A stretch of DNA of 64,000 bases from Spirochaetia bacterium. GTDB lineage: Bacteria; Spirochaetota; UBA4802; UBA5550. The notes under the pieces are model-generated. The model saw nothing but the letters and a program-made list of their open reading frames with translations. It was not told the DNA's origin and did no database searches. Numbering within the stretch: the first letter of the stretch is position 1; every line of letters begins with the position of its first letter. Position numbers and translations under genes: made by a program. Positions 1 through 64,000 of the stretch are shown one piece after another. The stretch lies in the NCBI GenBank assembly GCA_009885955.1, contig VFJS01000033.1, positions 1-64,000 of the forward strand, given 5' to 3'.

Positions 1-107
1 ATGCTTGAGATGAATCCTGTCGGTAAGCCGTATGCCTTAATAGGGCACGTACGGTTTGATGAGGGGCTTCTGGTCGGATGTAGATATCCGACCAGAGTCT
101 ACTCTAT
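1..107 (+). mobile_element. 3' end of a group II intron (domains V and VI); rest lies left of the window
   Basis: Bases 25-57 fold like intron domain V: a lower stem AAGCCGT/ACGGTTT that keeps the AGC catalytic triad with its G-U pair, a CG bulge, and a short upper stem. The loop is TTAATA-like instead of the usual GAAA. Bases 62-107 fold like domain VI, with an 11-bp perfect hairpin (70-80 with 86-96) and a basal GAG/CTC stem. In that stem A101 can bulge as the branch point, seven bases from the expected 3' end at T107. The reverse transcriptase reading frame would lie upstream and cannot be seen. The 3' flank (108-130, AATCCGTGAGCAA) matches one arm of repeat family A, so the intron may have inserted into such a repeat. 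Strand follows the domain order. Confidence 0.62.
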
Positions 108-153
108 TGAGAATCCGTGAGCAAATATTAATGCATGAGCAGATGAAAAAATA

Positions 154-1008
154 ATGAAATTTTTTAAAATAATAGCCCCGGCCCTGCTGATTTTTTTATC
201 CACTGCCGCCATGTCCGGTGAGAAGGAGCTCTTTGACCTGGCAAGGGGATTCTATGCCGGCGGCGAATACTACAGCGCCATTACCGAGGTCATGCGCTAT
301 CAGCACCTTTACCCTTCGGGAAAATATTATCCCGCGTCCCTGCTTCTCATGGGAAAGGCCTATTACCGGGGGGAGAACTACGGGCTCGCTGTCCAGGCAT
401 TTACAACGGGTTTCAGTTCATACAAGGATACTCCCGAAGGCGAGGAATCGCTCTTTCTCCTGGGGAAAGTAAGGCTCCTGGAAGGGTCTCCGTTTTTTGC
501 AGTGAAGACATTGCAGGAATACAGGTATGTATACGGCAAGGGTATTTTTGATGAACCTGCTGCCCTTGACCTCTCCAGGGCCTATGCCCTTATTGCCGAC
601 TTTGACCTTGCCCTTGAAGGAATTAAAAAATACAGAGAGGGCTACCCTTCGGGAAAACTGGGGGATGATGCCCTTGCGCTTGAGAAAATTGTGCAGGATG
701 AGATGAACAGGCCGCAGAAGAGCATTTTGACTGCAATGCTGGGGTCCCTGGCGCTCCCGGGGTTCGGCCATTTTTACACGGGAAATATTGCAAACGGCGC
801 CCTCTCCCTTTTGTCCAATGTCGTGCTGATTTTTCTCACCTACGACGGGTACAGGAGCGGGAACAGGCCCCAGATGTTCTTTTTCGGGCTCACGGAATTT
901 ATTTTCTACCAGTATTCCCTGGCCGGCGCCGCATACAGCGTCCAGGAATATAACAGCAGGGAACCTTACTATAAAAGGGTGAGGCTCGGGATCACGGCCG
1001 GTTTTTAG
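154..1008 (+). CDS. Secreted TPR-like protein with C-terminal membrane segments
   Basis: A 284-residue protein with an N-terminal signal peptide (residues 1-21). Residues about 22-180 are helical repeats of TPR/Sel1 or outer-membrane-assembly type, recurring around motifs such as YPSGKYYPASLLLMGKAYY and YPSGKLGDDAL. Residues about 190-260 contain a segment LPGFGHFYTGN followed by hydrophobic stretches. A similar LPGLGQ/YYGN segment appears in the secreted proteins at 16476 and 19643, so it may be a shared membrane module. It starts at the first ATG after the intron end and lies 8 bases before the next gene, suggesting an operon with the next two genes. No enzymatic motif is visible; a role as an envelope scaffold is inference. 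Confidence 0.75.
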   Translation: MKFFKIIAPALLIFLSTAAMSGEKELFDLARGFYAGGEYYSAITEVMRYQHLYPSGKYYPASLLLMGKAYYRGENYGLAVQAFTTGFSSYKDTPEGEESLFLLGKVRLLEGSPFFAVKTLQEYRYVYGKGIFDEPAALDLSRAYALIADFDLALEGIKKYREGYPSGKLGDDALALEKIVQDEMNRPQKSILTAMLGSLALPGFGHFYTGNIANGALSLLSNVVLIFLTYDGYRSGNRPQMFFFGLTEFIFYQYSLAGAAYSVQEYNSREPYYKRVRLGITAGF

Positions 1009-1016
1009 GCAGAATT

Positions 1017-1592
1017 ATGAGAAACCACCGGTATTCAGTTAAAAGTTCACTAATCCTGATTCTTTTATTCATCAATTGCTTCAATAAAATCGATAATTTA
1101 ATGTACGTACCTGAAACGGTGCATGACGGATTCATCATTCAGAAGAGGGTAAAAAATCTTGATATTGCAGGGAGCCTTGATTTCATCAGGGACAGGGAAT
1201 ATCCGCTCTATATGGTTCTGAAGGCCTGCGTGAAGAAGATACAGTACAGCCCCTATTTTTACACCAGGAGCTATCCTTTTTATGATGAGATCAATGTGTC
1301 GGAATTCTCCCTGGAAAGGGGAAATGCCCATGCCGCATCGGTTATTATCCATGAGCTCATTCATGTGATGTTTCAGAAAATTCGCAATGATAAGGGGATC
1401 CGGGAGAGTTTGATAGGGGATTTCATTGCGGGGAAAGGGCTCGATTACGGCGGCCTGGTTAGGATGAGCAGCCGGGAGGAGGAGGCCTTTGCCTACAGGG
1501 CTCAGCTTGCCTTCCTTGACAGGCACGGGTCTGAAAGGGACAGGCTTTACCAGAGGCTCCGTATGGAGAAACTGGGGATACAGCATGATTAA
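1017..1592 (+). CDS. Lipoprotein with HExxH zinc-protease-like motif
   Basis: A 191-residue protein. Residues 1-21 form a lipoprotein signal with the lipobox LFIN-C21. Residues 112-116 read HELIH, the HExxH zinc-binding motif of gluzincin-type metalloproteases, and a later acidic stretch (REEEAFAYR, residues 153-161) could supply the third zinc ligand. The rest does not match a family I recognise. The protein is smaller than most M48 peptidases and lacks their membrane helices. It is probably anchored to a membrane facing the periplasm or exterior. It sits between the TPR protein and the next unknown gene with short gaps (8 and 11 bases), so co-transcription is likely. Peptidase activity is inferred from the motif only. 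Confidence 0.65.
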   Translation: MRNHRYSVKSSLILILLFINCFNKIDNLMYVPETVHDGFIIQKRVKNLDIAGSLDFIRDREYPLYMVLKACVKKIQYSPYFYTRSYPFYDEINVSEFSLERGNAHAASVIIHELIHVMFQKIRNDKGIRESLIGDFIAGKGLDYGGLVRMSSREEEAFAYRAQLAFLDRHGSERDRLYQRLRMEKLGIQHD

Positions 1593-1603
1593 CAGGGAGC
1601 AGC

Positions 1604-2251
1604 ATGGCCGGTTTAAGACAGAGGAATGACACCAGCGCCTTTAACAGGAGGATGGAGAGCGGCTTAATTGACTTTGACCTCCTCCTGAAGATACATGACC
1701 TTGAGACCGCGGCAATGATGATCCTTGAGAGCACCTATGGTGAAAGCGATTTTATGCGCCAGGATGCCCTTGACAAACTGCTGAATTTCATCTATTTCAA
1801 GATTCAGACCGGCTATGTTCATATTGTCAGCATGGCCTATCCCACGAAGAGGATGATGGACAGGGAACTGGAGGATAAACTGGTGGAACTCATCAACATC
1901 CACCTCTACCCCGAGATTGTGCTGAAGCTGCTTAAGACTTTTTCAAGGAACATCAACGAGTCCGATTTGAACCTTTTCCTTGCCAATTTAATCAATTCAG
2001 AGGATATTATCCGGTCGATATATGATACCTATGTCCTTGTGAAAAAGGATATATTCATAACCGATCCCGAGAGGAGGGGGCTGAACGTCAAGAGGCTTCA
2101 GCAGTTTTCAAAAAAATCGGACCTCAAGCTTTCATCCCCCCTTGACACTGCTGCCAGGTTTAAATACATACTTGAATTTTTTGCGATTAAGCAGGATGTG
2201 AGAAGCATATACAGGAAAGAGGACCTGGTTTTATCGGGCAGAGTGGATTAA
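1604..2251 (+). CDS. Uncharacterised helical cytoplasmic protein
   Basis: A 215-residue protein with no signal peptide or membrane segment and a largely helical, charged composition. An AGGGAG ribosome-binding site stands just before the ATG. I do not recognise the family. It is the last gene of the three-gene plus-strand group that starts at 154 and is followed by a convergent minus-strand pair. Its composition (many Leu, Ile, Asp and Lys residues, few Cys) fits a soluble structural or regulatory protein, but no function can be assigned. Confidence 0.6.
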   Translation: MAGLRQRNDTSAFNRRMESGLIDFDLLLKIHDLETAAMMILESTYGESDFMRQDALDKLLNFIYFKIQTGYVHIVSMAYPTKRMMDRELEDKLVELINIHLYPEIVLKLLKTFSRNINESDLNLFLANLINSEDIIRSIYDTYVLVKKDIFITDPERRGLNVKRLQQFSKKSDLKLSSPLDTAARFKYILEFFAIKQDVRSIYRKEDLVLSGRVD

Positions 2252-2274
2252 CGGACACATGTAAAATTTCACTT

Positions 2275-2733
2275 TTACCGCCGGATGCCGGGAATTTTTT
2301 CTGTTACGCTGTCCGGGTTGCGATCTATCTCCTTCACATTGATGTTAACATACCGTTTTGAATCTTCATAATTATGATTGTTATATGCCGGCCGGTATGT
2401 CCTGATGAGCCAGAAAAGTATATCCTCTATATCCTTGTATCCTGTGTCAACTTCGGTATACCGGTAATGCAGGGTTCCGGGGGGATATTTTTCGAATAGG
2501 GCCTTGTATTTTGAAAATTCCGGGTCCATTGCCTTTTTCAGCCCGGTCTGAAGGCCGTCCCTCCAGCAGTTGAAGAAGAACAGGTGTTCCATGTTGTTTT
2601 TTACCTGGTGCGACAGGCATATGATCCCTGCCAGGTGGGGGAGAATTTTCATGGCAGTGTATTTATCATATTTATAATATGGCGACCATGCAATGATATA
2701 ATAGCTGTCTCTGCCGTTTATCTGCTTTTTCAT
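2275..2733 (-). CDS. Uncharacterised protein coupled to the LonSB gene
   Basis: A 152-residue soluble protein of unknown family. It contains aromatic-rich stretches (SYYIIAWSPYYKYDKY near the N-terminus, and an HLFFFNCW segment). Its start codon overlaps the stop codon of the upstream LonSB-domain gene (ATGA-type overlap, 2730-2733), so the two are probably translationally coupled and may act together. The 3' end converges on the plus-strand gene ending at 2251. No catalytic motif is apparent. Confidence 0.6.
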   Translation of the reverse strand: MKKQINGRDSYYIIAWSPYYKYDKYTAMKILPHLAGIICLSHQVKNNMEHLFFFNCWRDGLQTGLKKAMDPEFSKYKALFEKYPPGTLHYRYTEVDTGYKDIEDILFWLIRTYRPAYNNHNYEDSKRYVNINVKEIDRNPDSVTEKIPGIRR

Positions 2734-3320
2734 GAGCTGCTCTTTTTTAACGTGAGTTCTTTGATGATCCTGTTTATGATTTTAAGCAGGTTTTTTCCTC
2801 TTTTTTCGATATTCAGCTCCCGGTAAAGGCTGTAACGCTCCCTGAAGTTCAATACAAAATAATTTGTTATGAAATCGGTCAACTGATTAATATTTACGAT
2901 ATAATTGAGGAGATTAATCAGTTTATCCGATTCATGTATATTGATTACAAAAATAAGCTCCTGGGTCTTTTTCCGGAGATTATCTGAAAGATCTTTCATA
3001 ACATCTGAAGTGTCGCTGATTATCTCGTATTCGGCATATTTATAATGATCAATTTTTTTTATCTTTGTCCTGAAAAGGCCCTTGAGGCTGAATTTTATGG
3101 AACTCTCGGCGCCGGTTATATTGACAACTTCAGAGAGTGTGGCCAGCCTGTTTTTGTGGAATATGATATCAAGGATCGATTTTACAGGAAATGCCAGTAC
3201 CCTGTCCCCTTTTTTTATTTTTTTTATTGAATCGGACTCCCTGATGAGTATATTAATTTCGCAGTAGGGGAATATAATCTTTTTTTTCAGATAAAAAATA
3301 TTTGTATTTTCTGTTTCCAT
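2730..3320 (-). CDS. Stand-alone Lon N-terminal (substrate-binding) domain protein
   Basis: A 196-residue protein whose residues about 5-110 resemble the Lon substrate-binding (PUA-like) domain: an opening strand with the IIFPYCEINILIRES pattern, then a GD-V segment and a later strand around SLKGLFRTKIKKI that matches the V-x-G-x-x-R-x-x-I pattern of the family. The AAA+ ATPase and protease parts of Lon are absent. Such free LonSB proteins are known but mostly uncharacterised, and a role in substrate recognition is inference. The C-terminal half is helical, like the linker in Lon. It is the first gene of a two-gene minus-strand unit overlapping its partner by four bases. Confidence 0.65.
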   Translation of the reverse strand: METENTNIFYLKKKIIFPYCEINILIRESDSIKKIKKGDRVLAFPVKSILDIIFHKNRLATLSEVVNITGAESSIKFSLKGLFRTKIKKIDHYKYAEYEIISDTSDVMKDLSDNLRKKTQELIFVINIHESDKLINLLNYIVNINQLTDFITNYFVLNFRERYSLYRELNIEKRGKNLLKIINRIIKELTLKKSSS

Positions 3321-3487
3321 AGGATATTATTCAAAATAATTTGCTGAATGCCCTGTAAAATATATAAAAAAAAGATTGTAATATTTGTCAATATGTATAT
3401 AATGTAATTAATGTTACCTGGAATAATTAATACAGGCGGTTTGAATAAAAAGGGACATTTAAAATTTTAGTAATACAGGATAAAATT

Positions 3488-3820
3488 ATGGATAATGATG
3501 ATAAAAGAAAATTTGAAAGATTGCCGTCTGATATAAAATCCGAGGTCCATTTTGATGATGGCATGACTTACAGCAAATCGGTGGACATAAGCAAGGGCGG
3601 CCTGTTTATTTCGACTCCTGAACCACTCCATGTGGGGAGTGAAGTAAGCCTTTCCCTTCAGATACCGGGTGAAGAATCGGTGGATATCAAGGGCGTGGTT
3701 AAATGGGTGAGGGAGAGCGTTGATATCACCAGAGATGAAAGCGATAAAATCGGCATGGGTATCGAATTTGTAAACCTGTCTCAGAAAGAACAGGAGCGGT
3801 TGAAAAAGGTTTCCAAATAG
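3488..3820 (+). CDS. PilZ domain protein
   Basis: A 110-residue single-domain protein. The c-di-GMP-binding signature is intact: R7-x-x-x-R11 near the N-terminus and D33-x-S35-x-x-G38 (DISKGG). The remaining strands, including the VVKWVR and GMGIEFVNLS segments, follow the usual PilZ beta barrel. The protein should be a soluble c-di-GMP receptor acting through a partner protein. An AGGA site precedes the ATG. It stands alone between two divergently or convergently placed unknown genes, so its target is not evident. An HD-GYP protein, a possible c-di-GMP hydrolase, is encoded later in the window at 60231. Confidence 0.9.
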   Translation: MDNDDKRKFERLPSDIKSEVHFDDGMTYSKSVDISKGGLFISTPEPLHVGSEVSLSLQIPGEESVDIKGVVKWVRESVDITRDESDKIGMGIEFVNLSQKEQERLKKVSK

Positions 3821-3839
3821 GGGTTCCCTCAGTTATCTT

Positions 3840-5198
3840 TCAGGCCTTCATGCCCGATGATTTTCCAATGGACATGATCAGGTAGGAGCCGTACGGCGTA
3901 AGGTTTTCCCCCTGTTTCATGTATATCCTTTTGATAATATAGGCGCAGGCGAATTTCTTGAAATCCTGGCTTTTTATAATTTTGAAGACGGGCATAAATT
4001 TTATCTCAAAATACGTTGCAAAAAGATTTGTAATGAAATCCTGATGCCTGTCTTTGTTTTCGCTGAAAAACTTCTCAAAAGAGATCTTCCTGTTATTATA
4101 AAGATATTTTTCCGACAGTGATTTTGTACTGAAATTATCACCTGACAGCCCTTCAACCAGGCCGGTGATGATTCCGTTATAATCAGAGCCTGCGAAACCT
4201 CCGGCGCCCGGAGTGAATGCATCGTAAAGCACCCTGATCTTATCCGGAAAAGTATCCTTTTCGTATCGCGCCAGGGAGTGCCGCTCTTCATTAAATATAT
4301 CTTCTATTATTTTATCAATCATTCCTCCATATTGCCTGCCGAAGGGGGTCATGAGCATCTTATCGTGAAATTCCTTAACCTGCCTGTTCTGAGGCTGGGC
4401 AAGGGCGGCGCTTTTTTTTGCCTGTTCCGCCTTTTCTGTTGTCTGCATCCGTGACATCCGGAACGCGGCTTCATCAAGTTTTCTGGAAATATTATTGGCG
4501 CGCTCTTTTATGTCTTTCAAAAGGAGCCAGGACTTTTTGGTAATAAGGAGATTATTGCTTTTTGTGAAGCTCCGGTCTGCAAAGAAATATTTCACGTAGG
4601 TTCTGTCGTTCGACCAATCGGGCTGATTTGAAAGAAGTATAAATGCGTCATGAAGGGATGCCGCTATCATACCGTGCTGGATTTTTGATGATATGAGGGT
4701 CCTGTCATTTGTAAGGTCCGAATACTGGCTTACATGGTTCCTTACCTCACTGATTGGAATTGCCGTTGTCAGGTTTGCCTTGTTCATGTTGATATTGTAG
4801 TTCTGGGTCTGGTTGGCGAGCCTGTTTTCCACCAGTGTCCGGATGTTAATATAGGATGAAATATTATAGGGGTACGAGGTCTCTGAGAATATATTCGATA
4901 TATATTCGGCATCGAGGTCCTTCAGTCCCTTGGACGCAATGTTCAGGATTTTCGAAAGGGCCTGTATATCCACCAGGAGATCAATAACTTCATTTATCTG
5001 GGTTCCGTTGAGGGAATATTTGAAGTTAATAAGGCTGCCCAGCTTTGTTTCAGTGAGAATGTCTCCATAATCGGCAATTTTATTTATTATTTTGCTGAAA
5101 TCGTTGCCGTCTACAAACTGCGATAGGTGGTCAATATCAATGCTGATTATGTCTGTTTTCGGTATTTCATCTGCCATTTGTTTTTCCAATGATGACAT
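3840..5198 (-). CDS. Uncharacterised cytoplasmic protein, 452 residues
   Basis: A large soluble protein with no signal peptide or membrane helix. It is rich in charged helices; residues 225-275 look coiled-coil-like (MQTTEKAEQAKKSAA). A Gly-rich turn (TPGAGGFAGSDYNG) lies near residue 335. I do not recognise the family. The gene is convergent with the PilZ gene (20-base gap) and divergent from the sensor gene at 5481, with an AT-rich 280-base gap between them that probably holds both promoters. Confidence 0.6.
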   Translation of the reverse strand: MSSLEKQMADEIPKTDIISIDIDHLSQFVDGNDFSKIINKIADYGDILTETKLGSLINFKYSLNGTQINEVIDLLVDIQALSKILNIASKGLKDLDAEYISNIFSETSYPYNISSYINIRTLVENRLANQTQNYNINMNKANLTTAIPISEVRNHVSQYSDLTNDRTLISSKIQHGMIAASLHDAFILLSNQPDWSNDRTYVKYFFADRSFTKSNNLLITKKSWLLLKDIKERANNISRKLDEAAFRMSRMQTTEKAEQAKKSAALAQPQNRQVKEFHDKMLMTPFGRQYGGMIDKIIEDIFNEERHSLARYEKDTFPDKIRVLYDAFTPGAGGFAGSDYNGIITGLVEGLSGDNFSTKSLSEKYLYNNRKISFEKFFSENKDRHQDFITNLFATYFEIKFMPVFKIIKSQDFKKFACAYIIKRIYMKQGENLTPYGSYLIMSIGKSSGMKA

Positions 5199-5480
5199 AA
5201 TAATTAATTTTTTAAGATATGTAAATAAAAAAATATTTTTATTTTATTGACTTTTTAATTTTTGTGTATAATTTATTGACTATATACCTTTCATCGGATA
5301 ATTATGTTTATGATCGGTATTTTACGCAAATCCAGAAAATAACGGTTTCATTATTTACATCCATTTACCGGATTTACGGGGAGTTTTACACTAATGTTCC
5401 CATTATCAGGGATGATGGTATGCACAGCCCGATTAATTGGATCTGCAATATAACCATATTGTTATTAAATAGAGGATTTC

Positions 5481-7493
5481 ATGACCAGGAAACCAAACGC
5501 TAATATTTTAATGGTTGAGGATGATTTATCTTCCGGCGATCTGCTCAGAAAAATATTGGAGAAATTTGATTACAACATAGTGGGGCTAGTCGATTCCGGT
5601 GAGGAGGCCATAGTAAAGGCCAGGGAGCTGAAACCTGATTTAATCCTGATGGATATTACTCTGAGCGGTAAAATTGACGGTATTGAAGCCGCTGAAATAA
5701 TCGGAAAAGAATTGAATATCCCCTTTATCTACATAACCGGCTGGTCTGAAGACTCCGTATTTAACCGGGCAAAAAAAACCATGCCGCTGGGATTCATTCT
5801 GAAACCCTTTAACAGCCATATCATAAAAACGAGCATAGACCTTGCCCTGTACAAGTTTACCGCAGAAGAAAAATTGAGGGAGAGCGAAAAAAGAAACAGC
5901 GAGATTCTTTCCTACATACCCGACATCATGTTTAAGCTGAATAAAGACGGCTCTTTTATAGACAAAAAGGACCGGGAGATGGCCAAAAATATATGGCCTT
6001 CGAAGGTATCGGATAAGGCGATGCAGTTCATAGTTGATGCCCTGCAGAGCAACGAGCTCAAGTTGTTTGATTATTTCCTGAAAAAGAGCGAGGAATTGAA
6101 GTATTACGAGGCCAGGATTATGAGCGCGTCGGAGGATGCGGTACTTGTCATAGTCCGTGACATGACTGAGAAAAAAAATGCCGAGTTGAAGCTGAGGGAG
6201 CACATGGAGACACTGGAGTCCGAGGTTGAGGACCGGACAAAAACGCTCACCATGATAAATGACAACCTGAAGGTCTTCAGCCATGTCGTGAGCCAGAGCC
6301 CCAATATGGTAATCATTGTCAACAGCGAAGGCATAGTCCAGTATGCCAACGGCAAGTTCCTGGAAATGTCGGGGTACAGCCTGGGTGAAATAGTGGGACT
6401 TGACATCAAGAGGGCCCCCAACCCGATTATTTCAGAGGTCGAGACATGGGAGGAAATAGTTTCCAGGAAAGTATGGACCGGGGAGCTGTACAATATCAGC
6501 AAGTCGGGTACCATCAATTATCAGAAGGCGAAGGTAACGACCCTCAGGGATGACCAGGATAATATTTTGAGCTACCTGATCATCGGAGAGGATATTACAG
6601 AAAAGAAACGCCAGGAGAAGGAGATCGAAAAGGTCAATACCGCTCTTGAGAAGTCACAGGTGAACAAGATAGACCTGGAGATGGACTGGAAGGAGTGGAA
6701 GGAGAAGATGCTGAGCAGGACCATTTCCAGGACCGACAAATCCCTTTTTAAAAACATAAATATCAGTTTTACGCAGGGCGCCGGACTCGGGGCAATGATA
6801 TCCCTCATCGAAGTGCTGGCAACTTCAAAGGAAAAGGCCGATGACAGATACCTTGTGAACGGCAAGCTTTTTGACCTGGTTATGAAAAACGTGGATACTG
6901 CTAAAACGGCCCTGAAGACATTTGCGAACATTGACTGGGTCATATCACATGATTTTGCCCTTGAGACCTTTACCTTTTATGACCTCTATAACTTCATCAG
7001 GGTTGTAATCAAAAAGAGCGAGGAGTTCTGCGGCATAAAAAACCAGAAAATCATCATAAATGATTTTGATCAGAATAACAAAAGTTACCGGGTGAACATC
7101 AACAAGGAGTTTCTCTACAAGGCCCTTTACGAGATGTTGTTGAATTCCATGAAATTTTCACGGAATAACTCCTATATCATTATACTCATAAGTATTGTAA
7201 ACAGGAAAGTGAACATATCAGTCACCAATGAACCTGAGAAAGGTGAGAACGATGTCCTGGGTATACCTGTTGAATACGAGAAACTTATTTTTGAGCCTTT
7301 TTACAGGCTCAGCCGGAATGTCTATGAACAGTACAAGTCGCTTGATTTCGGCATTGGTTTAACGCTTATCGAAAAGGTTGTTGGCAAGCACAAGGGAGAA
7401 GTATTCATAGGGAATATCATTGACCATTCCGATTTGAAAAAGGAACCGGTAACCAAGGTTAATGTCACAATAACACTGCCTGTGATTTCCTGA
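5481..7493 (+). CDS. REC-PAS-PAS-ATPase signalling protein lacking an obvious H-box
   Basis: A 670-residue cytoplasmic protein. Residues 8-120 are a complete receiver domain with acidic pocket D14/D15, phospho-acceptor D58, T86 and K108. Residues about 135-230 form a degenerate PAS-like domain, followed by a coiled coil (about 230-258) and a clear PAS domain (about 262-375). The C-terminus (about 560-668) has histidine-kinase ATPase boxes: an N box (EMLLNS), an F-like segment (LIFEPFYRLSRN) and a G box (FGIGLTLIEKV). Between PAS and ATPase I find no HisKA-type H-box; the only nearby histidine is in VISHDF. It could be an atypical hybrid kinase or a binding-only sensor. A GAGGA site precedes the ATG. 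Confidence 0.8.
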   Translation: MTRKPNANILMVEDDLSSGDLLRKILEKFDYNIVGLVDSGEEAIVKARELKPDLILMDITLSGKIDGIEAAEIIGKELNIPFIYITGWSEDSVFNRAKKTMPLGFILKPFNSHIIKTSIDLALYKFTAEEKLRESEKRNSEILSYIPDIMFKLNKDGSFIDKKDREMAKNIWPSKVSDKAMQFIVDALQSNELKLFDYFLKKSEELKYYEARIMSASEDAVLVIVRDMTEKKNAELKLREHMETLESEVEDRTKTLTMINDNLKVFSHVVSQSPNMVIIVNSEGIVQYANGKFLEMSGYSLGEIVGLDIKRAPNPIISEVETWEEIVSRKVWTGELYNISKSGTINYQKAKVTTLRDDQDNILSYLIIGEDITEKKRQEKEIEKVNTALEKSQVNKIDLEMDWKEWKEKMLSRTISRTDKSLFKNINISFTQGAGLGAMISLIEVLATSKEKADDRYLVNGKLFDLVMKNVDTAKTALKTFANIDWVISHDFALETFTFYDLYNFIRVVIKKSEEFCGIKNQKIIINDFDQNNKSYRVNINKEFLYKALYEMLLNSMKFSRNNSYIIILISIVNRKVNISVTNEPEKGENDVLGIPVEYEKLIFEPFYRLSRNVYEQYKSLDFGIGLTLIEKVVGKHKGEVFIGNIIDHSDLKKEPVTKVNVTITLPVIS

Positions 7494-7530
7494 AAAATAA
7501 GTATTGTTTTGTAACTATCCGGGAATTTTT

Positions 7531-7556
7531 GCCACAGAGTCACGGAGACACAGGGG
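7531..7556. repeat. Dispersed repeat family B, single arm
   Basis: A solitary arm of repeat family B (GCCACAGAGTCACGGAGACA) downstream of the sensor gene. Full inverted-repeat copies are at 46136-46290, 51516-51605 and 63045-63131. No second arm is evident within 100 bases. Confidence 0.6.
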
Positions 7557-7602
7557 TTGATAGGTATCACTATTTTTTTTATCGTTTCAGCCGGGAAGAA
7601 AA

Positions 7603-7716
7603 AAATTGCTCACGGATTAACACGGATAAATAATGATAATATTAAAATTGATTTCAAATATAATAAAGGCACCTCAAGCAATCCGTGAATATCAGTGTGA
7701 ATCCGTGAGCAATTAT
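7603..7716. repeat. Dispersed inverted repeat family A
   Basis: Left arm AATTGCTCACGGATTAACAC (from about 7604) and right arm ATCCGTGAGCAATTATTT (7701-7718) are inverted copies that bracket an AT-rich centre. Extra half-sites (CACGGAT, ATCCGTG) lie inside each arm. A second copy is at 42969-43072 and a half copy follows the intron end at 108-130. With the single B arm at 7531 it fills the gap between the sensor gene and the 4-OT-like gene. Confidence 0.75.
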
Positions 7717-7761
7717 TTATAACTGAGTAATTATCAATTTTTCAATATACAGGAGTATCAT

Positions 7762-7944
7762 ATGCCTTATGTAAACGTAAAAGTTGCCGGGAATCTTTCC
7801 GCCGGCCAGAAAAAAGAGATTGCCAGGGGGATATCAGAGACCCTGTTCAAAGTCGCAGGAAAGGACCCCGGCACCACGTATATTGTTTTTGAGGAGATAA
7901 GCAGAGAAAACTGGGCCGTAGGGGAAAGACTCCTTTCAGAATAA
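7762..7944 (+). CDS. 4-oxalocrotonate tautomerase family protein
   Basis: A 60-residue protein of tautomerase-superfamily length. The residue after the initiator Met is Pro, the catalytic base of the family once Met is removed. The beta-alpha-beta pattern (PYVNVKVAG, then a KKEIARGISETLFKVAG helix, then TYIVFEEIS) fits the family. The two arginines that bind the carboxylates of 2-hydroxymuconate in classical 4-OT (positions 11 and 39 of the mature enzyme) do not appear, so the substrate is probably different. A good AGGAG site precedes the ATG. The ABC exporter genes follow 58 bases later, which may place it in the same transcript. Confidence 0.85.
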   Translation: MPYVNVKVAGNLSAGQKKEIARGISETLFKVAGKDPGTTYIVFEEISRENWAVGERLLSE

Positions 7945-8002
7945 TCATCGCGAAATTTTTTTTACGACTTCATGAACAGATGCCAGAAAAACGGATATTG
8001 AA

Positions 8003-8674
8003 ATGCTGCTTTCCATAGAACATGTTACAAAGAGGTACAAACTGGGAGATGAAAAGAGGGAGGTCCTTTCGGACCTCAGCTTTTCCATTGACAGGGGGCA
8101 GATCGTATCAATAAGCGGAAAATCGGGGTGCGGGAAGTCGACCCTCCTCAATGTCATATCGGGCATAGCTTCGCCTGACAGCGGCAAGGTGTCCTTTAAC
8201 GGCAGGAGGATCAGGTACCTGCTTGATTTTTCCCTCTCAAGGAGAAGAAACCGCGAGTTCGGATTTATCTTCCAGACCTTCAAGCTGCTGGATAACGAGA
8301 CTGTCCTGGCCAATGCACTGCTCCCGGCAAGAATTAAAGGCGACCTCACAAGGGAGACAAAGGATTATCTCATGGAGACTCTGGGAAGACTCAGGATCTA
8401 CAAGTTCAGGAACACCAGGGTAGGACTTCTCTCAGGCGGGCAGAAACAGAGGGTGGCCATCGCGCGGGCCCTTGTGAACAGGCCATCCCTGATCCTTGCC
8501 GATGAGCCCACTGCCAACCTTGACGGGAAGACTTCCATGGAAATATTTTCCATCCTGGAGGATCTCAAGAAGGAGGGGAAGGCTATTATACTGGTAACCC
8601 ACGAGGAGTACATGTTCAAAAGGTCCGATGCCGTTTATTTCATGGACAAGGGTAAGCTGGAAGAGATGAAATGA
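8003..8674 (+). CDS. ABC transporter ATP-binding protein, LolD/MacB type
   Basis: A 223-residue ATPase. Walker A is GKSGCGKST (about residues 38-46), the signature is LSGGQKQRVAIARAL, and Walker B is LILADEPTANLD. The 223-residue length and the QKQR signature place it with the MacB/LolD/FtsE group that powers lipoprotein release, substrate extrusion or mechanotransmission. It overlaps the permease gene that follows by four bases (ATGA), as expected for a two-component exporter. Which substrate is moved cannot be read from the sequence. Confidence 0.92.
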   Translation: MLLSIEHVTKRYKLGDEKREVLSDLSFSIDRGQIVSISGKSGCGKSTLLNVISGIASPDSGKVSFNGRRIRYLLDFSLSRRRNREFGFIFQTFKLLDNETVLANALLPARIKGDLTRETKDYLMETLGRLRIYKFRNTRVGLLSGGQKQRVAIARALVNRPSLILADEPTANLDGKTSMEIFSILEDLKKEGKAIILVTHEEYMFKRSDAVYFMDKGKLEEMK

Positions 8675-9933
8675 TCCAGCGGGTATATCTTATTTTAAAG
8701 GAGTTGTTAAGCGGCAGATTTATCAGCCTCATTGTCTTTATTTCCATTCTGGCATCGTCCCTTTCATTCAGCCTTTTCCAGATAATCGGCGAGAATTTCA
8801 ACGGGTACATAAAAAATAAATTTTCATCGTCCATCCCTCCCAACACCATAAAGATTTCGGCAAAACCCGAGGAGTCCTTTCTCTTTTTCAAGGTGAGGAA
8901 TCCGAAGAACCCGGTATTCGATGATGCCATGCTGAATAAAATACGGGCGCTGAAGGGTGTGGCGGGGATAAGCCCCTTCATGATAGTCAAGGTGCCCATC
9001 CAGGCCAGGATTTCGCTTTTCAGCCTTGAGTATACCACGGACCTGCTGTGCATCGGCGCGCCCCATGCCTTCATAGCAGATGATCTGAAGGGGGAGGTGT
9101 TCCAGAGGATGTGGGCGGCCCCTGATATGGAAAAAAATATCCCGGCGCTTTTCCCTTCCATTCTCATAAAGGCATACAACGAGGGTATGGCGGAACCGAA
9201 CCGCCTTCCGAAAATTGACGAGAACACCGTAATGGGAATGGGCTTTGACATTCTGTTCGGCTACTCAAGCATCAGGAAAGACAAGGATTACATCAAGGTT
9301 ACCGCCACTGTCGCAGGTTTTACTGAGAAGATAAATTCCCTGGCTCTGATAATCCCCATCAAAGCCGCTGAATTCTACAATAAGAAGTTCAACCCGGACA
9401 ATTATAAAAATGAATATGTCTACGCGTTTGTAAAGACATCAGACCACAAGTCGCTCCTTTCGGCATCCGCGGAACTTCAGGGCCTGGGCCTCGCTGTTGA
9501 GGTGGAGAAAAAAGTCTCCGACAGCATCCTGGCCCTTGAGAAAAATGTCAACCTTGTCCTCGATGTGCTGAAATATTTCATCATCATCCTGGCCGTGGCG
9601 GCAATATCATTCTCAACGATGATTGCCACGTACAACAGGATTGAGTACTACCGGATCCTGAGGATCCTTGGCGCTTCAAAATATTTTATATCATTCACCA
9701 TACTCCTGAAATACATCGCTCTGGGATTTGGAGGCGCAAGCCTGGGGCTGTGGCTCATCAGATACTTTGCAGGGGCCATCACCGGCGCAATTAATATTTC
9801 AATTATCAAAATATCCCTGTCCATACCGGAAAGCCTTTATAGAAATATCCTGATTGCCGGCGCAGTAATCCCGGCGCTCTCAACCCTGCCCGGGCTTTTC
9901 AGGCTTTTTTCGAAAAGGCTGAACAGGGATTAG
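8671..9933 (+). CDS. FtsX/MacB-type ABC transporter permease
   Basis: A 420-residue membrane protein with the MacB/LolE topology: one N-terminal helix (about 17-38), a large periplasmic domain (about 40-285), and three C-terminal helices (about 290-315, 340-368, 392-414). The C-terminal region is the FtsX domain. It is translationally coupled to the ATPase gene upstream. As a homodimer with the ATPase it would be a type VII ABC system. No membrane-fusion protein gene lies next to it, so export through an outer-membrane channel is not implied by context. Confidence 0.85.
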   Translation: MIQRVYLILKELLSGRFISLIVFISILASSLSFSLFQIIGENFNGYIKNKFSSSIPPNTIKISAKPEESFLFFKVRNPKNPVFDDAMLNKIRALKGVAGISPFMIVKVPIQARISLFSLEYTTDLLCIGAPHAFIADDLKGEVFQRMWAAPDMEKNIPALFPSILIKAYNEGMAEPNRLPKIDENTVMGMGFDILFGYSSIRKDKDYIKVTATVAGFTEKINSLALIIPIKAAEFYNKKFNPDNYKNEYVYAFVKTSDHKSLLSASAELQGLGLAVEVEKKVSDSILALEKNVNLVLDVLKYFIIILAVAAISFSTMIATYNRIEYYRILRILGASKYFISFTILLKYIALGFGGASLGLWLIRYFAGAITGAINISIIKISLSIPESLYRNILIAGAVIPALSTLPGLFRLFSKRLNRD

Positions 9934-10001
9934 GCTGATTCATTTCAGAGCAATGGGCATGATACATGGATTTTAACGGGACCGTTAGCGGGAGGGGGCG
10001 T

Positions 10002-10427
10002 ATGGAAAACTTTTTTATAAATTTTGATGAATTTGTAAGGCTCTCCTATCTAATCCTTGAAAAGATAAAGGGAGACGGCGCCAGGTATGATTCTATACTC
10101 TGCCCCCTCAAGGGTGGTTTTTACCTCTCCGATTTCCTGAGCCGCAGGCTTGAAATACCGGTTAACTATCTCCAGATATCATCCTACCGGGGCAATGAGA
10201 AGTGTGAATATTTCATCCGATGCATTCCTGAGATTGACCATGAGACCGCGCTCATCTGCGATGACATTTATGATACCGGAGGTACGATACGGAGGATAGG
10301 GGAAATCTTTCCCCTGGTAAAGTTTGATGCCGCCTGCCTTGTGACGAAAGAACGGGATGTCCCGGTATTTTACGGCACCTATGTTGACCGGGACACCTGG
10401 GTCGACTTTTTCTGGGAGAAGATGTGA
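10002..10427 (+). CDS. Phosphoribosyltransferase domain protein
   Basis: A 141-residue PRTase of type I fold. Residues 84-96 contain the PRPP-binding motif (ICDDIYDTGGT), with the two adjacent acidic residues and the TGGT loop. The N-terminal CPLKGGFYLSDFLSRRL segment matches the flexible PPi loop region. It resembles small hypoxanthine/xanthine PRTases, but the base-recognition hood is too short to name the substrate. I chose the ATG at 10002 because a strong GGGAGGGGG site stands six bases before it; an ATG at 9966 would add 12 residues but has no such site. It lies 68 bases after the exporter genes. Confidence 0.85.
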   Translation: MENFFINFDEFVRLSYLILEKIKGDGARYDSILCPLKGGFYLSDFLSRRLEIPVNYLQISSYRGNEKCEYFIRCIPEIDHETALICDDIYDTGGTIRRIGEIFPLVKFDAACLVTKERDVPVFYGTYVDRDTWVDFFWEKM

Positions 10428-10442
10428 GGGGAAATTAAAATA

Positions 10443-10709
10443 TTATGGGAAATATTTATAAATATCTTTTCTGTGTAAAAAACATACAACAGTAATTATT
10501 GGATTTTCATAAAAAATTCCAATTCTATAATCACCTATCCTGATTCGATAATAGTTATCATGCCCATGTAGTTTTTTGATATTTTTGATTTGTTTTATTG
10601 AAGAAGCATTTTCTATTTCATTTATTGTGTTGAAAATAGCTGCTAAAATTTTTTTAGTATTTATATTATCGATAACCTCACTGAAACTTTTTTTAATCTT
10701 AATCTGCAT
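10443..10709 (-). CDS. RelE/ParE-family toxin
   Basis: An 88-residue basic protein with the RelE fold pattern: an N-terminal strand, two helices (ILAAIFNTINEIE...), then IKKLHGHDNYYRIRIGDYRIGIFY and a final strand-rich VVCFLHRKDIYKYFP. The RIRIGDYRI segment and the terminal HRKDIY-YF are typical of RelE/HigB-type ribosome-dependent mRNA interferases or their ParE relatives. The gene lies 5 bases after the stop of a small acidic/basic antitoxin candidate, the usual antitoxin-toxin order. Activity is inferred from the family. Confidence 0.85.
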   Translation of the reverse strand: MQIKIKKSFSEVIDNINTKKILAAIFNTINEIENASSIKQIKNIKKLHGHDNYYRIRIGDYRIGIFYENPIITVVCFLHRKDIYKYFP

Positions 10710-10714
10710 TCAAT

Positions 10715-10924
10715 TTATTGTATTCGCGATTTTAAATTTTTTATAAAAGTTTTTTTATTTACAGATTCTGATTTTAATCCTTCATCAATCGCTTTTGATA
10801 ATGCAAAATCTTCAATAATCTCATGGAGAATTTTTTTTATTACTTTTTCAGACAGTGTTTCTTCCAGTGATTTTTTAATTATTTTTTTTAAATCGGTTTC
10901 TGTCATTTTTTCTAAGGTTTTCAT
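10715..10924 (-). CDS. Antitoxin candidate paired with the RelE-type toxin
   Basis: A 69-residue, lysine- and glutamate-rich helical protein lying directly upstream of the RelE-like toxin. It has no clear ribbon-helix-helix or HTH motif that I can identify; length, charge and position support the antitoxin assignment. A TTTTCC..AAAGG context precedes the ATG (AAAAGGAAAAGT). The 5' region is very AT-rich. Confidence 0.7.
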   Translation of the reverse strand: MKTLEKMTETDLKKIIKKSLEETLSEKVIKKILHEIIEDFALSKAIDEGLKSESVNKKTFIKNLKSRIQ

Positions 10925-11265
10925 TACTTTTCCTTTTGTTTAAAATAGCGGAACCTTAAATGTCCATGTAATATAGTTCCATGAATGCAATAATATTGGA
11001 AAATTCTGATTTTTATTATTACCTATAATGTGTCATACATACCAATAGAAGCAATTAAATTTCAATACATAAAATAGTTTTTTTTAAAAATGCATAAATT
11101 TTAATTTATGTTCTGGGATATATATTAAAAAGATATCTTTTGTCAAAGTGTGAATAAATGATTTGGGATCTCTTTAAAAAATGGATTGACTAATTAATGA
11201 GGGCGCAGATAATTTTATGAATTAGTTGGTATAATCAGAATGTAATTTATTAAAAAAGGAAAACC
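10925..11265. other. AT-rich intergenic region, no gene seen
   Basis: This gap separates the divergently transcribed RelE-type pair and the DUF362 gene. It is strongly AT-rich with stop codons in all frames. It probably contains both promoters, but no element stands out clearly enough to mark. Confidence 0.5.
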
Positions 11266-12333
11266 ATGATAAAAGAAAAAGTATTTTTCATAGAATCGAA
11301 CAACAGTGAAGACGACCCGAGCAGGTGTGAAAAACTGAAAAGCCTGATACAGAAGCAGGGCCTTTTCGATTATATCGGAAAGAACGAACTGGTGGCAGTG
11401 AAGAGCCACGTGGGAGAGGGGAAAAAATCGGGCTTTGTGCGGCCGGTGTTTTTGAAAATGATGGGAGATATCATAAAGGATAAAAAGGGTGAACCCTTCC
11501 TCACGGAAACCTCGACGCTGTATATGGGAAACAGGAGCAATGCGGTTAGGCACAGCATGCATTCCATCGGCCAGGGTTTCGGGGCCGAGAATATCGGATA
11601 CCCCTTCATCCCTGCAGACGGTCTTTTCGGCGATGAGGAGATGGAAGTGAAAATTCCGGGGAAAATATACAAGAGCGTAAACCTGGCTGCCCTGATTGTA
11701 AAGGCCAACTCCCTTATCATGGTATCCCATTTCACCGGCCACCTTGTTTCCGGTTTCGGCGCGGCTTTGAAGAACATGGGCATGGGGTGCGCAAGCAGAA
11801 AAGGAAAAATGATACAGCATTCCACGATGAAACCTGCAATCATTGAAAAAAAATGTACCATGTGCAACATGTGCGTTGAATGGTGCCCGGAAGCGGCCAT
11901 AACCATGGAGGAGAAGGCGGCACTTATCGATCCGAAAAAGTGTATCGGCTGCGGCCAGTGCCTTGCCGTGTGCCAGTTCGGCGCGGTGAAGTTCAACTGG
12001 GGAACAGGGAGCGAAGACCTCCAGAAAAAAATCGTGGAGCACGCCTGGGGCGTTGACATTGCAAAAAAAGGGAAGGTGGTTTACATAAATTTTCTGACGA
12101 GGATGTCCAAGGACTGCGACTGTATGGATGAATATGTGAACATTGCCGATGACATCGGCATACTGGCGTCCTTTGACCCGGTAGCTATTGACGCGGCATC
12201 AATCGATCTCTTTGAAAAGTATTCGGGAAAGAAGTTATCGGAAGTGGCCTTTGACCTTCCGTACAGGCACCAGATCGATTATGCCAGGGAGATCGGTTTC
12301 GGGAATGCGGAGTATGAGATTGTGAAGGTGTAG
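11266..12333 (+). CDS. DUF362 protein with two 4Fe-4S ferredoxin motifs
   Basis: A 355-residue protein of the DUF362 / uncharacterised Fe-S centre family. Residues 1-185 and 260-355 carry the DUF362 fold. Inserted between them is a two-cluster ferredoxin domain: C197-x2-C200-x2-C203-x3-C207 (WCPEA) and C226-x2-C229-x2-C232-x3-C236. It is probably cytoplasmic and redox-active, but the family has no established reaction. An AAGGA site precedes the ATG. The last 48 codons (from 12190) are present in two more copies downstream (13409-13552 and 14387-14530), each beside an MNT/HEPN toxin pair; see findings. Confidence 0.9.
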   Translation: MIKEKVFFIESNNSEDDPSRCEKLKSLIQKQGLFDYIGKNELVAVKSHVGEGKKSGFVRPVFLKMMGDIIKDKKGEPFLTETSTLYMGNRSNAVRHSMHSIGQGFGAENIGYPFIPADGLFGDEEMEVKIPGKIYKSVNLAALIVKANSLIMVSHFTGHLVSGFGAALKNMGMGCASRKGKMIQHSTMKPAIIEKKCTMCNMCVEWCPEAAITMEEKAALIDPKKCIGCGQCLAVCQFGAVKFNWGTGSEDLQKKIVEHAWGVDIAKKGKVVYINFLTRMSKDCDCMDEYVNIADDIGILASFDPVAIDAASIDLFEKYSGKKLSEVAFDLPYRHQIDYAREIGFGNAEYEIVKV

Positions 12334-12343
12334 GGGGGTGGGT

Positions 12344-12386
12344 ATGACCGGTTTAATATTTGATGTTAAATCGGTCATGATTTTTT
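12344..12386 (+). terminator. Intrinsic terminator after the DUF362 gene
   Basis: ATGACCGGTTTAA (12344-12356) pairs with TTAAATCGGTCAT (12366-12378) with one mismatch, followed by a run of six T at 12381-12386. It starts 10 bases after the DUF362 stop codon. Confidence 0.8.
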
Positions 12387-12424
12387 ATCAGTTCATGGAG
12401 ATTTTCATATCTTATTCAAACATA

Positions 12425-12823
12425 TTAACTTATCATCAATTTTTTTATATTATCCAGAAATATCAGCATATTGGTGAATAATTTATTTACTTCTTCTTTA
12501 GAATAGTGAACAAAATCATCGTAATCCCCTTTGCTGCGCATTTCAAAGGCGGTTTTGAGCATTTTCCCGATTTCTTTTTCAACCTTAGCTTCTTTTACAA
12601 ATGTTTTATTAAACCACCCTATAAGACCGAGATGTTTTGATGCATCAAATCCATGATGCAAGGCAAGAGCTGAAAGGGAATAAAACATGGCATAGTAGAT
12701 TCTATTAACGGCTATTAAATAATGTCCCTGGTCTATTAAAAATTGAATAACCGGGATTAGATTATCAGCTTTTTCAAGACGGTGTTTAATCAGTTCTTCC
12801 CGATCCGCTTTATTCAAAGTCAT
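12425..12823 (-). CDS. HEPN-domain protein of an MNT/HEPN pair (first module)
   Basis: A 132-residue all-helical HEPN protein. The segment AVNRIYYAMFYSLSALALHHG followed by KTFVKE and an RSKGDYDDF stretch is typical of the PF05168-like HEPN partners of minimal nucleotidyltransferases. The canonical RNase motif R-x4-6-H is not obvious, so this copy may act through another mode than the HepT RNases. Its start overlaps the stop of the nucleotidyltransferase gene by four bases. In known MNT-HEPN pairs the HEPN partner is the toxin and the MNT protein neutralises it by AMPylation; that assignment is by family. Confidence 0.85.
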   Translation of the reverse strand: MTLNKADREELIKHRLEKADNLIPVIQFLIDQGHYLIAVNRIYYAMFYSLSALALHHGFDASKHLGLIGWFNKTFVKEAKVEKEIGKMLKTAFEMRSKGDYDDFVHYSKEEVNKLFTNMLIFLDNIKKLMIS

Positions 12824-13137
12824 ACATGAATTCCTGTTTCAATGGCATTCATGATGAATGGCTGTTTGCCCTTGATAGTGGACAGTTCATTTTTTGTAAT
12901 CAATTTGACATCTATGATAATATCATATTTCAAATCAAGGTCGTAGCAGATGTCATATATCTTCCACTCGAGGTCGGAATTGTAATCAATTGATAATACG
13001 ATTAAGACATCATAATCAGAATAATTCTGCGGGGTCCCAGTAACCCTTGATCCAAAAAGTATAACCTCATCTATAATGTCTCCTAATCGTTCATTTAAAA
13101 TTTTTTTTAATTCATCAAGGAAAAGTTTGTGTTCCAT
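12820..13137 (-). CDS. Minimal nucleotidyltransferase (MNT) antitoxin, first module
   Basis: A 105-residue MNT protein. The polymerase-beta-like signature is G29-S30 followed by ten residues and D41-x-D43 (SDYDV), the GSX10DXD motif of MntA antitoxins. I start it at the ATG at 13137; a longer form would begin with TTG at 13167. It is the upstream gene of a coupled pair with the HEPN gene. Function by family: transfer of AMP onto the HEPN toxin. The pair points against the DUF362 gene and lies between its intact 3' end and a second copy of that 3' end. Confidence 0.85.
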   Translation of the reverse strand: MEHKLFLDELKKILNERLGDIIDEVILFGSRVTGTPQNYSDYDVLIVLSIDYNSDLEWKIYDICYDLDLKYDIIIDVKLITKNELSTIKGKQPFIMNAIETGIHV

Positions 13138-13408
13138 ACATTTTGTCCATTGGTTGTTTTTAAACAATTATAATTCAAATATTGTTATGATTCAACAAAT
13201 AAAAAATATTCACCGGCAATTTGTTAATTTTTCAAGATCTGATATATGCTGAATTTTATCAATACAGGTCGATTATTTGATGTTTTTGAGGGAATCCTGG
13301 AGATCCTGACTCAGGATCGTCCTGAAATTGGGATCAGCAGGTGGGATGAAAGGGGCTTTTTATATGAATTCAGGTTGATATCTCTCAATGTCGAGGAAAG
13401 GACGCAGG

Positions 13409-13552
13409 GATGCGGCATCAGTCGATCTCTTTAAAAAGTATTCGGGAAAGAAAATATCGGATTTGGCCTTTGATCTGCCATACCGGCACCAGATAGAATA
13501 TGCAAAAGAGATCGGTTTCGGGAACGGGGAGTATGAGATTGTGAAGGTGTGA
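13409..13552 (+). pseudogene. Second copy of the DUF362 3' end (48 codons)
   Basis: An in-frame copy of the last 48 codons of the DUF362 gene at 11266, from D-A-A-S-V-D-L to the stop, without indels or internal stops. About 20 of 144 bases differ from the intact copy when compared by eye, many at third codon positions. Bases 13427-13452 match the other copies at 25 of 26 positions. Upstream (13246-13408) there is no similarity to the DUF362 gene, so the copy has no start of its own. It lies between the two MNT/HEPN modules. Confidence 0.85.
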
Positions 13553-13569
13553 TATTTTTTATGTTCTGA

Positions 13570-14001
13570 TTATTTTGATGAATGTTTGATATATTTATTT
13601 AACTCTGAAAGAAAATCTTCCCACAAATCCGGCAAATTTACTGCAAGGGGGAGTAATTTTTCTTTATCCACCATTACCCCGTATCCGTGAATGAAAAAAT
13701 GCCGAAAGGCGCGGTATTCATCAAGTCTATGCAGAAGTTCAGTTGAAATTATTTGATTTTCAACTGATAAATCCAATAAATCTTTATGCCATGAATCTGT
13801 TGTTTTAATTGTTACACCTGAATATTTCAGCACCCTTTTTAAGATGTTTTCCATTCCATTATAAGTATTTTGGAGAAACACTGAAATGGCTGCAAGTTCT
13901 ATGATAGTCTTTTCCTTCCGGTCCGATGCCTGCGTTAATGCCTGCAATGTTTCCAGAATATATTCCTTATCAGCTTCGATCTCCAGTAATAAATCATCCA
14001 T
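13570..14001 (-). CDS. hepT: HepT-like HEPN RNase toxin (second module)
   Basis: A 143-residue helical HepT-family protein. The RNase motif R-x4-H-x-Y is intact as R100-HFFI-H105-G-Y107. The tyrosine is the residue that MntA enzymes AMPylate in characterised HepT/MntA systems. It overlaps the MNT gene upstream by eight bases, so the pair is coupled. It is not closely related to the HEPN protein at 12425: the two differ in length and motif. The gene name is by family resemblance. Confidence 0.85.
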   Translation of the reverse strand: MDDLLLEIEADKEYILETLQALTQASDRKEKTIIELAAISVFLQNTYNGMENILKRVLKYSGVTIKTTDSWHKDLLDLSVENQIISTELLHRLDEYRAFRHFFIHGYGVMVDKEKLLPLAVNLPDLWEDFLSELNKYIKHSSK

Positions 14002-14263
14002 ATATTTTTATGGCTTTAGCTTCTATTATTCTATTAAATGAGGAGTTGATTGACAGGTCCACGATATCAATCGGTTTTGATAAATTTCTCATCAGCTCAC
14101 CGTAGAATTTAAAAAATTTATCCGGTTTGATGCCCTTCACACCCAGATCAATATCATTGGAATCCTTATCATCCTCGAGGGATGAGCCGAAGAGGTAGAT
14201 TGATGAGACTTGGTATCTTTTCCCGCAATTGATTATAAATTCTTTATCATGGTCGTTTAACAT
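13994..14263 (-). CDS. mntA: Minimal nucleotidyltransferase (MNT) antitoxin, second module
   Basis: An 89-residue MNT protein. The signature is G26-S27, nine residues, then D37-I-D39 (SNDIDLG), one residue shorter than the usual GSX10DXD. The C-terminal part (PIDIVDLS) carries the third acidic strand of the family. It is the first gene of the second MNT/HEPN pair. It would act by AMPylating HepT. Upstream lies a third copy of the DUF362 3' end on the other strand. Confidence 0.85.
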   Translation of the reverse strand: MLNDHDKEFIINCGKRYQVSSIYLFGSSLEDDKDSNDIDLGVKGIKPDKFFKFYGELMRNLSKPIDIVDLSINSSFNRIIEAKAIKIYG

Positions 14264-14383
14264 GGTTTATCCGCAATTCAATATTTTATGAATATGCTAT
14301 GGAATTGTTACAAAAATGTCAAATCTAAATCTATGAAAGAATTTATTTTTCTGAGTATACCAGAGTGTCTTGTCACCGTGGTC

Positions 14384-14530
14384 ATCGACGCAGTGTCCAT
14401 CGACCTCTTTGAAAAGTATTCGGGAAAGAAGATTTCTGAAGTGGCCTTTGACCTGCCGTACCGGCACCAGTTAGAATATGCAAAGGAGATTGGTTTCGGG
14501 AACGTGGAGTACGAGATCGTGAAGGTGTAG
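14384..14530 (+). pseudogene. Third copy of the DUF362 3' end
   Basis: From the codons for I-D-A-V-S-I-D-L to the stop this is a third in-frame copy of the DUF362 C-terminus, again 144 bases from the same Asp codon (14387) to the stop and without indels. Bases 14405-14430 contain the same 26-base core as the other copies. A reading frame continues upstream to 14288 but that part does not resemble DUF362. It ends 44 bases before the stop of the convergent kelch gene. Confidence 0.82.
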
Positions 14531-14573
14531 GGGTTCCTTCTGATACAGTCAGGAGGTACTCTATCAGTTGAAA

Positions 14574-16460
14574 TCAATAATTCGGCGGAATATATTCCTC
14601 TACTATGTTTGTTGTCATATGGGAACTTTTTTGGGGATCACTCCACGTCTCACCGCCGATGACATATATTCTGCCATTGACAACCGCTGTATTGGAAGAA
14701 AAAAATCCTCCCAGGTGATTCATACTTGTCATGGTTTTCCATGTATCAGATACCGGATCGTATTCAAGAACTGTATTTGTATAAAAGGTTTCCCATGAAG
14801 CATTCGTTAAGCCGCCAATTATATAAATTTTTCCATTCACTGCTGCTGCGGTGTGAAAACCTCGGGCTTCGGGCATCTTGTTTTTAGTTTCCCAGGTGTC
14901 AGTTAGGGGATCATAGACTTCTACCACATCAAATAAATCCGCACCTCCCGCCCCCCTGCCTCCCATGATATAGATTTTCCCATTGAATACTGTGGATGAA
15001 TGTGCGAATCTTGCAGTGGGCATGGGTGTTTTATTTACTAGAATAGAATAAACAGGGTCATATTCATTTAATGTATCATATACAGTGCTGGTATTGCCAT
15101 CCCAGCCGCCAATTATATACATTTTGCCGTTAAAAGAAACTCCTGAAAACCAGTTTATATTTACATTACCGGGATGTGGACCAATTCCGGTCCATAGATC
15201 AGTTTTCGGATCATATACATAAAAAGCGCCCCAGGATAATGCATAAATTTTTCCATTTATCACTGCAGTAGCCCATCCAGCTCCAGAATAGGTCAAATTT
15301 GATTTATACGTCCAGGAGTCTGATATAGGATCATAGACTTCTAATGAATATTGAATTACTGTAGATAAAGGATTTGTATATGAATCCCACCCACCAAATA
15401 CGTATATTTTCCCATTAATATCTACTACACCAGCGACAGCTCTTTTAGTTATCATAGATGTTTTGGTTGACCAGGCATTTTTATTAATCCCTGCTGCTGG
15501 TGGAGTATATTCTTCAACCTTGCCCGTAAGAAAACTCCCAATATTCCCGCCAATGACATATATCTTTCCATTGACTTCTGTCACAGAAAAATTTGTTCTT
15601 CCTGTTAGCATATTAGTCTGGCTGCTCCATTGGCCAGTTATAAAATCATATTCTTCAACCTCCTTAGTAATGGATATCAAAGAATATATTTTCCCATTTA
15701 CTGGTGCGGCTTTTTCCATCGTTAAATTAAGTGAATAATTAGCTAGTGCAACCCAGGTATCTGTTGCGGGTGTATAGATTTCGATTTTTTTTGACGTACC
15801 AGAGTTTTCATATCCTCCGATGGCATAAATTTTATCATTGATTACCGAAAGAGTGACATGACTTCTAGCAGTTGGCATATCTGCCTTGTTAGACCATATG
15901 TCGGTCACCGGGTCATAGAGCTGTACAGATGATCTGATGGTGCCGAAATTAATGCCCCCTATGACATATATCTTGCCGTTGAATTCCACTGCAGAATGGC
16001 TTTCAGATGGAAGAAAATCGGTTTTTAAGTTCCATGAGTCAGTGAAAGGATCGTACTCATCCACACGTGATAGGGTCGATGTGCCGCTTGAACCTCCGAT
16101 GATATATACCTTGCCGTTCACCGTTACCGATGTATGCTTGGTGCGTTTTACCGGCATGGGGGATTTCATGGCCCAGATATCGGTGACTGTGTTATATTCT
16201 TCTACTGAATCGGTAACGGTGCTCGAAGCTTTATCGATAGTACCCCCAAAGGCATATATTTTCCCATTGATCTGGGCGGTTGCAAGGTCCTCTCTGGGTA
16301 CCGCCATGCTTTTTTTTGTTAACCATCTGTCCGGTGTAGGAACCTTACCGATTTCGGAATTGTAATTTTTGGCTTTTATGTCAATGGGATTGTCCCTGTC
16401 AGCTTTGACGCAGGAATTGATGAAAAATAATAGGATTAGCAGTAATTTTATCGATTTCAT
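14574..16460 (-). CDS. Kelch-repeat lipoprotein, 12 repeats
   Basis: A 628-residue protein with a lipoprotein signal (lipobox INS-C17) and 12 kelch-type repeats of about 48-50 residues. Each repeat has the pattern NGK-I/V-Y-x-I/F-GG followed by VEEYDP-x-TDTW and a K-x-x-MP-x-x-R stretch. Twelve repeats suit two six-bladed propellers. The protein is probably surface or periplasmic and takes part in binding. It is the last gene of a minus-strand cluster that starts with an ECF sigma factor at 22289 and includes two CsgG/FN3-like proteins and two Lcl-domain proteins. Confidence 0.9.
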   Translation of the reverse strand: MKSIKLLLILLFFINSCVKADRDNPIDIKAKNYNSEIGKVPTPDRWLTKKSMAVPREDLATAQINGKIYAFGGTIDKASSTVTDSVEEYNTVTDIWAMKSPMPVKRTKHTSVTVNGKVYIIGGSSGTSTLSRVDEYDPFTDSWNLKTDFLPSESHSAVEFNGKIYVIGGINFGTIRSSVQLYDPVTDIWSNKADMPTARSHVTLSVINDKIYAIGGYENSGTSKKIEIYTPATDTWVALANYSLNLTMEKAAPVNGKIYSLISITKEVEEYDFITGQWSSQTNMLTGRTNFSVTEVNGKIYVIGGNIGSFLTGKVEEYTPPAAGINKNAWSTKTSMITKRAVAGVVDINGKIYVFGGWDSYTNPLSTVIQYSLEVYDPISDSWTYKSNLTYSGAGWATAVINGKIYALSWGAFYVYDPKTDLWTGIGPHPGNVNINWFSGVSFNGKMYIIGGWDGNTSTVYDTLNEYDPVYSILVNKTPMPTARFAHSSTVFNGKIYIMGGRGAGGADLFDVVEVYDPLTDTWETKNKMPEARGFHTAAAVNGKIYIIGGLTNASWETFYTNTVLEYDPVSDTWKTMTSMNHLGGFFSSNTAVVNGRIYVIGGETWSDPQKSSHMTTNIVEEYIPPNY

Positions 16461-16475
16461 AACGTTAAATTTATT

Positions 16476-17726
16476 TCAGAATTTTATCCCGATCCCTGCC
16501 TCATATCTTTTTTCAGATGTTGGTAAATAAACATTATATATATTAATTTTCAAAAAAATATTATCTTCATTTTTATCTTTATAAGAGGCGACTGTCTGTT
16601 TAGTGTTTATATCATTAAAGTATAGTGCATCAATCCAATGTATAACATAAACCGCTGTCATGAGCCCCAGGGAAATGTTTGAATATAAGGCGGCTTTTTC
16701 CGCGGCGTTGTATTTTCTGTCAATGGTGCCCTGTGAAGTGCCGAATTTCAGTTTGTCATATTCTTTCTGTTTCCTTGTGTAATCGTAGTAGCATATTCCT
16801 GCAAGGGCACCGGTGATAGCGAAACCGGACATGAAAATATAACCCTTAGTGTTATTCCCGTAATAGTACTGTCCCAGGCCCGGTAGAAAAATATTTCGTG
16901 AGTAATACCCGAATTTTGTTTTACCTCTCACCCCCTCCCTCGGCTCTCCAAAGGGGCCAATTTTATCAAGGATACCCGAGCGGAGCTTATAATAATAACC
17001 CTTATTTGAAATAACCGATGTATCGCTGAACTCCGTTGCCCCTGTTTTTTGGACCATTATATAATTACCATTTTTTGTGTCAGACCGGAAAATGTAATAG
17101 ATCTCTGCACCCTTTACGGGGTCCCATTTTAAACGGATTTTATCAGAGTAATCTCCATAGGAAGCTGAAAAATTTTTTGGCGGATCGAGCTTTATTTCAT
17201 CGGTAACAATTGCCACATCCTTTGACAACTCAGCAGAGGCCCTTGCAGCCAGGAGATCGATTTTTTCTTTCAGGTCATCTTCATTTTCGGCGGATTCCTC
17301 ATCGGCAAATCTCAATGTCCCGTCTTTTATACCCACGAGCCTGATGGTTATGGTGTATTTACCCATTTTATTCAGCGATCCTATCATGACATAATCGGCG
17401 GTGAGGAGTTTCCCGATGTTGACGGCACAATCGGACTCGGTACAGCCGGTCAACTGGAACCCCTGCTCCTTTAGCAGTGTTTCCATCTGGTTCCGTTCCA
17501 GTATATCGGCGCATTCAGTTTTATGGAGAGCCGTTTCAAACAGGTTTCTTACCGCATTTGCCTTTGTCGAAGATGTATTTTCAGATTTGAAATCCATTAT
17601 AGCGATTTTTTTTTTGATAGTTTCCGAATATGATAAATTATTACATATTAAAATTAATAAGTATGTGATAGATATTTTTTTGATAACTGAATTTAAAATT
17701 ATACACAAAATATTTAACTTTGTCAT
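16476..17726 (-). CDS. Secreted CsgG/FlgO-like plus FN3-like protein with C-terminal membrane segments
   Basis: A 416-residue protein (ATG at 17726; a GTG at 17738 is possible). After a signal peptide, residues about 35-185 match the CsgG/FlgO/TolB-N-type domain: KKIAIMDFKSEN, then ILERNQMETLLKEQGF, then ADYVMIGSLNK and a strand-rich tail. Residues about 190-275 resemble a fibronectin III domain (LKWDPVKGAEIYYIFRS). Residues about 285-365 contain LPGLGQYYYGN and two hydrophobic helices, like the protein at 154. It is a clear paralogue of the protein at 19643. Envelope lipoprotein-like or secretion-associated roles are inference. Confidence 0.8.
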   Translation of the reverse strand: MTKLNILCIILNSVIKKISITYLLILICNNLSYSETIKKKIAIMDFKSENTSSTKANAVRNLFETALHKTECADILERNQMETLLKEQGFQLTGCTESDCAVNIGKLLTADYVMIGSLNKMGKYTITIRLVGIKDGTLRFADEESAENEDDLKEKIDLLAARASAELSKDVAIVTDEIKLDPPKNFSASYGDYSDKIRLKWDPVKGAEIYYIFRSDTKNGNYIMVQKTGATEFSDTSVISNKGYYYKLRSGILDKIGPFGEPREGVRGKTKFGYYSRNIFLPGLGQYYYGNNTKGYIFMSGFAITGALAGICYYDYTRKQKEYDKLKFGTSQGTIDRKYNAAEKAALYSNISLGLMTAVYVIHWIDALYFNDINTKQTVASYKDKNEDNIFLKINIYNVYLPTSEKRYEAGIGIKF

Positions 17727-17820
17727 ATATTTATTCACAATAAAAAATCTGGATAAACATTAGTTTTTGTCATTTATGTAAAATATCTTTTCATTCATCA
17801 TTATTATCAATATTAATAAT

Positions 17821-18306
17821 TTACGGCCCAACTACACAACGGACTACATATGCTGCAGAAGGTCCAGTTTTCCATGCCCATGATAATATTCCCTCTCTAA
17901 AGTCTATAGACATACTAGATGTTGTTGTTGCTGTTGGAGAAGATGTTGAGGAGTATAATGAATTGTTTACATTAGGTTTGGTTGGAAAATAGGATGTGTT
18001 AATTGCTGGATAAACAAAATTATAATCAATTATACTTACTAGTTCATTAATATTGGGGAGCCTCCAATCGCCTCTTCCTCCAAGTGAAAGGGACTGGCAA
18101 TAATTTATTGCGCTTTCCCAATTAAATCCAATTTCATTTCCAGTTGAACAGTTTGTCCCCGATGTTCCTGCAATGCATTTCTGCCATATAAGTCGGGTGC
18201 CTGCATCATAAATAGTCCCGTCTCCATTATCTCTGAATCGGGATGCAGATAGTATAATGAAAGATTGTGTAGCAATTAAAATTGTAAAAAATAATGTGAA
18301 TTTCAA
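17821..18306 (-). CDS. Small secreted Lcl/DUF1566 domain protein
   Basis: A 161-residue protein. A signal peptide (1-20) is followed by one Lcl C-terminal (DUF1566) domain: RFRDNGDGTIYD, GTRLIWQKC, GRGDWRLPNINELVSIID and a terminal VRCVVGP. The start appears to be TTG at 18306, because no in-frame ATG lies before the domain and an AGGA site stands about nine bases upstream. Lcl domains occur in secreted adhesins such as the Legionella collagen-like protein; here there is no collagen repeat. A similar domain ends the adjacent protein at 18356, so the two may share a ligand. Confidence 0.82.
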   Translation of the reverse strand: MKFTLFFTILIATQSFIILSASRFRDNGDGTIYDAGTRLIWQKCIAGTSGTNCSTGNEIGFNWESAINYCQSLSLGGRGDWRLPNINELVSIIDYNFVYPAINTSYFPTKPNVNNSLYSSTSSPTATTTSSMSIDFREGILSWAWKTGPSAAYVVRCVVGP

Positions 18307-18355
18307 TTTTTTTTTCCTGAATTATTATTTTTTTAATATTATTAGAAAATGTGAT

Positions 18356-19636
18356 TTATGGACCTGAAACACAAAGAACGGCCAACCAATTTGAATCTTT
18401 TATCATATAAAAAATTTGAGGACTATAAATTTCAATGCTCCATGTATTATTTGTATCTCCAATGAAAGGCGTTGATGACCAATATGTTGTATATGATGTA
18501 ATTGTTGTTATTCCTGGAAAGTATTGCATGTCTATCGGTGGATAAATACCGTAATTCAGAATGGTTCTTAATTCTATTATGGAAGGCAATCGCCAGTCTG
18601 TCCTGCCGCTGTAGCCCTCTCCGATGTTTACTGTATTGAGTGCACTACAGGCGGTTTTTGCGTCTTCATTATTGAATCCTGTCACACTTCCGCCAGAGCA
18701 GGGTGCCCCAGGCGAGCTGGTAGCACCTTCCGCGCATGATTTCCAGATGAGCCCAGTGAGATTATCCTTTGTAATATAATCTGATGTAAAGGTGGCATGT
18801 TGGGTAGGAGCATTGAAGCTCCGGGCATTGGGTATATTGACATAGTCGCTGTCCTCGCCGAACACTGTCGAATAACTTGTAGTTTGTCCGGTATCGGCAA
18901 TTGGATAGACTGTAGTGATTTGGAATGTCGTTGTTGAACTTCCTGTTATTGGATAATTGTCGATAGCTGCGTTAAAGCCTGAAAAATTGACAGCGATGAT
19001 ATCAGAAATAATAAAATCCGAAAGAGGATTGATTGTTAATTCTTTATCGTTCCAGGAAATTGCAGGAGAATTTTTATCATAGGAAGTTCCATTTATAGTG
19101 ACGCTCCATGAATTGTTCTGAATCATCGCCTCGCTAAATGTGATAATTATGTCCGTGTCTTTAGATATATAGTCTGAACCATCAGCCGGATTGAGGATTG
19201 CAGTAGGATAGAGAAAGGTAAATGCTTTTGATGTATCCGGAAAGGGAAAATCATCATATTCAGAGGTAAAACCTGACGCTTGAACATTAATGGTGCTTTC
19301 CCGTGTTAAAAAGGTTATGGGATTGATTGTCAGCATGGTCTTACCGGAGTTCCAAAGGCCTGTTATATATTCAGTTCCTGCAATCACGACCTTCCAGGAA
19401 GATAGTTGATTGACCGGTTCGGAAAAGGCGAGGATGAAGTCTGCGTCCGGTAAAATTTCTGTCAATCCGTTTTCTGATGATATTGTTATGTTTAAATTTA
19501 ATTTCGATTTATATTTGCTGCTCAAAAGATCATTTTCTGCATCCCGCGGCGGTTTGTAGACCTGGTAGCATGACAGTATTGAGATATAGGATGCCAGGAA
19601 AAGCGATGCCGCAAATTTTATTTTTTTGGTGATCAT
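18356..19636 (-). CDS. Lipoprotein with Ig-like repeats and a C-terminal Lcl/DUF1566 domain
   Basis: A 426-residue protein starting at ATG 19636 (TTG at 19642 is also possible). The lipobox is ILS-C. Residues about 45-145 and 145-245 are two SbsA/Big-type Ig-like repeats, each with an I-x-F-SE-x-(V/M) motif (FILAFSEPVN, IIITFSEAMI) and a LTINP strand. Residues about 285-426 form an Lcl domain (GLIWKSC, GRTDWRLPSIIELRTILN, terminal VLCVSGP). It is most likely exposed on the cell surface. The gene starts seven bases after the upstream stop codon, so it is co-transcribed with the CsgG/FN3-like gene. Confidence 0.85.
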   Translation of the reverse strand: MITKKIKFAASLFLASYISILSCYQVYKPPRDAENDLLSSKYKSKLNLNITISSENGLTEILPDADFILAFSEPVNQLSSWKVVIAGTEYITGLWNSGKTMLTINPITFLTRESTINVQASGFTSEYDDFPFPDTSKAFTFLYPTAILNPADGSDYISKDTDIIITFSEAMIQNNSWSVTINGTSYDKNSPAISWNDKELTINPLSDFIISDIIAVNFSGFNAAIDNYPITGSSTTTFQITTVYPIADTGQTTSYSTVFGEDSDYVNIPNARSFNAPTQHATFTSDYITKDNLTGLIWKSCAEGATSSPGAPCSGGSVTGFNNEDAKTACSALNTVNIGEGYSGRTDWRLPSIIELRTILNYGIYPPIDMQYFPGITTITSYTTYWSSTPFIGDTNNTWSIEIYSPQIFYMIKDSNWLAVLCVSGP

Positions 19637-19642
19637 AAACAA

Positions 19643-20854
19643 TCAGTAATTAATACTTGCAAAGAGGGCTATCCTGGCCTCGGTTTTTAAATTAAAATAT
19701 GTTTCCTTATATATATTAATATTGAAATGGCTGTATTTGTCTTGTCCCTGGTTGCCCTTGAATACCGGTTCATTGAATATGAGAATATCAATCCAATTTG
19801 CAATATAGAGAGCACTCCAAAGGGCAAGGGAATAGAGGACAGTATTTGTTGACTTGACATAAGCATTATATTTTGCAGTGGCATTGCTCCTGGAAGTTCC
19901 AGAGGGTATGCCGTAATATTGATTTTTTTTGTTTGTGTAATCAATATATGTATATAAAACTATGGAATTCGCCAGCAGGAATCCGCTAAGAAAGAAGTAT
20001 CCCTTGAAATTATTCCCATAATATAACTGCCCCAGACCTGGAATTAGTCCACCCATGTAGTACATAACAGCTGATTTACCTTTCATGCCGTCCTTTATCT
20101 CACTAAAGGGTCCTGTTATATCGGATACCCCTGATCGGATTTTATAGTAGTAACGCTTACCTCCTTCGACTGAGGTGTCGTTATAAAATGTTTCTCCGGT
20201 TTTTGAAATCATATCATATTTTCCATACATATCATTTGAACGGAAAATATAATACATTTCGGCATCCTTCACTGGCTCCCATTTGAGAGAAATTTTATCT
20301 TTGTGATCGCCCTTTGATGCGGTAAAATTTTTCGGCATGTCCAGATTCAATTCATCTGATTTAATTGATACATCTTTCATTAGTTCCCTGGCAAGCTTTC
20401 CCGTAATAATATCAATCTTGCTTTTAAGATCATCTTCTTTGTCAGCTGATTCTTCATCGACGTATCTGATTTTCCCGTCAATGATGCTGACAAGCCTGAT
20501 GGATAATGTATATTTTCCAAGTTTATTCAATGTTCCCACAATAACATAGTCAGCGGATAGTAGTTTTCCTATATCCACAGAACATACTGTATCGGTACAC
20601 CCGGAAAGCTGGAAGCCCTGTTCTTTTAAAATTGTCTCCATCCGGGTCCGTTCAAGAATGTTTGCGCTGTCGGTTTTATGCAGTGATACCTCGAACAGGT
20701 TCCGTACAGTATTCGCATAGGCTTCCGATGTATTTTCCGGTTTAATATCCATTATTGCGATTCTTTTTTTATTCACAATTTCCGAATATGAATAAGTATT
20801 AAAATAAGAAATCGACGAAATTATTATGATAAACCAGATGGTTGTCTGCTTCAT
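19643..20854 (-). CDS. Secreted CsgG/FlgO-like plus FN3-like protein, paralogue of 16476
   Basis: A 403-residue protein with the same order of parts as the protein at 16476: signal peptide (1-24), CsgG/FlgO-like domain (about 28-175; KKRIAIMDIKPEN, ILERTRMETILKEQGF, ADYVIVGTLNK), FN3-like domain (about 180-265), and a C-terminal LPGLGQLYYGN segment with hydrophobic helices. The two paralogues bracket the two Lcl genes, which suggests duplication of a protein-Lcl pair. The C-terminal half of the CsgG-like domain also resembles the extracytoplasmic part of the anti-sigma candidate at 20953. Confidence 0.82.
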   Translation of the reverse strand: MKQTTIWFIIIISSISYFNTYSYSEIVNKKRIAIMDIKPENTSEAYANTVRNLFEVSLHKTDSANILERTRMETILKEQGFQLSGCTDTVCSVDIGKLLSADYVIVGTLNKLGKYTLSIRLVSIIDGKIRYVDEESADKEDDLKSKIDIITGKLARELMKDVSIKSDELNLDMPKNFTASKGDHKDKISLKWEPVKDAEMYYIFRSNDMYGKYDMISKTGETFYNDTSVEGGKRYYYKIRSGVSDITGPFSEIKDGMKGKSAVMYYMGGLIPGLGQLYYGNNFKGYFFLSGFLLANSIVLYTYIDYTNKKNQYYGIPSGTSRSNATAKYNAYVKSTNTVLYSLALWSALYIANWIDILIFNEPVFKGNQGQDKYSHFNINIYKETYFNLKTEARIALFASINY

Positions 20855-20952
20855 ATTTTTATTGGTTAAATTAAATTTGACAAAAATAGAAATTATTACT
20901 CTTGTTATTTTTGTATTTTATTTTTATTAAAGCTACTAATATGTCAACTTCA

Positions 20953-21771
20953 TTATTCAATGGATAATGCGATTTTTTTTGCAATTCTTAAACATGCGGT
21001 ATTAATTTCATCCTTTGTTTCCGCATTATCTGATACACTATAGGTCACTTTCGAATTTTCAACATTCACGATTTTCGCTGAAATGATATAACTTTTCCCC
21101 AGCATCTCCACTGAACCTAAGAGAACAAAATTAGAATTTTTTCTGATATCACTGTAAAGCCGTTTTACCTTGTTATTTCCTTTAATTTTAATCAGTTCCT
21201 CTGTTAATAAATCGGAAATTTTTATGGCCTCTTCTGTTTTTACAGCGCTGCTTGTAAAGGTTTCTACACCAATCCTGTATTTAACCGGGGGTTCGGAATC
21301 TTTAATGGACAACATTTTATCTTTATTTTCTTCTATGTTGTTTGTTTTTTCTCCGGTTTTATCATCTATAGTATTTTCTTTATTATTTATGCTTTTCCCC
21401 GGTTCATCTTTCCCATTAACCTGGTTATCCTGCTTAGATTCATACCCGCCTGTCCCGGGTAAATCTTTCATTCCTGTTTTTAAAAAAATGGAATATATTA
21501 CTAAAGATACACTTGCTGAAATTATTAAAAATACAGTGAACGCTACAACCTTACTCTGAGCAACCGACAGCCGGACTCCTATTTTTTTCGCTGAATAATA
21601 TACCTTCAGCACAAATCCGTAGATAATGCCATATTCGTTAACAGCTTTCAGGGTGTTTATTAGGGACTTCATCTTGTAATCCAGGATATACCGTGATACA
21701 TCGGGAGGTATGGGTTCCCTGAACCTGAATTTATCGAGAAGTTTTTCAAAATTCTGAACCATGCCGTTCAT
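20953..21771 (-). CDS. Membrane protein, candidate anti-sigma factor with FlgO/CsgG-like extracytoplasmic domain
   Basis: A 272-residue single-pass membrane protein: an N-terminal cytoplasmic part (1-73), one helix (about 74-97), a charged linker rich in Asn, Lys, Asp and Glu (about 98-155), and a C-terminal domain (about 160-272). The C-terminal domain (SNFVLLGSVEMLGKSYIIS and following) resembles the end of the CsgG/FlgO-like domain of the proteins at 16476 and 19643. The start overlaps the stop of the ECF sigma gene by four bases. Position and topology suggest an anti-sigma factor, although no zinc or RsiW-type motif is visible in the N-terminus. Confidence 0.72.
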   Translation of the reverse strand: MNGMVQNFEKLLDKFRFREPIPPDVSRYILDYKMKSLINTLKAVNEYGIIYGFVLKVYYSAKKIGVRLSVAQSKVVAFTVFLIISASVSLVIYSIFLKTGMKDLPGTGGYESKQDNQVNGKDEPGKSINNKENTIDDKTGEKTNNIEENKDKMLSIKDSEPPVKYRIGVETFTSSAVKTEEAIKISDLLTEELIKIKGNNKVKRLYSDIRKNSNFVLLGSVEMLGKSYIISAKIVNVENSKVTYSVSDNAETKDEINTACLRIAKKIALSIE

Positions 21772-22289
21772 AGGAGATCCTCGATATTTTCAATGCCTTT
21801 GCTTTTGAGGTAATCAAGAATCTTCTCCACAATCCTCCGGTATCGGTATTCAACCTTTCTCTTTGTGAGGCCCAGGTGCTCTGCCACATGGCTGTAGCTG
21901 TAATTGCTGAAGGCAACGAGATCGAAGAGGATTTTATCCTCTTCGATCTGAAAGTTTTCAATGTTCTCAAAGGCCTCGCTGATGATGATCCTCGCATCCC
22001 TGAAACCATTGACGAAGGTGAGGCTCACGTCGTTGAATATCTCGTCGATATCCAACGCTTCGCCCTTCTTTCGCTTCCGGTAAAATTCGAAGACCGCGAG
22101 CCTGAGAGCGCCGAAGAGCCACTTACGGTGGTTTTCTATCTCGCCGAATTTTTCATAAAAAATCAGAAATACCTCCTGGCAGATATCCCTGGCATCATCG
22201 ACATTGTTCACCTTGGTATAGACCGCGCCAAAGACAATGGGATAATAGAGATTATGCGCTTCGGTATAGATGTCTCTTTTTCTGTTCAT
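21768..22289 (-). CDS. RNA polymerase sigma factor, ECF type
   Basis: A 173-residue sigma factor. Region 2 spans about residues 8-80, with DDARDICQEVFLIFYEKF (region 2.2) and RKWLFGALRLAVFEFYRKRKK (region 2.3-2.4). Region 4 spans about 110-165 with the HTH (YSYSHVAEHLGLTKRKVEYRYRRI). It lacks regions 1 and 3 as ECF factors do. It is the first gene of a minus-strand cluster running to 14574: the anti-sigma candidate and five secreted or surface proteins follow. Control of that cluster by this factor is plausible but no target promoter motif was confirmed. Confidence 0.9.
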   Translation of the reverse strand: MNRKRDIYTEAHNLYYPIVFGAVYTKVNNVDDARDICQEVFLIFYEKFGEIENHRKWLFGALRLAVFEFYRKRKKGEALDIDEIFNDVSLTFVNGFRDARIIISEAFENIENFQIEEDKILFDLVAFSNYSYSHVAEHLGLTKRKVEYRYRRIVEKILDYLKSKGIENIEDLL

Positions 22290-22361
22290 TTAATTCAATG
22301 GTTCATGCATTATAAGCGTTGAAAGGATAGAAAACGGCACCATTTTTATTGTATAACCCGG

Positions 22362-22533
22362 ATGCCCTCACCGCGCTCTGCGCCTCGTCGAACGCTTTTC
22401 GGACATCGAGCTGCAGGATGCAGCGAATGGCGAAGTGCGACAGGACGTCGCGAAAAACTTCGGCCTGTCCGCGTTCGACACTAAAGCATCCTGCTTGTCG
22501 CCTCTCTTTATAGGGCGAGGGCTTTTTATGTAA
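22362..22533. repeat. GC-rich repeat family C interrupted by a second element
   Basis: The ends match repeat family C (CCCTCACCGCGCTCTGCGC on the left; TAGGGCGAGGGCTTTTTATG on the right), as in the uninterrupted copy at 37699. Between them is about 115 bases of unrelated GC-rich sequence whose ends are an inverted repeat (GTCGAACGC...GCGTTCGAC) enclosing GGACA/TGTCC. This looks like one small repeat inserted into another. No protein is encoded. Confidence 0.65.
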
Positions 22534-22559
22534 AACTTCGCGTAATCATTATAACAACC

Positions 22560-22579
22560 CTGTCAAGCATGATCATGCT
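22560..22579 (-). repeat. 20-base repeat, copy 1, overlaps the end of fic
   Basis: On the minus strand the sequence is AGCATGATCATGCTTGACAG, with a perfect 14-base palindrome. It supplies the last codons and stop of the fic gene (His-Asp-His-Ala-stop). Two further copies, on the plus strand and with one difference in the palindrome, are at 24373-24392 and 25167-25186. Confidence 0.75.
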
Positions 22580-23732
22580 TATCTTTTCTTTTCGCAATAA
22601 AATTTTTCAAGACAATTGAATTTGGGGAGAACGTCCCATCATCATTTTCAATGAGTAAATCAAGATTGATTAATTCCTGGATATCCCGATTTGTTGTTCT
22701 TTCAGAAAGATTATTGTAGGTCAAAGCAATTTCAACAGATACTTTTGTAATGTTTTTCAAATTAAACCTGGAGCCGATTGGGAGAGAAATAATTAAATTC
22801 CTTCTTCTTTTATTTACTTCCTCAGTTTTTCCAGTTATCTTTTTACTCTTAAAAACATTATAAATATAATTCGTCCAGGATATTTCTATCTGATTCGTTT
22901 GAACAATATCTACTATATGGTACAAACCATCACGGTAGCCTTGAATAGCATATTTAAGAAATTCATTTAAATTGCCGGTTTTGGTTGAATTGTCCAAATG
23001 ACGATAGTACTCGGATCTTGTTTCATTATAGAAATTTGATAATAAATGGGAAGCAAAATCAGGATTTCCGGCGCGTAGTAAAATGTAAAACTCTATGAGA
23101 CGGGCTGTCCGCCCGTTTCCGTCGCCGAATGGATGTATCCATGCGATATAGACATGTAACACAATGGCTTGAATTACCGTGTTTATGTAATTCTGCCCTT
23201 GTTCATAGTGAAATTCTGTTTTCATCCAATCGCAAAGTTTTTGGATCATAGGAATTACGTCTTTGTAATCGGGGCCGCGATATTTTCCTACGGTAACATT
23301 GTGGCCTCTAAACTTTCCGGGAATCGCATTAAAATGTTCACCAAGATTTTGGCCAACCATTTTGTGAAGCCGCAAAATAAATTCAGGAGTGATGAGTTGA
23401 TCTTTATTATCTATTACTACTTCCAAAAGTAGCGCGTTAAACGCTTCAATAATATTTTGCACTTCTTTTTGCTGATACACTTTACTCGGGGGTAAATCTT
23501 TCCCTTTTTGAATAGTAACTATTTCTTCTTCAGATAAGGTATTTCCTTCAATTGCTGTTGTTGATTGAGCACCTTTTATTAGTGATACATTCAATAATTG
23601 ACGTCTATAGTCAGGTTCCATGGGTATTTCAGTTAGGACTTTGATTGTCGCATCACACTGGCCAAGCATATAACTCATGTCGTTAGATAAATCCCATTGC
23701 ACACGAAATAAAATATGGTTAAATTTATTCAT
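22563..23732 (-). CDS. fic: Fic family protein (AMPylase type, class II)
   Basis: A 389-residue Fic protein. The catalytic motif is H200-PFGDGNGRTAR (HxFx(D/E)GNGRxxR), complete. An N-terminal inhibitory helix motif (T58-x-x-x-E62-G63, within STTAIEGN) makes it a class II, self-inhibited Fic protein. The C-terminal part (about 290-385) is a winged-helix-like region. The chosen start at 23732 has an AAGGAG site; a longer frame to 23819 has none and would run into the promoter. The family transfers AMP to hydroxyls of target proteins; the target here is unknown. The last codons lie in a 20-base dispersed repeat. Confidence 0.9.
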   Translation of the reverse strand: MNKFNHILFRVQWDLSNDMSYMLGQCDATIKVLTEIPMEPDYRRQLLNVSLIKGAQSTTAIEGNTLSEEEIVTIQKGKDLPPSKVYQQKEVQNIIEAFNALLLEVVIDNKDQLITPEFILRLHKMVGQNLGEHFNAIPGKFRGHNVTVGKYRGPDYKDVIPMIQKLCDWMKTEFHYEQGQNYINTVIQAIVLHVYIAWIHPFGDGNGRTARLIEFYILLRAGNPDFASHLLSNFYNETRSEYYRHLDNSTKTGNLNEFLKYAIQGYRDGLYHIVDIVQTNQIEISWTNYIYNVFKSKKITGKTEEVNKRRRNLIISLPIGSRFNLKNITKVSVEIALTYNNLSERTTNRDIQELINLDLLIENDDGTFSPNSIVLKNFIAKRKDKHDHA

Positions 23733-23754
23733 GATTTTCTCCTTTGACAAAAAA

Positions 23755-23806
23755 AATATACTATTTGTCCGAAATATTGTCAATATATGTGCCGAAATTT
23801 TGTCAA
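23755..23806 (-). promoter_or_regulatory. Sigma-70-like promoter of fic with a direct-repeat operator
   Basis: Read on the minus strand, TTGACA (23778-23783) and TATATT (23755-23760) are separated by 17 bases, close to the sigma-70 consensus. The -35 hexamer lies in one of two direct repeats, TTGACAA-A/T-ATTTCGG, spaced 23 bases apart (the second begins at 23806). This would leave a leader of roughly 15-20 bases before the fic start at 23732. The repeats look like an operator; the repressor is unknown. Confidence 0.68.
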
Positions 23807-23941
23807 AAATAAGTAACATATTTCATTTTTATCAGTGTTTATCCAGTGTAAATTCATGCGTAAATATTTTGTGACGATCCCCCACATTTCGACGCTTCAA
23901 TATTGAAAGACAGATTTATAGATATTATTGGGGGATTTTCC

Positions 23942-24319
23942 ATGTCATATCTTTATCTCAGTATAGTTAAAAAAGCCGCTGAATATTCAGGCATACCTGA
24001 CTACGAATGCGCTGCATATATCTTAAAACTGATGCTGGAGCTGAGATCAAACAGTGAGATATTGCTGGGCTTGGTGGAAAAGCCCGGTTGTATAAAGAAT
24101 TACAAACCGGTCATAAGAAAATTCATTAATCTCATTCAGGGTTTCATATTGCTGAATTACCACAATGAATTTATCCGTTTCTGTCATAGAAATGAAATCT
24201 CCACTTTCAATACGGACCTTGAGTTCGATAAAAAGGCGGCGGTCTACGCCAGGTTTATATTTATCATTTTTCTCAGGGAGGAGGTGAAACTGAGGCCGCC
24301 GATTAAGATTGTTCCTTGA
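23942..24319 (+). CDS. Uncharacterised small protein
   Basis: A 125-residue helical protein. The ATG at 23942 has a GGGGGA site; a frame from a TTG at 23903 is less likely. It contains no signal peptide, but hydrophobic helical stretches (VIRKFINLIQGFILLNYH and AVYARFIFIIFL) are present. I do not recognise the family. It stands divergent from fic and ends just before a GC-rich repeat, within the toxin-antitoxin-rich region. Confidence 0.55.
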   Translation: MSYLYLSIVKKAAEYSGIPDYECAAYILKLMLELRSNSEILLGLVEKPGCIKNYKPVIRKFINLIQGFILLNYHNEFIRFCHRNEISTFNTDLEFDKKAAVYARFIFIIFLREEVKLRPPIKIVP

Positions 24320-24322
24320 TGT

Positions 24323-24366
24323 ATATGCCCTCACCCCCGGCCCCTCTCCCGGAATAGGGAGAGGGG
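24323..24366. repeat. GC-rich repeat family C copy
   Basis: GCCCTCACCCCCGGCCCCTC followed by TCCCGGAATAGGGAGAGGGG forms an imperfect hairpin, the same element as at 37773-37818 in inverse orientation. It ends directly before a 20-base repeat. Confidence 0.7.
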
Positions 24367-24372
24367 AGTTTT

Positions 24373-24392
24373 AGCATGATCATGTTTGACAG
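24373..24392 (+). repeat. 20-base repeat, copy 2
   Basis: AGCATGATCATGTTTGACAG, 23 bases downstream of the end of the ParE-like gene. It pairs as a direct repeat with the copy at 25167-25186; together they bracket the ParE-like toxin pair. Confidence 0.75.
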
Positions 24393-24415
24393 ACAGTTAA
24401 AAATATCATCGTTCA

Positions 24416-24709
24416 TTAAATTCTCGTCTGCCAATACCCTGGCTTTCTGCTGAGATGCATAACTGCTATTATAAAGATATGATTTGATTTTGCTTTATAT
24501 ATGATGCCGTAAGGGAATTTGCTCAGTAAATATCTGCGGAAAAATTTTGAATACACAGGCCAAGTTTCAGGCATATCCTGTATAGATAAAAAAGCCGACT
24601 CAAGTTCATTTAGAAAATCATCACCCAGACCTTTTGATTTTGAATCATACCATAAATAGCTTTCTTGTATTTCAAATGTGACATCCGGATGAAACTCAAG
24701 AGCAGGCAT
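24416..24709 (-). CDS. RelE/ParE-family toxin
   Basis: A 97-residue ParE-type toxin. The order of elements is typical: FHPDVTFEIQESYLWYDSKS, a GLGDDFLNELESAFLSI helix, WPVYSKFFRRYLLSKFPYGIIY, and a terminal strand with HLSRKPGYW. It overlaps the upstream antitoxin gene by one base. In the family such proteins poison DNA gyrase or act as RelE-like RNases; which one cannot be told here. Confidence 0.88.
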   Translation of the reverse strand: MPALEFHPDVTFEIQESYLWYDSKSKGLGDDFLNELESAFLSIQDMPETWPVYSKFFRRYLLSKFPYGIIYKAKSNHIFIIAVMHLSRKPGYWQTRI

Positions 24710-24930
24710 TATTTATTTTTTATTTTCAGTTTAATATCTTCCCATGAAACCGGGATTACACTTCCATTTTCAAGCTCTTCAAGCCTTTTTTCGGCTAATG
24801 AAACCCATTCATCGTCATCATTTTTTTCATTGGACTGATCTAAACTGTATATAAGGCAGCGCGCTATCTGAGCCCTGTCATTTGGGCTCATTGATAATGC
24901 CTCATTTAAAATAAATTCAGCCTTTTTCAT
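24709..24930 (-). CDS. Addiction module antitoxin (TIGR02574-like)
   Basis: A 73-residue acidic protein of the 'putative addiction module component' family: an N-terminal MKKAEFILNEALSMSPNDRAQIA segment, a SLAEKRLEELENG helix and a terminal PVSWEDIKLKIKNK that recurs in that family (WEDVK). It directly precedes the ParE-like toxin and overlaps it by one base. It should neutralise the toxin and autoregulate the pair. Confidence 0.87.
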   Translation of the reverse strand: MKKAEFILNEALSMSPNDRAQIARCLIYSLDQSNEKNDDDEWVSLAEKRLEELENGSVIPVSWEDIKLKIKNK

Positions 24931-25353
24931 TAACTTATCCTTAGCAATAACATTTTTATTAAGATATTATATTATTTATTAAAATAGTTTATTTTATTTC
25001 GTATGTCAAGGATTTAGTCAGAGTTGATTGTGGAAATAACTAAAAAAATTCGAAAAAAATTGCCATTCCATTGCCTGTAATTACAGGATTTACGACACCA
25101 AAAACTTCATAAAACAACCTCTCTGTCCCATCTTCAAACAAAAGTCGCTAATGTGCGGCAATATTAGCATGATCATGTTTGACAGGCGTTGTATGATAAA
25201 TGCGGTTTTGGAAAATGCCCTCAACCCCGCCCCTCGACTCCGCTCGGGGAACGGATCAATTTTTTTTTGTGACGATTTCTCCTTTTTCAACGCTGGAATA
25301 TAAACGGCTTCAAAATCGGCCGTTTTAATACCAGTGCAAAACGGAGGATCAAT
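24931..25353. other. Non-coding region with small repeats
   Basis: Contents: the AT-rich promoter region of the ParE-like pair, a perfect palindrome CCTGTAATTACAGG (25074-25087), the third 20-base repeat (25167-25186), and a degraded family C repeat (GCCCTCAACCCCGCCCCTC with CTCGGGG, about 25218-25250). No convincing gene is present. Confidence 0.6.
25167..25186 (+). repeat. 20-base repeat, copy 3
   Basis: AGCATGATCATGTTTGACAG, identical to the copy at 24373 and followed by GCGTTGT, comparable to GGTTGTT after the fic copy. It lies upstream of the ParE-like pair. Confidence 0.75.
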
Positions 25354-26469
25354 ATGAATGAAGGGATTGTCGGCCATGAAAGCGTTGAGCCTTACGCCGG
25401 AGATTTTAAGAAGGAGATACTTGATACGGTTATTCATCAAATCGAGTCAGGAGCGATGAGGTTTTATTTTAAGGAAGATAAGATGATAGTATCGCTTATG
25501 GGGATACACAGGGAGATAATTATCAACCATGATAATTATCCAACGTTATCGGGGGAGAGTATTAGAATTAATGAACTGTCTGATACTCGATTTCCCATGG
25601 GACGTCCGGATTATACAGGAAAGAGCTTCGGTATGGCCGTAGTTGGTGATTGGGAGGGCCAGGGAAGTTCAATCTTCGGTTCCACGAATATCCCTGTGGC
25701 ATACATGCCGGATAAAAAAGATATCCTCATTGTCGATGACAGCCGTGATATGCTGAAATACTTAAAGAGGGTCCTGGGGAATGATTATAACATCATATCC
25801 GCCTGCAACGGACTGGATGCCATGAATGCGCTGGCTTTCATCACCCCTGATCTTATTCTTACCGATGTAACGATGCCGGGGATGAACGGTTATGAACTGA
25901 CCAGGAAGGTTAAATCCTGTCCGGCACTGGGGAATATACCGGTCATCATGGTGACGGGTAATTACGATGAATCGGACAGGCTCCTCGGCATGGAGACCGG
26001 CGCCGACTATTATCTGACCAAGCCCTTTGACCCTCTGGAGCTGATGGAAAAAATAAAGTCGGTTTTTTCCAAGAACATAACCAAAAGGGGATTTGGAAGA
26101 GAAATCCCGACAACAAAAAAGGATGATTTCATAGCTAACGATATTGCCATGAAGAAAATCAAGAAGGTCATGGAATATCTCCAACGGAATTACAAGGATT
26201 CCATCTCCCGCGAAGGCCTTGCCACAGCCTTTGACATGAGTCCCGATCATTTGAGCAGAATGTTCAGGAAATATTCCGGTATGAGGATCGCTGATTACAT
26301 ATATGAGCTGAGAATTGACGAGGTTTCTAGAAGACTTGCTCAGAGCAGTGATGTGATTATCCGCATTGCCAATGACACGGGCTTTGAATCGCTGAGGACC
26401 TTTAACAGGATATTTCAGGAAAGGATGGGTATGACGCCGACTGAATACAGGAAGTTGAGGAGAAAGTAA
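25354..26469 (+). CDS. Response regulator with AraC-type DNA-binding domain
   Basis: A 371-residue regulator. Residues 1-118 are an N-terminal domain I do not recognise. Residues 122-237 form a receiver domain with D128/D129, phospho-acceptor D171, T201 and K223. Residues about 265-371 are an AraC/XylS double HTH (REGLATAFDMSPDHLSRMFRKYSG, then a second HTH with DTGFESLRTFNRIFQERMGMTPTEYR). A GGAGG site precedes the ATG. No kinase gene is adjacent. The large lipoprotein at 26622 follows after about 150 bases and is a possible target. Confidence 0.9.
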   Translation: MNEGIVGHESVEPYAGDFKKEILDTVIHQIESGAMRFYFKEDKMIVSLMGIHREIIINHDNYPTLSGESIRINELSDTRFPMGRPDYTGKSFGMAVVGDWEGQGSSIFGSTNIPVAYMPDKKDILIVDDSRDMLKYLKRVLGNDYNIISACNGLDAMNALAFITPDLILTDVTMPGMNGYELTRKVKSCPALGNIPVIMVTGNYDESDRLLGMETGADYYLTKPFDPLELMEKIKSVFSKNITKRGFGREIPTTKKDDFIANDIAMKKIKKVMEYLQRNYKDSISREGLATAFDMSPDHLSRMFRKYSGMRIADYIYELRIDEVSRRLAQSSDVIIRIANDTGFESLRTFNRIFQERMGMTPTEYRKLRRK

Positions 26470-26621
26470 ATTTTTCCCGGCCATTTTCTGTACGGACGGG
26501 TTTTGGCCAGACAGGGGGGATGGAACTTGATACATATCAAATTCCAATGTATCGGAATAGTGTTTGTGAAGGCATTTTTTAATAGTTTATATCATAAATG
26601 GATCATGAGGAGGACTCCGTA

Positions 26622-29600
26622 ATGAAATTTAAATTTTTTCTATTAGTTTTAATCATTAATGTAATATTTGCTGGATGTGCGGGCTCAAGCAGCAGTAGCA
26701 AAAACCCTGGGGATGCAACAGTAGCTGTAACGGGAGTGAGCCTTAATAAAACTACTACAAATATTCTTGTAGGTGGGACAGAGCAACTGACAGCTAACAT
26801 TACTCCGGGTAATTCCACCAACCAAAACATTACATGGGTATCTAGTAATTCGTCCAAAGCAACCGTAAGTTCAAGTGGACTTGTGACTGGTGTGGCAGTA
26901 GGTTCTGTAATTGTTACTGTTCAAACAACTGATGGAAGTTTTACTGCAACCTGTAATGTAACAATAGCAGCAGCCACTGTCTCAGTTACAGGAATTACCT
27001 TAAATAAAACATCGACATCAATAGGTGTTGGGAATAATGAGCAGCTCATCACTACCATTACTCCGAATAATGCTACAAATCAAAATGTTACCTGGTCAAC
27101 AAGTGATTCATCCAAGGCAACTGTTAGTTCAAGTGGACTTGTAACTGGTGTTGCAACTGGGACTTCGGCCATAACAGTAACAACTGCTGATGGAACCTTA
27201 ACTGCAATGTGTAATGTTACTGTTTTAGATATTACACCTCCCACTGTTCTAAACACAATCCCAGCAGACGGTGCAAAAGATATTGTTTTGAACAGTTCTT
27301 TCAGCATGACATTTTCAGAAATCATGAACCCATCTACCCTTTCCGTTCAGGCCTCCGATGGAGCGTGCAGCGGGAATATACAGATTAGTAGTGATAATTT
27401 TACAACTTGCCTTGGCGGAACAATCAGTACCAGTGGAAATCCAGTAATTGTATGGACACCGGCATCAAAACTATGGATCAGCCAAAATTATAAAGTGCGT
27501 ATTACAACAAATGTACAGGACAGCGGAGGAAATGCGCTGGCATCGGATGATACTCGAAGCTTTACAACACAGGATGTCAGCACATGGGTATTTGTCGACG
27601 GCAACAAAGGAAATGGTATCAATAAAGACATATCTAAAGGAGCTACTTCTCCTAAAGCCACTCAATTCAATAATAAGCTATATATTACCTGGAACGAAAA
27701 TAACGGGACATCGACTCAAATCAGGGTGGTTGTTTTTAATGGCAATGATAGTAAACCAGGATGGACTTTTGTCGATGGCAATGGGATTAACGGGATTAAT
27801 AAAAATTCTGTAAGACCTGCCTTCTCATCCCGGTTGATTGTTTTTAACAGCAAATTGTATTGTTGCTGGATAGAAAATAATGGAAGTGCAACCCAGGTCC
27901 GGGTGGCGGTATATAATGGGAATGACAGTTCTCCCGTATGGACCTTCGTCGACGACGACGGGACTAACGGAATTAATAAAGACTCAACAAAAAATGCCGC
28001 AGCAGTCATGTGGAAAGTCGTTGGCACTAAGTTATATATTGCCTGGCAGGAAATGAATGCCACTGCGATTCAAATCCGGGCGGCTGTATATAATGGCAAT
28101 GATAGTTCTCCGGTCTGGACTTTTATCGATGGTAACGGGGCCAATGGCATTAATAAAAATAATACCATGGATGCTTCTGTCCCTCTGTTAACTTCATTTA
28201 ATAATAAGCTTTATGCCACTTGGTATGAAAAAAATTCAAGTGCCATTACACAGATAAGAGCGTCCGTATATAATGGGAATGACAGTTCTCCCGCATGGAC
28301 GTTTGTAGATGGCAACGGGATTGATGGCCTCAACAAGGATTATACTAAAAATGCTTTAGTTTCTCTCTTAACAGCTTTTAACAATAAGCTCTATATCAGC
28401 TGGTATGAATCTGATTCGAACAATGTTACCCAAGTACGTGCAGCTGTATATGGGGGTGATGATGCCGCGCCGACATGGAGTTTTATAGACGGAAATGGGA
28501 GCAGCGGCCTTAATAAAGACATCACTAAAAATGCTGTTATTGCTTTAATGTATAGTATTTCATCGAAATTATATATGACTTGGAAGGAGGACAATAGCAC
28601 TTCAACCCAGAACCGCGTGGCTGTATATAATGGCAGTGACAGTTCTCCCGCATGGACTTTTGTCGACGGCAATGGGACTAATGGGATTAATTATAACCCG
28701 GCCATGTCTACAACTTTAAACCAATCAGCAAGTATATTAAACAATTTCAATGGCAAAGTATATGCAATTTGGGCTGAATTGAACCCAAGCGGGTTGACGC
28801 AAATAAGGGTTGCCGTGGGCGCAACATATACTCCGTTTAATGTAACGCAGGGAGTAACATCACAAGGGATTTCAAAGATATGGAAGGCTGAAAAAAATAT
28901 TAATGAATTTTTTCGTCATGATCAAATAGGATATGATTATGATAATGAAGATAGATATCTAATATTTGACGACACTACAGCGACAATTATTGGCGGTAAA
29001 GATATTGATAAAGATGGAGTTATTGATAAATATATGACATACCTCAATGCAAAGTGTTCATATACTTACAATCCTATTACAAAAAATATAACATTATCAA
29101 ACGCAGAAGGTCAAAGAACTTTATCTATCAATAGTAATAATAAAGTTATAGATTTGAATTTTGATGGCGGTAATATGTATATTTTTAACAATTCCTCCTC
29201 AATTTTTAATCAAAATATTTCTGTATGGCCTGAATCTGATCAGATGCAAAGTGAGGTGATAGACTATTACAGCGGCACCCGACCTACTGAATTTATCGTT
29301 AACAGTCTTTCGGCTTCCTATGCATCGACTACAAAAACAATTACAGTAACATACAATATTACTTCAAAAGACTCAAGAAACATAAGTTGGTTAGTTTTTA
29401 GGTTAGTTTCCCCTAGTATAAAAAATGATTTTGAAAGTTATTCAGGAGGACAACACTACCAAGTTTCTCCCACTATTTCATCAGGAACCAATGTCAATGG
29501 GTCATTCTCAATTACATTTAATGGCACTATGTTGCCGGAAAATGGGGTCTGGGATATAAACGATATTATTGTTGGATTTGATACTAATAATTCATTTGGA

Positions 29601-30233
29601 GAAAATTACCAATACTGGCAAAACCAACAAAGTGGGAATCGCATAAGTAAATATTTGATCGGCTACGAAGTAGCAGATGATTGGACTAACTCATATACAG
29701 GATATGATGTAGTTACTTTTACTGTTAATGGTGGTATTGATACAATCACCCAAACAAATCTTTCCTCAGTTACAAAATCCGGTAATATCGTAACGGTCTC
29801 TTTTGACTCGACAATTACAGGAAAAGCCTGGATTTTCTTTGCATCATCCACTGCGGCCTATAACACAATTCGGTATGATCCCCTGGCAAATGCAGGCATC
29901 TCGAGTCCAATATCAACCGGTCATAATATCACCAGTACTTCGAGCATAACCTATGATATCACATCAGGTGGTTTTGGTTCTGGGTATTATATATCTAAAA
30001 TATTATTTACCTATGGAACTGATGTTTCGGTAACAAACGGCACTCTATCTCATTACGGTGATGAATACAGTTTTTCAGGAGTGAGAAAGGATTATTATGC
30101 CTTTCCTGTAGATATGGATACGTATCATAATAATACTTTTTGCGGTGGGTTGGTTGATTTTAATTTTTTTTATGAAGTTACAAATAGGGAGAAGCCGGTA
30201 AAGACAAATATCTCTATTATTCCGGCTTGGTAA
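26622..30233 (+). CDS. Large lipoprotein with two Big_2 domains, a Big_5-like domain and a seven-repeat propeller
   Basis: A 1203-residue lipoprotein (lipobox FAG-C19, then a Ser-rich linker). Residues about 33-117 and 121-202 are bacterial Ig-like Big_2 domains; about 204-318 is an SbsA/Big_5-like domain. From about 322 to 735 follow seven repeats of about 59 residues, each opening W-T/S-F-V/I-DGNG-x-x-G-I/L-N and ending Q-x-R-x-A-V-YNGNDSSP, which suits a seven-bladed propeller. The C-terminal 450 residues show beta-sandwich-like character. I start at ATG 26622, which has an AGGAGG site eight bases upstream, instead of the ATG at 26598. Surface binding is the likely role. Confidence 0.88.
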   Translation: MKFKFFLLVLIINVIFAGCAGSSSSSKNPGDATVAVTGVSLNKTTTNILVGGTEQLTANITPGNSTNQNITWVSSNSSKATVSSSGLVTGVAVGSVIVTVQTTDGSFTATCNVTIAAATVSVTGITLNKTSTSIGVGNNEQLITTITPNNATNQNVTWSTSDSSKATVSSSGLVTGVATGTSAITVTTADGTLTAMCNVTVLDITPPTVLNTIPADGAKDIVLNSSFSMTFSEIMNPSTLSVQASDGACSGNIQISSDNFTTCLGGTISTSGNPVIVWTPASKLWISQNYKVRITTNVQDSGGNALASDDTRSFTTQDVSTWVFVDGNKGNGINKDISKGATSPKATQFNNKLYITWNENNGTSTQIRVVVFNGNDSKPGWTFVDGNGINGINKNSVRPAFSSRLIVFNSKLYCCWIENNGSATQVRVAVYNGNDSSPVWTFVDDDGTNGINKDSTKNAAAVMWKVVGTKLYIAWQEMNATAIQIRAAVYNGNDSSPVWTFIDGNGANGINKNNTMDASVPLLTSFNNKLYATWYEKNSSAITQIRASVYNGNDSSPAWTFVDGNGIDGLNKDYTKNALVSLLTAFNNKLYISWYESDSNNVTQVRAAVYGGDDAAPTWSFIDGNGSSGLNKDITKNAVIALMYSISSKLYMTWKEDNSTSTQNRVAVYNGSDSSPAWTFVDGNGTNGINYNPAMSTTLNQSASILNNFNGKVYAIWAELNPSGLTQIRVAVGATYTPFNVTQGVTSQGISKIWKAEKNINEFFRHDQIGYDYDNEDRYLIFDDTTATIIGGKDIDKDGVIDKYMTYLNAKCSYTYNPITKNITLSNAEGQRTLSINSNNKVIDLNFDGGNMYIFNNSSSIFNQNISVWPESDQMQSEVIDYYSGTRPTEFIVNSLSASYASTTKTITVTYNITSKDSRNISWLVFRLVSPSIKNDFESYSGGQHYQVSPTISSGTNVNGSFSITFNGTMLPENGVWDINDIIVGFDTNNSFGENYQYWQNQQSGNRISKYLIGYEVADDWTNSYTGYDVVTFTVNGGIDTITQTNLSSVTKSGNIVTVSFDSTITGKAWIFFASSTAAYNTIRYDPLANAGISSPISTGHNITSTSSITYDITSGGFGSGYYISKILFTYGTDVSVTNGTLSHYGDEYSFSGVRKDYYAFPVDMDTYHNNTFCGGLVDFNFFYEVTNREKPVKTNISIIPAW

Positions 30234-30352
30234 TGATGAGTGTTCGTCCCATGCTTTTGGATAATTTGATAAACGATTATATGACAGGCGGGATTAACGG
30301 AGGCTGAAAAATTGAAAATAGTATTAGTGTAAGAGGATTCATCGCATTCATC

Positions 30353-30386
30353 CCGGGCCGCCGAAGCAAGCCGGCGGCCCGGTTTT
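30353..30386 (+). terminator. Intrinsic terminator after the large lipoprotein gene
   Basis: A perfect 11-bp stem, CCGGGCCGCCG (30353-30363) with CGGCGGCCCGG (30372-30382), followed by TTTT. It lies 120 bases after the stop at 30233. Confidence 0.85.
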
Positions 30387-30427
30387 ATTTATTGACTAAA
30401 TTGCATATTTGAATTACTTTGATTAAT

Positions 30428-30583
30428 ATGCCGACGAAATTTGAATGGGACGAAAACAAAAAATATAAAAACATTCTGAAATACGGCATTTCTTTTAATG
30501 ATGTCGCAATGATATTTGCAGATAGGGATGCCCTTTCAATTTGCTATGAAGATAATTCTGTGTTGAACAAAACAATATTTTGA
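30428..30583 (+). pseudogene. brnT: Truncated BrnT-type (DUF497) toxin remnant
   Basis: A 51-codon frame whose first 40 residues match the BrnT start: FEWDENK, KYGISFNDV, then an AMIFADRD segment. Complete BrnT toxins run to about 90 residues with a C-terminal RISARRA-type motif, which is missing here in all frames. It stops after DNSVLNKTIF. The toxin is therefore probably inactive. Confidence 0.75.
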
Positions 30584-30595
30584 TAGGAATCTGCA

Positions 30596-30658
30596 ATGAA
30601 AACAATGAAAGAAGAATATGATTTTTCTAAAGCTGTTAAAGGGAAATTCTACTATAAT
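30596..30658 (+). pseudogene. Truncated antitoxin remnant
   Basis: Thirteen bases after the BrnT remnant a frame begins MKTMKEEYDFSKAVKGKFYY, the start shared by antitoxins paired with DUF497/BrnT toxins. The similarity breaks off at about 30658, and the frame then reads into the 3' end of the convergent hipT gene and stops at 30706. Toxin-before-antitoxin order fits brnT-brnA. Confidence 0.7.
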
Positions 30659-30659
30659 G

Positions 30660-31601
30660 TCACTTGCATCCCTCAATCAACCCCAATCTCTCCATCCTCT
30701 CTTTAATAAGCCGGGAATATTTATCCTTCATACCCTGGGACATGAAACTGATTTTTATCATCTCTTCCCATTCAGGATAAGCGCCGGCCATTTCGTTCAG
30801 TACTCTGCCGATGACTTTTTGTTCCAATGTGAGCCTTTCGCCGGCAAAATAATCTATAAGAATGTTGCGGGTGAGGCTGTTTTTTTTCCCTGCAACCGGC
30901 AGCGCCAGCTCTTCGATTGGTGTTTTCAATGCGATGGTTGTGTTGATAAGATCATAGGCGGGCGAAAGCTCGATAATGCCTTTTCTGCTTATGAGGGAAA
31001 AATTTTTAAGATGCATATCCTCATTCCCCGTGAGAAAACTGAAAAGCGTCAGCCTGAAAAGTTTGATATTCTCTATAGCCGGGAAGGTGCAATAGGTATT
31101 AATTATCCCTGCAACCTTCTCCATGGATGAATCATACTTGGTGTCCCTGCTGTTTCCGGAAAGCTGTGCGAAATCTTCAAGGGCAACTTTTCCCCGGCGC
31201 CCGGTTCTGTCGAATCGTCGGATGAAATAGGTCATTGATCCGTCCCTGCAGTATATCAATCCGTGCAGGGGAACCTCAATGCCCGATATTCCGGCGAGCC
31301 GCATGGTAAGATCTTCATTTTGAGGAAGCTCATCATACATGGGATTCTGCGGTTTCAGTATGAAGGTCCCTCCTCTGTTAACCAGCTCAAAGCCCTCAAG
31401 GGAAGGGTTGAACCGGGCGCTCAGCTTGGGCTGCACTCCCTGGATGGAAAGTTTATCTGCCCTGGCGGCAGATTCTTTCAGTTGTTCATCGGCGCTGTAG
31501 GGAAAGTCTTTTAAACTGTTGATATTTCTTGAAAGATTGTTCAGGCCTTTTCTGGAATATTTCCCGGGACATATTTCATATGTTATAGGGCATATATTCA
31601 T
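30660..31601 (-). CDS. hipT: HipT kinase of a tripartite HipBST toxin-antitoxin system
   Basis: A 313-residue HipA-like Ser/Thr kinase lacking the N-terminal subdomain found in full HipA. The Gly-rich loop region is S52-I-Q54-G-V-Q-PKLS. The catalytic part includes FLTGNEDMHLKNFSLI (HxD-like loop with the downstream Asn) and LSPAYDLINT (DFG-like Asp). The known HipT of E. coli phosphorylates tryptophanyl-tRNA synthetase; the target here is inferred. It overlaps hipS by four bases. Its 3' end abuts the remains of a BrnT pair on the opposite strand. Confidence 0.88.
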   Translation of the reverse strand: MNICPITYEICPGKYSRKGLNNLSRNINSLKDFPYSADEQLKESAARADKLSIQGVQPKLSARFNPSLEGFELVNRGGTFILKPQNPMYDELPQNEDLTMRLAGISGIEVPLHGLIYCRDGSMTYFIRRFDRTGRRGKVALEDFAQLSGNSRDTKYDSSMEKVAGIINTYCTFPAIENIKLFRLTLFSFLTGNEDMHLKNFSLISRKGIIELSPAYDLINTTIALKTPIEELALPVAGKKNSLTRNILIDYFAGERLTLEQKVIGRVLNEMAGAYPEWEEMIKISFMSQGMKDKYSRLIKERMERLGLIEGCK

Positions 31602-31909
31602 TCAGCTTCCCTCACTGTTACCGCTCCCACCATATCTTCGCCAACAGCCAAAAGCTGGGAGAAATGGTCGCTCCTGTCGATTTTCTTTAGCCTTAACAGC
31701 GATTCGAGCATAACGCCTTCTGGAAGGAGCCCGTCAAAAAAAGGGGGGAATTCTTTGTATTCATAAACTCTGCTGCTTATGGGCATGGTGAGGGACACGG
31801 GAGGTCCGGTATATACGTCCCGATAAGAGAACCGGTAGAGATTCCCTTTTTCAATCTCCTCAAAAATCCCGGCCGAAACTCCATGGACAAATATTTCAGC
31901 TTTTTTCAT
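31598..31909 (-). CDS. hipS: HipS, separate HipA N-subdomain-1 protein
   Basis: A 103-residue protein matching the N-terminal subdomain of HipA (AGIFEEIEKGNLYRFSYR, GPPVSLTMPISSRVYEY, FPPFFDGLLPEGVMLESLL). In two-gene hipBA systems this region is fused to the kinase; here it is a separate gene with four-base overlaps on both sides. In characterised HipBST systems HipS is the neutralising antitoxin of HipT. Confidence 0.88.
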   Translation of the reverse strand: MKKAEIFVHGVSAGIFEEIEKGNLYRFSYRDVYTGPPVSLTMPISSRVYEYKEFPPFFDGLLPEGVMLESLLRLKKIDRSDHFSQLLAVGEDMVGAVTVREAE

Positions 31910-32157
31910 CTATTTTTTTCCGTGTAGTTATTCATGATAGGGCTCGTCAAAACCATGCTAATATTGAGCGCCTTCATTATTTTCATAATTGTATTGATTT
32001 GAATGGAATCTTTACCTTTTTCTATATCGTACACCGATGTTTTGCCGGTTCCGGAAATTTCAGATAATGCCAATCTTGTGAGGCCCGCCTGTTTTCGATG
32101 AAAATTGATTATTTTCCCAATTTCATCAATATTATCAATTCTAATTTTTACTGTCAT
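31906..32157 (-). CDS. hipB: HipB, XRE-family DNA-binding protein
   Basis: An 83-residue protein with an XRE/Cro HTH (GKIINFHRKQAGLTRLALSEISGTGKTSVYDIEKGKDSIQINTIMKIMKAL, about residues 12-63). It is the first gene of the hipBST operon and should repress it. An 18-base operator candidate lies over its own start codon. Confidence 0.88.
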   Translation of the reverse strand: MTVKIRIDNIDEIGKIINFHRKQAGLTRLALSEISGTGKTSVYDIEKGKDSIQINTIMKIMKALNISMVLTSPIMNNYTEKNR

Positions 32158-32165
32158 AGCGGTAA
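32148..32165. promoter_or_regulatory. HipB operator candidate O1
   Basis: TTACTGTCATAGCGGTAA, an imperfect inverted repeat TTAC-N10-GTAA spanning the hipB start codon (32155-32157). Two more sites of the same length and ends follow at 71-72 base intervals. Confidence 0.68.
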
Positions 32166-32219
32166 ATATACCTATTTATAAATTATTTATTGTGAAAAAT
32201 TTTTAAAAACAAGTTAATA

Positions 32220-32237
32220 TTACTGTTATAACAGTAA
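32220..32237. promoter_or_regulatory. HipB operator candidate O2
   Basis: TTACTGTTATAACAGTAA, a perfect 18-base palindrome of the same TTAC-N10-GTAA type, in the AT-rich promoter region of hipBST. Confidence 0.72.
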
Positions 32238-32290
32238 AAAGTCAAGTATTAAATGTAAATTTATAAAAATATTGATAAATAAATAAAAAA

Positions 32291-32308
32291 TTACCGCTGT
32301 AGAGGTAA
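32291..32308. promoter_or_regulatory. HipB operator candidate O3
   Basis: TTACCGCTGTAGAGGTAA, an imperfect inverted repeat TTACC-N8-GGTAA, similar in layout to the TATCC-N8-GGATA operator known for E. coli HipB. It lies 15 bases beyond the end of cobD. Confidence 0.68.
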
Positions 32309-32322
32309 ATAATATGTCATAT

Positions 32323-33402
32323 TCACCCGAGGCACTTCCCCATCGCCGCAACCAGGGCCATATTGTCATCCCTTCTCCTTACCGCGATACGGACAAAGGA
32401 GGAGTCCAGGTACCTGAAATTTGAGGCGTCCCTGATGAGGATTCTATGCCCCAGGAGCTTTTCCTTGAGAGCTGCCGATGTCATGCCGGTAAGAATTTTT
32501 ATCAGGATGAAATTTGCCTCTGGATGGAAAAATTTTATTCCCTTAATTCTGCCAAGTTCGCTGCAGAGAATTTCCCTCTCCCTGTTCAGGGCCAGGACTG
32601 ATTCTTTTATGTAATTCGCTTCATTCAGTAACAGGCCCGCAGAAAGATCGGCAAAGATGTTCACGGTCCACGGCTCTTTCATTGAGATAATTTTTTTTAT
32701 CATCCCCCGGTCATGAGATATAAGGTATCCCAGCCTGAGCCCGGGGATTGCAAAGAATTTGGTCATGGACCGGAGCACTATGAGGTTGGGATATTTTTCC
32801 GCGAGCAGGGCTGAGGTGCTCTCCCTCCAGTTGTCCATGAACTCAATGAAGGATTCGTCCACCATGACAGTGATATCAAGCTCCCTGGCCCTTGCCGCGA
32901 TTCTCTCAATCTCGGGCAGTCCGATGAAGTTCCCCGTGGGGTTGTTGGGATTGCAGATAATCATGAAGCGGTACCCCCTGTCCATCTCCCTTATGAGCGA
33001 ATCGATATCGATCCTGAAATTGTCCTCTTCTCTGAGCATGAAATGTTCTGACTCAGTTCCTGCCTGGCTGAGTGCCTTCGCATATTCTGAGAATGTAGGC
33101 GCTACGATGAGGGCTCTTGCCGGCTTCAGGGCGCGGGGGACCAGGTGGATGAGTTCCGTGGCCCCGTTTCCGGGGATGATGTTCAGCGGTTCTGTTCTAT
33201 TAAAGTGAGCCAGAGATTTCCTGAGCTCCGAATATTCAGGGTCGGGATAATTTTTTATGAGGCCGAAACTGCCGTTCAGGATCCCCTTCAATGACTCCGG
33301 CGGCCCCAGAAGGTTTATATTGGAGCTGAAGTCGATTATCTCCTCCGGGCTGATGCCCAGATCCATGGCCCTGCGGTATATGTCCCCTCCGTGCCCGGCC
33401 AT
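32323..33402 (-). CDS. cobD: L-threonine-O-3-phosphate decarboxylase
   Basis: A 359-residue PLP enzyme of aminotransferase fold class I, in the CobD/HisC group. Motifs: FSSNINLLGPP, IIPGNGATELI, CNPNNPTGN, and the PLP lysine K215 in SMTKFFAIPGLRLGY. It makes (R)-1-amino-2-propanol O-2-phosphate, the linker that CbiB joins to adenosylcobyrate. It lacks the C-terminal zinc-finger extension seen in some CobD proteins. The start shares one base with the cbiB stop (TGATG). It is the last gene of the cobalamin operon. Confidence 0.93.
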   Translation of the reverse strand: MAGHGGDIYRRAMDLGISPEEIIDFSSNINLLGPPESLKGILNGSFGLIKNYPDPEYSELRKSLAHFNRTEPLNIIPGNGATELIHLVPRALKPARALIVAPTFSEYAKALSQAGTESEHFMLREEDNFRIDIDSLIREMDRGYRFMIICNPNNPTGNFIGLPEIERIAARARELDITVMVDESFIEFMDNWRESTSALLAEKYPNLIVLRSMTKFFAIPGLRLGYLISHDRGMIKKIISMKEPWTVNIFADLSAGLLLNEANYIKESVLALNREREILCSELGRIKGIKFFHPEANFILIKILTGMTSAALKEKLLGHRILIRDASNFRYLDSSFVRIAVRRRDDNMALVAAMGKCLG

Positions 33403-34349
33403 CAGTGTATCCCTCCGCCTGCTATCCAGTCTGCCGTGAAGGTGATGATTATTCCCGCAACGAGTCCCGCGAGTGACGTCGCATACATGAGTTTCAGGCT
33501 TTCGATGATTGTATCTTTATCAAGCTCAATAACGGGGTCGCCTATATATGGCTTGTCAACCCTCATGCCGAAATATTTCGACGGGCCGCCGAGCCGGCAC
33601 CCCAGGGCTCCGGCAAAGGCTGCCTCGGGATGACCCGAATTGGGGCTTGCATGCTTCAGCCTGTCCCTGGCCATGATCTTCAATGTGCGCCTGAACTCCA
33701 TGCCGCGGAAAAATGCAGCTGCAGGAATTATAATGAATGACCCGATGCGGGCCGGGATGAAGTTCATGAGGTCGTCGGCCCGCGCACTGGCCATGCCGAA
33801 GTTGATGTAGGTTTCATTTTTATATCCCACCATGGAGTCCAGTGTGCTCACGGCCTTGAAGAGCATGGCCAGTGGAGCGCCACCGATAAAGAGGTAGAAC
33901 ATGGGGGACAGGATTCCGTCCACGGTGTTTTCTGATATGGTCTCCACCGCTGCCCTTGCAATCTCCCTTCCCTCCATTTCACCGGTGTCCCTGCTCACCA
34001 GCATGGAGATTTCTCTTCTTGCTCCGGCCAGGTCGCCGGCTGCAAGGCGGCCGTGGACCTTCAATGTTTCATCGCCCAGGGACTTCACTGCGAAGATCGT
34101 ATAGATGATAAAGATTTCCATGGCCGGGGATATCGACGCGGCGAGATACGCTGCAGCGTACGATGATGATGCAACGATGACGAGGAGCAGTAATCCTGCG
34201 GCCTTTTCCCAGGGCATTTTTCTGAGAACACTCTCCAGAATGGTGATGAGCTTTCCGATGAATTTTACCGGGTGGGGGAAACCTGCCGGGTCGCCGAATA
34301 TAAGGTCCAGGAGAAACCCTGCCGTTATATTAAAAGCGGTCATTGTCAT
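33402..34349 (-). CDS. cbiB: Adenosylcobinamide-phosphate synthase
   Basis: A 315-residue integral membrane protein of the CbiB/CobD(Pseudomonas) family. Family features seen: the FGDPAGFPHPVKFIG opening, RAAVETISENTVDGILSPMFY in the middle, and SPNSGHPEAAFAGALG with LGGPSKYFG. It attaches aminopropanol phosphate to adenosylcobyric acid in the membrane. The gene overlaps the end of cbiP by 20 bases and touches cobD. Confidence 0.94.
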   Translation of the reverse strand: MTMTAFNITAGFLLDLIFGDPAGFPHPVKFIGKLITILESVLRKMPWEKAAGLLLLVIVASSSYAAAYLAASISPAMEIFIIYTIFAVKSLGDETLKVHGRLAAGDLAGARREISMLVSRDTGEMEGREIARAAVETISENTVDGILSPMFYLFIGGAPLAMLFKAVSTLDSMVGYKNETYINFGMASARADDLMNFIPARIGSFIIIPAAAFFRGMEFRRTLKIMARDRLKHASPNSGHPEAAFAGALGCRLGGPSKYFGMRVDKPYIGDPVIELDKDTIIESLKLMYATSLAGLVAGIIITFTADWIAGGGIH

Positions 34350-35832
34350 GGCTGTTGATTATCCCGTAAATTTTTTTCATGTCGACACTTTCCCTCAAAA
34401 TCCCGGCGAGCCTGTCATATTCCCTGTCCCTGAATTCGCGGTAGGAGAGCGTTTCGATCAAAGGTTCCAACCCCTTTGATTTCCTCACATTGTTCACCAG
34501 GCGGCGCGAGAATTCGTGGCTGTCGAAGATACCGTGCATATACGTCCCCATGATGTTGTTGAGGAAAATTCCGTCCATGCCCGCCGCTGATTTTATGAAT
34601 TCCATCCCCCCGGGAACTCCGGTGGTTTCGCCCATGTGTATTTCGTAACCCTTCACTTCCAGTCCGCCGAGCCCTTCAGCATAGCCGCAGTCTATAAGAA
34701 CCGTTCCAGACGTTCTCACCGTGGTCTTGTCTTTCATGAGCACTGTTTCCACGGGCAGGAGCCCCAGGCCCTTCACCGTCGGCCTGGACGACTCAACGCC
34801 GTGGGGGTCATGGACTGCAGTACCGAGCATCTGGTACCCTCCGCATATGCCGGCGAGGAGTTTTCCTTTTTCGTGATGTTTCATGATCTCCCTGTCCATC
34901 CCTGTAGACCGGAGAAAGGAGAGGTCATCCAGTGTATTTTTGGTTCCGGGGATGATGATTATATCAGCGTCATCCAATGAACCGGCCGCGGTAACGAACT
35001 TAAGTTTCACATCGGGGAAGAGCCTGAATATGTCGAAGTCGGTGAAATTGGAAATATGGGGAAGCCTGATGACTGAAACTGATATTTCGCCGTTGATGTT
35101 GGCAGTGGAAAACTTATCGGTAACGCTGTCTTCATCATCTATGGCAAGGTCCATCCAGGGGATGACCCCGATTACCGGCTTTCCGATGATATCCTCGAGC
35201 ATTTTTATTCCCGGTTTAAGTATTTCAATATCACCCCTGAACTTGTTGATGATTATCCCCCTGACCCTTTTTTTCTCATGTTCATCAAGGAGGAGGAGGG
35301 TGCCGGCAATGGACGCGAAAACACCGCCCCTGTCGATATCGCCTGCGAGGACCACCGGAGCGCAGGCAATCTCCGCCATGCCCATGTTCACAATGTCCTT
35401 ATCCCTGAGGTTAATCTCTGCAGGGCTTCCGGCCCCCTCGATGACGATCATGTCATACTGTGACGCGAGCTTTTCATAGGCTTCGCGTACGATGTTTTTT
35501 GCCTCGGGCTTGAAGTTGTGGTACTCCATTGCCGACATGTTCCGGTAAACCTTTCCGTTTATGATCACCTGCGCGTTTTTATCCCCTGTGGGCTTGAGTA
35601 GAATCGGGTTCATGAGGACCGATGGTTCCAGCCTGCATGCCTCTGCCTGCACCACCTGGGCCCTCCCCATCTCTCCGCCTTCGGCCGTGACATAGGAGTT
35701 GAGCGCCATGTTCTGGGACTTGAAAGGGGCCACGCGATGGCCGTCCTGCTTCAGGATTCTACACAGCCCCGCGGTGATGATGCTCTTCCCCACGGACGAG
35801 GCGGTCCCCTGTATCATGATATTTTTTGCCAA
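34330..35832 (-). CDS. cbiP: Cobyric acid synthase
   Basis: A 500-residue glutamine amidotransferase. Residues 1-230 are the ATP-binding half (IQGTASSVGKS P-loop; MALNSYVT; ILLKPTGD), and about 260-440 the GATase class I-like half (LAGICGGYQMLG with the nucleophile Cys, and a YMHGIFD His). It amidates b, d, e and g carboxylates of adenosylcobyrinate a,c-diamide. The start is TTG at 35832, which gives the family N-terminus MAKNIMIQGT; an ATG at 35817 would cut it. It follows cobT by two bases. Confidence 0.94.
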   Translation of the reverse strand: MAKNIMIQGTASSVGKSIITAGLCRILKQDGHRVAPFKSQNMALNSYVTAEGGEMGRAQVVQAEACRLEPSVLMNPILLKPTGDKNAQVIINGKVYRNMSAMEYHNFKPEAKNIVREAYEKLASQYDMIVIEGAGSPAEINLRDKDIVNMGMAEIACAPVVLAGDIDRGGVFASIAGTLLLLDEHEKKRVRGIIINKFRGDIEILKPGIKMLEDIIGKPVIGVIPWMDLAIDDEDSVTDKFSTANINGEISVSVIRLPHISNFTDFDIFRLFPDVKLKFVTAAGSLDDADIIIIPGTKNTLDDLSFLRSTGMDREIMKHHEKGKLLAGICGGYQMLGTAVHDPHGVESSRPTVKGLGLLPVETVLMKDKTTVRTSGTVLIDCGYAEGLGGLEVKGYEIHMGETTGVPGGMEFIKSAAGMDGIFLNNIMGTYMHGIFDSHEFSRRLVNNVRKSKGLEPLIETLSYREFRDREYDRLAGILRESVDMKKIYGIINSHDNDRF

Positions 35833-35834
35833 AG

Positions 35835-36875
35835 TTACATCCCGATGTCAGCGAAGGTTCCCATCTCGCTCATTATTTTCGTTGCCGCCTCGATGATATT
35901 AAAGGCAAGCGCGCAGCCTGTCCCTTCTCCCAGCCTCATATCCATGCTGAGCATGGGATGGAGCCCCAGGTATTCCGAGATGACTTTTGTCCCCGGTTCT
36001 ACGCTCACATGCGATGTGAACATGAACTCTTTCACTGCCGGTTTGATTGCAGCTGCTATGACCGCGGCGGTGCCCGAGATGAAGCCGTCTATGACAATGG
36101 GCGTCCGTGCCGATGCAGCGCCGAGAAAGCATCCCGCCAGCCCTGCAATGTCCAGGCCGCCGAGCTTTGAGAGGACATCTATGGGGTCGTTCCTGTCGGG
36201 CATGTTCTTTTCCATTCCCCTCCTGATGACATCTTTTTTGTGCGTGAGCCCCTCGTCCGTGAGGCCGGCGCCCCTGCCCACCAGAATGTCCAGGCTCTCG
36301 CCGGTGAGTGCATGGAGGACCGCGCTGCTCGTTGTGGTGTTTCCGATCCCCACTTCCCCGGTACCCAGGAGGTTGTATCCATCCTTCACCGCAGCCAGCG
36401 CTGTTTCTATTCCAATTTCAATGGCCTTTACCGCCTCGTCCCTGGACATGGCCGGGCCCCTGGTGAAATTCATAGTCCCTTTCCTGATCTTCCGGTTAAT
36501 GATGCCGGGGGTTTTTATGTCGGTGAAGAGCCCCAGGTCAACGATCCTGAGGTCAGCGCCGGCATGTCTCCCCAGCACCGCTACCCCGGCCAGGCCCTTC
36601 AGCATTGTCTCTGCAACAAGAGCACTCACCTCTGCCGGGAAGGAGCTTACCTTCTCCTCGGTAACCCCGTTGTCGTTGCACATAATCAATATTGCCTTTT
36701 TGTTTATCCTGTTCACAGGCTTGCCGGTAATTCCAGCAAGCCGTTTCGCGATCTCCTCAAGTTTTCCCAGGCTCCCCGGAGGTTTCAGGAGGCTGTTGAG
36801 CCTCTCCTGCGCCTTTTCCATTGCATCCCTGTCGGGCTCCCCTATGGAGTCCACGGTTTTTTTCAGTAATTCCAT
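35835..36875 (-). CDS. cobT: Nicotinate-nucleotide--dimethylbenzimidazole phosphoribosyltransferase
   Basis: A 346-residue CobT. Recognisable stretches: LNSLLKPPGSLGKLEEIA, IMCNDNGVTEEKVSSFP, GEVGIGNTTTSSAVL, and VGRGAGLTDEGLTHKK, with the catalytic Glu in the C-terminal part (LRLGEGTGCALAF). It forms alpha-ribazole phosphate from nicotinate mononucleotide and a lower-ligand base. No bluB or bza gene is in the window, so the base may be made elsewhere or taken up. An AAGGATG site precedes the ATG. Confidence 0.95.
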   Translation of the reverse strand: MELLKKTVDSIGEPDRDAMEKAQERLNSLLKPPGSLGKLEEIAKRLAGITGKPVNRINKKAILIMCNDNGVTEEKVSSFPAEVSALVAETMLKGLAGVAVLGRHAGADLRIVDLGLFTDIKTPGIINRKIRKGTMNFTRGPAMSRDEAVKAIEIGIETALAAVKDGYNLLGTGEVGIGNTTTSSAVLHALTGESLDILVGRGAGLTDEGLTHKKDVIRRGMEKNMPDRNDPIDVLSKLGGLDIAGLAGCFLGAASARTPIVIDGFISGTAAVIAAAIKPAVKEFMFTSHVSVEPGTKVISEYLGLHPMLSMDMRLGEGTGCALAFNIIEAATKIMSEMGTFADIGM

Positions 36876-36913
36876 TTTTTATCATCCTTTATAAAATAAT
36901 TTTTTCTTAAACT

Positions 36914-37052
36914 CCATGCCCTCACCCCGCCTCTGGCGTGCCCTCTCCCGGTAGGGCGAGGGCTTCTTAAATAGAACAAGGGGTTTAAGCTCCTTGTTCT
37001 TGATCACCTTCTCCCCTCGCCCTATTTGGGAGAGGGGTCGGGGGTGAGGGCA
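36914..37052. repeat. GC-rich repeat family C, two inverted halves
   Basis: GCCCTCACCCCGCCTCTGGC with TCTCCCGGTAGGGCGAGGGC at 36917-36964, and the inverse form (CTCCCCTCGCCC...GGGGTGAGGGCA) at 37009-37051. Together they form a composite inverted repeat between cobT and cobC. Confidence 0.75.
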
Positions 37053-37059
37053 TTTTTTT

Positions 37060-37650
37060 TTACTTTTCATTCAACGATTTCAAATAGGCGTAGTCCCCGT
37101 AAAAGTTCAGCCGTGTGACTGAGCCGTTGTCGATCTGAAATCTCCATGACTCCTTAGGCGAGCCTAAAATGTAGTGCCCAAGAATGGACCGGATGCAACC
37201 CCCATGGGTCACTACTACGCCCGTGGTAAATTTTTTCTTCAAAAGTTTTTCCATGGCGCCTATGACCCTGGAGTTCATGTCACTGAAGCTCTCTCCGCCG
37301 GTGGCGTTGTTTTTTACCCAGTTTTTTTTCCACCTGGTGAAATCCTTTTCATACCGCTCACTGATTTCATGAAAGGTGAGCCCCTCCCAGAGGCCGAAGT
37401 CCATCTCCCTCAGCTCATTCGTAAATTTTATATCATTGGTAAAAATGATATCTGCGGTCTCCCTGCACCTTGTCAGGTCGCTTGATATGATAAAGTCCGC
37501 CTCTTCCTTTCCAAGTTTTTTTCTGAGCTTCCGGGCCTGGCTGCGGCCCTTCCTGTTGAGGCCGATGTCGGTTTTGCCGATGAACCTTCCTTCGCTGTTG
37601 TAGCTGGTCTCGCCGTGCCGTATCAGTATGATTTCCCTTGTGTTTTTCAT
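37060..37650 (-). CDS. cobC: Alpha-ribazole phosphatase-like histidine phosphatase
   Basis: A 196-residue histidine phosphatase: R11-H12-G13-E14 at the N-terminus, SDLTRCRETADI, FGLWEGLTFHEI, and a second catalytic His in VVTHGGCIRS. The position in the cobalamin operon supports alpha-ribazole-5'-phosphate dephosphorylation, but the family also includes phosphoglycerate mutases. It is bracketed by GC-rich repeats on both sides and is the only gene of the operon isolated in this way. Confidence 0.85.
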   Translation of the reverse strand: MKNTREIILIRHGETSYNSEGRFIGKTDIGLNRKGRSQARKLRKKLGKEEADFIISSDLTRCRETADIIFTNDIKFTNELREMDFGLWEGLTFHEISERYEKDFTRWKKNWVKNNATGGESFSDMNSRVIGAMEKLLKKKFTTGVVVTHGGCIRSILGHYILGSPKESWRFQIDNGSVTRLNFYGDYAYLKSLNEK

Positions 37651-37698
37651 GATGACTCCTGTTGCTTAATCTGAATTTCATTTTATCATTTAAACCGT

Positions 37699-37818
37699 AT
37701 GCCCTCACCGCGCTCTGCGCGCCCTCTCCCGGTAGGGAGAGGGCTTTTAATCCCTGATATCAATGCCGCCATCACCCCTCTCCCTATTCCGGGAGAGGGG
37801 CCGGGGGTGAGGGCATAC
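37699..37818. repeat. GC-rich repeat family C, two inverted halves
   Basis: GCCCTCACCGCGCTCTGCGC plus CCTCTCCCGGTAGGGAGAGG at 37700-37744, and the inverse form (CCCCTCTCCCTATTCCGGGA...GGGGTGAGGGCA) at 37775-37816. It lies between cobC and cobS; its partner is at 36914-37052. Confidence 0.78.
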
Positions 37819-37820
37819 AC

Positions 37821-38567
37821 TTAAACCACCGCCTTCCATATCACCATGGACAGCAGAAATATGATCCCCGATATTTCTATTACAGCGCCAAGGATGTCCC
37901 CGGTGACCCCGCCAATTTTTTTCTTTACATAGCCTGTAAAGAGGAGCGTGAAAATTATAACCGATGCTATTCCCGGAAGGGCTTTTTCCACGAGAAGGGC
38001 AGCCGCTGCTGCCGAGGCAATTGTTGTGGCCCAGAAAATCTCCTTCTTCCCTGTCCTCTCGATCAGTGCCCTGCCAAGGCCATGGTCGCTCCTGGCATAG
38101 GCCGAGACCCCGGCGCACCATGCAACCGACATCCGTGAAATTACCGGCATGGCAGCTATCACCGGGCCTATCTCTTTGAAGTCCATGGAAATGAGGAGCG
38201 CGAATTTGGCCATGAGAAGCAGTATTATGCCCAGGGTCCCGTTTGTGCCGATCCGGGAATCCCGCATGATATCCAGTATTTTTTCCTTCGGCCTGTTGCT
38301 GAAGATGCCGTCAAAGGTGTCTGCCAGCCCGTCCATGTGGAGGGCGCCGGTAATCATGGTTTCAGCGATGATCACAGCCATAACCGAAAGGGCCGGTTTC
38401 CCAACGAGGTCCATAACATGAAAGACCGCAAGCAGGATCAGCCCTATCAGGAGGCCGGCAGCGGGGGCAAAAATAACCCCCCTGGCAAAGGTCTCATCAT
38501 CGAAGGGGACATCCACGGGCACCGGGATTCTCGTAAAAAATTTAATCTGGAGAATTAATGCTCTCAT
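37821..38567 (-). CDS. cobS: Adenosylcobinamide-GDP ribazoletransferase (cobalamin synthase)
   Basis: A 248-residue integral membrane protein. The family start LQIKFFTRIPVP and the GALHMDGLADTFDG metal-binding segment are present, with the KILDIMRDSRIGTNGTLG stretch. It joins adenosyl-GDP-cobinamide and alpha-ribazole (phosphate). I start at ATG 38567 with a GAGAGG site; a TTG at 38585 lies within cobO. The stop is right next to a GC-rich repeat. Confidence 0.93.
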   Translation of the reverse strand: MRALILQIKFFTRIPVPVDVPFDDETFARGVIFAPAAGLLIGLILLAVFHVMDLVGKPALSVMAVIIAETMITGALHMDGLADTFDGIFSNRPKEKILDIMRDSRIGTNGTLGIILLLMAKFALLISMDFKEIGPVIAAMPVISRMSVAWCAGVSAYARSDHGLGRALIERTGKKEIFWATTIASAAAAALLVEKALPGIASVIIFTLLFTGYVKKKIGGVTGDILGAVIEISGIIFLLSMVIWKAVV

Positions 38568-38574
38568 AGCTGTG

Positions 38575-39105
38575 CTACCTCTCAATCCCGGTTCTCGCGC
38601 TGATCCCCCTGTTCAGCGGATGGCGTATGCACACCATCTCCGTGACCAGGTCGGCCATGTCAATGAACTCACGGGGGGCATTTCTGCCGGTGAGGATCAG
38701 TTCCATTGATCCGGGCCTCGATGCCGCCAGGGATATGGCCTTTTCCACGGTCATGAGGCCGTTGTGTATCACCACAAAGAATTCATCGAGGATGAGGATG
38801 TCGCACGATTCTTCCCGCATGATCGTTTCGGCAAGTGCCATCCCCTGTTCAGTTTCCGATGCCAGACCTATGAGCTCGTCAGGGCCCATGGATTTTATGA
38901 ATTTTCCGCTATGTTTGAATCCGTGGATTTCAAAATTTTTAATATTTCCGCCGATGCAGAGCACTTCGCCCGAATCACCGCTTTTCAGGAACTGGATCAT
39001 CTTTACCTTCATGCCCCTTCCAGCGGCCCTGATCCCCTGTCCCACTGCAGCAGTGGTTTTCCCCTTTCCGTTTCCGGTATATATCTGTATGAGACCCCTC
39101 TCCAT
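38575..39105 (-). CDS. cobO: Cob(I)alamin/corrinoid adenosyltransferase, CobO/BtuR type
   Basis: A 176-residue CobA/CobO/BtuR-family enzyme: P-loop GNGKGKTT, IQFLKSGDSGE, and ILDEFFVVIHNGL (DE pair). It adenosylates cobyrinate a,c-diamide or later corrinoids using ATP. The ATG at 39105 overlaps the cobU stop (TGATG) and has a GGGGG site; a TTG at 39108 also exists. Confidence 0.93.
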   Translation of the reverse strand: MERGLIQIYTGNGKGKTTAAVGQGIRAAGRGMKVKMIQFLKSGDSGEVLCIGGNIKNFEIHGFKHSGKFIKSMGPDELIGLASETEQGMALAETIMREESCDILILDEFFVVIHNGLMTVEKAISLAASRPGSMELILTGRNAPREFIDMADLVTEMVCIRHPLNRGISARTGIER

Positions 39106-39668
39106 CAATCCCCCTTAATCTTCACCGGAATCCCGGAGACCATAAAATATACAGTACCGGCCCTTGAAGCAATCATCTGGTTTGCGGTACCGGCAAAGTC
39201 CCTGAAGAACCTCCCTAGCGGAGAAGGGGGGACAATCCCCATCCCGGTCTCGTTTGATACAATGACTGCGGTGCCGGTAAAGTTTTCGGCGCCATGAATT
39301 AATTTTTCAGTTTCGTCGCGTATCGATTTTTTTACCCTTTCCATATATGCTGCCGGAGGGTTTTCCCAGTCTATATGTTCACCCAGTATCATGAGGTTCG
39401 AGACCATGATAGTCACGCAGTCAACCAGGATCCCCTCCATCCCGTGCCCCCCGTTCCTTATCAGCATGTCCATCTCCCGGTATCCTTCAACAGTAACCCA
39501 GCTGCTGTTCCGCCTGGTTCTATGGAGGGCAATCCTCTCCTTCATCTCTTCATCAAAGGGGACTGCGGTGGCGATGTAGAGCACTTTGTCGAACCCTTTA
39601 AAAAGCTCCTCGGCAAACCTGCTCTTGCCGCTCCTGGCCCCGCCTGTTATGAATATGAGGTCACCCAT
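39105..39668 (-). CDS. cobU: Adenosylcobinamide kinase / adenosylcobinamide-phosphate guanylyltransferase
   Basis: A 187-residue CobU. The P-loop is GGARSGKS near the N-terminus; the conserved His region is ALHRTRRNSSWVTVE (guanylylation), followed by ILVDCVTIMVSNL and VSNETGMGIVPPSPLGR. It phosphorylates adenosylcobinamide and converts the phosphate to GDP-cobinamide. It overlaps the end of cbiJ by eight bases. Confidence 0.95.
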   Translation of the reverse strand: MGDLIFITGGARSGKSRFAEELFKGFDKVLYIATAVPFDEEMKERIALHRTRRNSSWVTVEGYREMDMLIRNGGHGMEGILVDCVTIMVSNLMILGEHIDWENPPAAYMERVKKSIRDETEKLIHGAENFTGTAVIVSNETGMGIVPPSPLGRFFRDFAGTANQMIASRAGTVYFMVSGIPVKIKGD

Positions 39669-40413
39669 TCAGTATCTCCCCGGTCCTCTTCAAGAGAGCG
39701 CTCCTGTCATAGATGACCTCAGGGTATTGGATCACGGGGCGTTCTATCAGGACTATCTCAACACCTGAATCTACCGCGGCATCGAGCTTCTCCCTGATCC
39801 CGCCGTCGTCGCCGCTCTCTTTGGTCACCAGGTATTTTATTTCCAGCTCCCTGTATAGGGCTGAATTGAAGTCCCTTGAAAAGCTGAAGCTCATGGCTAT
39901 AATCTGCCCCGGCTGAAAGCCCTGCTGCTCGCAGGCCTCGATGGAACCCATGAAAGGGGCTATCCTGGCATAGAGCCTCTTTTTATCAAACCCTGAAAAA
40001 AAACTCATGTTATTGGTGCCTATGGTCAGGAGGATATTGCCGCTCTTTTTTTCAAGGTATGCTGCGGCTTCAATATAGCTCCTGAACCTGGTGCATTCGT
40101 AGCTGTCGACGTTCTCCCTTTCGTACCGGAGGTAGGGGATCGCCTGTTCCAGTGCAATGGCCATGGCGTTCTCCGATACCTCAATGGAGTAGGGATGGCT
40201 TGCGTCAATGATCAGCCTTACACAATGATCCCTTGCGAGCATGGATAGTTCGTCCTTCCCCTTTCTTCCCATGCTCACCGTCAGGTTTTCATGGCTCCCC
40301 ATGAGCCTGCTGCCGTATATCGTAGCCGTGGTGGCAATCACCCGGTAATTCATTCCAAGGAGTTCCCATGCAATCTCCCTGCCGCTCCTGGTCCCTGCTA
40401 TGACCCAGATCAC
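39661..40413 (-). CDS. cbiJ: Cobalt-precorrin-6A reductase
   Basis: A 250-residue CbiJ/CobK. The N-terminus WVIAGTRSGREIAWEL is the NAD(P)H-binding start; RLIIDASHPYSIEVSENA and LLTIGTNNMSFF are family stretches. I start it at GTG 40413, which forms a GTGA overlap with the cbiH stop and has an AGGGGA site eight bases upstream. A longer open frame to 40599 encodes a non-homologous, His/Arg-rich sequence that only mirrors cbiH. Confidence 0.9.
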   Translation of the reverse strand: MIWVIAGTRSGREIAWELLGMNYRVIATTATIYGSRLMGSHENLTVSMGRKGKDELSMLARDHCVRLIIDASHPYSIEVSENAMAIALEQAIPYLRYERENVDSYECTRFRSYIEAAAYLEKKSGNILLTIGTNNMSFFSGFDKKRLYARIAPFMGSIEACEQQGFQPGQIIAMSFSFSRDFNSALYRELEIKYLVTKESGDDGGIREKLDAAVDSGVEIVLIERPVIQYPEVIYDRSALLKRTGEILNG

Positions 40414-41144
40414 AGGACATATCCCCTTGGAGTGATCATCCTGTCCCGGCTCACATAGGTGTTTGAATTTCCGATGATGATAACCGTGGTCATGTCTATG
40501 TCGTGCTCCAGCATCCTGTTCAGATCGGTTATGGCGGAAACGCAGCCGTCCCTCATCGCATTTTTTACTATCCCCACGGGCGTTTCCCCGTTCCTCCATT
40601 TCAGAAGTATCTCCCTGGCCTCTTCTATCTGCGTGATCCTGGACATGCTCCTGGGGTTGTATATGCAGATTACGAAATCCCCCTGTGCTGCAAGGCCGAT
40701 CCTTTTTTTGATCACCCGCCAGTCCGTGAGGAGATCGGAGAGGCTTATGAGCGCGTGGTCGTGCATCAGGGGCGCTCCCAGTATTGATGCCGCTGCTGAC
40801 GACGAGGTTATGCCCGGAACGATTTCCACGGGCAGGCCGCTCCCGGCCTTTTCAGCCACTTCGAGCATGATGCCTGCCATGCCGTATACTCCAGGGTCGC
40901 CGCTGCTCACCAGTGCCACACGCTTTCCTTTTTCAGCCTCCTCAAGCGCCCTGCGGCACCGCTCCACCTCCTTCCTCATCCCCGAGGAGATGACCTCCTT
41001 CCCGCTGATTGATGCGCCGAGTAAATCTATGTATGTGCTGTATCCGATAATTACTTCAGCCTCGTCAATGGCTTCCTCGGACCTCCGGCTCATATGATCC
41101 CTTCCGCCGGGGCCAATGCCTACGACATAAATTTTGCCTCTCAT
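40410..41144 (-). CDS. cbiH: Cobalt-precorrin-3B C17-methyltransferase
   Basis: A 244-residue SAM-dependent methyltransferase of the uroporphyrin/precorrin family: GIGPGGRDHMS at the N-terminus, VSSGDPGVYGMAG, PGITSSSAAASILGAPLMHD, and FVICIYNPRS typical of CbiH/CobJ. It carries out C17 methylation and ring contraction. The ATG at 41144 overlaps the cbiG stop (ATGA) and has a GGAGGAG site; an upstream in-frame ATG at 41159 is less likely. Confidence 0.93.
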   Translation of the reverse strand: MRGKIYVVGIGPGGRDHMSRRSEEAIDEAEVIIGYSTYIDLLGASISGKEVISSGMRKEVERCRRALEEAEKGKRVALVSSGDPGVYGMAGIMLEVAEKAGSGLPVEIVPGITSSSAAASILGAPLMHDHALISLSDLLTDWRVIKKRIGLAAQGDFVICIYNPRSMSRITQIEEAREILLKWRNGETPVGIVKNAMRDGCVSAITDLNRMLEHDIDMTTVIIIGNSNTYVSRDRMITPRGYVL

Positions 41145-42169
41145 GGAATCTCCTCCCATAGTGCCAGCGTGATGCCGTTTTTTTTAGTCTTCTTCAGTAG
41201 CATGCCCCCGGTCCTGTTTGATGCGAGATATGCGCAGGGCTCGCACACCGACGCCACCCCGACTTTCTCCCTGACGTAATCCGAGGCATCGAACATCGCT
41301 TCAACTTTTTTTATCTCGTCAGTGGGGACAATGATGACCTCCAGTCCGAAATGCCTCCCGGCTTCCCTGATCCCCTCTTCATCCTTTTTCACGTCAATCG
41401 TGGCCAGGCATTTTATGCTTTCGCTGAAAATGCCGAGCTTCCCGAACACCTCATTCATGAATTCGATTATCTCCTGTCCCCGGATCCCCTTTTTGCAGCC
41501 TATCCCTGCGATAATGTTTCTCGGAGTGAGGAATACATGGGGAAGGGGAGGGCTTTCGATTTTTCTGGCGGATATGATGATGATACCGTCACTCACGATT
41601 GATGCGTCCTGCATGTCCGCATTATTCCTGAAGGGGTTCTCAATTTCCATGGAGGTAAGGTTCTCCACGGAAACCCGGTGCCCGTTCACAATGAGCGATG
41701 TGACATCCCTTGCCTTTGTCATGTCCGTTATTGCCAGGCCGTACCTCTCCGCGAACATATCCACAGACGGGAGGCCCTGGACATCGGAGGAGGTGGTTAT
41801 CACCGGTACTCCGCCTGTTATTTCAGCCGCCAGCCGTGCTGCCCCGTTGGCGCCTCCCAGGTGCCCTGAGAGGAGGCTTATGACAAACTCCCCCTTCTCA
41901 TCGATGACAAGGACTCCGGGGTCTCTTCTTTTGTCCTCGAGATGGTCCGCTATTGCCCTGACTGCGATTCCGGCCGCAGTGATGAATATGATAATGTCAT
42001 GCTTTTTGAAGATTTTTCCTGTGAATGATGCGATGCTGTCTACTATGAGGCCGCAGTCTTTACGGCTCCATTTGGGAAGAGTGTAGATGGTGGATGAGGG
42101 GATGCCTTCCCTGATCCTTTCTGCAAGGGCAAGCCCGCCCCTGGTGAGCGCTATGATTCCCCAGTTCAT
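41141..42169 (-). CDS. cbiG: Cobalt-precorrin-5A hydrolase
   Basis: A 342-residue CbiG. The N-terminal domain (GIIALTRGGLALAERI), the central LLSGHLGGANGAARLAAEITGG, and the C-terminal domain (GIGCKKGIRGQEIIEFM, CLATIDVKKDEEGI) are all present. It opens the delta-lactone ring releasing acetaldehyde, a step specific to the anaerobic route. It overlaps cbiF and cbiH by four bases each. Confidence 0.94.
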   Translation of the reverse strand: MNWGIIALTRGGLALAERIREGIPSSTIYTLPKWSRKDCGLIVDSIASFTGKIFKKHDIIIFITAAGIAVRAIADHLEDKRRDPGVLVIDEKGEFVISLLSGHLGGANGAARLAAEITGGVPVITTSSDVQGLPSVDMFAERYGLAITDMTKARDVTSLIVNGHRVSVENLTSMEIENPFRNNADMQDASIVSDGIIIISARKIESPPLPHVFLTPRNIIAGIGCKKGIRGQEIIEFMNEVFGKLGIFSESIKCLATIDVKKDEEGIREAGRHFGLEVIIVPTDEIKKVEAMFDASDYVREKVGVASVCEPCAYLASNRTGGMLLKKTKKNGITLALWEEIP

Positions 42170-42921
42170 TGCCCCTTCCTGTACTCATGGGAGAAGGTTT
42201 TGTCATAGAGCTTTGAATCATCAAAGTCGCTCGATAAGAAGTCTCCCACGAGGATAAGCGCGGTTTTTGTAATCTTTTCCTTTTCAGCCATGGCTGCTAT
42301 GGTGTCAAGGCTCCCTTCAATGATCTTCTGGTCGTCCCATGTTGCTTTCTGTATTATGGCCACCGGTGTGTCCCCGCCGTAATGTTTTTTCAGCTTTTCA
42401 GCCACTTCCCCGATCATGTGCACTGAGAGGAAAATTGCCATGGATGCCCTGTGGGAGGCAAGGGACTCAAGGCTTTCACTTTCCGGGACCGGCGTCCTCC
42501 CTTCGAGCCTTGTGCATATGACCGTCTGTGAAACCCCCGGGAGGGTGAACTCCCTTTTCATGGCCGCGGCGGCAGCGGTGAAGGAGCTCACGCCGGGTAT
42601 TATTTCATATTCCATTGAGAGCTCTTCGAGCCTTCTGGCCTGTTCCCTCACTGCCCCGTAAATGGACGGGTCTCCGGTATGTACCCTGGCAGTTATCTCT
42701 CCCCTGGCCCATGCATCCTTCATGAGATCGATGATCTCGTCAAGGTTCATGGATGCGCTGTTGTACACCCGGGCGCTCTTTTTCCGGCATTCGATGACCT
42801 TTTCATTCACCAGGGAACCGGCATAGATGATGAGATCAGCAAATTCAATGATCCGTTTTCCCTTCACGGTTATCAGGTCCGGGTCACCCGGGCCGGCTCC
42901 GATGAAATATATTTTGCTCAT
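42166..42921 (-). CDS. cbiF: Cobalt-precorrin-4 C11-methyltransferase
   Basis: A 251-residue methyltransferase with IYFIGAGPGDPDLITVKG, VHTGDPSIYGAVREQ and EIIPGVSSFTAAAAAMKREFTLPG, all typical of CbiF/CobM. I start at ATG 42921, preceded by AGGTGG; a GTG at 42930 is possible. Between its start and cbiL lies a family A inverted repeat. Confidence 0.94.
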   Translation of the reverse strand: MSKIYFIGAGPGDPDLITVKGKRIIEFADLIIYAGSLVNEKVIECRKKSARVYNSASMNLDEIIDLMKDAWARGEITARVHTGDPSIYGAVREQARRLEELSMEYEIIPGVSSFTAAAAAMKREFTLPGVSQTVICTRLEGRTPVPESESLESLASHRASMAIFLSVHMIGEVAEKLKKHYGGDTPVAIIQKATWDDQKIIEGSLDTIAAMAEKEKITKTALILVGDFLSSDFDDSKLYDKTFSHEYRKGQ

Positions 42922-42968
42922 TTCGCCCACCTGTTTTACTGTTTATTTTCGTTATCCTGCAATGATTC

Positions 42969-43072
42969 ATTGCTCACGGATTTACACGGATGATCACGGA
43001 TTATTTAAAATTATAGTATCGTTTTCATGTTTCAATTTTTTACCCGTGCAGATCCGTGTCATCCGTGAGCTG
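42969..43072. repeat. Dispersed inverted repeat family A, overlaps the end of cbiL
   Basis: Arms CATTGCTCACGGATTTACAC (42969-42988) and GATCCGTGTCATCCGTGAGC (43051-43070) are inverted copies with internal half-sites. The right arm encodes the last residues and the stop of cbiL. A second full copy is at 7603-7716. Confidence 0.8.
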
Positions 43073-43789
43073 ATTTTTTCTTCCTGATTGATCCTTTGCC
43101 TTTTTTTTTACGATGACCGTTGTGAGGTACGGTATCTCCCCATTCAGTACACCGGGATCGCCGCTGAACTCTTCGTCATCACTGCCGCATCTCGTGGCTA
43201 TGATGATTTCCCTCTCCTTTTCATATTTTTTAAGCTCAGCGCCGAGCCTGGCGCTGTCCGACGATACCTTCATGAATACAATATTGTCGTTCTCCTCCAT
43301 GACCCTTTCTATGTCGGTATTCCTGTGCAGCGGTACCAGGGTGAGGGTTTCGTTCCCTTCGGCCGCAGGGATATTCCGGCTGCAGCATATGGCGCTGAAG
43401 GATGTTATGCCCGGGACGGTTTCAATTTCCACGCCCCTCTCTTTCAGGTGTCCGGCAATGTATATGAATGTGCTGTAGAGCATGGGGTCTCCCAGCGTTA
43501 TGAAGGCAACGTTTTTGCCTTCCTCCAGTTTAGCAAGGATGAACATGGCATTATCATGCCGTATCCTTATCTTTTCTTTGTCGTCCCTGGTCATTGGGAA
43601 AATGAGTGTCAGTATTTCGGTACCGGGGTTGATATAACCGCCGGCGATCTTCAGTGCCAGGCTCTCCTTTTCGTCCCCGGTTTTCGGCACTGCGACAACA
43701 TGAGCTTCCCCCAGGAGCCTGGCCCCCTTTATGGTCACCAGTTCCGGGTCGCCGGGCCCGATCCCTATGCCGTATAATTTTCCTGTCAT
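43040..43789 (-). CDS. cbiL: Cobalt-precorrin-2 C20-methyltransferase
   Basis: A 249-residue methyltransferase: LYGIGIGPGDPELVTIKG, ITLGDPMLYSTFIYI, ETVPGITSFSAICC and the C-terminal strand PYLTTVIVKKK are typical of CbiL/CobI. I start at ATG 43789 (AAAGGA site); an ATG at 43798 exists. The family sequence ends near VKKKAKDQ; the final QLTDDTDLHG tail is encoded by the arm of a dispersed repeat, so the natural C-terminus has been replaced or extended. Confidence 0.92.
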   Translation of the reverse strand: MTGKLYGIGIGPGDPELVTIKGARLLGEAHVVAVPKTGDEKESLALKIAGGYINPGTEILTLIFPMTRDDKEKIRIRHDNAMFILAKLEEGKNVAFITLGDPMLYSTFIYIAGHLKERGVEIETVPGITSFSAICCSRNIPAAEGNETLTLVPLHRNTDIERVMEENDNIVFMKVSSDSARLGAELKKYEKEREIIIATRCGSDDEEFSGDPGVLNGEIPYLTTVIVKKKAKDQSGRKNQLTDDTDLHG

Positions 43790-43790
43790 G

Positions 43791-44366
43791 TTACGCATCC
43801 TTTGATGAGGTCATGATAAAGACCGGTGTCTGGGGCCTGAACATCATGTTTCCCTTTACGTTTTCAACCCTGGACACCGATGCCTGGATGATCTCCAGGG
43901 GATGGTTCCCTTTTCTAAAAAATTCATAGGCCCCGGTGAGGGTACCCATGGTTACCGCGGTAAGGACCACTATCCCCCCGGGGCTGATTCTTTGAAAGAC
44001 CCAGGCCAGGATTTCATTAAGGCTGCCTCCTGAACCTCCGATAAAGGCCCTGTCAAAGATCCAGTCCTTGCTCAACACGCCGGGCGCATCGCCATGAACC
44101 GCTTCAATATTGCCGAGGAAAAATTTTTTCATGTTTTCCTTTATGAGCGTTATGGAAGAGGCGTCCCTTTCCACTGCATATACCTTTCCGAGATCGGCAG
44201 CCAGGGCGCATTCCACCGACACCGACCCTGTGCCTGCGCCGATGTCCAGGATTATGCTCTCCCTGCAGGGCCTCAGTTTCGATATTGACAGTGTCCGTAT
44301 CTCCTCCTTTGTCATGGGGGCATCGCCCCGGATGAATTCGCTGTCGGGAATGGGCCTGTTAATCAT
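43791..44366 (-). CDS. cbiT: Cobalt-precorrin-6B C15-methyltransferase (decarboxylating)
   Basis: A 191-residue class I SAM methyltransferase. The N-terminus IPDSEFIRGDAPMTKEEIR and motif I ILDIGAGTGSVSVECAL are diagnostic of CbiT. It methylates C15 and decarboxylates the C12 side chain. It is separate from CbiE here, whereas aerobic CobL is a fusion of the two. The ATG at 44366 overlaps the end of cbiE and has an AGGTG site; a GTG at 44375 is possible. Confidence 0.93.
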   Translation of the reverse strand: MINRPIPDSEFIRGDAPMTKEEIRTLSISKLRPCRESIILDIGAGTGSVSVECALAADLGKVYAVERDASSITLIKENMKKFFLGNIEAVHGDAPGVLSKDWIFDRAFIGGSGGSLNEILAWVFQRISPGGIVVLTAVTMGTLTGAYEFFRKGNHPLEIIQASVSRVENVKGNMMFRPQTPVFIMTSSKDA

Positions 44367-44997
44367 TGTTTTCACCTGTCACTATCACAACGCTCAGTTT
44401 GAGATTTTCCTTATTATATTGAAGGGCTTCAGCGGTGCCGCTGAATATCTTTTCATCTTCATAGGAGAGGTTTGATCCCACGTGCATCATCCTCCCGCCC
44501 AGGCCCTTTCCTGAAAGGATAGATGCTATTCTCTGGAAGGTATAGGTATTGTCAGTGAGAAATGCTGTTTTTGCATTGCTCTTTACCGCATCTGCAACGG
44601 CATCATCACCCCCCCTGCCGTGGAGGCTCGTGAGACAGGCATCCTCCCAGGTGAGGCCGGCCTTAGCAAAGAGGTATTGTACCGGGCTGATGGCCGGTAT
44701 GATATCAAATTCGCTGCTTGTAAAATGTTTCTTCAGAAATCCCGCCATACTGTAGAATCCCGGGTCCCCGGAGACAAGGACGGCTATTGCTTTTGTCTCC
44801 ATGGTTTTCCTTATATATTCTGCTATCGCATTCAGGTCGCTCCCGATGATGATTGTCTCCTTCTCAGTGCAGCTGAACGATTTCAGGTTCCTTTCACCGC
44901 CGATGACAATCTGGCTTTTTTCCACGGCCTTCACTGCTGCCGGTGTGATATAATCGCTGCTGCCGGGGCCTATTCCCACAATGGTGAATTTCATCAT
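44359..44997 (-). CDS. cbiE: Cobalt-precorrin-7 C5-methyltransferase
   Basis: A 212-residue tetrapyrrole methyltransferase: FTIVGIGPGSSDYITPAA, VLVSGDPGFYSMAGFLKK, IPAISPVQYLFAKAGLTWED and LHGRGGDD are typical of CbiE. It methylates C5 next to CbiT in the pathway. The start region has two adjacent ATG codons (44997 and 44994) that overlap the cbiD stop; either may be used. Confidence 0.93.
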   Translation of the reverse strand: MMKFTIVGIGPGSSDYITPAAVKAVEKSQIVIGGERNLKSFSCTEKETIIIGSDLNAIAEYIRKTMETKAIAVLVSGDPGFYSMAGFLKKHFTSSEFDIIPAISPVQYLFAKAGLTWEDACLTSLHGRGGDDAVADAVKSNAKTAFLTDNTYTFQRIASILSGKGLGGRMMHVGSNLSYEDEKIFSGTAEALQYNKENLKLSVVIVTGENND

Positions 44998-46109
44998 GCG
45001 CCCCTTCGCAGATCTTCAATGAGCGCATCGGCCCCGCCGGTTTTTGCCAGGAGCCCCCTGTTGAGCGAAAAGAGGGCCACCTCAACGGTCAGCTGTGAGA
45101 AAACATGCTCCATGCATTTTTTTGCAGCCTTGTCAGCCAGCACCCCGTAGATGGAAGTATCATGTATATACTCCATGGCCTCTTCCGTGGTTGCCGATGC
45201 CATTATTTTTTCAGCCCCCTCGGTGTCGCCGGATAGTGTTACGTAGTTTGCCGCAAGTATCTCCATCCGTGCATCAGCTATTTTACTATAAGTGTTGAAT
45301 ATCCCCCCTGCAACCTTGACCAGCTTTCCTATGTGGCCCACGAGGAGGATCCTCTTCATCTTATGGTAAACGGCCTGTTCCAGCATGTAACCGATATAAT
45401 TTCCTGTCTCTGCTATGGCGTCAATGTCAATACCCAGTTCTTCAATGGCAAATTTTTTTCCGTAGTTTCCCGGCACAAGTGCCATGGCCTCCATGCCCAG
45501 GGCGCCTGCCATGGACAGGGCAAGGGCAAGGGATTCCCTCACTGCCTCATTTGACATGGGTTCCACTATCCCCGTGGTGCCGAGGATCGATATTCCCCCT
45601 ACAATGCCGAGCCTGGGATTGAAGGTCTTTCTTGATATCTCCTCCCCCCCGGGCGCATATATCTCAATGAGAAGGCCCCTCCCTTCAGGCTTCACGCTGT
45701 CTGTCTCCTTTAAAATCATTGACCTGGGAACGGGGTTGATTGCATAATTCCCCGGATCCACCCTGAGGCCCTTCCTTGTCACTTTCCCTATGCCGGGCCC
45801 CCCTGTGACAACGGTATCCCCACCGGCAGTCTCCCTGGCCCTGGCATAGATCTTCATGCCGTCGGTGCAGTCGGGATCGTCGCCGCCGTCTTTTATGGCA
45901 TAGCACTGCCATGATCCATCGGCATGTTCCATGCCGTATATATCAACCTCCACCTCCCAGCCCATTGGCGTTGAAATCGAGATTTTTTTCTCCGATGTAC
46001 CATGGAAGAGTTTGAGCGCAGCTGCCTTAGCAGCCGCGGCAGCGCAGGTTCCGGTGGTTATCCCGTACCTCAGTTTTTTCCCGCCTGATATTTTGTATCG
46101 CTCTAACAT
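44994..46109 (-). CDS. cbiD: Cobalt-precorrin-5B C1-methyltransferase
   Basis: A 371-residue CbiD. Features: KLRYGITTGTCAAAAAKAA at the N-terminus, IKDGGDDPDCTDG, GGPGIGKVTRKGL, and GGISILGTTGIVEPMSNEA. It methylates C1 in the anaerobic pathway and has no relation to the other methyltransferases. A GGAGAG site precedes the ATG. The gap upstream to cbiC holds a family B repeat. Confidence 0.95.
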   Translation of the reverse strand: MLERYKISGGKKLRYGITTGTCAAAAAKAAALKLFHGTSEKKISISTPMGWEVEVDIYGMEHADGSWQCYAIKDGGDDPDCTDGMKIYARARETAGGDTVVTGGPGIGKVTRKGLRVDPGNYAINPVPRSMILKETDSVKPEGRGLLIEIYAPGGEEISRKTFNPRLGIVGGISILGTTGIVEPMSNEAVRESLALALSMAGALGMEAMALVPGNYGKKFAIEELGIDIDAIAETGNYIGYMLEQAVYHKMKRILLVGHIGKLVKVAGGIFNTYSKIADARMEILAANYVTLSGDTEGAEKIMASATTEEAMEYIHDTSIYGVLADKAAKKCMEHVFSQLTVEVALFSLNRGLLAKTGGADALIEDLRRGA

Positions 46110-46135
46110 TGACTCTCCAAAATAATGCTAATAAA

Positions 46136-46290
46136 TTTTGCCACAGAGGCACGGAGACACAGAGAAATATTAGTAAATTAAAAAAAAATAATAAAAAATT
46201 AATATATTGGTTTTACGTTTGAAATTGAAATTTTGATCATAACTTCAATCTTACTCCGTGCCTCTGTGCCTCCGTGGCTGATTTTTTTTT
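46136..46290. repeat. Dispersed inverted repeat family B
   Basis: Left arm GCCACAGAGGCACGGAGACA (46140-46159) and right arm GTGCCTCTGTGCCTCCGTGG (46258-46277) are inverted copies around an AT-rich centre. It fills the gap between cbiC and cbiD. Confidence 0.8.
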
Positions 46291-46304
46291 ATGATTCTGG
46301 CCTG

Positions 46305-46916
46305 CTATTTGATCATGTATATCAGTGCATTCACGATGGCAACGGCAACGGTACTTCCCCCCTTTCTTCCCCTGGTGATGATGCACGGGGCCCCTGCATC
46401 CCGTATGGCCTCCTTTGATTCAGCTGCCCCGACAAATCCCACCGGCACACCGATGACCAGTTCCGGAGAGGTTTCCCCCTTATCGATGAGTTCTTTCAGT
46501 GTCATCAGTGCAGTGGGCGCGTTGCCGATGGCGAATATTTTTGTATTCCTGTCCCGTGCCGCCTTTTCTATCCCCACGATTGACCGTGTCACGCCCCTGG
46601 CCGCGGCCTCCCGTATGACATCATCATCGGAGACGCAGGTGTATATTTCTGAACCGTACCTCCCGAGCCTCTCCTTGTTCACGCCGGCCTGTATCATCTT
46701 GGTGTCGCAGTATATGCGGCAGCCGCTCCTGATGGCCCCCATCCCGCGTTCTATGGCGCCGCCAAGAATTTCGGTGATTTCGGCATACTCAAAATCAGCC
46801 GTGGTATGAATTATCCTTTTTACAAGCGGGGCGGCAGGGCCCGTGATATCGCGTTTAAGCTCCCTGGTGATTATTTCAAAGCTCAGCTGTTCAATTTTAT
46901 CAGGTTCAGTTAACAT
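46305..46916 (-). CDS. cbiC: Cobalt-precorrin-8 methylmutase
   Basis: A 203-residue CbiC/CobH. The catalytic His is H37 in RIIHTTADFEYAEI; CDTKMIQAG and GNAPTALMTLKELI with the terminal GRKGGSTVAVAIVNALI are family stretches. It moves the methyl group from C11 to C12, giving cobyrinate. I start at ATG 46916, which has an AGGAG site and overlaps cbiA by 11 bases; the longer frame to 47003 only mirrors cbiA. Confidence 0.94.
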   Translation of the reverse strand: MLTEPDKIEQLSFEIITRELKRDITGPAAPLVKRIIHTTADFEYAEITEILGGAIERGMGAIRSGCRIYCDTKMIQAGVNKERLGRYGSEIYTCVSDDDVIREAAARGVTRSIVGIEKAARDRNTKIFAIGNAPTALMTLKELIDKGETSPELVIGVPVGFVGAAESKEAIRDAGAPCIITRGRKGGSTVAVAIVNALIYMIK

Positions 46917-48276
46917 GTTGCGGGCTCCTAGATGTGATAGTGAGATTATTGAAGAATTCCATGTTTGAATAAAAATGGATATGGGCATACCCGGCGAGAA
47001 CATTTTTTTTTGTCAGGCCGCAGCTCCATGAATCCTCGCCGCCCGGTTTCCTTACTTTGTAACTGAACCGGGCATCGCCATCGTTCATTTCCGTCAGCAT
47101 GGAGTGGTGAAATTCATGGCCCCTGGTTTTTCCGGAAGGCGATTCAATTTCAACATATCCGAACCTCCTGAGCCCCGGGGTCATTTCCGATCGGCAGTTG
47201 AAAAATCCGGCCATGTCATGGACCCTGCCGTCCATGGTCTTTATCGATTTTGTCAGATACATGAGGCCGCCGCACTCGGCATATACCGGGAGCCCTGACC
47301 CGGCCTTCTCCCTGATATCCCTGAGCATTGACCTGTTTGATGAAAGCTCTCCTGCAAAGACCTCGGGATAACCGCCGCCCAGGTACAGGCCGCTGATCCC
47401 TTCCGGGAGACGGCTGTCGCTCATGGGGCTGAACTCTATGAGCTCCATGCCCCTCTCTTTCATGAGATCCAGGTTGTCACCGTAATAGAAGCTGAAAGCC
47501 CGGTCCTTTGCTACGGCAATCCTGAGCCCCCTCTGAGACGCCGTGCCGGCATCAGGGACATATGACGTGGAGATTTCGCCTGCGCTCTCCGATATTTCCA
47601 GGATTCGTTTTAGGTCAATGGATGATGCCGCAGCATCGGCAAGCATGTTTACCTTTTTATCAAGCCCTTCAATCTCGCCTGCCTGGACGAGCCCAAGGTG
47701 CCGGCCCGGTATCTCTGCGCCGGCAGTCCTGGGTATGTAGCCAAGGCACTCCAGCCCGGTCTGCTCTGTTATGATGCGGCGGAGGAGGCGGTAGTGTTTC
47801 TCTCCTGAGATGTTGTTGATGATGACGCCGCGGATGTCCGTGCCCCTGTCGTAGTTCACGTAGCCCGAAAGCATGGCAGCGATACTTGCCGAGATTCCGC
47901 TTCCGTCCGCTATGAGTATCACCGGTGCGCCAAGGATTTTGGACGTGTGCGCGGTGCTCGCTCTGGAAGTCCCGCCAAGGCCGTCGTAGAGCCCCATAAC
48001 TCCTTCAATGAGAGAAAGGCCGCTTTCAGAGGAATTTTTTATGAACAGGTATTTCAGCACTTCATCATCAAGAAGGAATGAATCCAGGTTTCGCGAGATT
48101 TTTCCCGTGATGAATGTATGGAACATGGGGTCGATGAAGTCCGGGCCGCACTTGAAGGGCGCCGGTGACACTCCGGCCTTCATGAAAGCCCTGAGCAGGG
48201 CGCAGGTGACTGTTGTTTTGCCTGCGCCGCTCTTTATTCCGCCTAGGACAATCCTGTTTATTCGATTTTTAATCAT
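46906..48276 (-). CDS. cbiA: Cobyrinate a,c-diamide synthase
   Basis: A 456-residue CbiA/CobB: P-loop region GIKSGAGKTT, FKCGPDFIDPMFHT, LIEGVMGLYDGLGG, and a C-terminal GATase part with LYLGGGYPEVFA and VYAECGGLMYL (nucleophile Cys). It amidates the a and c carboxylates with glutamine and ATP. The start at ATG 48276 gives the family length; a TTG at 48291 is possible. No strong ribosome-binding site is visible. Confidence 0.93.
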   Translation of the reverse strand: MIKNRINRIVLGGIKSGAGKTTVTCALLRAFMKAGVSPAPFKCGPDFIDPMFHTFITGKISRNLDSFLLDDEVLKYLFIKNSSESGLSLIEGVMGLYDGLGGTSRASTAHTSKILGAPVILIADGSGISASIAAMLSGYVNYDRGTDIRGVIINNISGEKHYRLLRRIITEQTGLECLGYIPRTAGAEIPGRHLGLVQAGEIEGLDKKVNMLADAAASSIDLKRILEISESAGEISTSYVPDAGTASQRGLRIAVAKDRAFSFYYGDNLDLMKERGMELIEFSPMSDSRLPEGISGLYLGGGYPEVFAGELSSNRSMLRDIREKAGSGLPVYAECGGLMYLTKSIKTMDGRVHDMAGFFNCRSEMTPGLRRFGYVEIESPSGKTRGHEFHHSMLTEMNDGDARFSYKVRKPGGEDSWSCGLTKKNVLAGYAHIHFYSNMEFFNNLTITSRSPQHVN

Positions 48277-48311
48277 TTTTATTATTTTCAAAACCCGAAT
48301 ATGTTCATAGT

Positions 48312-49208
48312 TTAATTTGCTTCTCCTTCATTCATATGTTTTCTGAAAGTTTTTAATATCTCCCTTCTCGCATCACCAATGGTGAGAGGAATTTTTTCAA
48401 AGGGAATCTTATCCTCATGTTTGAGCCTGTAAATAAATTCTGCGACTTGCGGCATGCGGAGTTTAATATTGTCCATATCTTCAGGCGCGGTGAATATATT
48501 TTCGGGAATCCCTTCCCGTACTATTTGTCCATTGCTGAGTATATAAAGCCTGTCGAGGAATATGGGAAGAAGGTCGACACTGTGCGTGGCCATGGCGATT
48601 GTCACATTTTTTTCCTTATTCAGTTTCGCCAGGAGGCTCATCATTTTATATTCTCCCATGGGATCAAGGCCGGACGTGGGTTCATCGAGGAGAAGTATCT
48701 CATGTCCCATAGCCAGAAGGCCGGCAATGCAAATCCTTTTTTTTTCCCCGAAACTTAAATTCTGTATCGGCTTCCCGGCGAATTTTTCCATCTCCACGTC
48801 TTTAAGCGCGCAATGGATTCTGGTATCCGTCTCTTTTTCGCTGAAACCCATATTTAAAGGACCAAACGCCACATCTTCATAAACGGTGGGAGCAAAAAGC
48901 TGATTGTCGGGATTTTGAAATACAAAGCCGACTTTTTTATATATATCCCTGGGAGATAATTTTTTTATATCTGTTCCGTCCAGGAGGACATACCCGTCAT
49001 AATCTTTCAGTAATCCGTCCATTATTTTCAGCAGTGTTGTCTTCCCTGAGCCATTGGCCCCCAAAAGACCAATGAACTCGCCTCTGCGGACATTTATCGC
49101 AACACCGCTGGAGGCGAGGGTCCCGTCGGGATATTTGAATGAACGGACGTTGACAGACAGCCGGATATCCGTTTGATTCATGATATCAATCGGTTTTATA
49201 TCACCCAT
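48312..49208 (-). CDS. cbiO: Cobalt ECF transporter ATPase
   Basis: A 298-residue ABC ATPase: Walker A GANGSGKTT, Q-loop FQNPDNQLFAPTVYEDVAFGP (ECF/CbiO style), signature LSFGEKKRICIAGLLA, Walker B LLLDEPTSGLDP. With CbiQ and CbiM it energises cobalt uptake. The start overlaps the end of cbiQ; an internal ATG at 49181 is an alternative. Only one ATPase gene is present, so it should work as a homodimer. Confidence 0.92.
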   Translation of the reverse strand: MGDIKPIDIMNQTDIRLSVNVRSFKYPDGTLASSGVAINVRRGEFIGLLGANGSGKTTLLKIMDGLLKDYDGYVLLDGTDIKKLSPRDIYKKVGFVFQNPDNQLFAPTVYEDVAFGPLNMGFSEKETDTRIHCALKDVEMEKFAGKPIQNLSFGEKKRICIAGLLAMGHEILLLDEPTSGLDPMGEYKMMSLLAKLNKEKNVTIAMATHSVDLLPIFLDRLYILSNGQIVREGIPENIFTAPEDMDNIKLRMPQVAEFIYRLKHEDKIPFEKIPLTIGDARREILKTFRKHMNEGEAN

Positions 49209-49948
49209 AAAATCCCCAGTGCTGACAATAAAATAAATGAAAAGGCGATTTCCAGGGACTTAAAGGGTTTATGGTTCATCAAAGGTATATTGCCGTCAAA
49301 ACCCCTCTGGATCATGGCAACTGAAATGTCGTGGCTGTGATCAAATGCCTTCAGAATAAGAGAACCGGTAAGTGTCCCGAAAGACCCCATTCCCTGCCTT
49401 ATGCTTGAGTAACCGAGCCGGTTTTTTTGAGCGTTATAAATTACCATGGCGTCTTCAATCAGTACGAATATATATCTGTATGCGAACATCAATATCTCTA
49501 CAAATCCACGGGGAACTCTCATCCATGAAAGCCCGGCTAATATTTCGTTAAACGGCGTGGAAAATCCCATAACTGCCATAACTGATACCGCTCCTAAAAT
49601 TCTGAGCGCGATAAGCAGTCCATCCATAAGACCTTCTTTATACCCTGAAATATTAATTCCTATAATATTAATAGAAAAAATGGGATCATTCCCATGGAAA
49701 AAAAGTTTCAGCAGCACAATTATGGAGGCGATAAAAACCGGTTCAGAAAATCTAAAGGCGAAAGTCCTGATTGGTATATTCATCATAATGCATAGAGAAA
49801 AACTCATAACTGCAATGGCCAGGGGGAAAGCATAACCTCTGTAGCTTATGACCATTGCAAGAATGACGAGGCTTGTTGTCATTTTTAAGCGCGCGTCAAT
49901 TTTTGAAAGGATATGCTCTTTTTTATATAGCTCTGAAAAAAGTTTCAT
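49196..49948 (-). CDS. cbiQ: Cobalt ECF transporter transmembrane protein CbiQ
   Basis: A 250-residue membrane protein with about six helices. The coupling region contains an LSWMRVPRGFVEILMFAYRYIFVL stretch and the later FGTLTGSLILKAFDHS... MIQRGFDG motif that contacts the ATPase. It joins the substrate component CbiM to CbiO. Overlaps: four bases with the small upstream gene, 13 with cbiO. Confidence 0.92.
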   Translation of the reverse strand: MKLFSELYKKEHILSKIDARLKMTTSLVILAMVISYRGYAFPLAIAVMSFSLCIMMNIPIRTFAFRFSEPVFIASIIVLLKLFFHGNDPIFSINIIGINISGYKEGLMDGLLIALRILGAVSVMAVMGFSTPFNEILAGLSWMRVPRGFVEILMFAYRYIFVLIEDAMVIYNAQKNRLGYSSIRQGMGSFGTLTGSLILKAFDHSHDISVAMIQRGFDGNIPLMNHKPFKSLEIAFSFILLSALGILWVI

Positions 49949-50295
49949 ATATTTAAACCGTTGTTTTTATCCTTTTCTTTATTGATAGCAGACGCTTTTT
50001 GAGATATAAGCACCCGCCAGAAATATCCGCAGATAAACCCGCCGACAGTGCCTGCTATGAGAAAAAGAAAGAGGGGGAGATCTCCCTGTTCGATATTTAT
50101 CAGAGGCTCTGCCGCTTCTCTGCCATGTTCTTTAGCGAATTTTTTGACTACGGATTCATCAATACCCTGCCATTTCTCTTCAGCGGCGGCGGTTTCATTG
50201 ATTGATAAAGAGTGAATAGCCCCGAGCGCTAATATCATCAGAATAAATGTTACATGATATTTTATTGTCAATGGAGAACATGGCGTTTTCATCAT
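49945..50295 (-). CDS. Small two-helix membrane protein, CbiN-like by topology and place
   Basis: A 116-residue protein with an N-terminal helix (about 14-32), an extracytoplasmic loop of about 45 residues (EEKWQGIDESVVKKFAKEHG), and a second helix (about 75-95). This is the layout of CbiN, and it sits between cbiM and cbiQ where CbiN is expected, with four-base overlaps on both sides. I do not see the CbiN sequence signature, so it is best called a CbiN-like accessory protein of the cobalt transporter. Confidence 0.78.
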   Translation of the reverse strand: MMKTPCSPLTIKYHVTFILMILALGAIHSLSINETAAAEEKWQGIDESVVKKFAKEHGREAAEPLINIEQGDLPLFLFLIAGTVGGFICGYFWRVLISQKASAINKEKDKNNGLNI

Positions 50296-51050
50296 ATCTC
50301 TCCTGGCCTCAACACATGCATTTTTACGAGAAGGTCCGGCCTTTTTTTATTCAGTAATATAATCATTCCTGCTGTCATGGCCCCTTCAAGGATTCCAAGG
50401 GGGAGCTGAGTTGGAATAAAGGCCGCGACTATTTTCCAGAATAACGGGAAAAACGGCGAATCCCCCTTTATTCCCAGGGCAAGTTCCATGGAAGTAGTTA
50501 TATATGTCGCCCAATCGGCGAAGATTCCTGCCATGAATGCCGCCAGCCAGAGATTTGCTTTTATTGCCCTCAATCCTCTGAATGTCAGATATCCAATTAA
50601 CGAACCCATGACACCCATGGAAATAATATCGGCGCCCCATGTGCTGAGGCCGCCATGCGCGAGGAACAGAGCCTGAATCAGAAGGGCGGCGGCAGAAATC
50701 ACTATGCTGATGACAGGGCCCAGGAGTATACCTGAAATGCCCGTTCCGCATGGATGGGAACAGGTCCCGGCTGTGGGCACCGGGATGGGCATACAGGATA
50801 TAATGAAAACAACTGCTGCCATGAGCCCTACTAAGGGTTTGTAGGAGAGGTCCATGGCTGATTGTTTTTTAAGCCTGTACAGTCCAAGTGCTACGAATGG
50901 AGCTGCAATAGCAAACCATAAGGCAGACCAGCCAAAGGGGAGTATCCCCTCGGATATATGCATGGAGTACGCGTGATCTGAAAGCAGCAGGAAAGCTGAT
51001 AAAACAAAAAAGAATGATTGAATTCTGTTCTTTATTTTTTTCATTTTCAT
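50292..51050 (-). CDS. cbiM: Cobalt ECF transporter substrate-binding protein CbiM
   Basis: A 252-residue membrane protein. After a cleavable signal (1-29) comes M30-H31-ISEGILP, where the exposed N-terminal Met-His of the mature protein binds the metal. GTCSHPCGTGISGILLGP carries further conserved His and belongs to the CbiM/NikM family. Cobalt is the likely substrate because of the operon. It follows cbiX by two bases and overlaps the CbiN-like gene by four. Confidence 0.94.
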   Translation of the reverse strand: MKMKKIKNRIQSFFFVLSAFLLLSDHAYSMHISEGILPFGWSALWFAIAAPFVALGLYRLKKQSAMDLSYKPLVGLMAAVVFIISCMPIPVPTAGTCSHPCGTGISGILLGPVISIVISAAALLIQALFLAHGGLSTWGADIISMGVMGSLIGYLTFRGLRAIKANLWLAAFMAGIFADWATYITTSMELALGIKGDSPFFPLFWKIVAAFIPTQLPLGILEGAMTAGMIILLNKKRPDLLVKMHVLRPGEI

Positions 51051-51052
51051 TT

Positions 51053-51430
51053 TTATTTCTCTGTATCCATTGCTTCATCAGCCCTTTGTATGAGGATATC
51101 TGCAAGGACCGGCTCAAAGCCTATGGGCTTTGCTATCCTGAATGTTATGGCGCTGTATTTTTTTGACAGCTTTCCAACTATTTCCGGTATGTCTCTTTTT
51201 ATGTGCATCCCCTCGTAAAGGAAGTAAGGGGTGATTACAATTTCATCGGGCTTTAGCGCGGTCAGGTCCTCCACGGCCTTTTCTATGGTTGGTTCGGCAA
51301 GCTCCATGTGGGCCCCTGCGACTATATCATAGGCGCATCTGCTCCTGACATGGTCTATCATTTTGTTAAATGCATCAACGGCGCTCTCCGATTTGCTTCC
51401 ATGGCCCACAATGAGCATTGCCTTTTTCAT
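51053..51430 (-). CDS. cbiX: Sirohydrochlorin cobaltochelatase, short form
   Basis: A 125-residue protein of the small CbiX (CbiXS) type. The two metal/substrate His residues are H10 (VGHGSK) and H76 (LYEGMHIKRD). It inserts cobalt into sirohydrochlorin, the entry step of the anaerobic pathway, and works as a homodimer. It is the first gene of the cobalamin operon, behind the B12 riboswitch, a terminator and a family B repeat. Confidence 0.93.
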   Translation of the reverse strand: MKKAMLIVGHGSKSESAVDAFNKMIDHVRSRCAYDIVAGAHMELAEPTIEKAVEDLTALKPDEIVITPYFLYEGMHIKRDIPEIVGKLSKKYSAITFRIAKPIGFEPVLADILIQRADEAMDTEK

Positions 51431-51515
51431 AAAGAATTACCATCCATACAGTTTACGAATCATCTACAGCAATTAGCGATTGGATTCATACATGAACAGG
51501 GACTGTCCAAAAAAG

Positions 51516-51605
51516 AAAAAAATTTTGCCACAGAGGCTCAGAGTCACAGAGAAATAATAATTAATTTTTAATATAGCTATTCTCTGTGCCTCTGTGGCTG
51601 ACTTT
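51516..51605. repeat. Dispersed inverted repeat family B
   Basis: Arms TTTTGCCACAGAGGCTCAGA (from 51523) and CTCTGTGCCTCTGTGGCTGA (51582-51601) are inverted copies with a short AT-rich centre. It is preceded by TGTCCAAAAAAGAAAAA, which also precedes the copy at 63045. It lies in the leader of the cobalamin operon, between terminator and cbiX. Confidence 0.8.
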
Positions 51606-51646
51606 TTAGAGAGCCACTGTGCTCTATCATTTCGGGAACTGCTGTA

Positions 51647-51683
51647 AAATAAAAAATCCCCGGTGCAATTAATGCCCGGGGAT
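51647..51683 (-). terminator. Intrinsic terminator, expression platform of the B12 riboswitch
   Basis: On the minus strand ATCCCCGG (51683-51676) pairs with CCGGGGAT (51663-51656), followed by TTTTTATTTT. It stands about 65 bases after the B12 box and 220 bases before cbiX, so it can control read-through into the operon. Confidence 0.82.
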
Positions 51684-51727
51684 TCCCTGTTTAATCCTCA
51701 GTTCATATCAATACTTGCCCGTTGTAC

Positions 51728-51930
51728 GCAGGCGCATTGAACAATACAGGCAGTTCTTCTGGCTCCCGGATCTTCCTACTAACCGCGCCTTCCCATGAAC
51801 TTTCGGCTTTTAAAAAAAAGCCTGTTCACAGTGGCAATCTGCGGTTTTCGTCCCCGGTTACAGCGGCGGGACCGCACCCGAATTTAACGGGTTTCTCTCT
51901 TAGCCCTTTTGGGGGCCTGTACATAATTAT
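51728..51930 (-). promoter_or_regulatory. Adenosylcobalamin riboswitch
   Basis: On the minus strand the conserved parts appear in order: a GGGTGCGGTCCCGCCGCTGT segment with a preceding AAACCCG, an ACCGGGGACGA stretch, GCCACTGTGAAC, and the B12 box GAGCCAGAAGAACTGCC (51765-51749). A terminator hairpin follows. Binding of adenosylcobalamin would favour termination and repress the whole cobalamin operon. The outer borders are approximate. Confidence 0.9.
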
Positions 51931-52178
51931 TTTCAAATATACTGGTTGTATGGCATTCTTTGATGGACTATTTGTCAATAAAAAAAAGCCGGTTTTTATA
52001 AAATTTTTTTGGCTTCAGCCAATTTTTCAGTGTGGAAGCTGCACTGTATTTACCTATGAATATTTTTTCTTGACAAAGAGTCGGCAAAAAGAGTTTTGGA
52101 ATTGATGAGGCAGGATATGGAAACCGGTTCATATCAGCGGATTCGTCACCCGACCCTGAATGCACAGGAGACTGTATT
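51931..52178. other. Divergent promoter region
   Basis: AT-rich DNA between the riboswitch and the plus-strand gene at 52179. A TTGACA on the minus strand (51973-51978 region) is a possible -35 for the cobalamin operon, but I see no well-placed -10 partner. Nothing else stands out. Confidence 0.4.
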
Positions 52179-53324
52179 ATGAGATATATCCAAGATGTAA
52201 AAATATTTTCCGGTTTTTCAATACCCATCATTTGTAATTATTTTGCCCGATATATGCCGGTCAGCGGCTTGTATCTATTTCTCATACTGGTACTCCTTAT
52301 CGCCGCCCCCCGTTATTCCCTGGCTCAGAATTACCAGTCGGACCAGATACGCACCGATCTGATCCGCCAGCGCCAAATGGTGGCTGCAGACGACCAGTAC
52401 GTAGCGCGCCTGTTCCGCGGAGTGATGAAGACCCATGACCAGTCGAACTGGGTCAACCTTGATCTGACCCTCATGGACAGCCTGCAGATCTCGTCGGCAG
52501 TTTTATTGGACTATGGCACAGGTCCCGTGGGGTTCATGTTCGGATACCAGGTTTACCTCCTGAATACCGGCGTTAAAGATGAATACGGCAGCGAGGAAAC
52601 GGCTGCCGGCTACAATATGTTTTACGGCGTCAACTTTTATCTCAGGGAATTAAAAACAAAGATCTTCACCGGAGCCTATATTTCCGCAGCGCGGCGCGAC
52701 GGCGGCTCCCTGTCGCGCAGCGAAATCGACAAGGCTGCTCGCGCGGGGCAGCGTCCCGAACTCAAGGTTACCGATATCATTGTGCCGTATGTGTTTATCA
52801 ACAGCCCGGTAACAAATGTGCTGCGGGCGCGCGCCGACTTTAACTTTGAGAACTCCAGTCTCAGCCGCATGGGGCTCGGGGCATTTTTGTGGCTCACAGG
52901 ATTCGAGGTGGGGAGCACCTATGACACCCTGAGCGTATTAAACGGAACCATGTATGATGTTGGCATCGAGGGGCGGTATTTTCTCCCAGACAGCAGGGGC
53001 AAATCCAGGGGCAATGACGACTATGCCTCTCACATCCGGTTGAAGTTTGCAAAGCTCTTCACCGTCTCCGGCAGCGATTCCTTTAATAGCGGGTTTAATG
53101 AGTCTAACAATACCTATGTGCTCGCGGAGCTGTTATTATCCAGATTTATCTGCGGCATATCACATAAGTCCCCTGAGGGCACCGGTTTCCGGTTAGGGCT
53201 GAAGGCGCAGGAGGATGAACTTACCATGACATTGTCATACCAGAACAACTATATCTTCGACAGCGTCTACGGAACACGCATCAACTCCTGGTCTATCTAT
53301 TTTGATATGAAGCGCTCCCTGTAA
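52179..53324 (+). CDS. Secreted protein, probable outer-membrane beta-barrel
   Basis: A 381-residue protein with a long N-terminal region and a signal-like helix (about 29-49, ending SLAQ). The rest alternates polar and hydrophobic residues in strands of 8-12 with many Gly, Tyr and Asn, and ends YFDMKRSL, like outer-membrane barrels. I do not recognise the family. An AGGAGA site supports the ATG at 52179. Arg codons are mostly CGC/CGT, whereas the cobalamin genes mainly use AGG, suggesting a different origin. Confidence 0.65.
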   Translation: MRYIQDVKIFSGFSIPIICNYFARYMPVSGLYLFLILVLLIAAPRYSLAQNYQSDQIRTDLIRQRQMVAADDQYVARLFRGVMKTHDQSNWVNLDLTLMDSLQISSAVLLDYGTGPVGFMFGYQVYLLNTGVKDEYGSEETAAGYNMFYGVNFYLRELKTKIFTGAYISAARRDGGSLSRSEIDKAARAGQRPELKVTDIIVPYVFINSPVTNVLRARADFNFENSSLSRMGLGAFLWLTGFEVGSTYDTLSVLNGTMYDVGIEGRYFLPDSRGKSRGNDDYASHIRLKFAKLFTVSGSDSFNSGFNESNNTYVLAELLLSRFICGISHKSPEGTGFRLGLKAQEDELTMTLSYQNNYIFDSVYGTRINSWSIYFDMKRSL

Positions 53325-53590
53325 AGGGTGACGGCACCGGCACAGACTGCGTGTGTAAAACAGCAGCTGTACCTGCGCCAGGCCTGCATAACCGCCTTTT
53401 GGTTATCATCGTATCTCTGAAAGATTCTTTTTTAATTTCCATCACTCCTTGAACAGTATTTCCATCACAGGAGCCTGGAGAAATATCTTCAGCGCAGTTG
53501 TATATTTGTTGACAGAAAAATTAAATCCCGCCTGATCAAATAAATAAAAAAATTACTCTATAAAAGATTTCATTTTATCCGGAGGAATCT

Positions 53591-53935
53591 ATGCAAAGAT
53601 TTATCATGCTCACATTTATATCTGTATTTTGCATATTTATCAATTGCAAGGAGAAACAGGCTGAGCAGAAGCCTGAAATCAAGCCCCGCTATGTTTCAGC
53701 CAACGGGGGGGCAAACATGAGGGACAAGCCCGATGTCTCCGGTGAAAAAATCGTCACATTGCCCCACGGTGAAAAGGTGGGTTTTCTCGAGGAGACGGGA
53801 AGTGATGCTGCAATTTCCGGGAAAATTGCTGTATTTCCGGCCATGTCAATGGGGTACAGGAATGTTTATTTTAAGAAGTACATACTTTTATTATCCTTGG
53901 CGCAGGGGCATAAAAATCAACTGGGATCAGTTTAA
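53591..53935 (+). CDS. Lipoprotein with a truncated SH3-like domain
   Basis: A 114-residue lipoprotein (lipobox FIN-C19) with the first half of a bacterial SH3 domain: GGANMRDKPDVSGEKIVTLPHGEKVGFLEE. After ISGK the sequence no longer follows the SH3 pattern (W-x-x-V... GWV) seen in the next gene, so the domain looks cut short, perhaps by a frameshift or deletion; the tail is not family-like. A GGAGG site precedes the ATG. It may be a decaying paralogue of the SH3 part of the protein at 54026. Confidence 0.6.
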   Translation: MQRFIMLTFISVFCIFINCKEKQAEQKPEIKPRYVSANGGANMRDKPDVSGEKIVTLPHGEKVGFLEETGSDAAISGKIAVFPAMSMGYRNVYFKKYILLLSLAQGHKNQLGSV

Positions 53936-54025
53936 GGAAGAAGATAAACAGAATCAGAGATAGACAGGAGATTGTGCTGTCTGGAATATTTCAGTTTTGC
54001 TAATATGAACAAAGAGGGGGGAGGA

Positions 54026-55081
54026 ATGAAAAAATTATCGATGTGTATTTCATTGGTCATGATGATCCATCTAGTGTCTTGGCACGCCGGGTATTGCGAA
54101 ATTAAAATTCCCGATGAGAAGGACCTGGCAGACAGAAAAAACAGGGGGAAATGCTTCGACGGCGACTGCAAGAACGGCCAGGGGACATTCATCCATTCCG
54201 AAGACAGCTGGTATTCAGGTGTATGGAAAAACGGAAAATACCATGGCAAAGGACAATTGACGAGGAACACGGGCCGTAATCCGGATGTGTACGTAGGAGA
54301 ATTTCAGGATGGAGAATTTCATGGGAAAGGAACATTACTGAGAAGGGATGGGGTTCGGATCGAAGGTAACTGGGTTAAGGGATATGTTGTAAGGGAGGGG
54401 CAACCAATAAAAAAAGAACTTAAACCTGCCTGGGTAAAGGCCAAGGGGGGCCTCCGCATGAGGAATAAACCCTCCACGGACGGTGAATTAATAATTGTCA
54501 TCCCCGAACGGGAAGAAGTAAGAATTAATGAAGAGAGCGGCGATATACTGACTATTTCCGGGTCTAAAGGCAGATGGACCAGGGTGGAATACGAAGATAA
54601 GTCAGGCTGGGTCTTCGGAGGGTTCCTTACCGGTGAACAGCCGGATTACCGGGGTGTTTTCCCGTTGATGGATGAATTCGCCGGGTTATGGATCAGGCTC
54701 GAGTCCAGGGACAATACTTATTTCATCATAAAATCGGCCGGCCGTGAAGAGCCCTATTGCTATCCGGTGATGGAGATATCCTACAACCACCAGCATTATC
54801 CCGATACCCCCATCCTGGTCATCAGCACAATCATGGATTCCTCCCTCTTCTGGATCGATAATGTCATCAGGACCGATGGGGGGGTCAGGTTCAGGGCGAG
54901 GAGCTACAGTTATACAAACAAGAAGCCCGATGGCAAGACGATAAGGATTGATCTTAAATATATTGACGGGACAAAAAGGGCTAATGTAACCTTTCCAGAC
55001 GGGCCCTACAGTGAAATGATCTTCATCAGGGGCGCCTTTTCCAGTGAAGTGGAAACCAGGACACTGGGGCCTGAGCATTAA
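54026..55081 (+). CDS. Secreted MORN-repeat and SH3 domain protein
   Basis: A 351-residue protein: signal peptide (1-24), three to four MORN repeats (about 45-125; GQGTFIHSEDSWYSGVWKNGKYHGKGQL, VYVGEFQDGEFHGKGTLL), an SH3b domain (about 135-205; GGLRMRNKPSTDGELI... GRWTRVEYEDKSGWVFGG), and an uncharacterised C-terminal domain. I start at ATG 54026, which has a GGGGGGAGG site; a frame from 53972 lacks one. It is probably periplasmic. SH3b domains often bind peptidoglycan or metal, but this role is not shown here. Confidence 0.82.
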   Translation: MKKLSMCISLVMMIHLVSWHAGYCEIKIPDEKDLADRKNRGKCFDGDCKNGQGTFIHSEDSWYSGVWKNGKYHGKGQLTRNTGRNPDVYVGEFQDGEFHGKGTLLRRDGVRIEGNWVKGYVVREGQPIKKELKPAWVKAKGGLRMRNKPSTDGELIIVIPEREEVRINEESGDILTISGSKGRWTRVEYEDKSGWVFGGFLTGEQPDYRGVFPLMDEFAGLWIRLESRDNTYFIIKSAGREEPYCYPVMEISYNHQHYPDTPILVISTIMDSSLFWIDNVIRTDGGVRFRARSYSYTNKKPDGKTIRIDLKYIDGTKRANVTFPDGPYSEMIFIRGAFSSEVETRTLGPEH

Positions 55082-55107
55082 TACATGGTGAATGATAAAA
55101 GCAGAGC

Positions 55108-55953
55108 ATGATCGACGCGCACATTCATCTTTTCCCCGACCGTATGTTCGATGCCATCTGGAAGTGGTTCGATGATCACGCGTGGACGGTGAAGCACAAG
55201 ATCTACGCCGATGAAATCATCGACCGCCTCGAGGCCATGGGCGTCACCCATGCCGTGGCGCTCCCCTATGCTCACAAGCCCGGTATGTCGGTGGAGCTGA
55301 ACGCCTGGCTGGGAGACCTGGCGCGCCGCAGGCCCATGGTCATTCCCGGCGCAACGGCCCACCCCCGCGATGCCGATATCCGCGGTATCCTTAAACGCGC
55401 CGCGGAAGTACACGGCGCCCGCATCGTCAAGCAGCACTGCCACGTCCTCGGCATAGCGCCCGATGACCCGGCCATGTTTCCGATCTACGAAGCCTGCATC
55501 AGCCTGGGCCTTCCTCTTGTCCTGCATGCCGGGAACGGGCCGAGGCTTACGGGTTACAACTCATCTACAGACGGTGTCTCCGGGGCGGCGCACACCGTCC
55601 CTGTCCTTGACCGTTATCCTGAACTGCGCCTCATTGTTCCCCACCTGGGCTGCATGGAGGAGGAGATATTCTTCGGCCTGCTTGAACGTTTTCCCAACCT
55701 CTACCTCGATACAACAATGGTCATGGTTGCATCCATACCGGAATTACAAATAGGCGACCGCAGCGCGCTTGCCCGTTTCCCCGGACGGATCCTCTACGGT
55801 ACAGATTTCCCCAACATACCCTACGAGCCCGGAACTGAACGGCTGGCCATAGAAGCACTGGGGCTCGATCCCGAAGTTTTTGTAGAAATTACGCACAATG
55901 CAGCAGCGCGGCTCCTTGGCCTGCCGAAGATTCAAGTGGAAGGGCTGTTTTAG
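55108..55953 (+). CDS. Amidohydrolase family 2 protein
   Basis: A 281-residue metal-dependent hydrolase of the amidohydrolase_2 group (ACMSD-like TIM barrel). Metal ligands: H5-I-H7 in MIDAHIHLFPD; a His in LPLVLHAGN; and a C-terminal Asp in LYGTDFPNIPYEPG. Members decarboxylate or hydrolyse aromatic or cyclic acids; the substrate is unknown. The gene is richer in GC than its neighbours and uses CGC for Arg, suggesting acquisition from elsewhere. Confidence 0.88.
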   Translation: MIDAHIHLFPDRMFDAIWKWFDDHAWTVKHKIYADEIIDRLEAMGVTHAVALPYAHKPGMSVELNAWLGDLARRRPMVIPGATAHPRDADIRGILKRAAEVHGARIVKQHCHVLGIAPDDPAMFPIYEACISLGLPLVLHAGNGPRLTGYNSSTDGVSGAAHTVPVLDRYPELRLIVPHLGCMEEEIFFGLLERFPNLYLDTTMVMVASIPELQIGDRSALARFPGRILYGTDFPNIPYEPGTERLAIEALGLDPEVFVEITHNAAARLLGLPKIQVEGLF

Positions 55954-56056
55954 TGTTGCTAATTAAATTTTAAATAGTTCAGAATTAATTATGAAAGCGG
56001 GAAAATATATAAAACAGAAATTACTGTAGAGCCGGGGAATTGGATGTATCCTGTGA

Positions 56057-56428
56057 TCAATAGAGGTACACTGTCAGGGCCAACTGCATGGCAGAAATTA
56101 TCAGGACCATCCATAATATAAATTTTGACATGGCAGTGCCGAATTCCTCATTGCCTTTCCTGCGAAAATATGCGTGTATAAAAAAGGCAAAAATTCCGGC
56201 CATGCTTACTATTGCTGAAAAAAGATAACCGGCATTGGTCCCTTTCTGCGTTTCTAAAAGGCCGATGAGGATGAGTAGGATCATGGGTATGTGGAGCAAG
56301 AGGAACGTATTTATCCCGCCCCTCAGCCTGAAGAGTTTCCACTCCTGCCAGTACCCTGAATCGATTTCGTGGGTGAGCAGGAAAACCGAGTTGGCAATAT
56401 AAAGTATGAGCAGCAGATCGTTCGGCAT
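56057..56428 (-). CDS. Small four-helix membrane protein
   Basis: A 123-residue integral membrane protein with four predicted helices (about 3-20, 40-58, 67-88, 100-122). A conserved-looking HEIDSGYWQEW segment follows the first helix. I do not recognise a function. It stands alone on the minus strand. Confidence 0.65.
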   Translation of the reverse strand: MPNDLLLILYIANSVFLLTHEIDSGYWQEWKLFRLRGGINTFLLLHIPMILLILIGLLETQKGTNAGYLFSAIVSMAGIFAFFIHAYFRRKGNEEFGTAMSKFILWMVLIISAMQLALTVYLY

Positions 56429-56504
56429 GGTTATATCCCCCTTCAGTCCTTTTACATGTTTTTCTAAACCCTATATACGGTACTACAAAAAAGCAAGAAA
56501 AAAT

Positions 56505-56706
56505 TTTTCCCGGAATAGGGAGAGGGGTGGTAGTTTTTTTTATAATTAATTAAAACATATAATTTAACGACCATATATGGTTATGTAAAGGAAACAAATT
56601 GAAATTTTTAAATATTAAAATGATGTTTATTAAAAATATCAAAGACATCTATCAAAACCCTCGCCCTGCTGGGAGAGGGTGCGCAGAGCGCGGGTGAGGG
56701 CATTCG
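56505..56706. repeat. Family C repeat fragments in a gene-free region
   Basis: The gap 56429-56890 has no gene. It holds a half element (TCCCGGAATAGGGAGAGGGG at 56509-56528) and a complete small hairpin (CCCTCGCCCTGCTGGGAGAG... GCGGGTGAGGGCATTC at 56657-56706). The rest is AT-rich. Confidence 0.65.
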
Positions 56707-56846
56707 ATTTATAAGATCGAAAATATATTGTTTCCCGACATTCAGGAAAGAGACTTATTTGATTACATTAACAGGAAAGTCCATGATAAAGGATTTAAGT
56801 ATTAATAAAAAATATGTATGATTAGTAACGGGGGATTGAAGTATAA

Positions 56847-56875
56847 ACAGAATCCTTTGTATTAAAGGATTCTGT
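56847..56875 (-). terminator. Intrinsic terminator of the small lipoprotein gene
   Basis: A perfect 12-bp stem, ACAGAATCCTTT (56847-56858) with AAAGGATTCTGT (56864-56875), just after the minus-strand stop at 56891, followed on that strand by TTTAT. Confidence 0.75.
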
Positions 56876-56890
56876 TAACTCTGGCGCGAA

Positions 56891-57283
56891 TTACATTTTC
56901 AATGCTTTCATTACGTCAGCATCTTTCTCGTATTTTTTCATTACAGCCATTGTGACTGTTCCGGATTTTTTCGCAACTTCCATGAGTTTTTCGTAAAGTG
57001 GTTTCAGTTCAGCAGGAACTTCCTTCTGGTTTTTCAGTTCGGGAAATTTTGCGCTGAGTTCGTCGCCTTTTTTCTTTGATTCGATTGACATGTCTTTGAT
57101 TTTTGTTAATACAGCAGCTACTTCTTTGCCTGTTTTAGCTTTTTCAAGAGCGTCTATCTGAGTTTCGAAAGCTTTTGTAGAATCATTCAGAAATTTTTTA
57201 ACATCTGAATAATCCTTCGGTTTGCTGCAGCCAACAGCAACGAGCAGAACCATTGTGAAAACGGCTACAAATTGTTTAATCAT
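56891..57283 (-). CDS. Small helical lipoprotein
   Basis: A 130-residue protein with a lipoprotein signal (lipobox AVG-C19) and an all-helical, Lys/Glu-rich body (KAKTGKEVAAVLTKIKDMSIESKKKG and following). A strong AAGGAG site precedes the ATG and a perfect terminator follows, so it is probably a single-gene, well-expressed transcript. The family is unknown to me. Confidence 0.75.
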   Translation of the reverse strand: MIKQFVAVFTMVLLVAVGCSKPKDYSDVKKFLNDSTKAFETQIDALEKAKTGKEVAAVLTKIKDMSIESKKKGDELSAKFPELKNQKEVPAELKPLYEKLMEVAKKSGTVTMAVMKKYEKDADVMKALKM

Positions 57284-57387
57284 TAAAATCTCCTTGTTTT
57301 TTTAAATATCTGGGCATTAAATTTAACTGATGATCAAATGTCAATAATAAAATAAGTATTTTATTATTATGAAATTTTTTTTAAATT

Positions 57388-60171
57388 TTATGAAATTTTA
57401 AGGCCTCTCTCGACCATCATTTCGAACCTGTTTTTTTCTGAAAATGCCAGGGATGTGTAATTCTGATACATGGGCAGGCCGGCGTTCATGAGGCTGATGT
57501 CTGTAACATGATAGGAATATCCCTTTGTGTTTTCCATAAGCACCTTGAGTTCTGCCGATATGGTGTTTATTTCATTCCTGCTGAAAATTTCTGAAAAAGT
57601 TCCATCGGGCAGCGTGAACTTGTATCCGAAGTCACCGCTGTCCATGAGGTTCAGGCTGAGCTTGAATTGGGGAATATTCGTCTTGAGGTTGTGAAGGTTC
57701 AGGTCGAGCTGGGGGTTCAGCTCTTTGAGGGTAGCGCTGAAGTTTATGTCCCTGTCGAGTTTGTATATCTTTACTTTCTGCTTATCTTCTGCCAGAGCGG
57801 ATTTTGGATTTATTTCCAGAATGGCATTCGCAGCGTTTTCCGCGAACATGTAGAGCCTGGTGAGATAACCGGTGAAATCCTCCCCCTTTTTTCTGAAAAA
57901 GATCAGGGAGCCCCTTTCATCCATCACAAAGAAAGTGCAGTATTTTTTTTCAGACTGGAAATATATCTGTATGGCCTTTCCGCTGTAGCTTTCCAGAATC
58001 TTGCCGATGTACCTGAGCTCCGGCACCGTGGGGTCAACCATTATCTTATTCTCAATCCCCCTGTTGTATGCCAGGGAGTAGAGCATCTTCAGCTCTGTAT
58101 CGCAGGGGCTCTCCTGGACAAACTGTTCCTGGCCGCCCTTCTTCATGGAATAGATGAAATACCTGTTTCCGAACATGGTGATATATTTTTTTTTCGCCGT
58201 TGACGGGTCCTCCACAAAGAAGGAGTAGATATGTTTTGTAAAGATGGTAAGCCTTTTGAATTCCTTTTTTCCGTGATATGGATAGGATGATGTCATGCGG
58301 AGCGCAGTGTCATAATTGAGCCTGGTCATGAGCCCGCTGTTTATAATCCGTGTCATGATCTGTGTCAGGTCAGCCTCATTTTTGAAAATTTCAAACCTGG
58401 TTTCGCCCCAGCTATTGTGGTAGAGCAATACCATCTGCTCCATCGTTTCTGAATATTTTGTCAGGGGGTTGATGATGATATAGCTGATGATGGGAAAGGC
58501 GTTCTTCAGAAAATAGCCGTGTTTCAGCGAGACCCTTTTGAACGTGAAGTGTATTGAGAGTTCGTTGATGAGTTCCTTGATAAAATTGGGATCGAGCATG
58601 TGCAGCCCGGCATCAATATCCATCCTGGTGAAATCCTTTTTGTAGAGGCCGTTCAGCGCGATCCATACAATGATGTTAAAGATATTTTTGCTTTTCTGGA
58701 TAATAATTTTTTCAACATACTCTTTTACTATATACCGTTTGCTCAAGATCCAGAACTCGCCCTTGTCCCTGTCTCTTACGAATTCCAGTTTTAGAATTTT
58801 TCCCGGAGACGCGTTTCGAAAAGAGAGGGTGTTGTCTATCTTATTCTCCGCTGGCATGAAATGGGAGTATATTTTGGAGGAAATCCCCTGCAGCGTCTCT
58901 TTCTGTATATTCTGGATGATTTTACTCGATTCAAGGTTGCTGAGAATCTGTTTGTATCCCTTGAGGATATATTTTTTTGTGTTCGTCATCAGCCGGCTCA
59001 GGGCATCGATATCCCACTCCTCGAACCCGTCAACATGCTTTATTATAGCTTCATTCCAGCCCCATTTTTTTATCAGCTCGCGCATAACCTCGGTTTTCCC
59101 GGATTTGTCCTCGGCAGATGCCGTTGAGAGCCTGGGGTTCACCTTCAGGTAAAAGCATGTCTTGATGATGTTAATGGATGTTGGGTCGTTTATCATCGAA
59201 GTGTAGTGGTCAAAGACCTCCTGGAACATGATGTAATAGGCATCAACGTTCTTAATATCCAGCTTCCCCTCGTGGACATTTTTTTTGATAAGGCTGCTCA
59301 AAAACTGGCTCTCGTCGCCTCCTGAGAGATACTTTTCAAGCAGGCCCAGCTTAATGATCGATTTAAAGGGGTTGCCTATGGATTTCAGGATCTGGAAAAG
59401 CGCCGATATGAAGAAATCCTCCTTTTTTATTGTAGAAAGGTTTCCCAGGTCTATAAAGTTCGTCCACAGTTGGGAATCCATGGCTGTTTTTATCCACTGG
59501 CCGTAGATATTGTCTGTGCAGTTGGCCGGCACTGCCCACCAGAAGGGAATTTTCCCGGAAATCACTATGGAGCTGCGCAGGAATTCATCCTTTAAAAGCT
59601 GCCCCAGGGATGTCCCGGAAATACCGTACTCTTCGTCCTCATCGAATATATTTTTTTTCACCTTTTGTATGTCATTGATGAAGAAATGGACTTCCATGTT
59701 ATGCGTCTCGGCTACCCAGGTCTCAATCAGCTTGCATTTTCTGTCAAAGAGCCTTAATGCCTCCCTGTCCAGTTTGTCCTCGTGTATGCAGACCCAGAAG
59801 TCATAATCCGATTCACTGGTAAAGGCGATTGTGCCGCCGCTTCCCATGAGGGCGAACATTTCGATAAAAGGGGCGATTTTTTTTTCTGACGGCATTATGA
59901 ATGCCGGATGTTTGGACCTGAGATAGGGGAGCAGGTTGTTTGTGGCCTTGTACCCGTATATACCCGCGGGCATTAATGCCGACTGAATATATCCCGGAAA
60001 ATCGGGCTGGTTTATATGAAGGAGAAGCGGTATATAATCAAAAATGGTTACCTTATTGGGATCTGCTATAGACTTGTAGAGAGTGGCGAGCTTGTGCTCG
60101 TTATATTTTTCAAAAACGGCCTTATATCCTGAAATGGAGTTTAATATTTCCTGTTTCTGTTCATTGCCCAT
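57388..60171 (-). CDS. Class I adenylate-cyclase-like protein
   Basis: A 927-residue protein resembling proteobacterial class I adenylate cyclase (CyaA). The catalytic nucleotidyltransferase part lies in the first 210 residues: G110-S111-GGTIAF then S121-D122-Y-D124-FWVC, the GSxG...SDxDxWVC motif, followed by IETWVAETHNMEVHFFI and FDEDEEYGISGTSLGQLLKDEFLRSS. The long C-terminal region is less conserved, as in CyaA. It should form cAMP from ATP if active. The HD-GYP gene lies upstream (59-base gap) in the same direction. Confidence 0.82.
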   Translation of the reverse strand: MGNEQKQEILNSISGYKAVFEKYNEHKLATLYKSIADPNKVTIFDYIPLLLHINQPDFPGYIQSALMPAGIYGYKATNNLLPYLRSKHPAFIMPSEKKIAPFIEMFALMGSGGTIAFTSESDYDFWVCIHEDKLDREALRLFDRKCKLIETWVAETHNMEVHFFINDIQKVKKNIFDEDEEYGISGTSLGQLLKDEFLRSSIVISGKIPFWWAVPANCTDNIYGQWIKTAMDSQLWTNFIDLGNLSTIKKEDFFISALFQILKSIGNPFKSIIKLGLLEKYLSGGDESQFLSSLIKKNVHEGKLDIKNVDAYYIMFQEVFDHYTSMINDPTSINIIKTCFYLKVNPRLSTASAEDKSGKTEVMRELIKKWGWNEAIIKHVDGFEEWDIDALSRLMTNTKKYILKGYKQILSNLESSKIIQNIQKETLQGISSKIYSHFMPAENKIDNTLSFRNASPGKILKLEFVRDRDKGEFWILSKRYIVKEYVEKIIIQKSKNIFNIIVWIALNGLYKKDFTRMDIDAGLHMLDPNFIKELINELSIHFTFKRVSLKHGYFLKNAFPIISYIIINPLTKYSETMEQMVLLYHNSWGETRFEIFKNEADLTQIMTRIINSGLMTRLNYDTALRMTSSYPYHGKKEFKRLTIFTKHIYSFFVEDPSTAKKKYITMFGNRYFIYSMKKGGQEQFVQESPCDTELKMLYSLAYNRGIENKIMVDPTVPELRYIGKILESYSGKAIQIYFQSEKKYCTFFVMDERGSLIFFRKKGEDFTGYLTRLYMFAENAANAILEINPKSALAEDKQKVKIYKLDRDINFSATLKELNPQLDLNLHNLKTNIPQFKLSLNLMDSGDFGYKFTLPDGTFSEIFSRNEINTISAELKVLMENTKGYSYHVTDISLMNAGLPMYQNYTSLAFSEKNRFEMMVERGLKIS

Positions 60172-60230
60172 ATAATTTTATTTAATCTGTCCTTTGACCG
60201 GAATAATTGTACTGCAGCGAATCCTTCATG

Positions 60231-61481
60231 TTATTCACCTGCCTTGACCGGCCCGGTTTTATCATACACGTTAGAAATAAAATTGTTATAATCCTTCAGC
60301 ATGTCGATGATGATGGGACGCTTCAGAGTCTCGAGCTTGTGATTTTTCAGTATTTTTACCTTGGGGTTCAATGGAAAGAGCTTGTTCATTTCTTCGATAA
60401 TTCCGATTTCCCCAGTATTCATCCTTACAAGATCCCCCTTCACAATGAAGTAGCTCCCGTTGTTTACTATGTATCCAAGCGCCTTTACGAACTCCTTGAA
60501 GTCCCTGATGAGAAAGGAGTGGACTTTTTTGTACGGAGCAAAAACGAGATTGAGCATCTTCCTCAGAGCGTCCCTGCTTGATAGAGGCTTTACCCCGGGT
60601 TTGTTCTGGACCATGAGGATATATTCGTTGCACAGTGCAAAGAGCCGTATCTCCCTGGGGGTCTGGTTTTCATACTGGTCCAGGTCAAAGCCGAAGGGAA
60701 AGCCTTCCCCGTCGGTTCTTTCGTGGTGCAGAAGTATTATCCTTTTTTCTATGTCGTGCATATGGGGGTTGGTCTCTATCAGCTTGTAGCCCACGTGGGG
60801 GTGATATTTAATCAGGTCGAACTCCTCGTCGTTCAGCGAGGCCTTGTTGACTATATCTTTAGAAATTGGCGCCTTTCCCATGTCATGGAACAGGCCGCCG
60901 AGCCCCATGGCCAGGCGAATCTCCTTTTTGAATTCGAGCCGTGATCCCAGGATGGCGCTTAATATGGAAACATTCGCTGAATGGACATACGTGTAGTCGT
61001 CCAGTTCCTTGAGCTTTGTAATGGGATTGAACACGCCGTCGGAATTTTTTTCAACCGAGGCCATAAGCTTATCCACCTGGGCGCGGGACTCTTCAATCCT
61101 GACTTTTGAAACACTGGCTCCCGGGGAGAAGTTGTAGATATCCCGTATGTGATCCATGAAATCTTTTACATTTTGAACAGTCTCCATGGCAAGGGCTTCA
61201 TCCACAATGCTTTTCCCGGTGTTCAGCCCTGCCACATTCTCCCCGTCAGTCTCCTGGGCTTTTGTCGGGTCGTAGTAAAGCCTCTCGATGTTGCTGTTTC
61301 TCAGGTGGTTCAGCAGGGATTCGGAAATCGGGACATGGGCCTCAAGAATCAGGTTTCCGAATTCGTCAAAAAGATTATAGGAATACTGGTAGTCCTGTTT
61401 CATGGTCCTGACAAGGACCTCCACATTCCGGGAGCTCTCATCTATTTTTACTTTATTTTTATCTTTGTCGATTGATGCCAT
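60231..61481 (-). CDS. HD-GYP domain protein
   Basis: A 416-residue protein. Residues 1-150 are an N-terminal region without a recognised domain. Residues about 160-345 form the HD-GYP domain: H167, H199-D200 with GKAPIS, H229, H252-H253-ERTDG, and GEGFP in place of the GYP triad (as GFP). The family hydrolyses c-di-GMP; with the PilZ protein at 3488 this points to c-di-GMP signalling in the organism. It has no receiver or membrane segment. It is probably co-transcribed with the cyclase-like gene. Confidence 0.88.
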   Translation of the reverse strand: MASIDKDKNKVKIDESSRNVEVLVRTMKQDYQYSYNLFDEFGNLILEAHVPISESLLNHLRNSNIERLYYDPTKAQETDGENVAGLNTGKSIVDEALAMETVQNVKDFMDHIRDIYNFSPGASVSKVRIEESRAQVDKLMASVEKNSDGVFNPITKLKELDDYTYVHSANVSILSAILGSRLEFKKEIRLAMGLGGLFHDMGKAPISKDIVNKASLNDEEFDLIKYHPHVGYKLIETNPHMHDIEKRIILLHHERTDGEGFPFGFDLDQYENQTPREIRLFALCNEYILMVQNKPGVKPLSSRDALRKMLNLVFAPYKKVHSFLIRDFKEFVKALGYIVNNGSYFIVKGDLVRMNTGEIGIIEEMNKLFPLNPKVKILKNHKLETLKRPIIIDMLKDYNNFISNVYDKTGPVKAGE

Positions 61482-61700
61482 GGCTAAAATAGAAATCTCA
61501 CTTTTTAATTATTCGGGTTTTCCTTAAATATTGAACCGAAAATGTTTATAAAAATTTTTATGATATCTGCAGAACCTTCCGTAAAGTTGATTTTAATTAT
61601 GCAGAATAAAAATCAACCATTATTCATTCAAATTATTCTATTTATTATACAATTCATTCTGCGGCAATATGCCACCGTCATCGGGGATTTTCCTAATAAG
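61482..61700. other. Intergenic region upstream of the tandem repeat
   Basis: AT-rich, no convincing gene. It holds the promoter side of the HD-GYP gene and leads into the tandem repeat. Confidence 0.4.
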
Positions 61701-62092
61701 AATGGAAGAAATGGAGATAGGGGGATGATAAAGAGAGATTATGGGGATAATAAATTAACATAATTTTCATCTTATCTCCCTATCACATTTTCTTATCACC
61801 CTATCTCCAATATATTAGACTTAAAAAAGATTATATGAATTGACCTATTTTACCTGAAAGAATGTAAGAAATGGAGATAAGGGGATGAGAAAAAGAGATT
61901 ATGGGGATAATAAATTAACATAATTTTCATCTTATCTCCCTATCACATTTTCTTATCCCCCTATCTCCAATATCTTAGACTTAAAAAAGATTATATGAAT
62001 TGACCTGTTTTACCTGAAAGAATGTAAGAAATGGAGATAAGGGGATGAGAAAGAGAGATTATGGGGATAATAAATTAACATAATTTTCATCT
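61701..62092. repeat. 160-base tandem repeat, about 2.4 copies
   Basis: Copies begin at 61701, 61861 and 62021; the last is cut at about 62092. Each unit contains an inverted pair, ATGGAGATAAGGGGATGAGA (from about 61870) and TTCTTATCCCCCTATCTCCA (to about 61968), so it could fold into a large hairpin. No reading frame runs through it. The right end is followed by unrelated DNA leading to the gene at 62223. Confidence 0.85.
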
Positions 62093-62222
62093 GTCAGACA
62101 GGGCCATGCTGCTGATTGTATTAATCAGAGGTTTTTTAAAAAACTGTTTGCAAAAAAAATGACATTTAATATTATTTCAGGCTTCCTGAAATACAAATTG
62201 GCATTAATAAAGGTGAACGATA

Positions 62223-63020
62223 ATGAGCAGACTTAAAATAATAAATATTGAAGCAACAACACTTCCCGATGCATGGTTTCAAACCGTGTACCGGTGCATT
62301 GAAGCCGGGAGGGACTTCATCATAGACAGGGGCTCCTATGAAGGTGAAAAGAGGCTTGAATTCGACTTTATCACCATACACATACGGAAGCCCGGGGAGA
62401 CGCCGCTCCTTCCCCAGATACCCTCACAGTACAACCTTCCCAATCCAGTTGATGATGATTATCTCACGGGGTATGTGCCATACCTCATGACAGGCGAGAT
62501 GAAAAAGGGGGAAAGCTACACCTACGGCCAGAGGATATGCAGGTACCTCCTGGACAGCAGTTTCAAAAAGCTCGATGACGACATACACATCACCGATAAG
62601 GGGCTCTGGGATAATGACAGGGTGATAGGGCTCGATGGAACTGAGAAGTTCGTTAACCAGATGGAGCTCGTCATATGGACCTACAGGAACATGGGCCACC
62701 GGAACAACCAGATGATTATGCAGGTGGGCCAGCCGTCGGACGTGCTTCTGAAAGACCCGCCGTGCCTCAGGCACATCGACACACGCATCCAGGACGGGAA
62801 GCTCCATTTTTTCCCCTACTTCCGGAGCTGGGACCTCTGGGGAGGGTTCCCCGCAAATCTCGCGGCAATCCAGATGATGAAGGAGTACATGGCCGCGGAG
62901 ATCGGAGTGGAGGACGGGGAGATCATTGCCTCGAGCAAGGGGCTCCACCTCTACAACTATGTCTGGGAGTTGGCCGAGTGCATCAGGGGCCGGACTATGG
63001 ATGAGTTCAGGATGGGTTAG
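62223..63020 (+). CDS. Thymidylate-synthase-fold protein, archaeal type
   Basis: A 265-residue protein of the ThyA superfamily. The catalytic Cys is C181 in DPPCLRHIDTRI, and the phosphate/dUMP-binding stretch is R201-S-x-D204-LWGGFPAN212LAA. The Asn at the dUMP/dCMP-selecting place favours dUMP. The PPC-L-x-x-I-D form resembles the thymidylate synthases of methanogenic archaea instead of the CH-x3-QF form of bacterial ThyA. It either makes dTMP from dUMP and methylene-tetrahydrofolate or a pterin, or is a hydroxymethylase relative. An AAGGTGA site precedes the ATG. Confidence 0.85.
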   Translation: MSRLKIINIEATTLPDAWFQTVYRCIEAGRDFIIDRGSYEGEKRLEFDFITIHIRKPGETPLLPQIPSQYNLPNPVDDDYLTGYVPYLMTGEMKKGESYTYGQRICRYLLDSSFKKLDDDIHITDKGLWDNDRVIGLDGTEKFVNQMELVIWTYRNMGHRNNQMIMQVGQPSDVLLKDPPCLRHIDTRIQDGKLHFFPYFRSWDLWGGFPANLAAIQMMKEYMAAEIGVEDGEIIASSKGLHLYNYVWELAECIRGRTMDEFRMG

Positions 63021-63044
63021 GATGGCTGCTGGATTTTACCTGGT

Positions 63045-63131
63045 GTCCAAAAAGAAAAAATAAGATTTGCCACAGAGGCACTGAGACACAGAGGAGTATT
63101 AATAAATTATGCTCTGTGCCTCTGCGTCTTT
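63045..63131. repeat. Dispersed inverted repeat family B
   Basis: TGTCCAAAAAGAAAAAATAAG leads into the left arm GCCACAGAGGCACTGAGACA (from 63069) and right arm GCTCTGTGCCTCTGCGTCTT (63111-63130). It lies between the convergent genes at 62223 and 63133. Confidence 0.78.
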
Positions 63132-63132
63132 T

Positions 63133-63483
63133 TCAGATGCTCCGCAACTTGTCCATGACAAAGCTGCTGATTCCGGCCTCAATCTCCATGCTCTCTTCCC
63201 GGAATTTATTAACCAGGAACTCCTTGGGAAATTCCCCGTCCATGACCAGGATGGGGGACATTTTTTTCCTCGGCCTGTTGCCCTCATCGACCCTTGCATG
63301 GAGATACCCCCTTTCCTCGTGCCAGGTAAGTGCATGGGCCCTTTTGAACTTGTTGTAGACGAGCTGAAACTGGATTATCCTGCCGTTGTCATACCAGAGA
63401 AAGAGATCGAAATATTCGTCGCCGTAGCACCGGTACCCGTAGCCGCTGTCAGATTCCCTGGTGTCTTTTATCCGGTAGAGCAT
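63133..63483 (-). CDS. Uncharacterised small protein
   Basis: A 116-residue soluble protein of unknown family with features YFDLFLWYDNGRIIQFQLVYNKFKRAHALTW and a C-terminal helix. I start at ATG 63483, 13 bases after the stop of the flavoprotein gene upstream; a longer frame to 63537 would overlap that gene and add a Cys-rich stretch that only mirrors it. The two genes may be co-transcribed. A family B repeat follows. Confidence 0.6.
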   Translation of the reverse strand: MLYRIKDTRESDSGYGYRCYGDEYFDLFLWYDNGRIIQFQLVYNKFKRAHALTWHEERGYLHARVDEGNRPRKKMSPILVMDGEFPKEFLVNKFREESMEIEAGISSFVMDKLRSI

Positions 63484-63496
63484 GGGATTCCGGCAC

Positions 63497-64000
63497 TCAC
63501 AGCCCCGACGGGTGACCTTCGCAGCGCATGAGCTCATTTTCCGGCCTGGGGCCCATCACCTTTGACGCAAGGTTCTTCAGGGCATTCTGCAGGCCCTCTT
63601 CCACAACCGGGTGGTAGAAGGGCATGGCCAGGAGGTCAAAGACATTCATGCCTGCCTGCATGGCCCAGGCCATGAGGTGGGCGATATGCTCGCCCCCGGG
63701 CGCAATCATCTCGGTGCCGAGAATTTTTCCGTCTCCGGGGCTGCCGTAAATCCGGATAACCCCCATGTTCTGTCCCAGGATTATTGACCTTCCCTGTGTC
63801 TCGAAACGGGCTTCGCCAATAATGATCTCCTCTTTCTGGAATTCACTGAATCTCCTCCCGACAGAGGCGATATTGGGCTCGGTAAAGGTAATGGCCAGCG
63901 GCGCCCTCCTTGAGAAACATACCGGTTTCTCCCGGGCGGCGTTGTATCCTGCGATCCTCCCCTCGTCCAGTGCTTCATGAAGGAACGGGCGGTCTCCATT
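63497..64000 (-). CDS. Dihydrolipoamide dehydrogenase-like flavoprotein, C-terminal part (runs off the window)
   Basis: An open frame of 168 codons with no start inside the window. It holds the end of the FAD/NAD domain (RPFLHEALDEGRIAGYNAA) and the dimerisation domain of class I pyridine-nucleotide disulphide oxidoreductases: TFTEPNIASVG, GEARFETQGRSIILGQN, ILGTEMIAPGGEHIAHLMAWAMQAG, and the active-site His-Pro of the partner subunit (FYHPVVEEGL). The redox Cys pair would lie to the right of the window. Candidates are dihydrolipoamide dehydrogenase or a mercuric-reductase-like relative. Confidence 0.88.
   Translation of the reverse strand, partial: NGDRPFLHEALDEGRIAGYNAAREKPVCFSRRAPLAITFTEPNIASVGRRFSEFQKEEIIIGEARFETQGRSIILGQNMGVIRIYGSPGDGKILGTEMIAPGGEHIAHLMAWAMQAGMNVFDLLAMPFYHPVVEEGLQNALKNLASKVMGPRPENELMRCEGHPSGL

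Follow-up and report, generated by a model that had tools for sequence, protein, structure and literature searches.

A candidate trans-envelope signalling unit in a spirochaete: an ECF sigma factor, its presumed anti-sigma factor and an adjacent envelope protein with homologous domains

A seven-gene cluster headed by an ECF sigma factor gene

The window analysed here is the whole stretch of 64,000 nucleotides of spirochaete DNA. On its minus strand, between positions 14574 and 22289, all seven genes of the original prediction were confirmed as open reading frames at the positions below.

22311..22340 (-), GTGCCG-N16-CGCTTATA, the window copy of a promoter-like motif that recurs in the sigma family; spacing as in the three nearest sigma relatives
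21768..22289 (-), sigma factor of the ECF group, 173 aa; passes the cut-offs of TIGR02937 and Sigma70_r2 but not that of r4_2
20953..21771 (-), membrane protein of 272 aa, the presumed anti-sigma factor; gene overlapping that of the sigma factor, one strong hydrophobic segment
21481..21549 (-), predicted membrane-spanning residues 75-97 of the anti-sigma factor; hydropathy 2.4, AlphaFold helix 70-98
20956..21288 (-), CsgG/PelC/TolB-N-type sensor domain, aa 162-272; AlphaFold pLDDT about 90 over most of it
19643..20854 (-), CsgG-like partner protein 1, with a signal peptide and a CsgG-like domain, then an FnIII-like region followed by two hydrophobic segments; Pfam CsgG E 4e-7
18356..19642 (-), lipoprotein with Pfam matches to Lcl_C (E 2e-23) and Big_5 (E 2.7e-7); lipobox-like ...SILSC
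17821..18306 (-), short secreted Lcl_C protein; Pfam Lcl_C E 7e-27
16476..17738 (-), second CsgG-like partner (protein 2), paralogous to protein 1; Pfam CsgG E 2e-8
14574..16460 (-), kelch-repeat lipoprotein; Pfam Kelch_1, 11 stretches, E 2e-108; lipobox-like ...FFINSC

In the order of transcription the cluster runs from the sigma factor through the anti-sigma factor, CsgG-like protein 1, the Lcl_C/Big_5 lipoprotein, the short Lcl_C protein and CsgG-like protein 2 to the kelch lipoprotein, with successive intergenic gaps of -4, 98, 0, 49, 82 and 15 bases. With these gaps, and with a terminator-like site on this strand only inside the sigma gene, the seven genes probably constitute a single operon. 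The expected gene content, two Lcl proteins and a kelch lipoprotein, is borne out by the Pfam Lcl_C and Kelch_1 matches.

ECF (group 4) sigma factors consist of regions 2 and 4 only and are about 170-200 amino acids long. Judged by its length and profile scores (45.2 bits for TIGR02937 sigma70-ECF, whose cut-off is 42.9; 28.5 for Sigma70_r2, cut-off 24; 20.2 for r4_2, below its cut-off of 25.7), the predicted product of 21768-22289 belongs to this group. Its family, defined by a 25-sequence profile at E <= 1e-25, occurs in 27 of the 296 Spirochaetota genomes searched, every one of them within the order of the window genome; the profile search found none among about 250 Spirochaetota genomes outside that order. 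Named relatives are metagenome-assembled genomes of uncultured Spirochaetes, such as RBG_16_49_21, RBG_13_51_14, HGW-Spirochaetae-5 and UBA5550. A search of genome contigs with the anti-sigma protein alone gave no match; the sigma alignment did retrieve relatives. The neighborhoods fetched yielded 57 sigma/anti-sigma pairs, and the 56 intact pairs entered the comparison of sensors and partners. The trees, built on short proteins, are resolved only in part.

Membrane-bound ECF anti-sigma factors are characteristically co-encoded and translationally coupled with their sigma factors, and carry one transmembrane segment, a sensor outside the cytoplasm and a recognisable anti-sigma domain. The 272-aa protein is co-encoded with the sigma factor and apparently coupled to it in translation: the two reading frames share 4 nt (ATGA) where the sigma gene stops and its own begins, an overlap kept in 56 of the 57 homologous pairs. 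No anti-sigma domain of Pfam or NCBIfam matched its N-terminus, where AlphaFold places, at low confidence, three helices ahead of the membrane helix. There is one strong hydrophobic segment (residues ~75-97), with the greater positive charge on its N-terminal side, preceded by a second, weaker hydrophobic stretch at residues 47-63. A two-helix topology, which would place the sensor in the cytoplasm, is possible; the charge distribution and the AlphaFold helices, of low confidence in this part, favour the single-segment topology. The protein presumably inhibits the sigma factor and presumably holds its sensor domain in the periplasm.

A two-box motif recurs upstream of the sigma genes of the family, its first box resembling TTTTTGTC/G and its second CGCTTATA or CACTACTA. 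A position-weight fit gave a total score of 708 family-wide, against 492-565 in shuffles; exact counts of two-box motifs over all loci returned only A/T runs. The spacing found in the window is identical upstream of its three nearest sigma relatives (L069, L071 and L189). The original prediction was to be judged by whether the sigma regulon excludes the genes of this cluster, and the motif gives no sign of that: in a search by pattern, the clade form GTNNCG-N16-CRCTTATA has a single exact match in the window genome, upstream of the sigma operon. This uniqueness suggests local autoregulation; transcription would have to continue through the whole operon for the envelope genes to be included.

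The sensor domain and the CsgG-like domains of envelope proteins

It had been proposed that the domain carried by the anti-sigma factor outside the membrane resembles the C-terminal half of the CsgG/FlgO-like domains in the two secreted proteins of the cluster. The likeness is real, and it extends further than half a domain. Profiles built separately for the anti-sigma factors and the secreted proteins match at E 2.6e-18 over 108 columns, which is the entire domain, and the reading as a half domain was dropped for this reason. In pairwise comparison the likeness is weak and C-terminal, as noted originally; the whole domain emerges only with separate profiles. The Pfam match of the anti-sigma factor, to FlgO, is correspondingly weak (E 0.011, residues 202-247). 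Its domain is without roughly 25 mid-domain residues, which correspond to the conserved ILERxQMxxILKEQG..GCTDxxCAV stretch of the secreted proteins.

Structural comparison of the AlphaFold model of residues 162-272 (Z values on the DALI scale) gave PelC as the closest match (Z 13.3, rmsd 2.4 over 105 residues), followed by the N-domain of TolB (12.1), FlgT (11.7), CsgG (11.2) and the periplasmic part of CadC (9.4). The CsgG-like domain of the partner at a related locus, L109, matches TolB (Z 14.7). Structural dissimilarity, which was to count against the original prediction, was thus not seen, and the profile match together with the structure matches rules out a chance resemblance. Neither domain has a Pfam match to STN at E 1; both match the CsgG/PelC/TolB-N fold instead. 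We regard homology of the sensor and partner domains, within one predicted fold, as shown by computation. In a tree the sensor domains and the partner domains form two clean, separate clades, which argues for one old pairing and not for repeated copying of the neighbouring gene.

These two clades, and the wide distribution of the fold among envelope proteins (TolB, LpoB, PelC, FlgT and the periplasmic part of CadC), would also suit a generic CsgG/LpoB-type domain that senses something else, such as cell-wall state or lipoprotein traffic, with the CsgG-like neighbour as a related member of the regulon. For a mere regulon member, however, one would not expect the partner to be so strictly present with the sensor, and to be lost or exchanged with it, as described in the next section; we consider this reading improbable.

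CsgG-like proteins 1 and 2 of the window are 52-54% identical, and the two hydrophobic segments after their FnIII-like region resemble DUF5683/LIC11435-type proteins (weak matches). The partner of L109 is modelled differently: its CsgG-like domain leads into an outer-membrane barrel of eight strands (NspA Z 19.6, OmpA Z 19.2) with a pLDDT of mostly 80-95. A barrel profile built solely from CsgG-type partners matches most of these partners, and in most relatives the partner is predicted to combine such an outer-membrane barrel with a periplasmic CsgG-like domain. Proteins 1 and 2 of the window have no match to the barrel profile, so an outer-membrane origin of the signal does not follow for the window; from their sequences, both may be seated in the inner membrane.

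The CsgG curli secretion channel is a full CsgG protein with pore-forming membrane hairpins. A secretion pore of this type was considered and dropped, since the Pfam CsgG matches span only about positions 30-101 of 210. The proteins described here share the fold common to CsgG, PelC, FlgO and LpoB envelope proteins in both sensor and partner domains; unlike CsgG they have no CsgG membrane hairpins, and the barrel is of the OmpA-like class.

Sensor type and adjacent partner across the sigma family

Among the 56 pairs, the N-terminal part of the anti-sigma factor is common to all and the C-terminal part is exchangeable, being CsgG-like (29 pairs), FecR with an SH3-like tail (13), SH3-like alone (10) or a short tail (4). 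Every CsgG-like sensor (29/29) is accompanied by an adjacent CsgG-like partner gene, counted as such when it has the same orientation and lies no more than 2.5 kb away. Such a gene was found beside none of the 27 anti-sigma factors that have other C-terminal parts (for three of these the contig breaks off within about 300 bases). Fisher's test on the 56 pairs gives p 1e-16, a value that takes no account of kinship and, the sequences being related, is too favourable.

On the sigma tree the sensor label switches six times, at least three of these switches being forced by well supported branches. The partner label is concordant in every supported comparison save L197, which is a contig-end artefact: the contig begins within the barrel of the partner (tblastn E 3.6e-25; barrel profile E 4e-16). 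The tree-based sign test alone is not significant, as there are too few independent pairs on starred branches, and once the sigma tree is accounted for, sensor and partner distances correlate weakly (partial r 0.28; 35 of 2000 permutations). Strict co-occurrence, and joint exchange of the sensor and partner domains on a barrel that stays constant, are in our view shown by computation. The pairing of the sensor with secreted proteins of its own cluster, as first proposed, thereby gains strong backing from comparative genetics: sensor type and neighbouring partner change together family-wide.

Could the three genes simply travel as a cassette, with shared ancestry making the match of their domains functionally meaningless? 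They do adjoin, and the sensor domains have a single origin. The partner gene, however, lies downstream in 24 loci and upstream in five, depending on lineage, which indicates that what has been kept is the pairing itself, whatever the order of the genes. The same match on the same barrel is also seen with another domain type, unrelated to the first, and we regard hitch-hiking as very improbable.

This other type is the SH3-like one. Searched with the barrel profile, 9 of the 23 SH3-type anti-sigma factors have the same barrel with SH3-like domains nearby (E about 1e-33 to 2e-6, within 3.5 kb). These partners consist of a signal peptide, SH3-like repeats, FnIII domains in several cases and the same barrel, and their SH3-like domain matches the SH3-like tail of the anti-sigma factors (profile E 2.5e-10). 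The remaining 14 of 23 units have no SH3 barrel nearby (three of them at contig ends); SH3-barrel-type copies are encoded elsewhere in all seven checked genomes that have SH3-type units of this kind, and no such copy was found in the one checked genome with just a tail-type unit. Near sigma genes the barrel profile finds almost nothing beyond CsgG-type and SH3-type partners. Both partner families have many copies per genome away from sigma genes, which, like the 14 units with no SH3 barrel nearby, counts against the pairing. Direct pairing of like with like is best supported by the finding that a single kind of barrel shows this rule with two domain types unrelated to each other.

The CsgG-type locus L208 has an extra SH3-type protein 5.5 kb away on the opposite strand.

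The window genome itself encodes another CsgG-type unit, L066, and in L067 a unit of the FecR/SH3 type that has an SH3 barrel and whose anti-sigma factor, of the same sigma family, carries a FecR domain (PF04773). It also has about ten more CsgG-like genes, some of them next to Lcl genes but with no sigma factor (L099, L100). A paralogue in this genome, L068, speaks for the pairing too, as it encodes a membrane FecR and CsgG-like protein that again lies beside a CsgG-like partner; this protein is without the anti-sigma part and without an adjacent sigma gene.

Secreted lipoproteins with beta-propeller or lectin-like parts are often encoded downstream of the partner in other CsgG-type units, for instance FG-GAP/PKD (L069), aBig_2 with laminin-G (L066), CHB_HEX (L075) and kelch (L189) proteins. 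The kelch and Lcl lipoproteins of the window fit this pattern. The original suggestions that the sensor monitors assembly of the Lcl and kelch proteins, or that it competes with the secreted proteins for a third partner, gained no support from the analysis.

A related possibility is that the CsgG-like proteins form an oligomer and the anti-sigma domain either becomes part of it or caps it, while excess or unassembled partner titrates the anti-sigma factor. Sigma output would then track envelope assembly, and the stimulus would be the amount of partner and not an outside ligand. In its favour, the nearest folds include those of ring-forming proteins (PelC dodecamers, CsgG rings), the partner lies within the same presumed operon, and CsgG-like proteins 1 and 2 bracket the Lcl genes. 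Most partners, however, bear an 8-stranded OmpA-like barrel and not a secretion pore, and a gauge of this kind alone leaves the SH3-type units with the same barrel unexplained. We judge it unlikely, although it is the strongest of the competing readings.

A proposed signalling unit and its known counterparts

We conclude from these comparisons that the anti-sigma factor and its envelope partner form a pair through homologous domains, which would probably bind one another, and that they would work much as FecA/FecR/FecI signalling does but with no TonB receptor. We favour, with moderate confidence, a trans-envelope signalling unit. The anti-sigma factor would tether the sigma factor at the inner membrane, and its periplasmic CsgG/TolB-N-type sensor would pair directly with the homologous periplasmic domain of the adjacently encoded envelope protein. 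This partner would be an outer-membrane 8-stranded barrel in most relatives and CsgG-like protein 1, perhaps also 2, in the window, anchored there by hydrophobic segments instead of a barrel. A change sensed by the partner would shift the pairing, the anti-sigma factor would then be inactivated (by proteolysis, if it is FoxR-like), and the freed sigma factor would transcribe its own operon to give more partner and surface lipoproteins. For this unit we infer the binding, the direction of signalling, the proteolysis and the stimulus.

In systems of the FecA/FecR/FecI type (PupB/PupR, FoxA/FoxR) the defining partner is a TonB-dependent receptor, a 22-stranded barrel with a plug. The units described here share with them an ECF sigma factor, a presumed membrane anti-sigma factor with a putative periplasmic domain, signs of autoregulation and, in most relatives, a predicted outer-membrane partner encoded alongside; some anti-sigma factors of the family also have a FecR domain. 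Domains of the same kind, presumably periplasmic, on anti-sigma factor and partner are likewise found in both of our types (profile E 2.6e-18 for CsgG, 2.5e-10 for SH3). Unlike in the Fec type, the paired domain is CsgG/TolB-N-type or SH3-like with no STN match, the downstream genes encode surface lipoproteins, and the barrel of the relatives is predicted to be 8-stranded and OmpA/NspA-like, with no barrel match in the window. Having neither a TonB-dependent 22-stranded receptor nor an STN match, the units are not filed as members of the Fec type; cell-surface signalling is nevertheless their closest working model. CadC-type regulators, which are one-component DNA-binding activators, likewise use a TolB-N-like fold as periplasmic sensor (Z 9.4 for the CadC periplasmic domain) and differ in having no sigma factor and no homologous partner.

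The original prediction knew of no described system with this layout. In principle there is a precedent: in cell-surface signalling through PupR and FoxR, the periplasmic STN-like domain of the anti-sigma factor pairs with the STN domain of the outer-membrane receptor (PMC7186176, PMC11637429). The periplasmic part of PupR ends in an STN domain with the same fold as the signalling domain of the receptor (PMC7186176), and in FoxR the resting contact shields the anti-sigma factor from proteolysis (PMC11637429). In the open-access literature we found nothing relevant on anti-sigma factors with CsgG/TolB-type sensors.

A partner without a barrel, as in the window, carries the signalling domain in VreA/VreR/VreI (PUMA3) of Pseudomonas aeruginosa (PMC2729926). 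VreA differs in having STN and TolA/TonB-like domains, in being largely soluble and in having no CsgG fold. Another spirochaete, Leptospira interrogans, likewise has an autoregulated ECF sigma factor with a FecR-like regulator, LIC_12757/LIC_12756 (PMC12655853). No CsgG-like sensor is reported for that pair, and the sigma family of the window was not found outside its own order in about 250 other Spirochaetota genomes.

The arrangement looks like a new wiring for envelope-to-gene signalling, in which matched domains are lost and exchanged together across relatives. Whether it amounts to a class of cell-surface signalling free of TonB receptors, in which a constant 8-stranded barrel carries matched CsgG-like or SH3-like pairs that are swapped together and set receptor-sigma specificity, is in our judgement evenly balanced. 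If so, the Fec principle, an anti-sigma factor bearing a copy of the periplasmic domain of its receptor, would be more general and would extend to other folds and to small barrels. The family would offer a natural domain-exchange set for probing receptor-sigma specificity. It may also provide a route for signalling from the envelope to FecR-like regulators in spirochaetes, whose known TonB receptors are without the signalling extension, as reported for Leptospira, where a review knows of no receptor with the usual N-terminal extension (PMC12655853).

Anti-sigma factors and FecR-like proteins in related loci

In four of the anti-sigma factors from the loci fetched for comparison (L080, L083, L096 and L204), the folded sensor is replaced by a charged tail only, which ends in SDVPTL-like or VPSM residues. 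At L191, L195, L198, L209, L210, L211 and L213, anti-sigma factors of the FecR/SH3 type are adjoined by additional secreted FecR-like proteins that carry the same C-terminal SH3-like domain, and in some cases these additional proteins are divergently transcribed. The genome from which the window derives also encodes, at L068:5419-6579 (+), a membrane protein with FecR and CsgG-like domains and without the anti-sigma part; there is no adjacent sigma factor gene, and a CsgG-like partner, an envelope protein, adjoins it.

Surroundings of the cluster

Directly upstream of the promoter-like motif preceding the ECF sigma factor gene, the region at window 22395-22545 contains a repeat element that is richer in G+C and includes short inverted repeats. 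This element has 39 matches in the genome, mostly spanning about 40-65 nt of it. Genes around the cluster (22563-23819, 10443-10709 and 24416-24709) encode a protein with a Fic domain and a pair of ParE-like toxins. Another gene, close to the cluster but outside it (26598-30233), encodes a lipoprotein of 1211 aa that has Big_2/Big_5 domains and in which WTFVDGNG units recur.

Repeated end of the DUF362/ferredoxin gene

Within window 11266-14533, the final 177 nt of a DUF362/ferredoxin gene recur twice, and each interval between copies holds a nucleotidyltransferase gene paired with a HEPN/HepT gene.

Features of the repeated region
12160-12336, 177-nt 3' end of the gene itself
12425-13167, nucleotidyltransferase and HEPN/HepT pair
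13379-13555, repeat of the 3' end, 74%
13570-14263, nucleotidyltransferase and HEPN/HepT pair
14357-14533, repeat of the 3' end, 81%

The arrangement looks as if toxin-antitoxin-like pairs had been inserted successively at the 3' end of this gene, duplicating that end.
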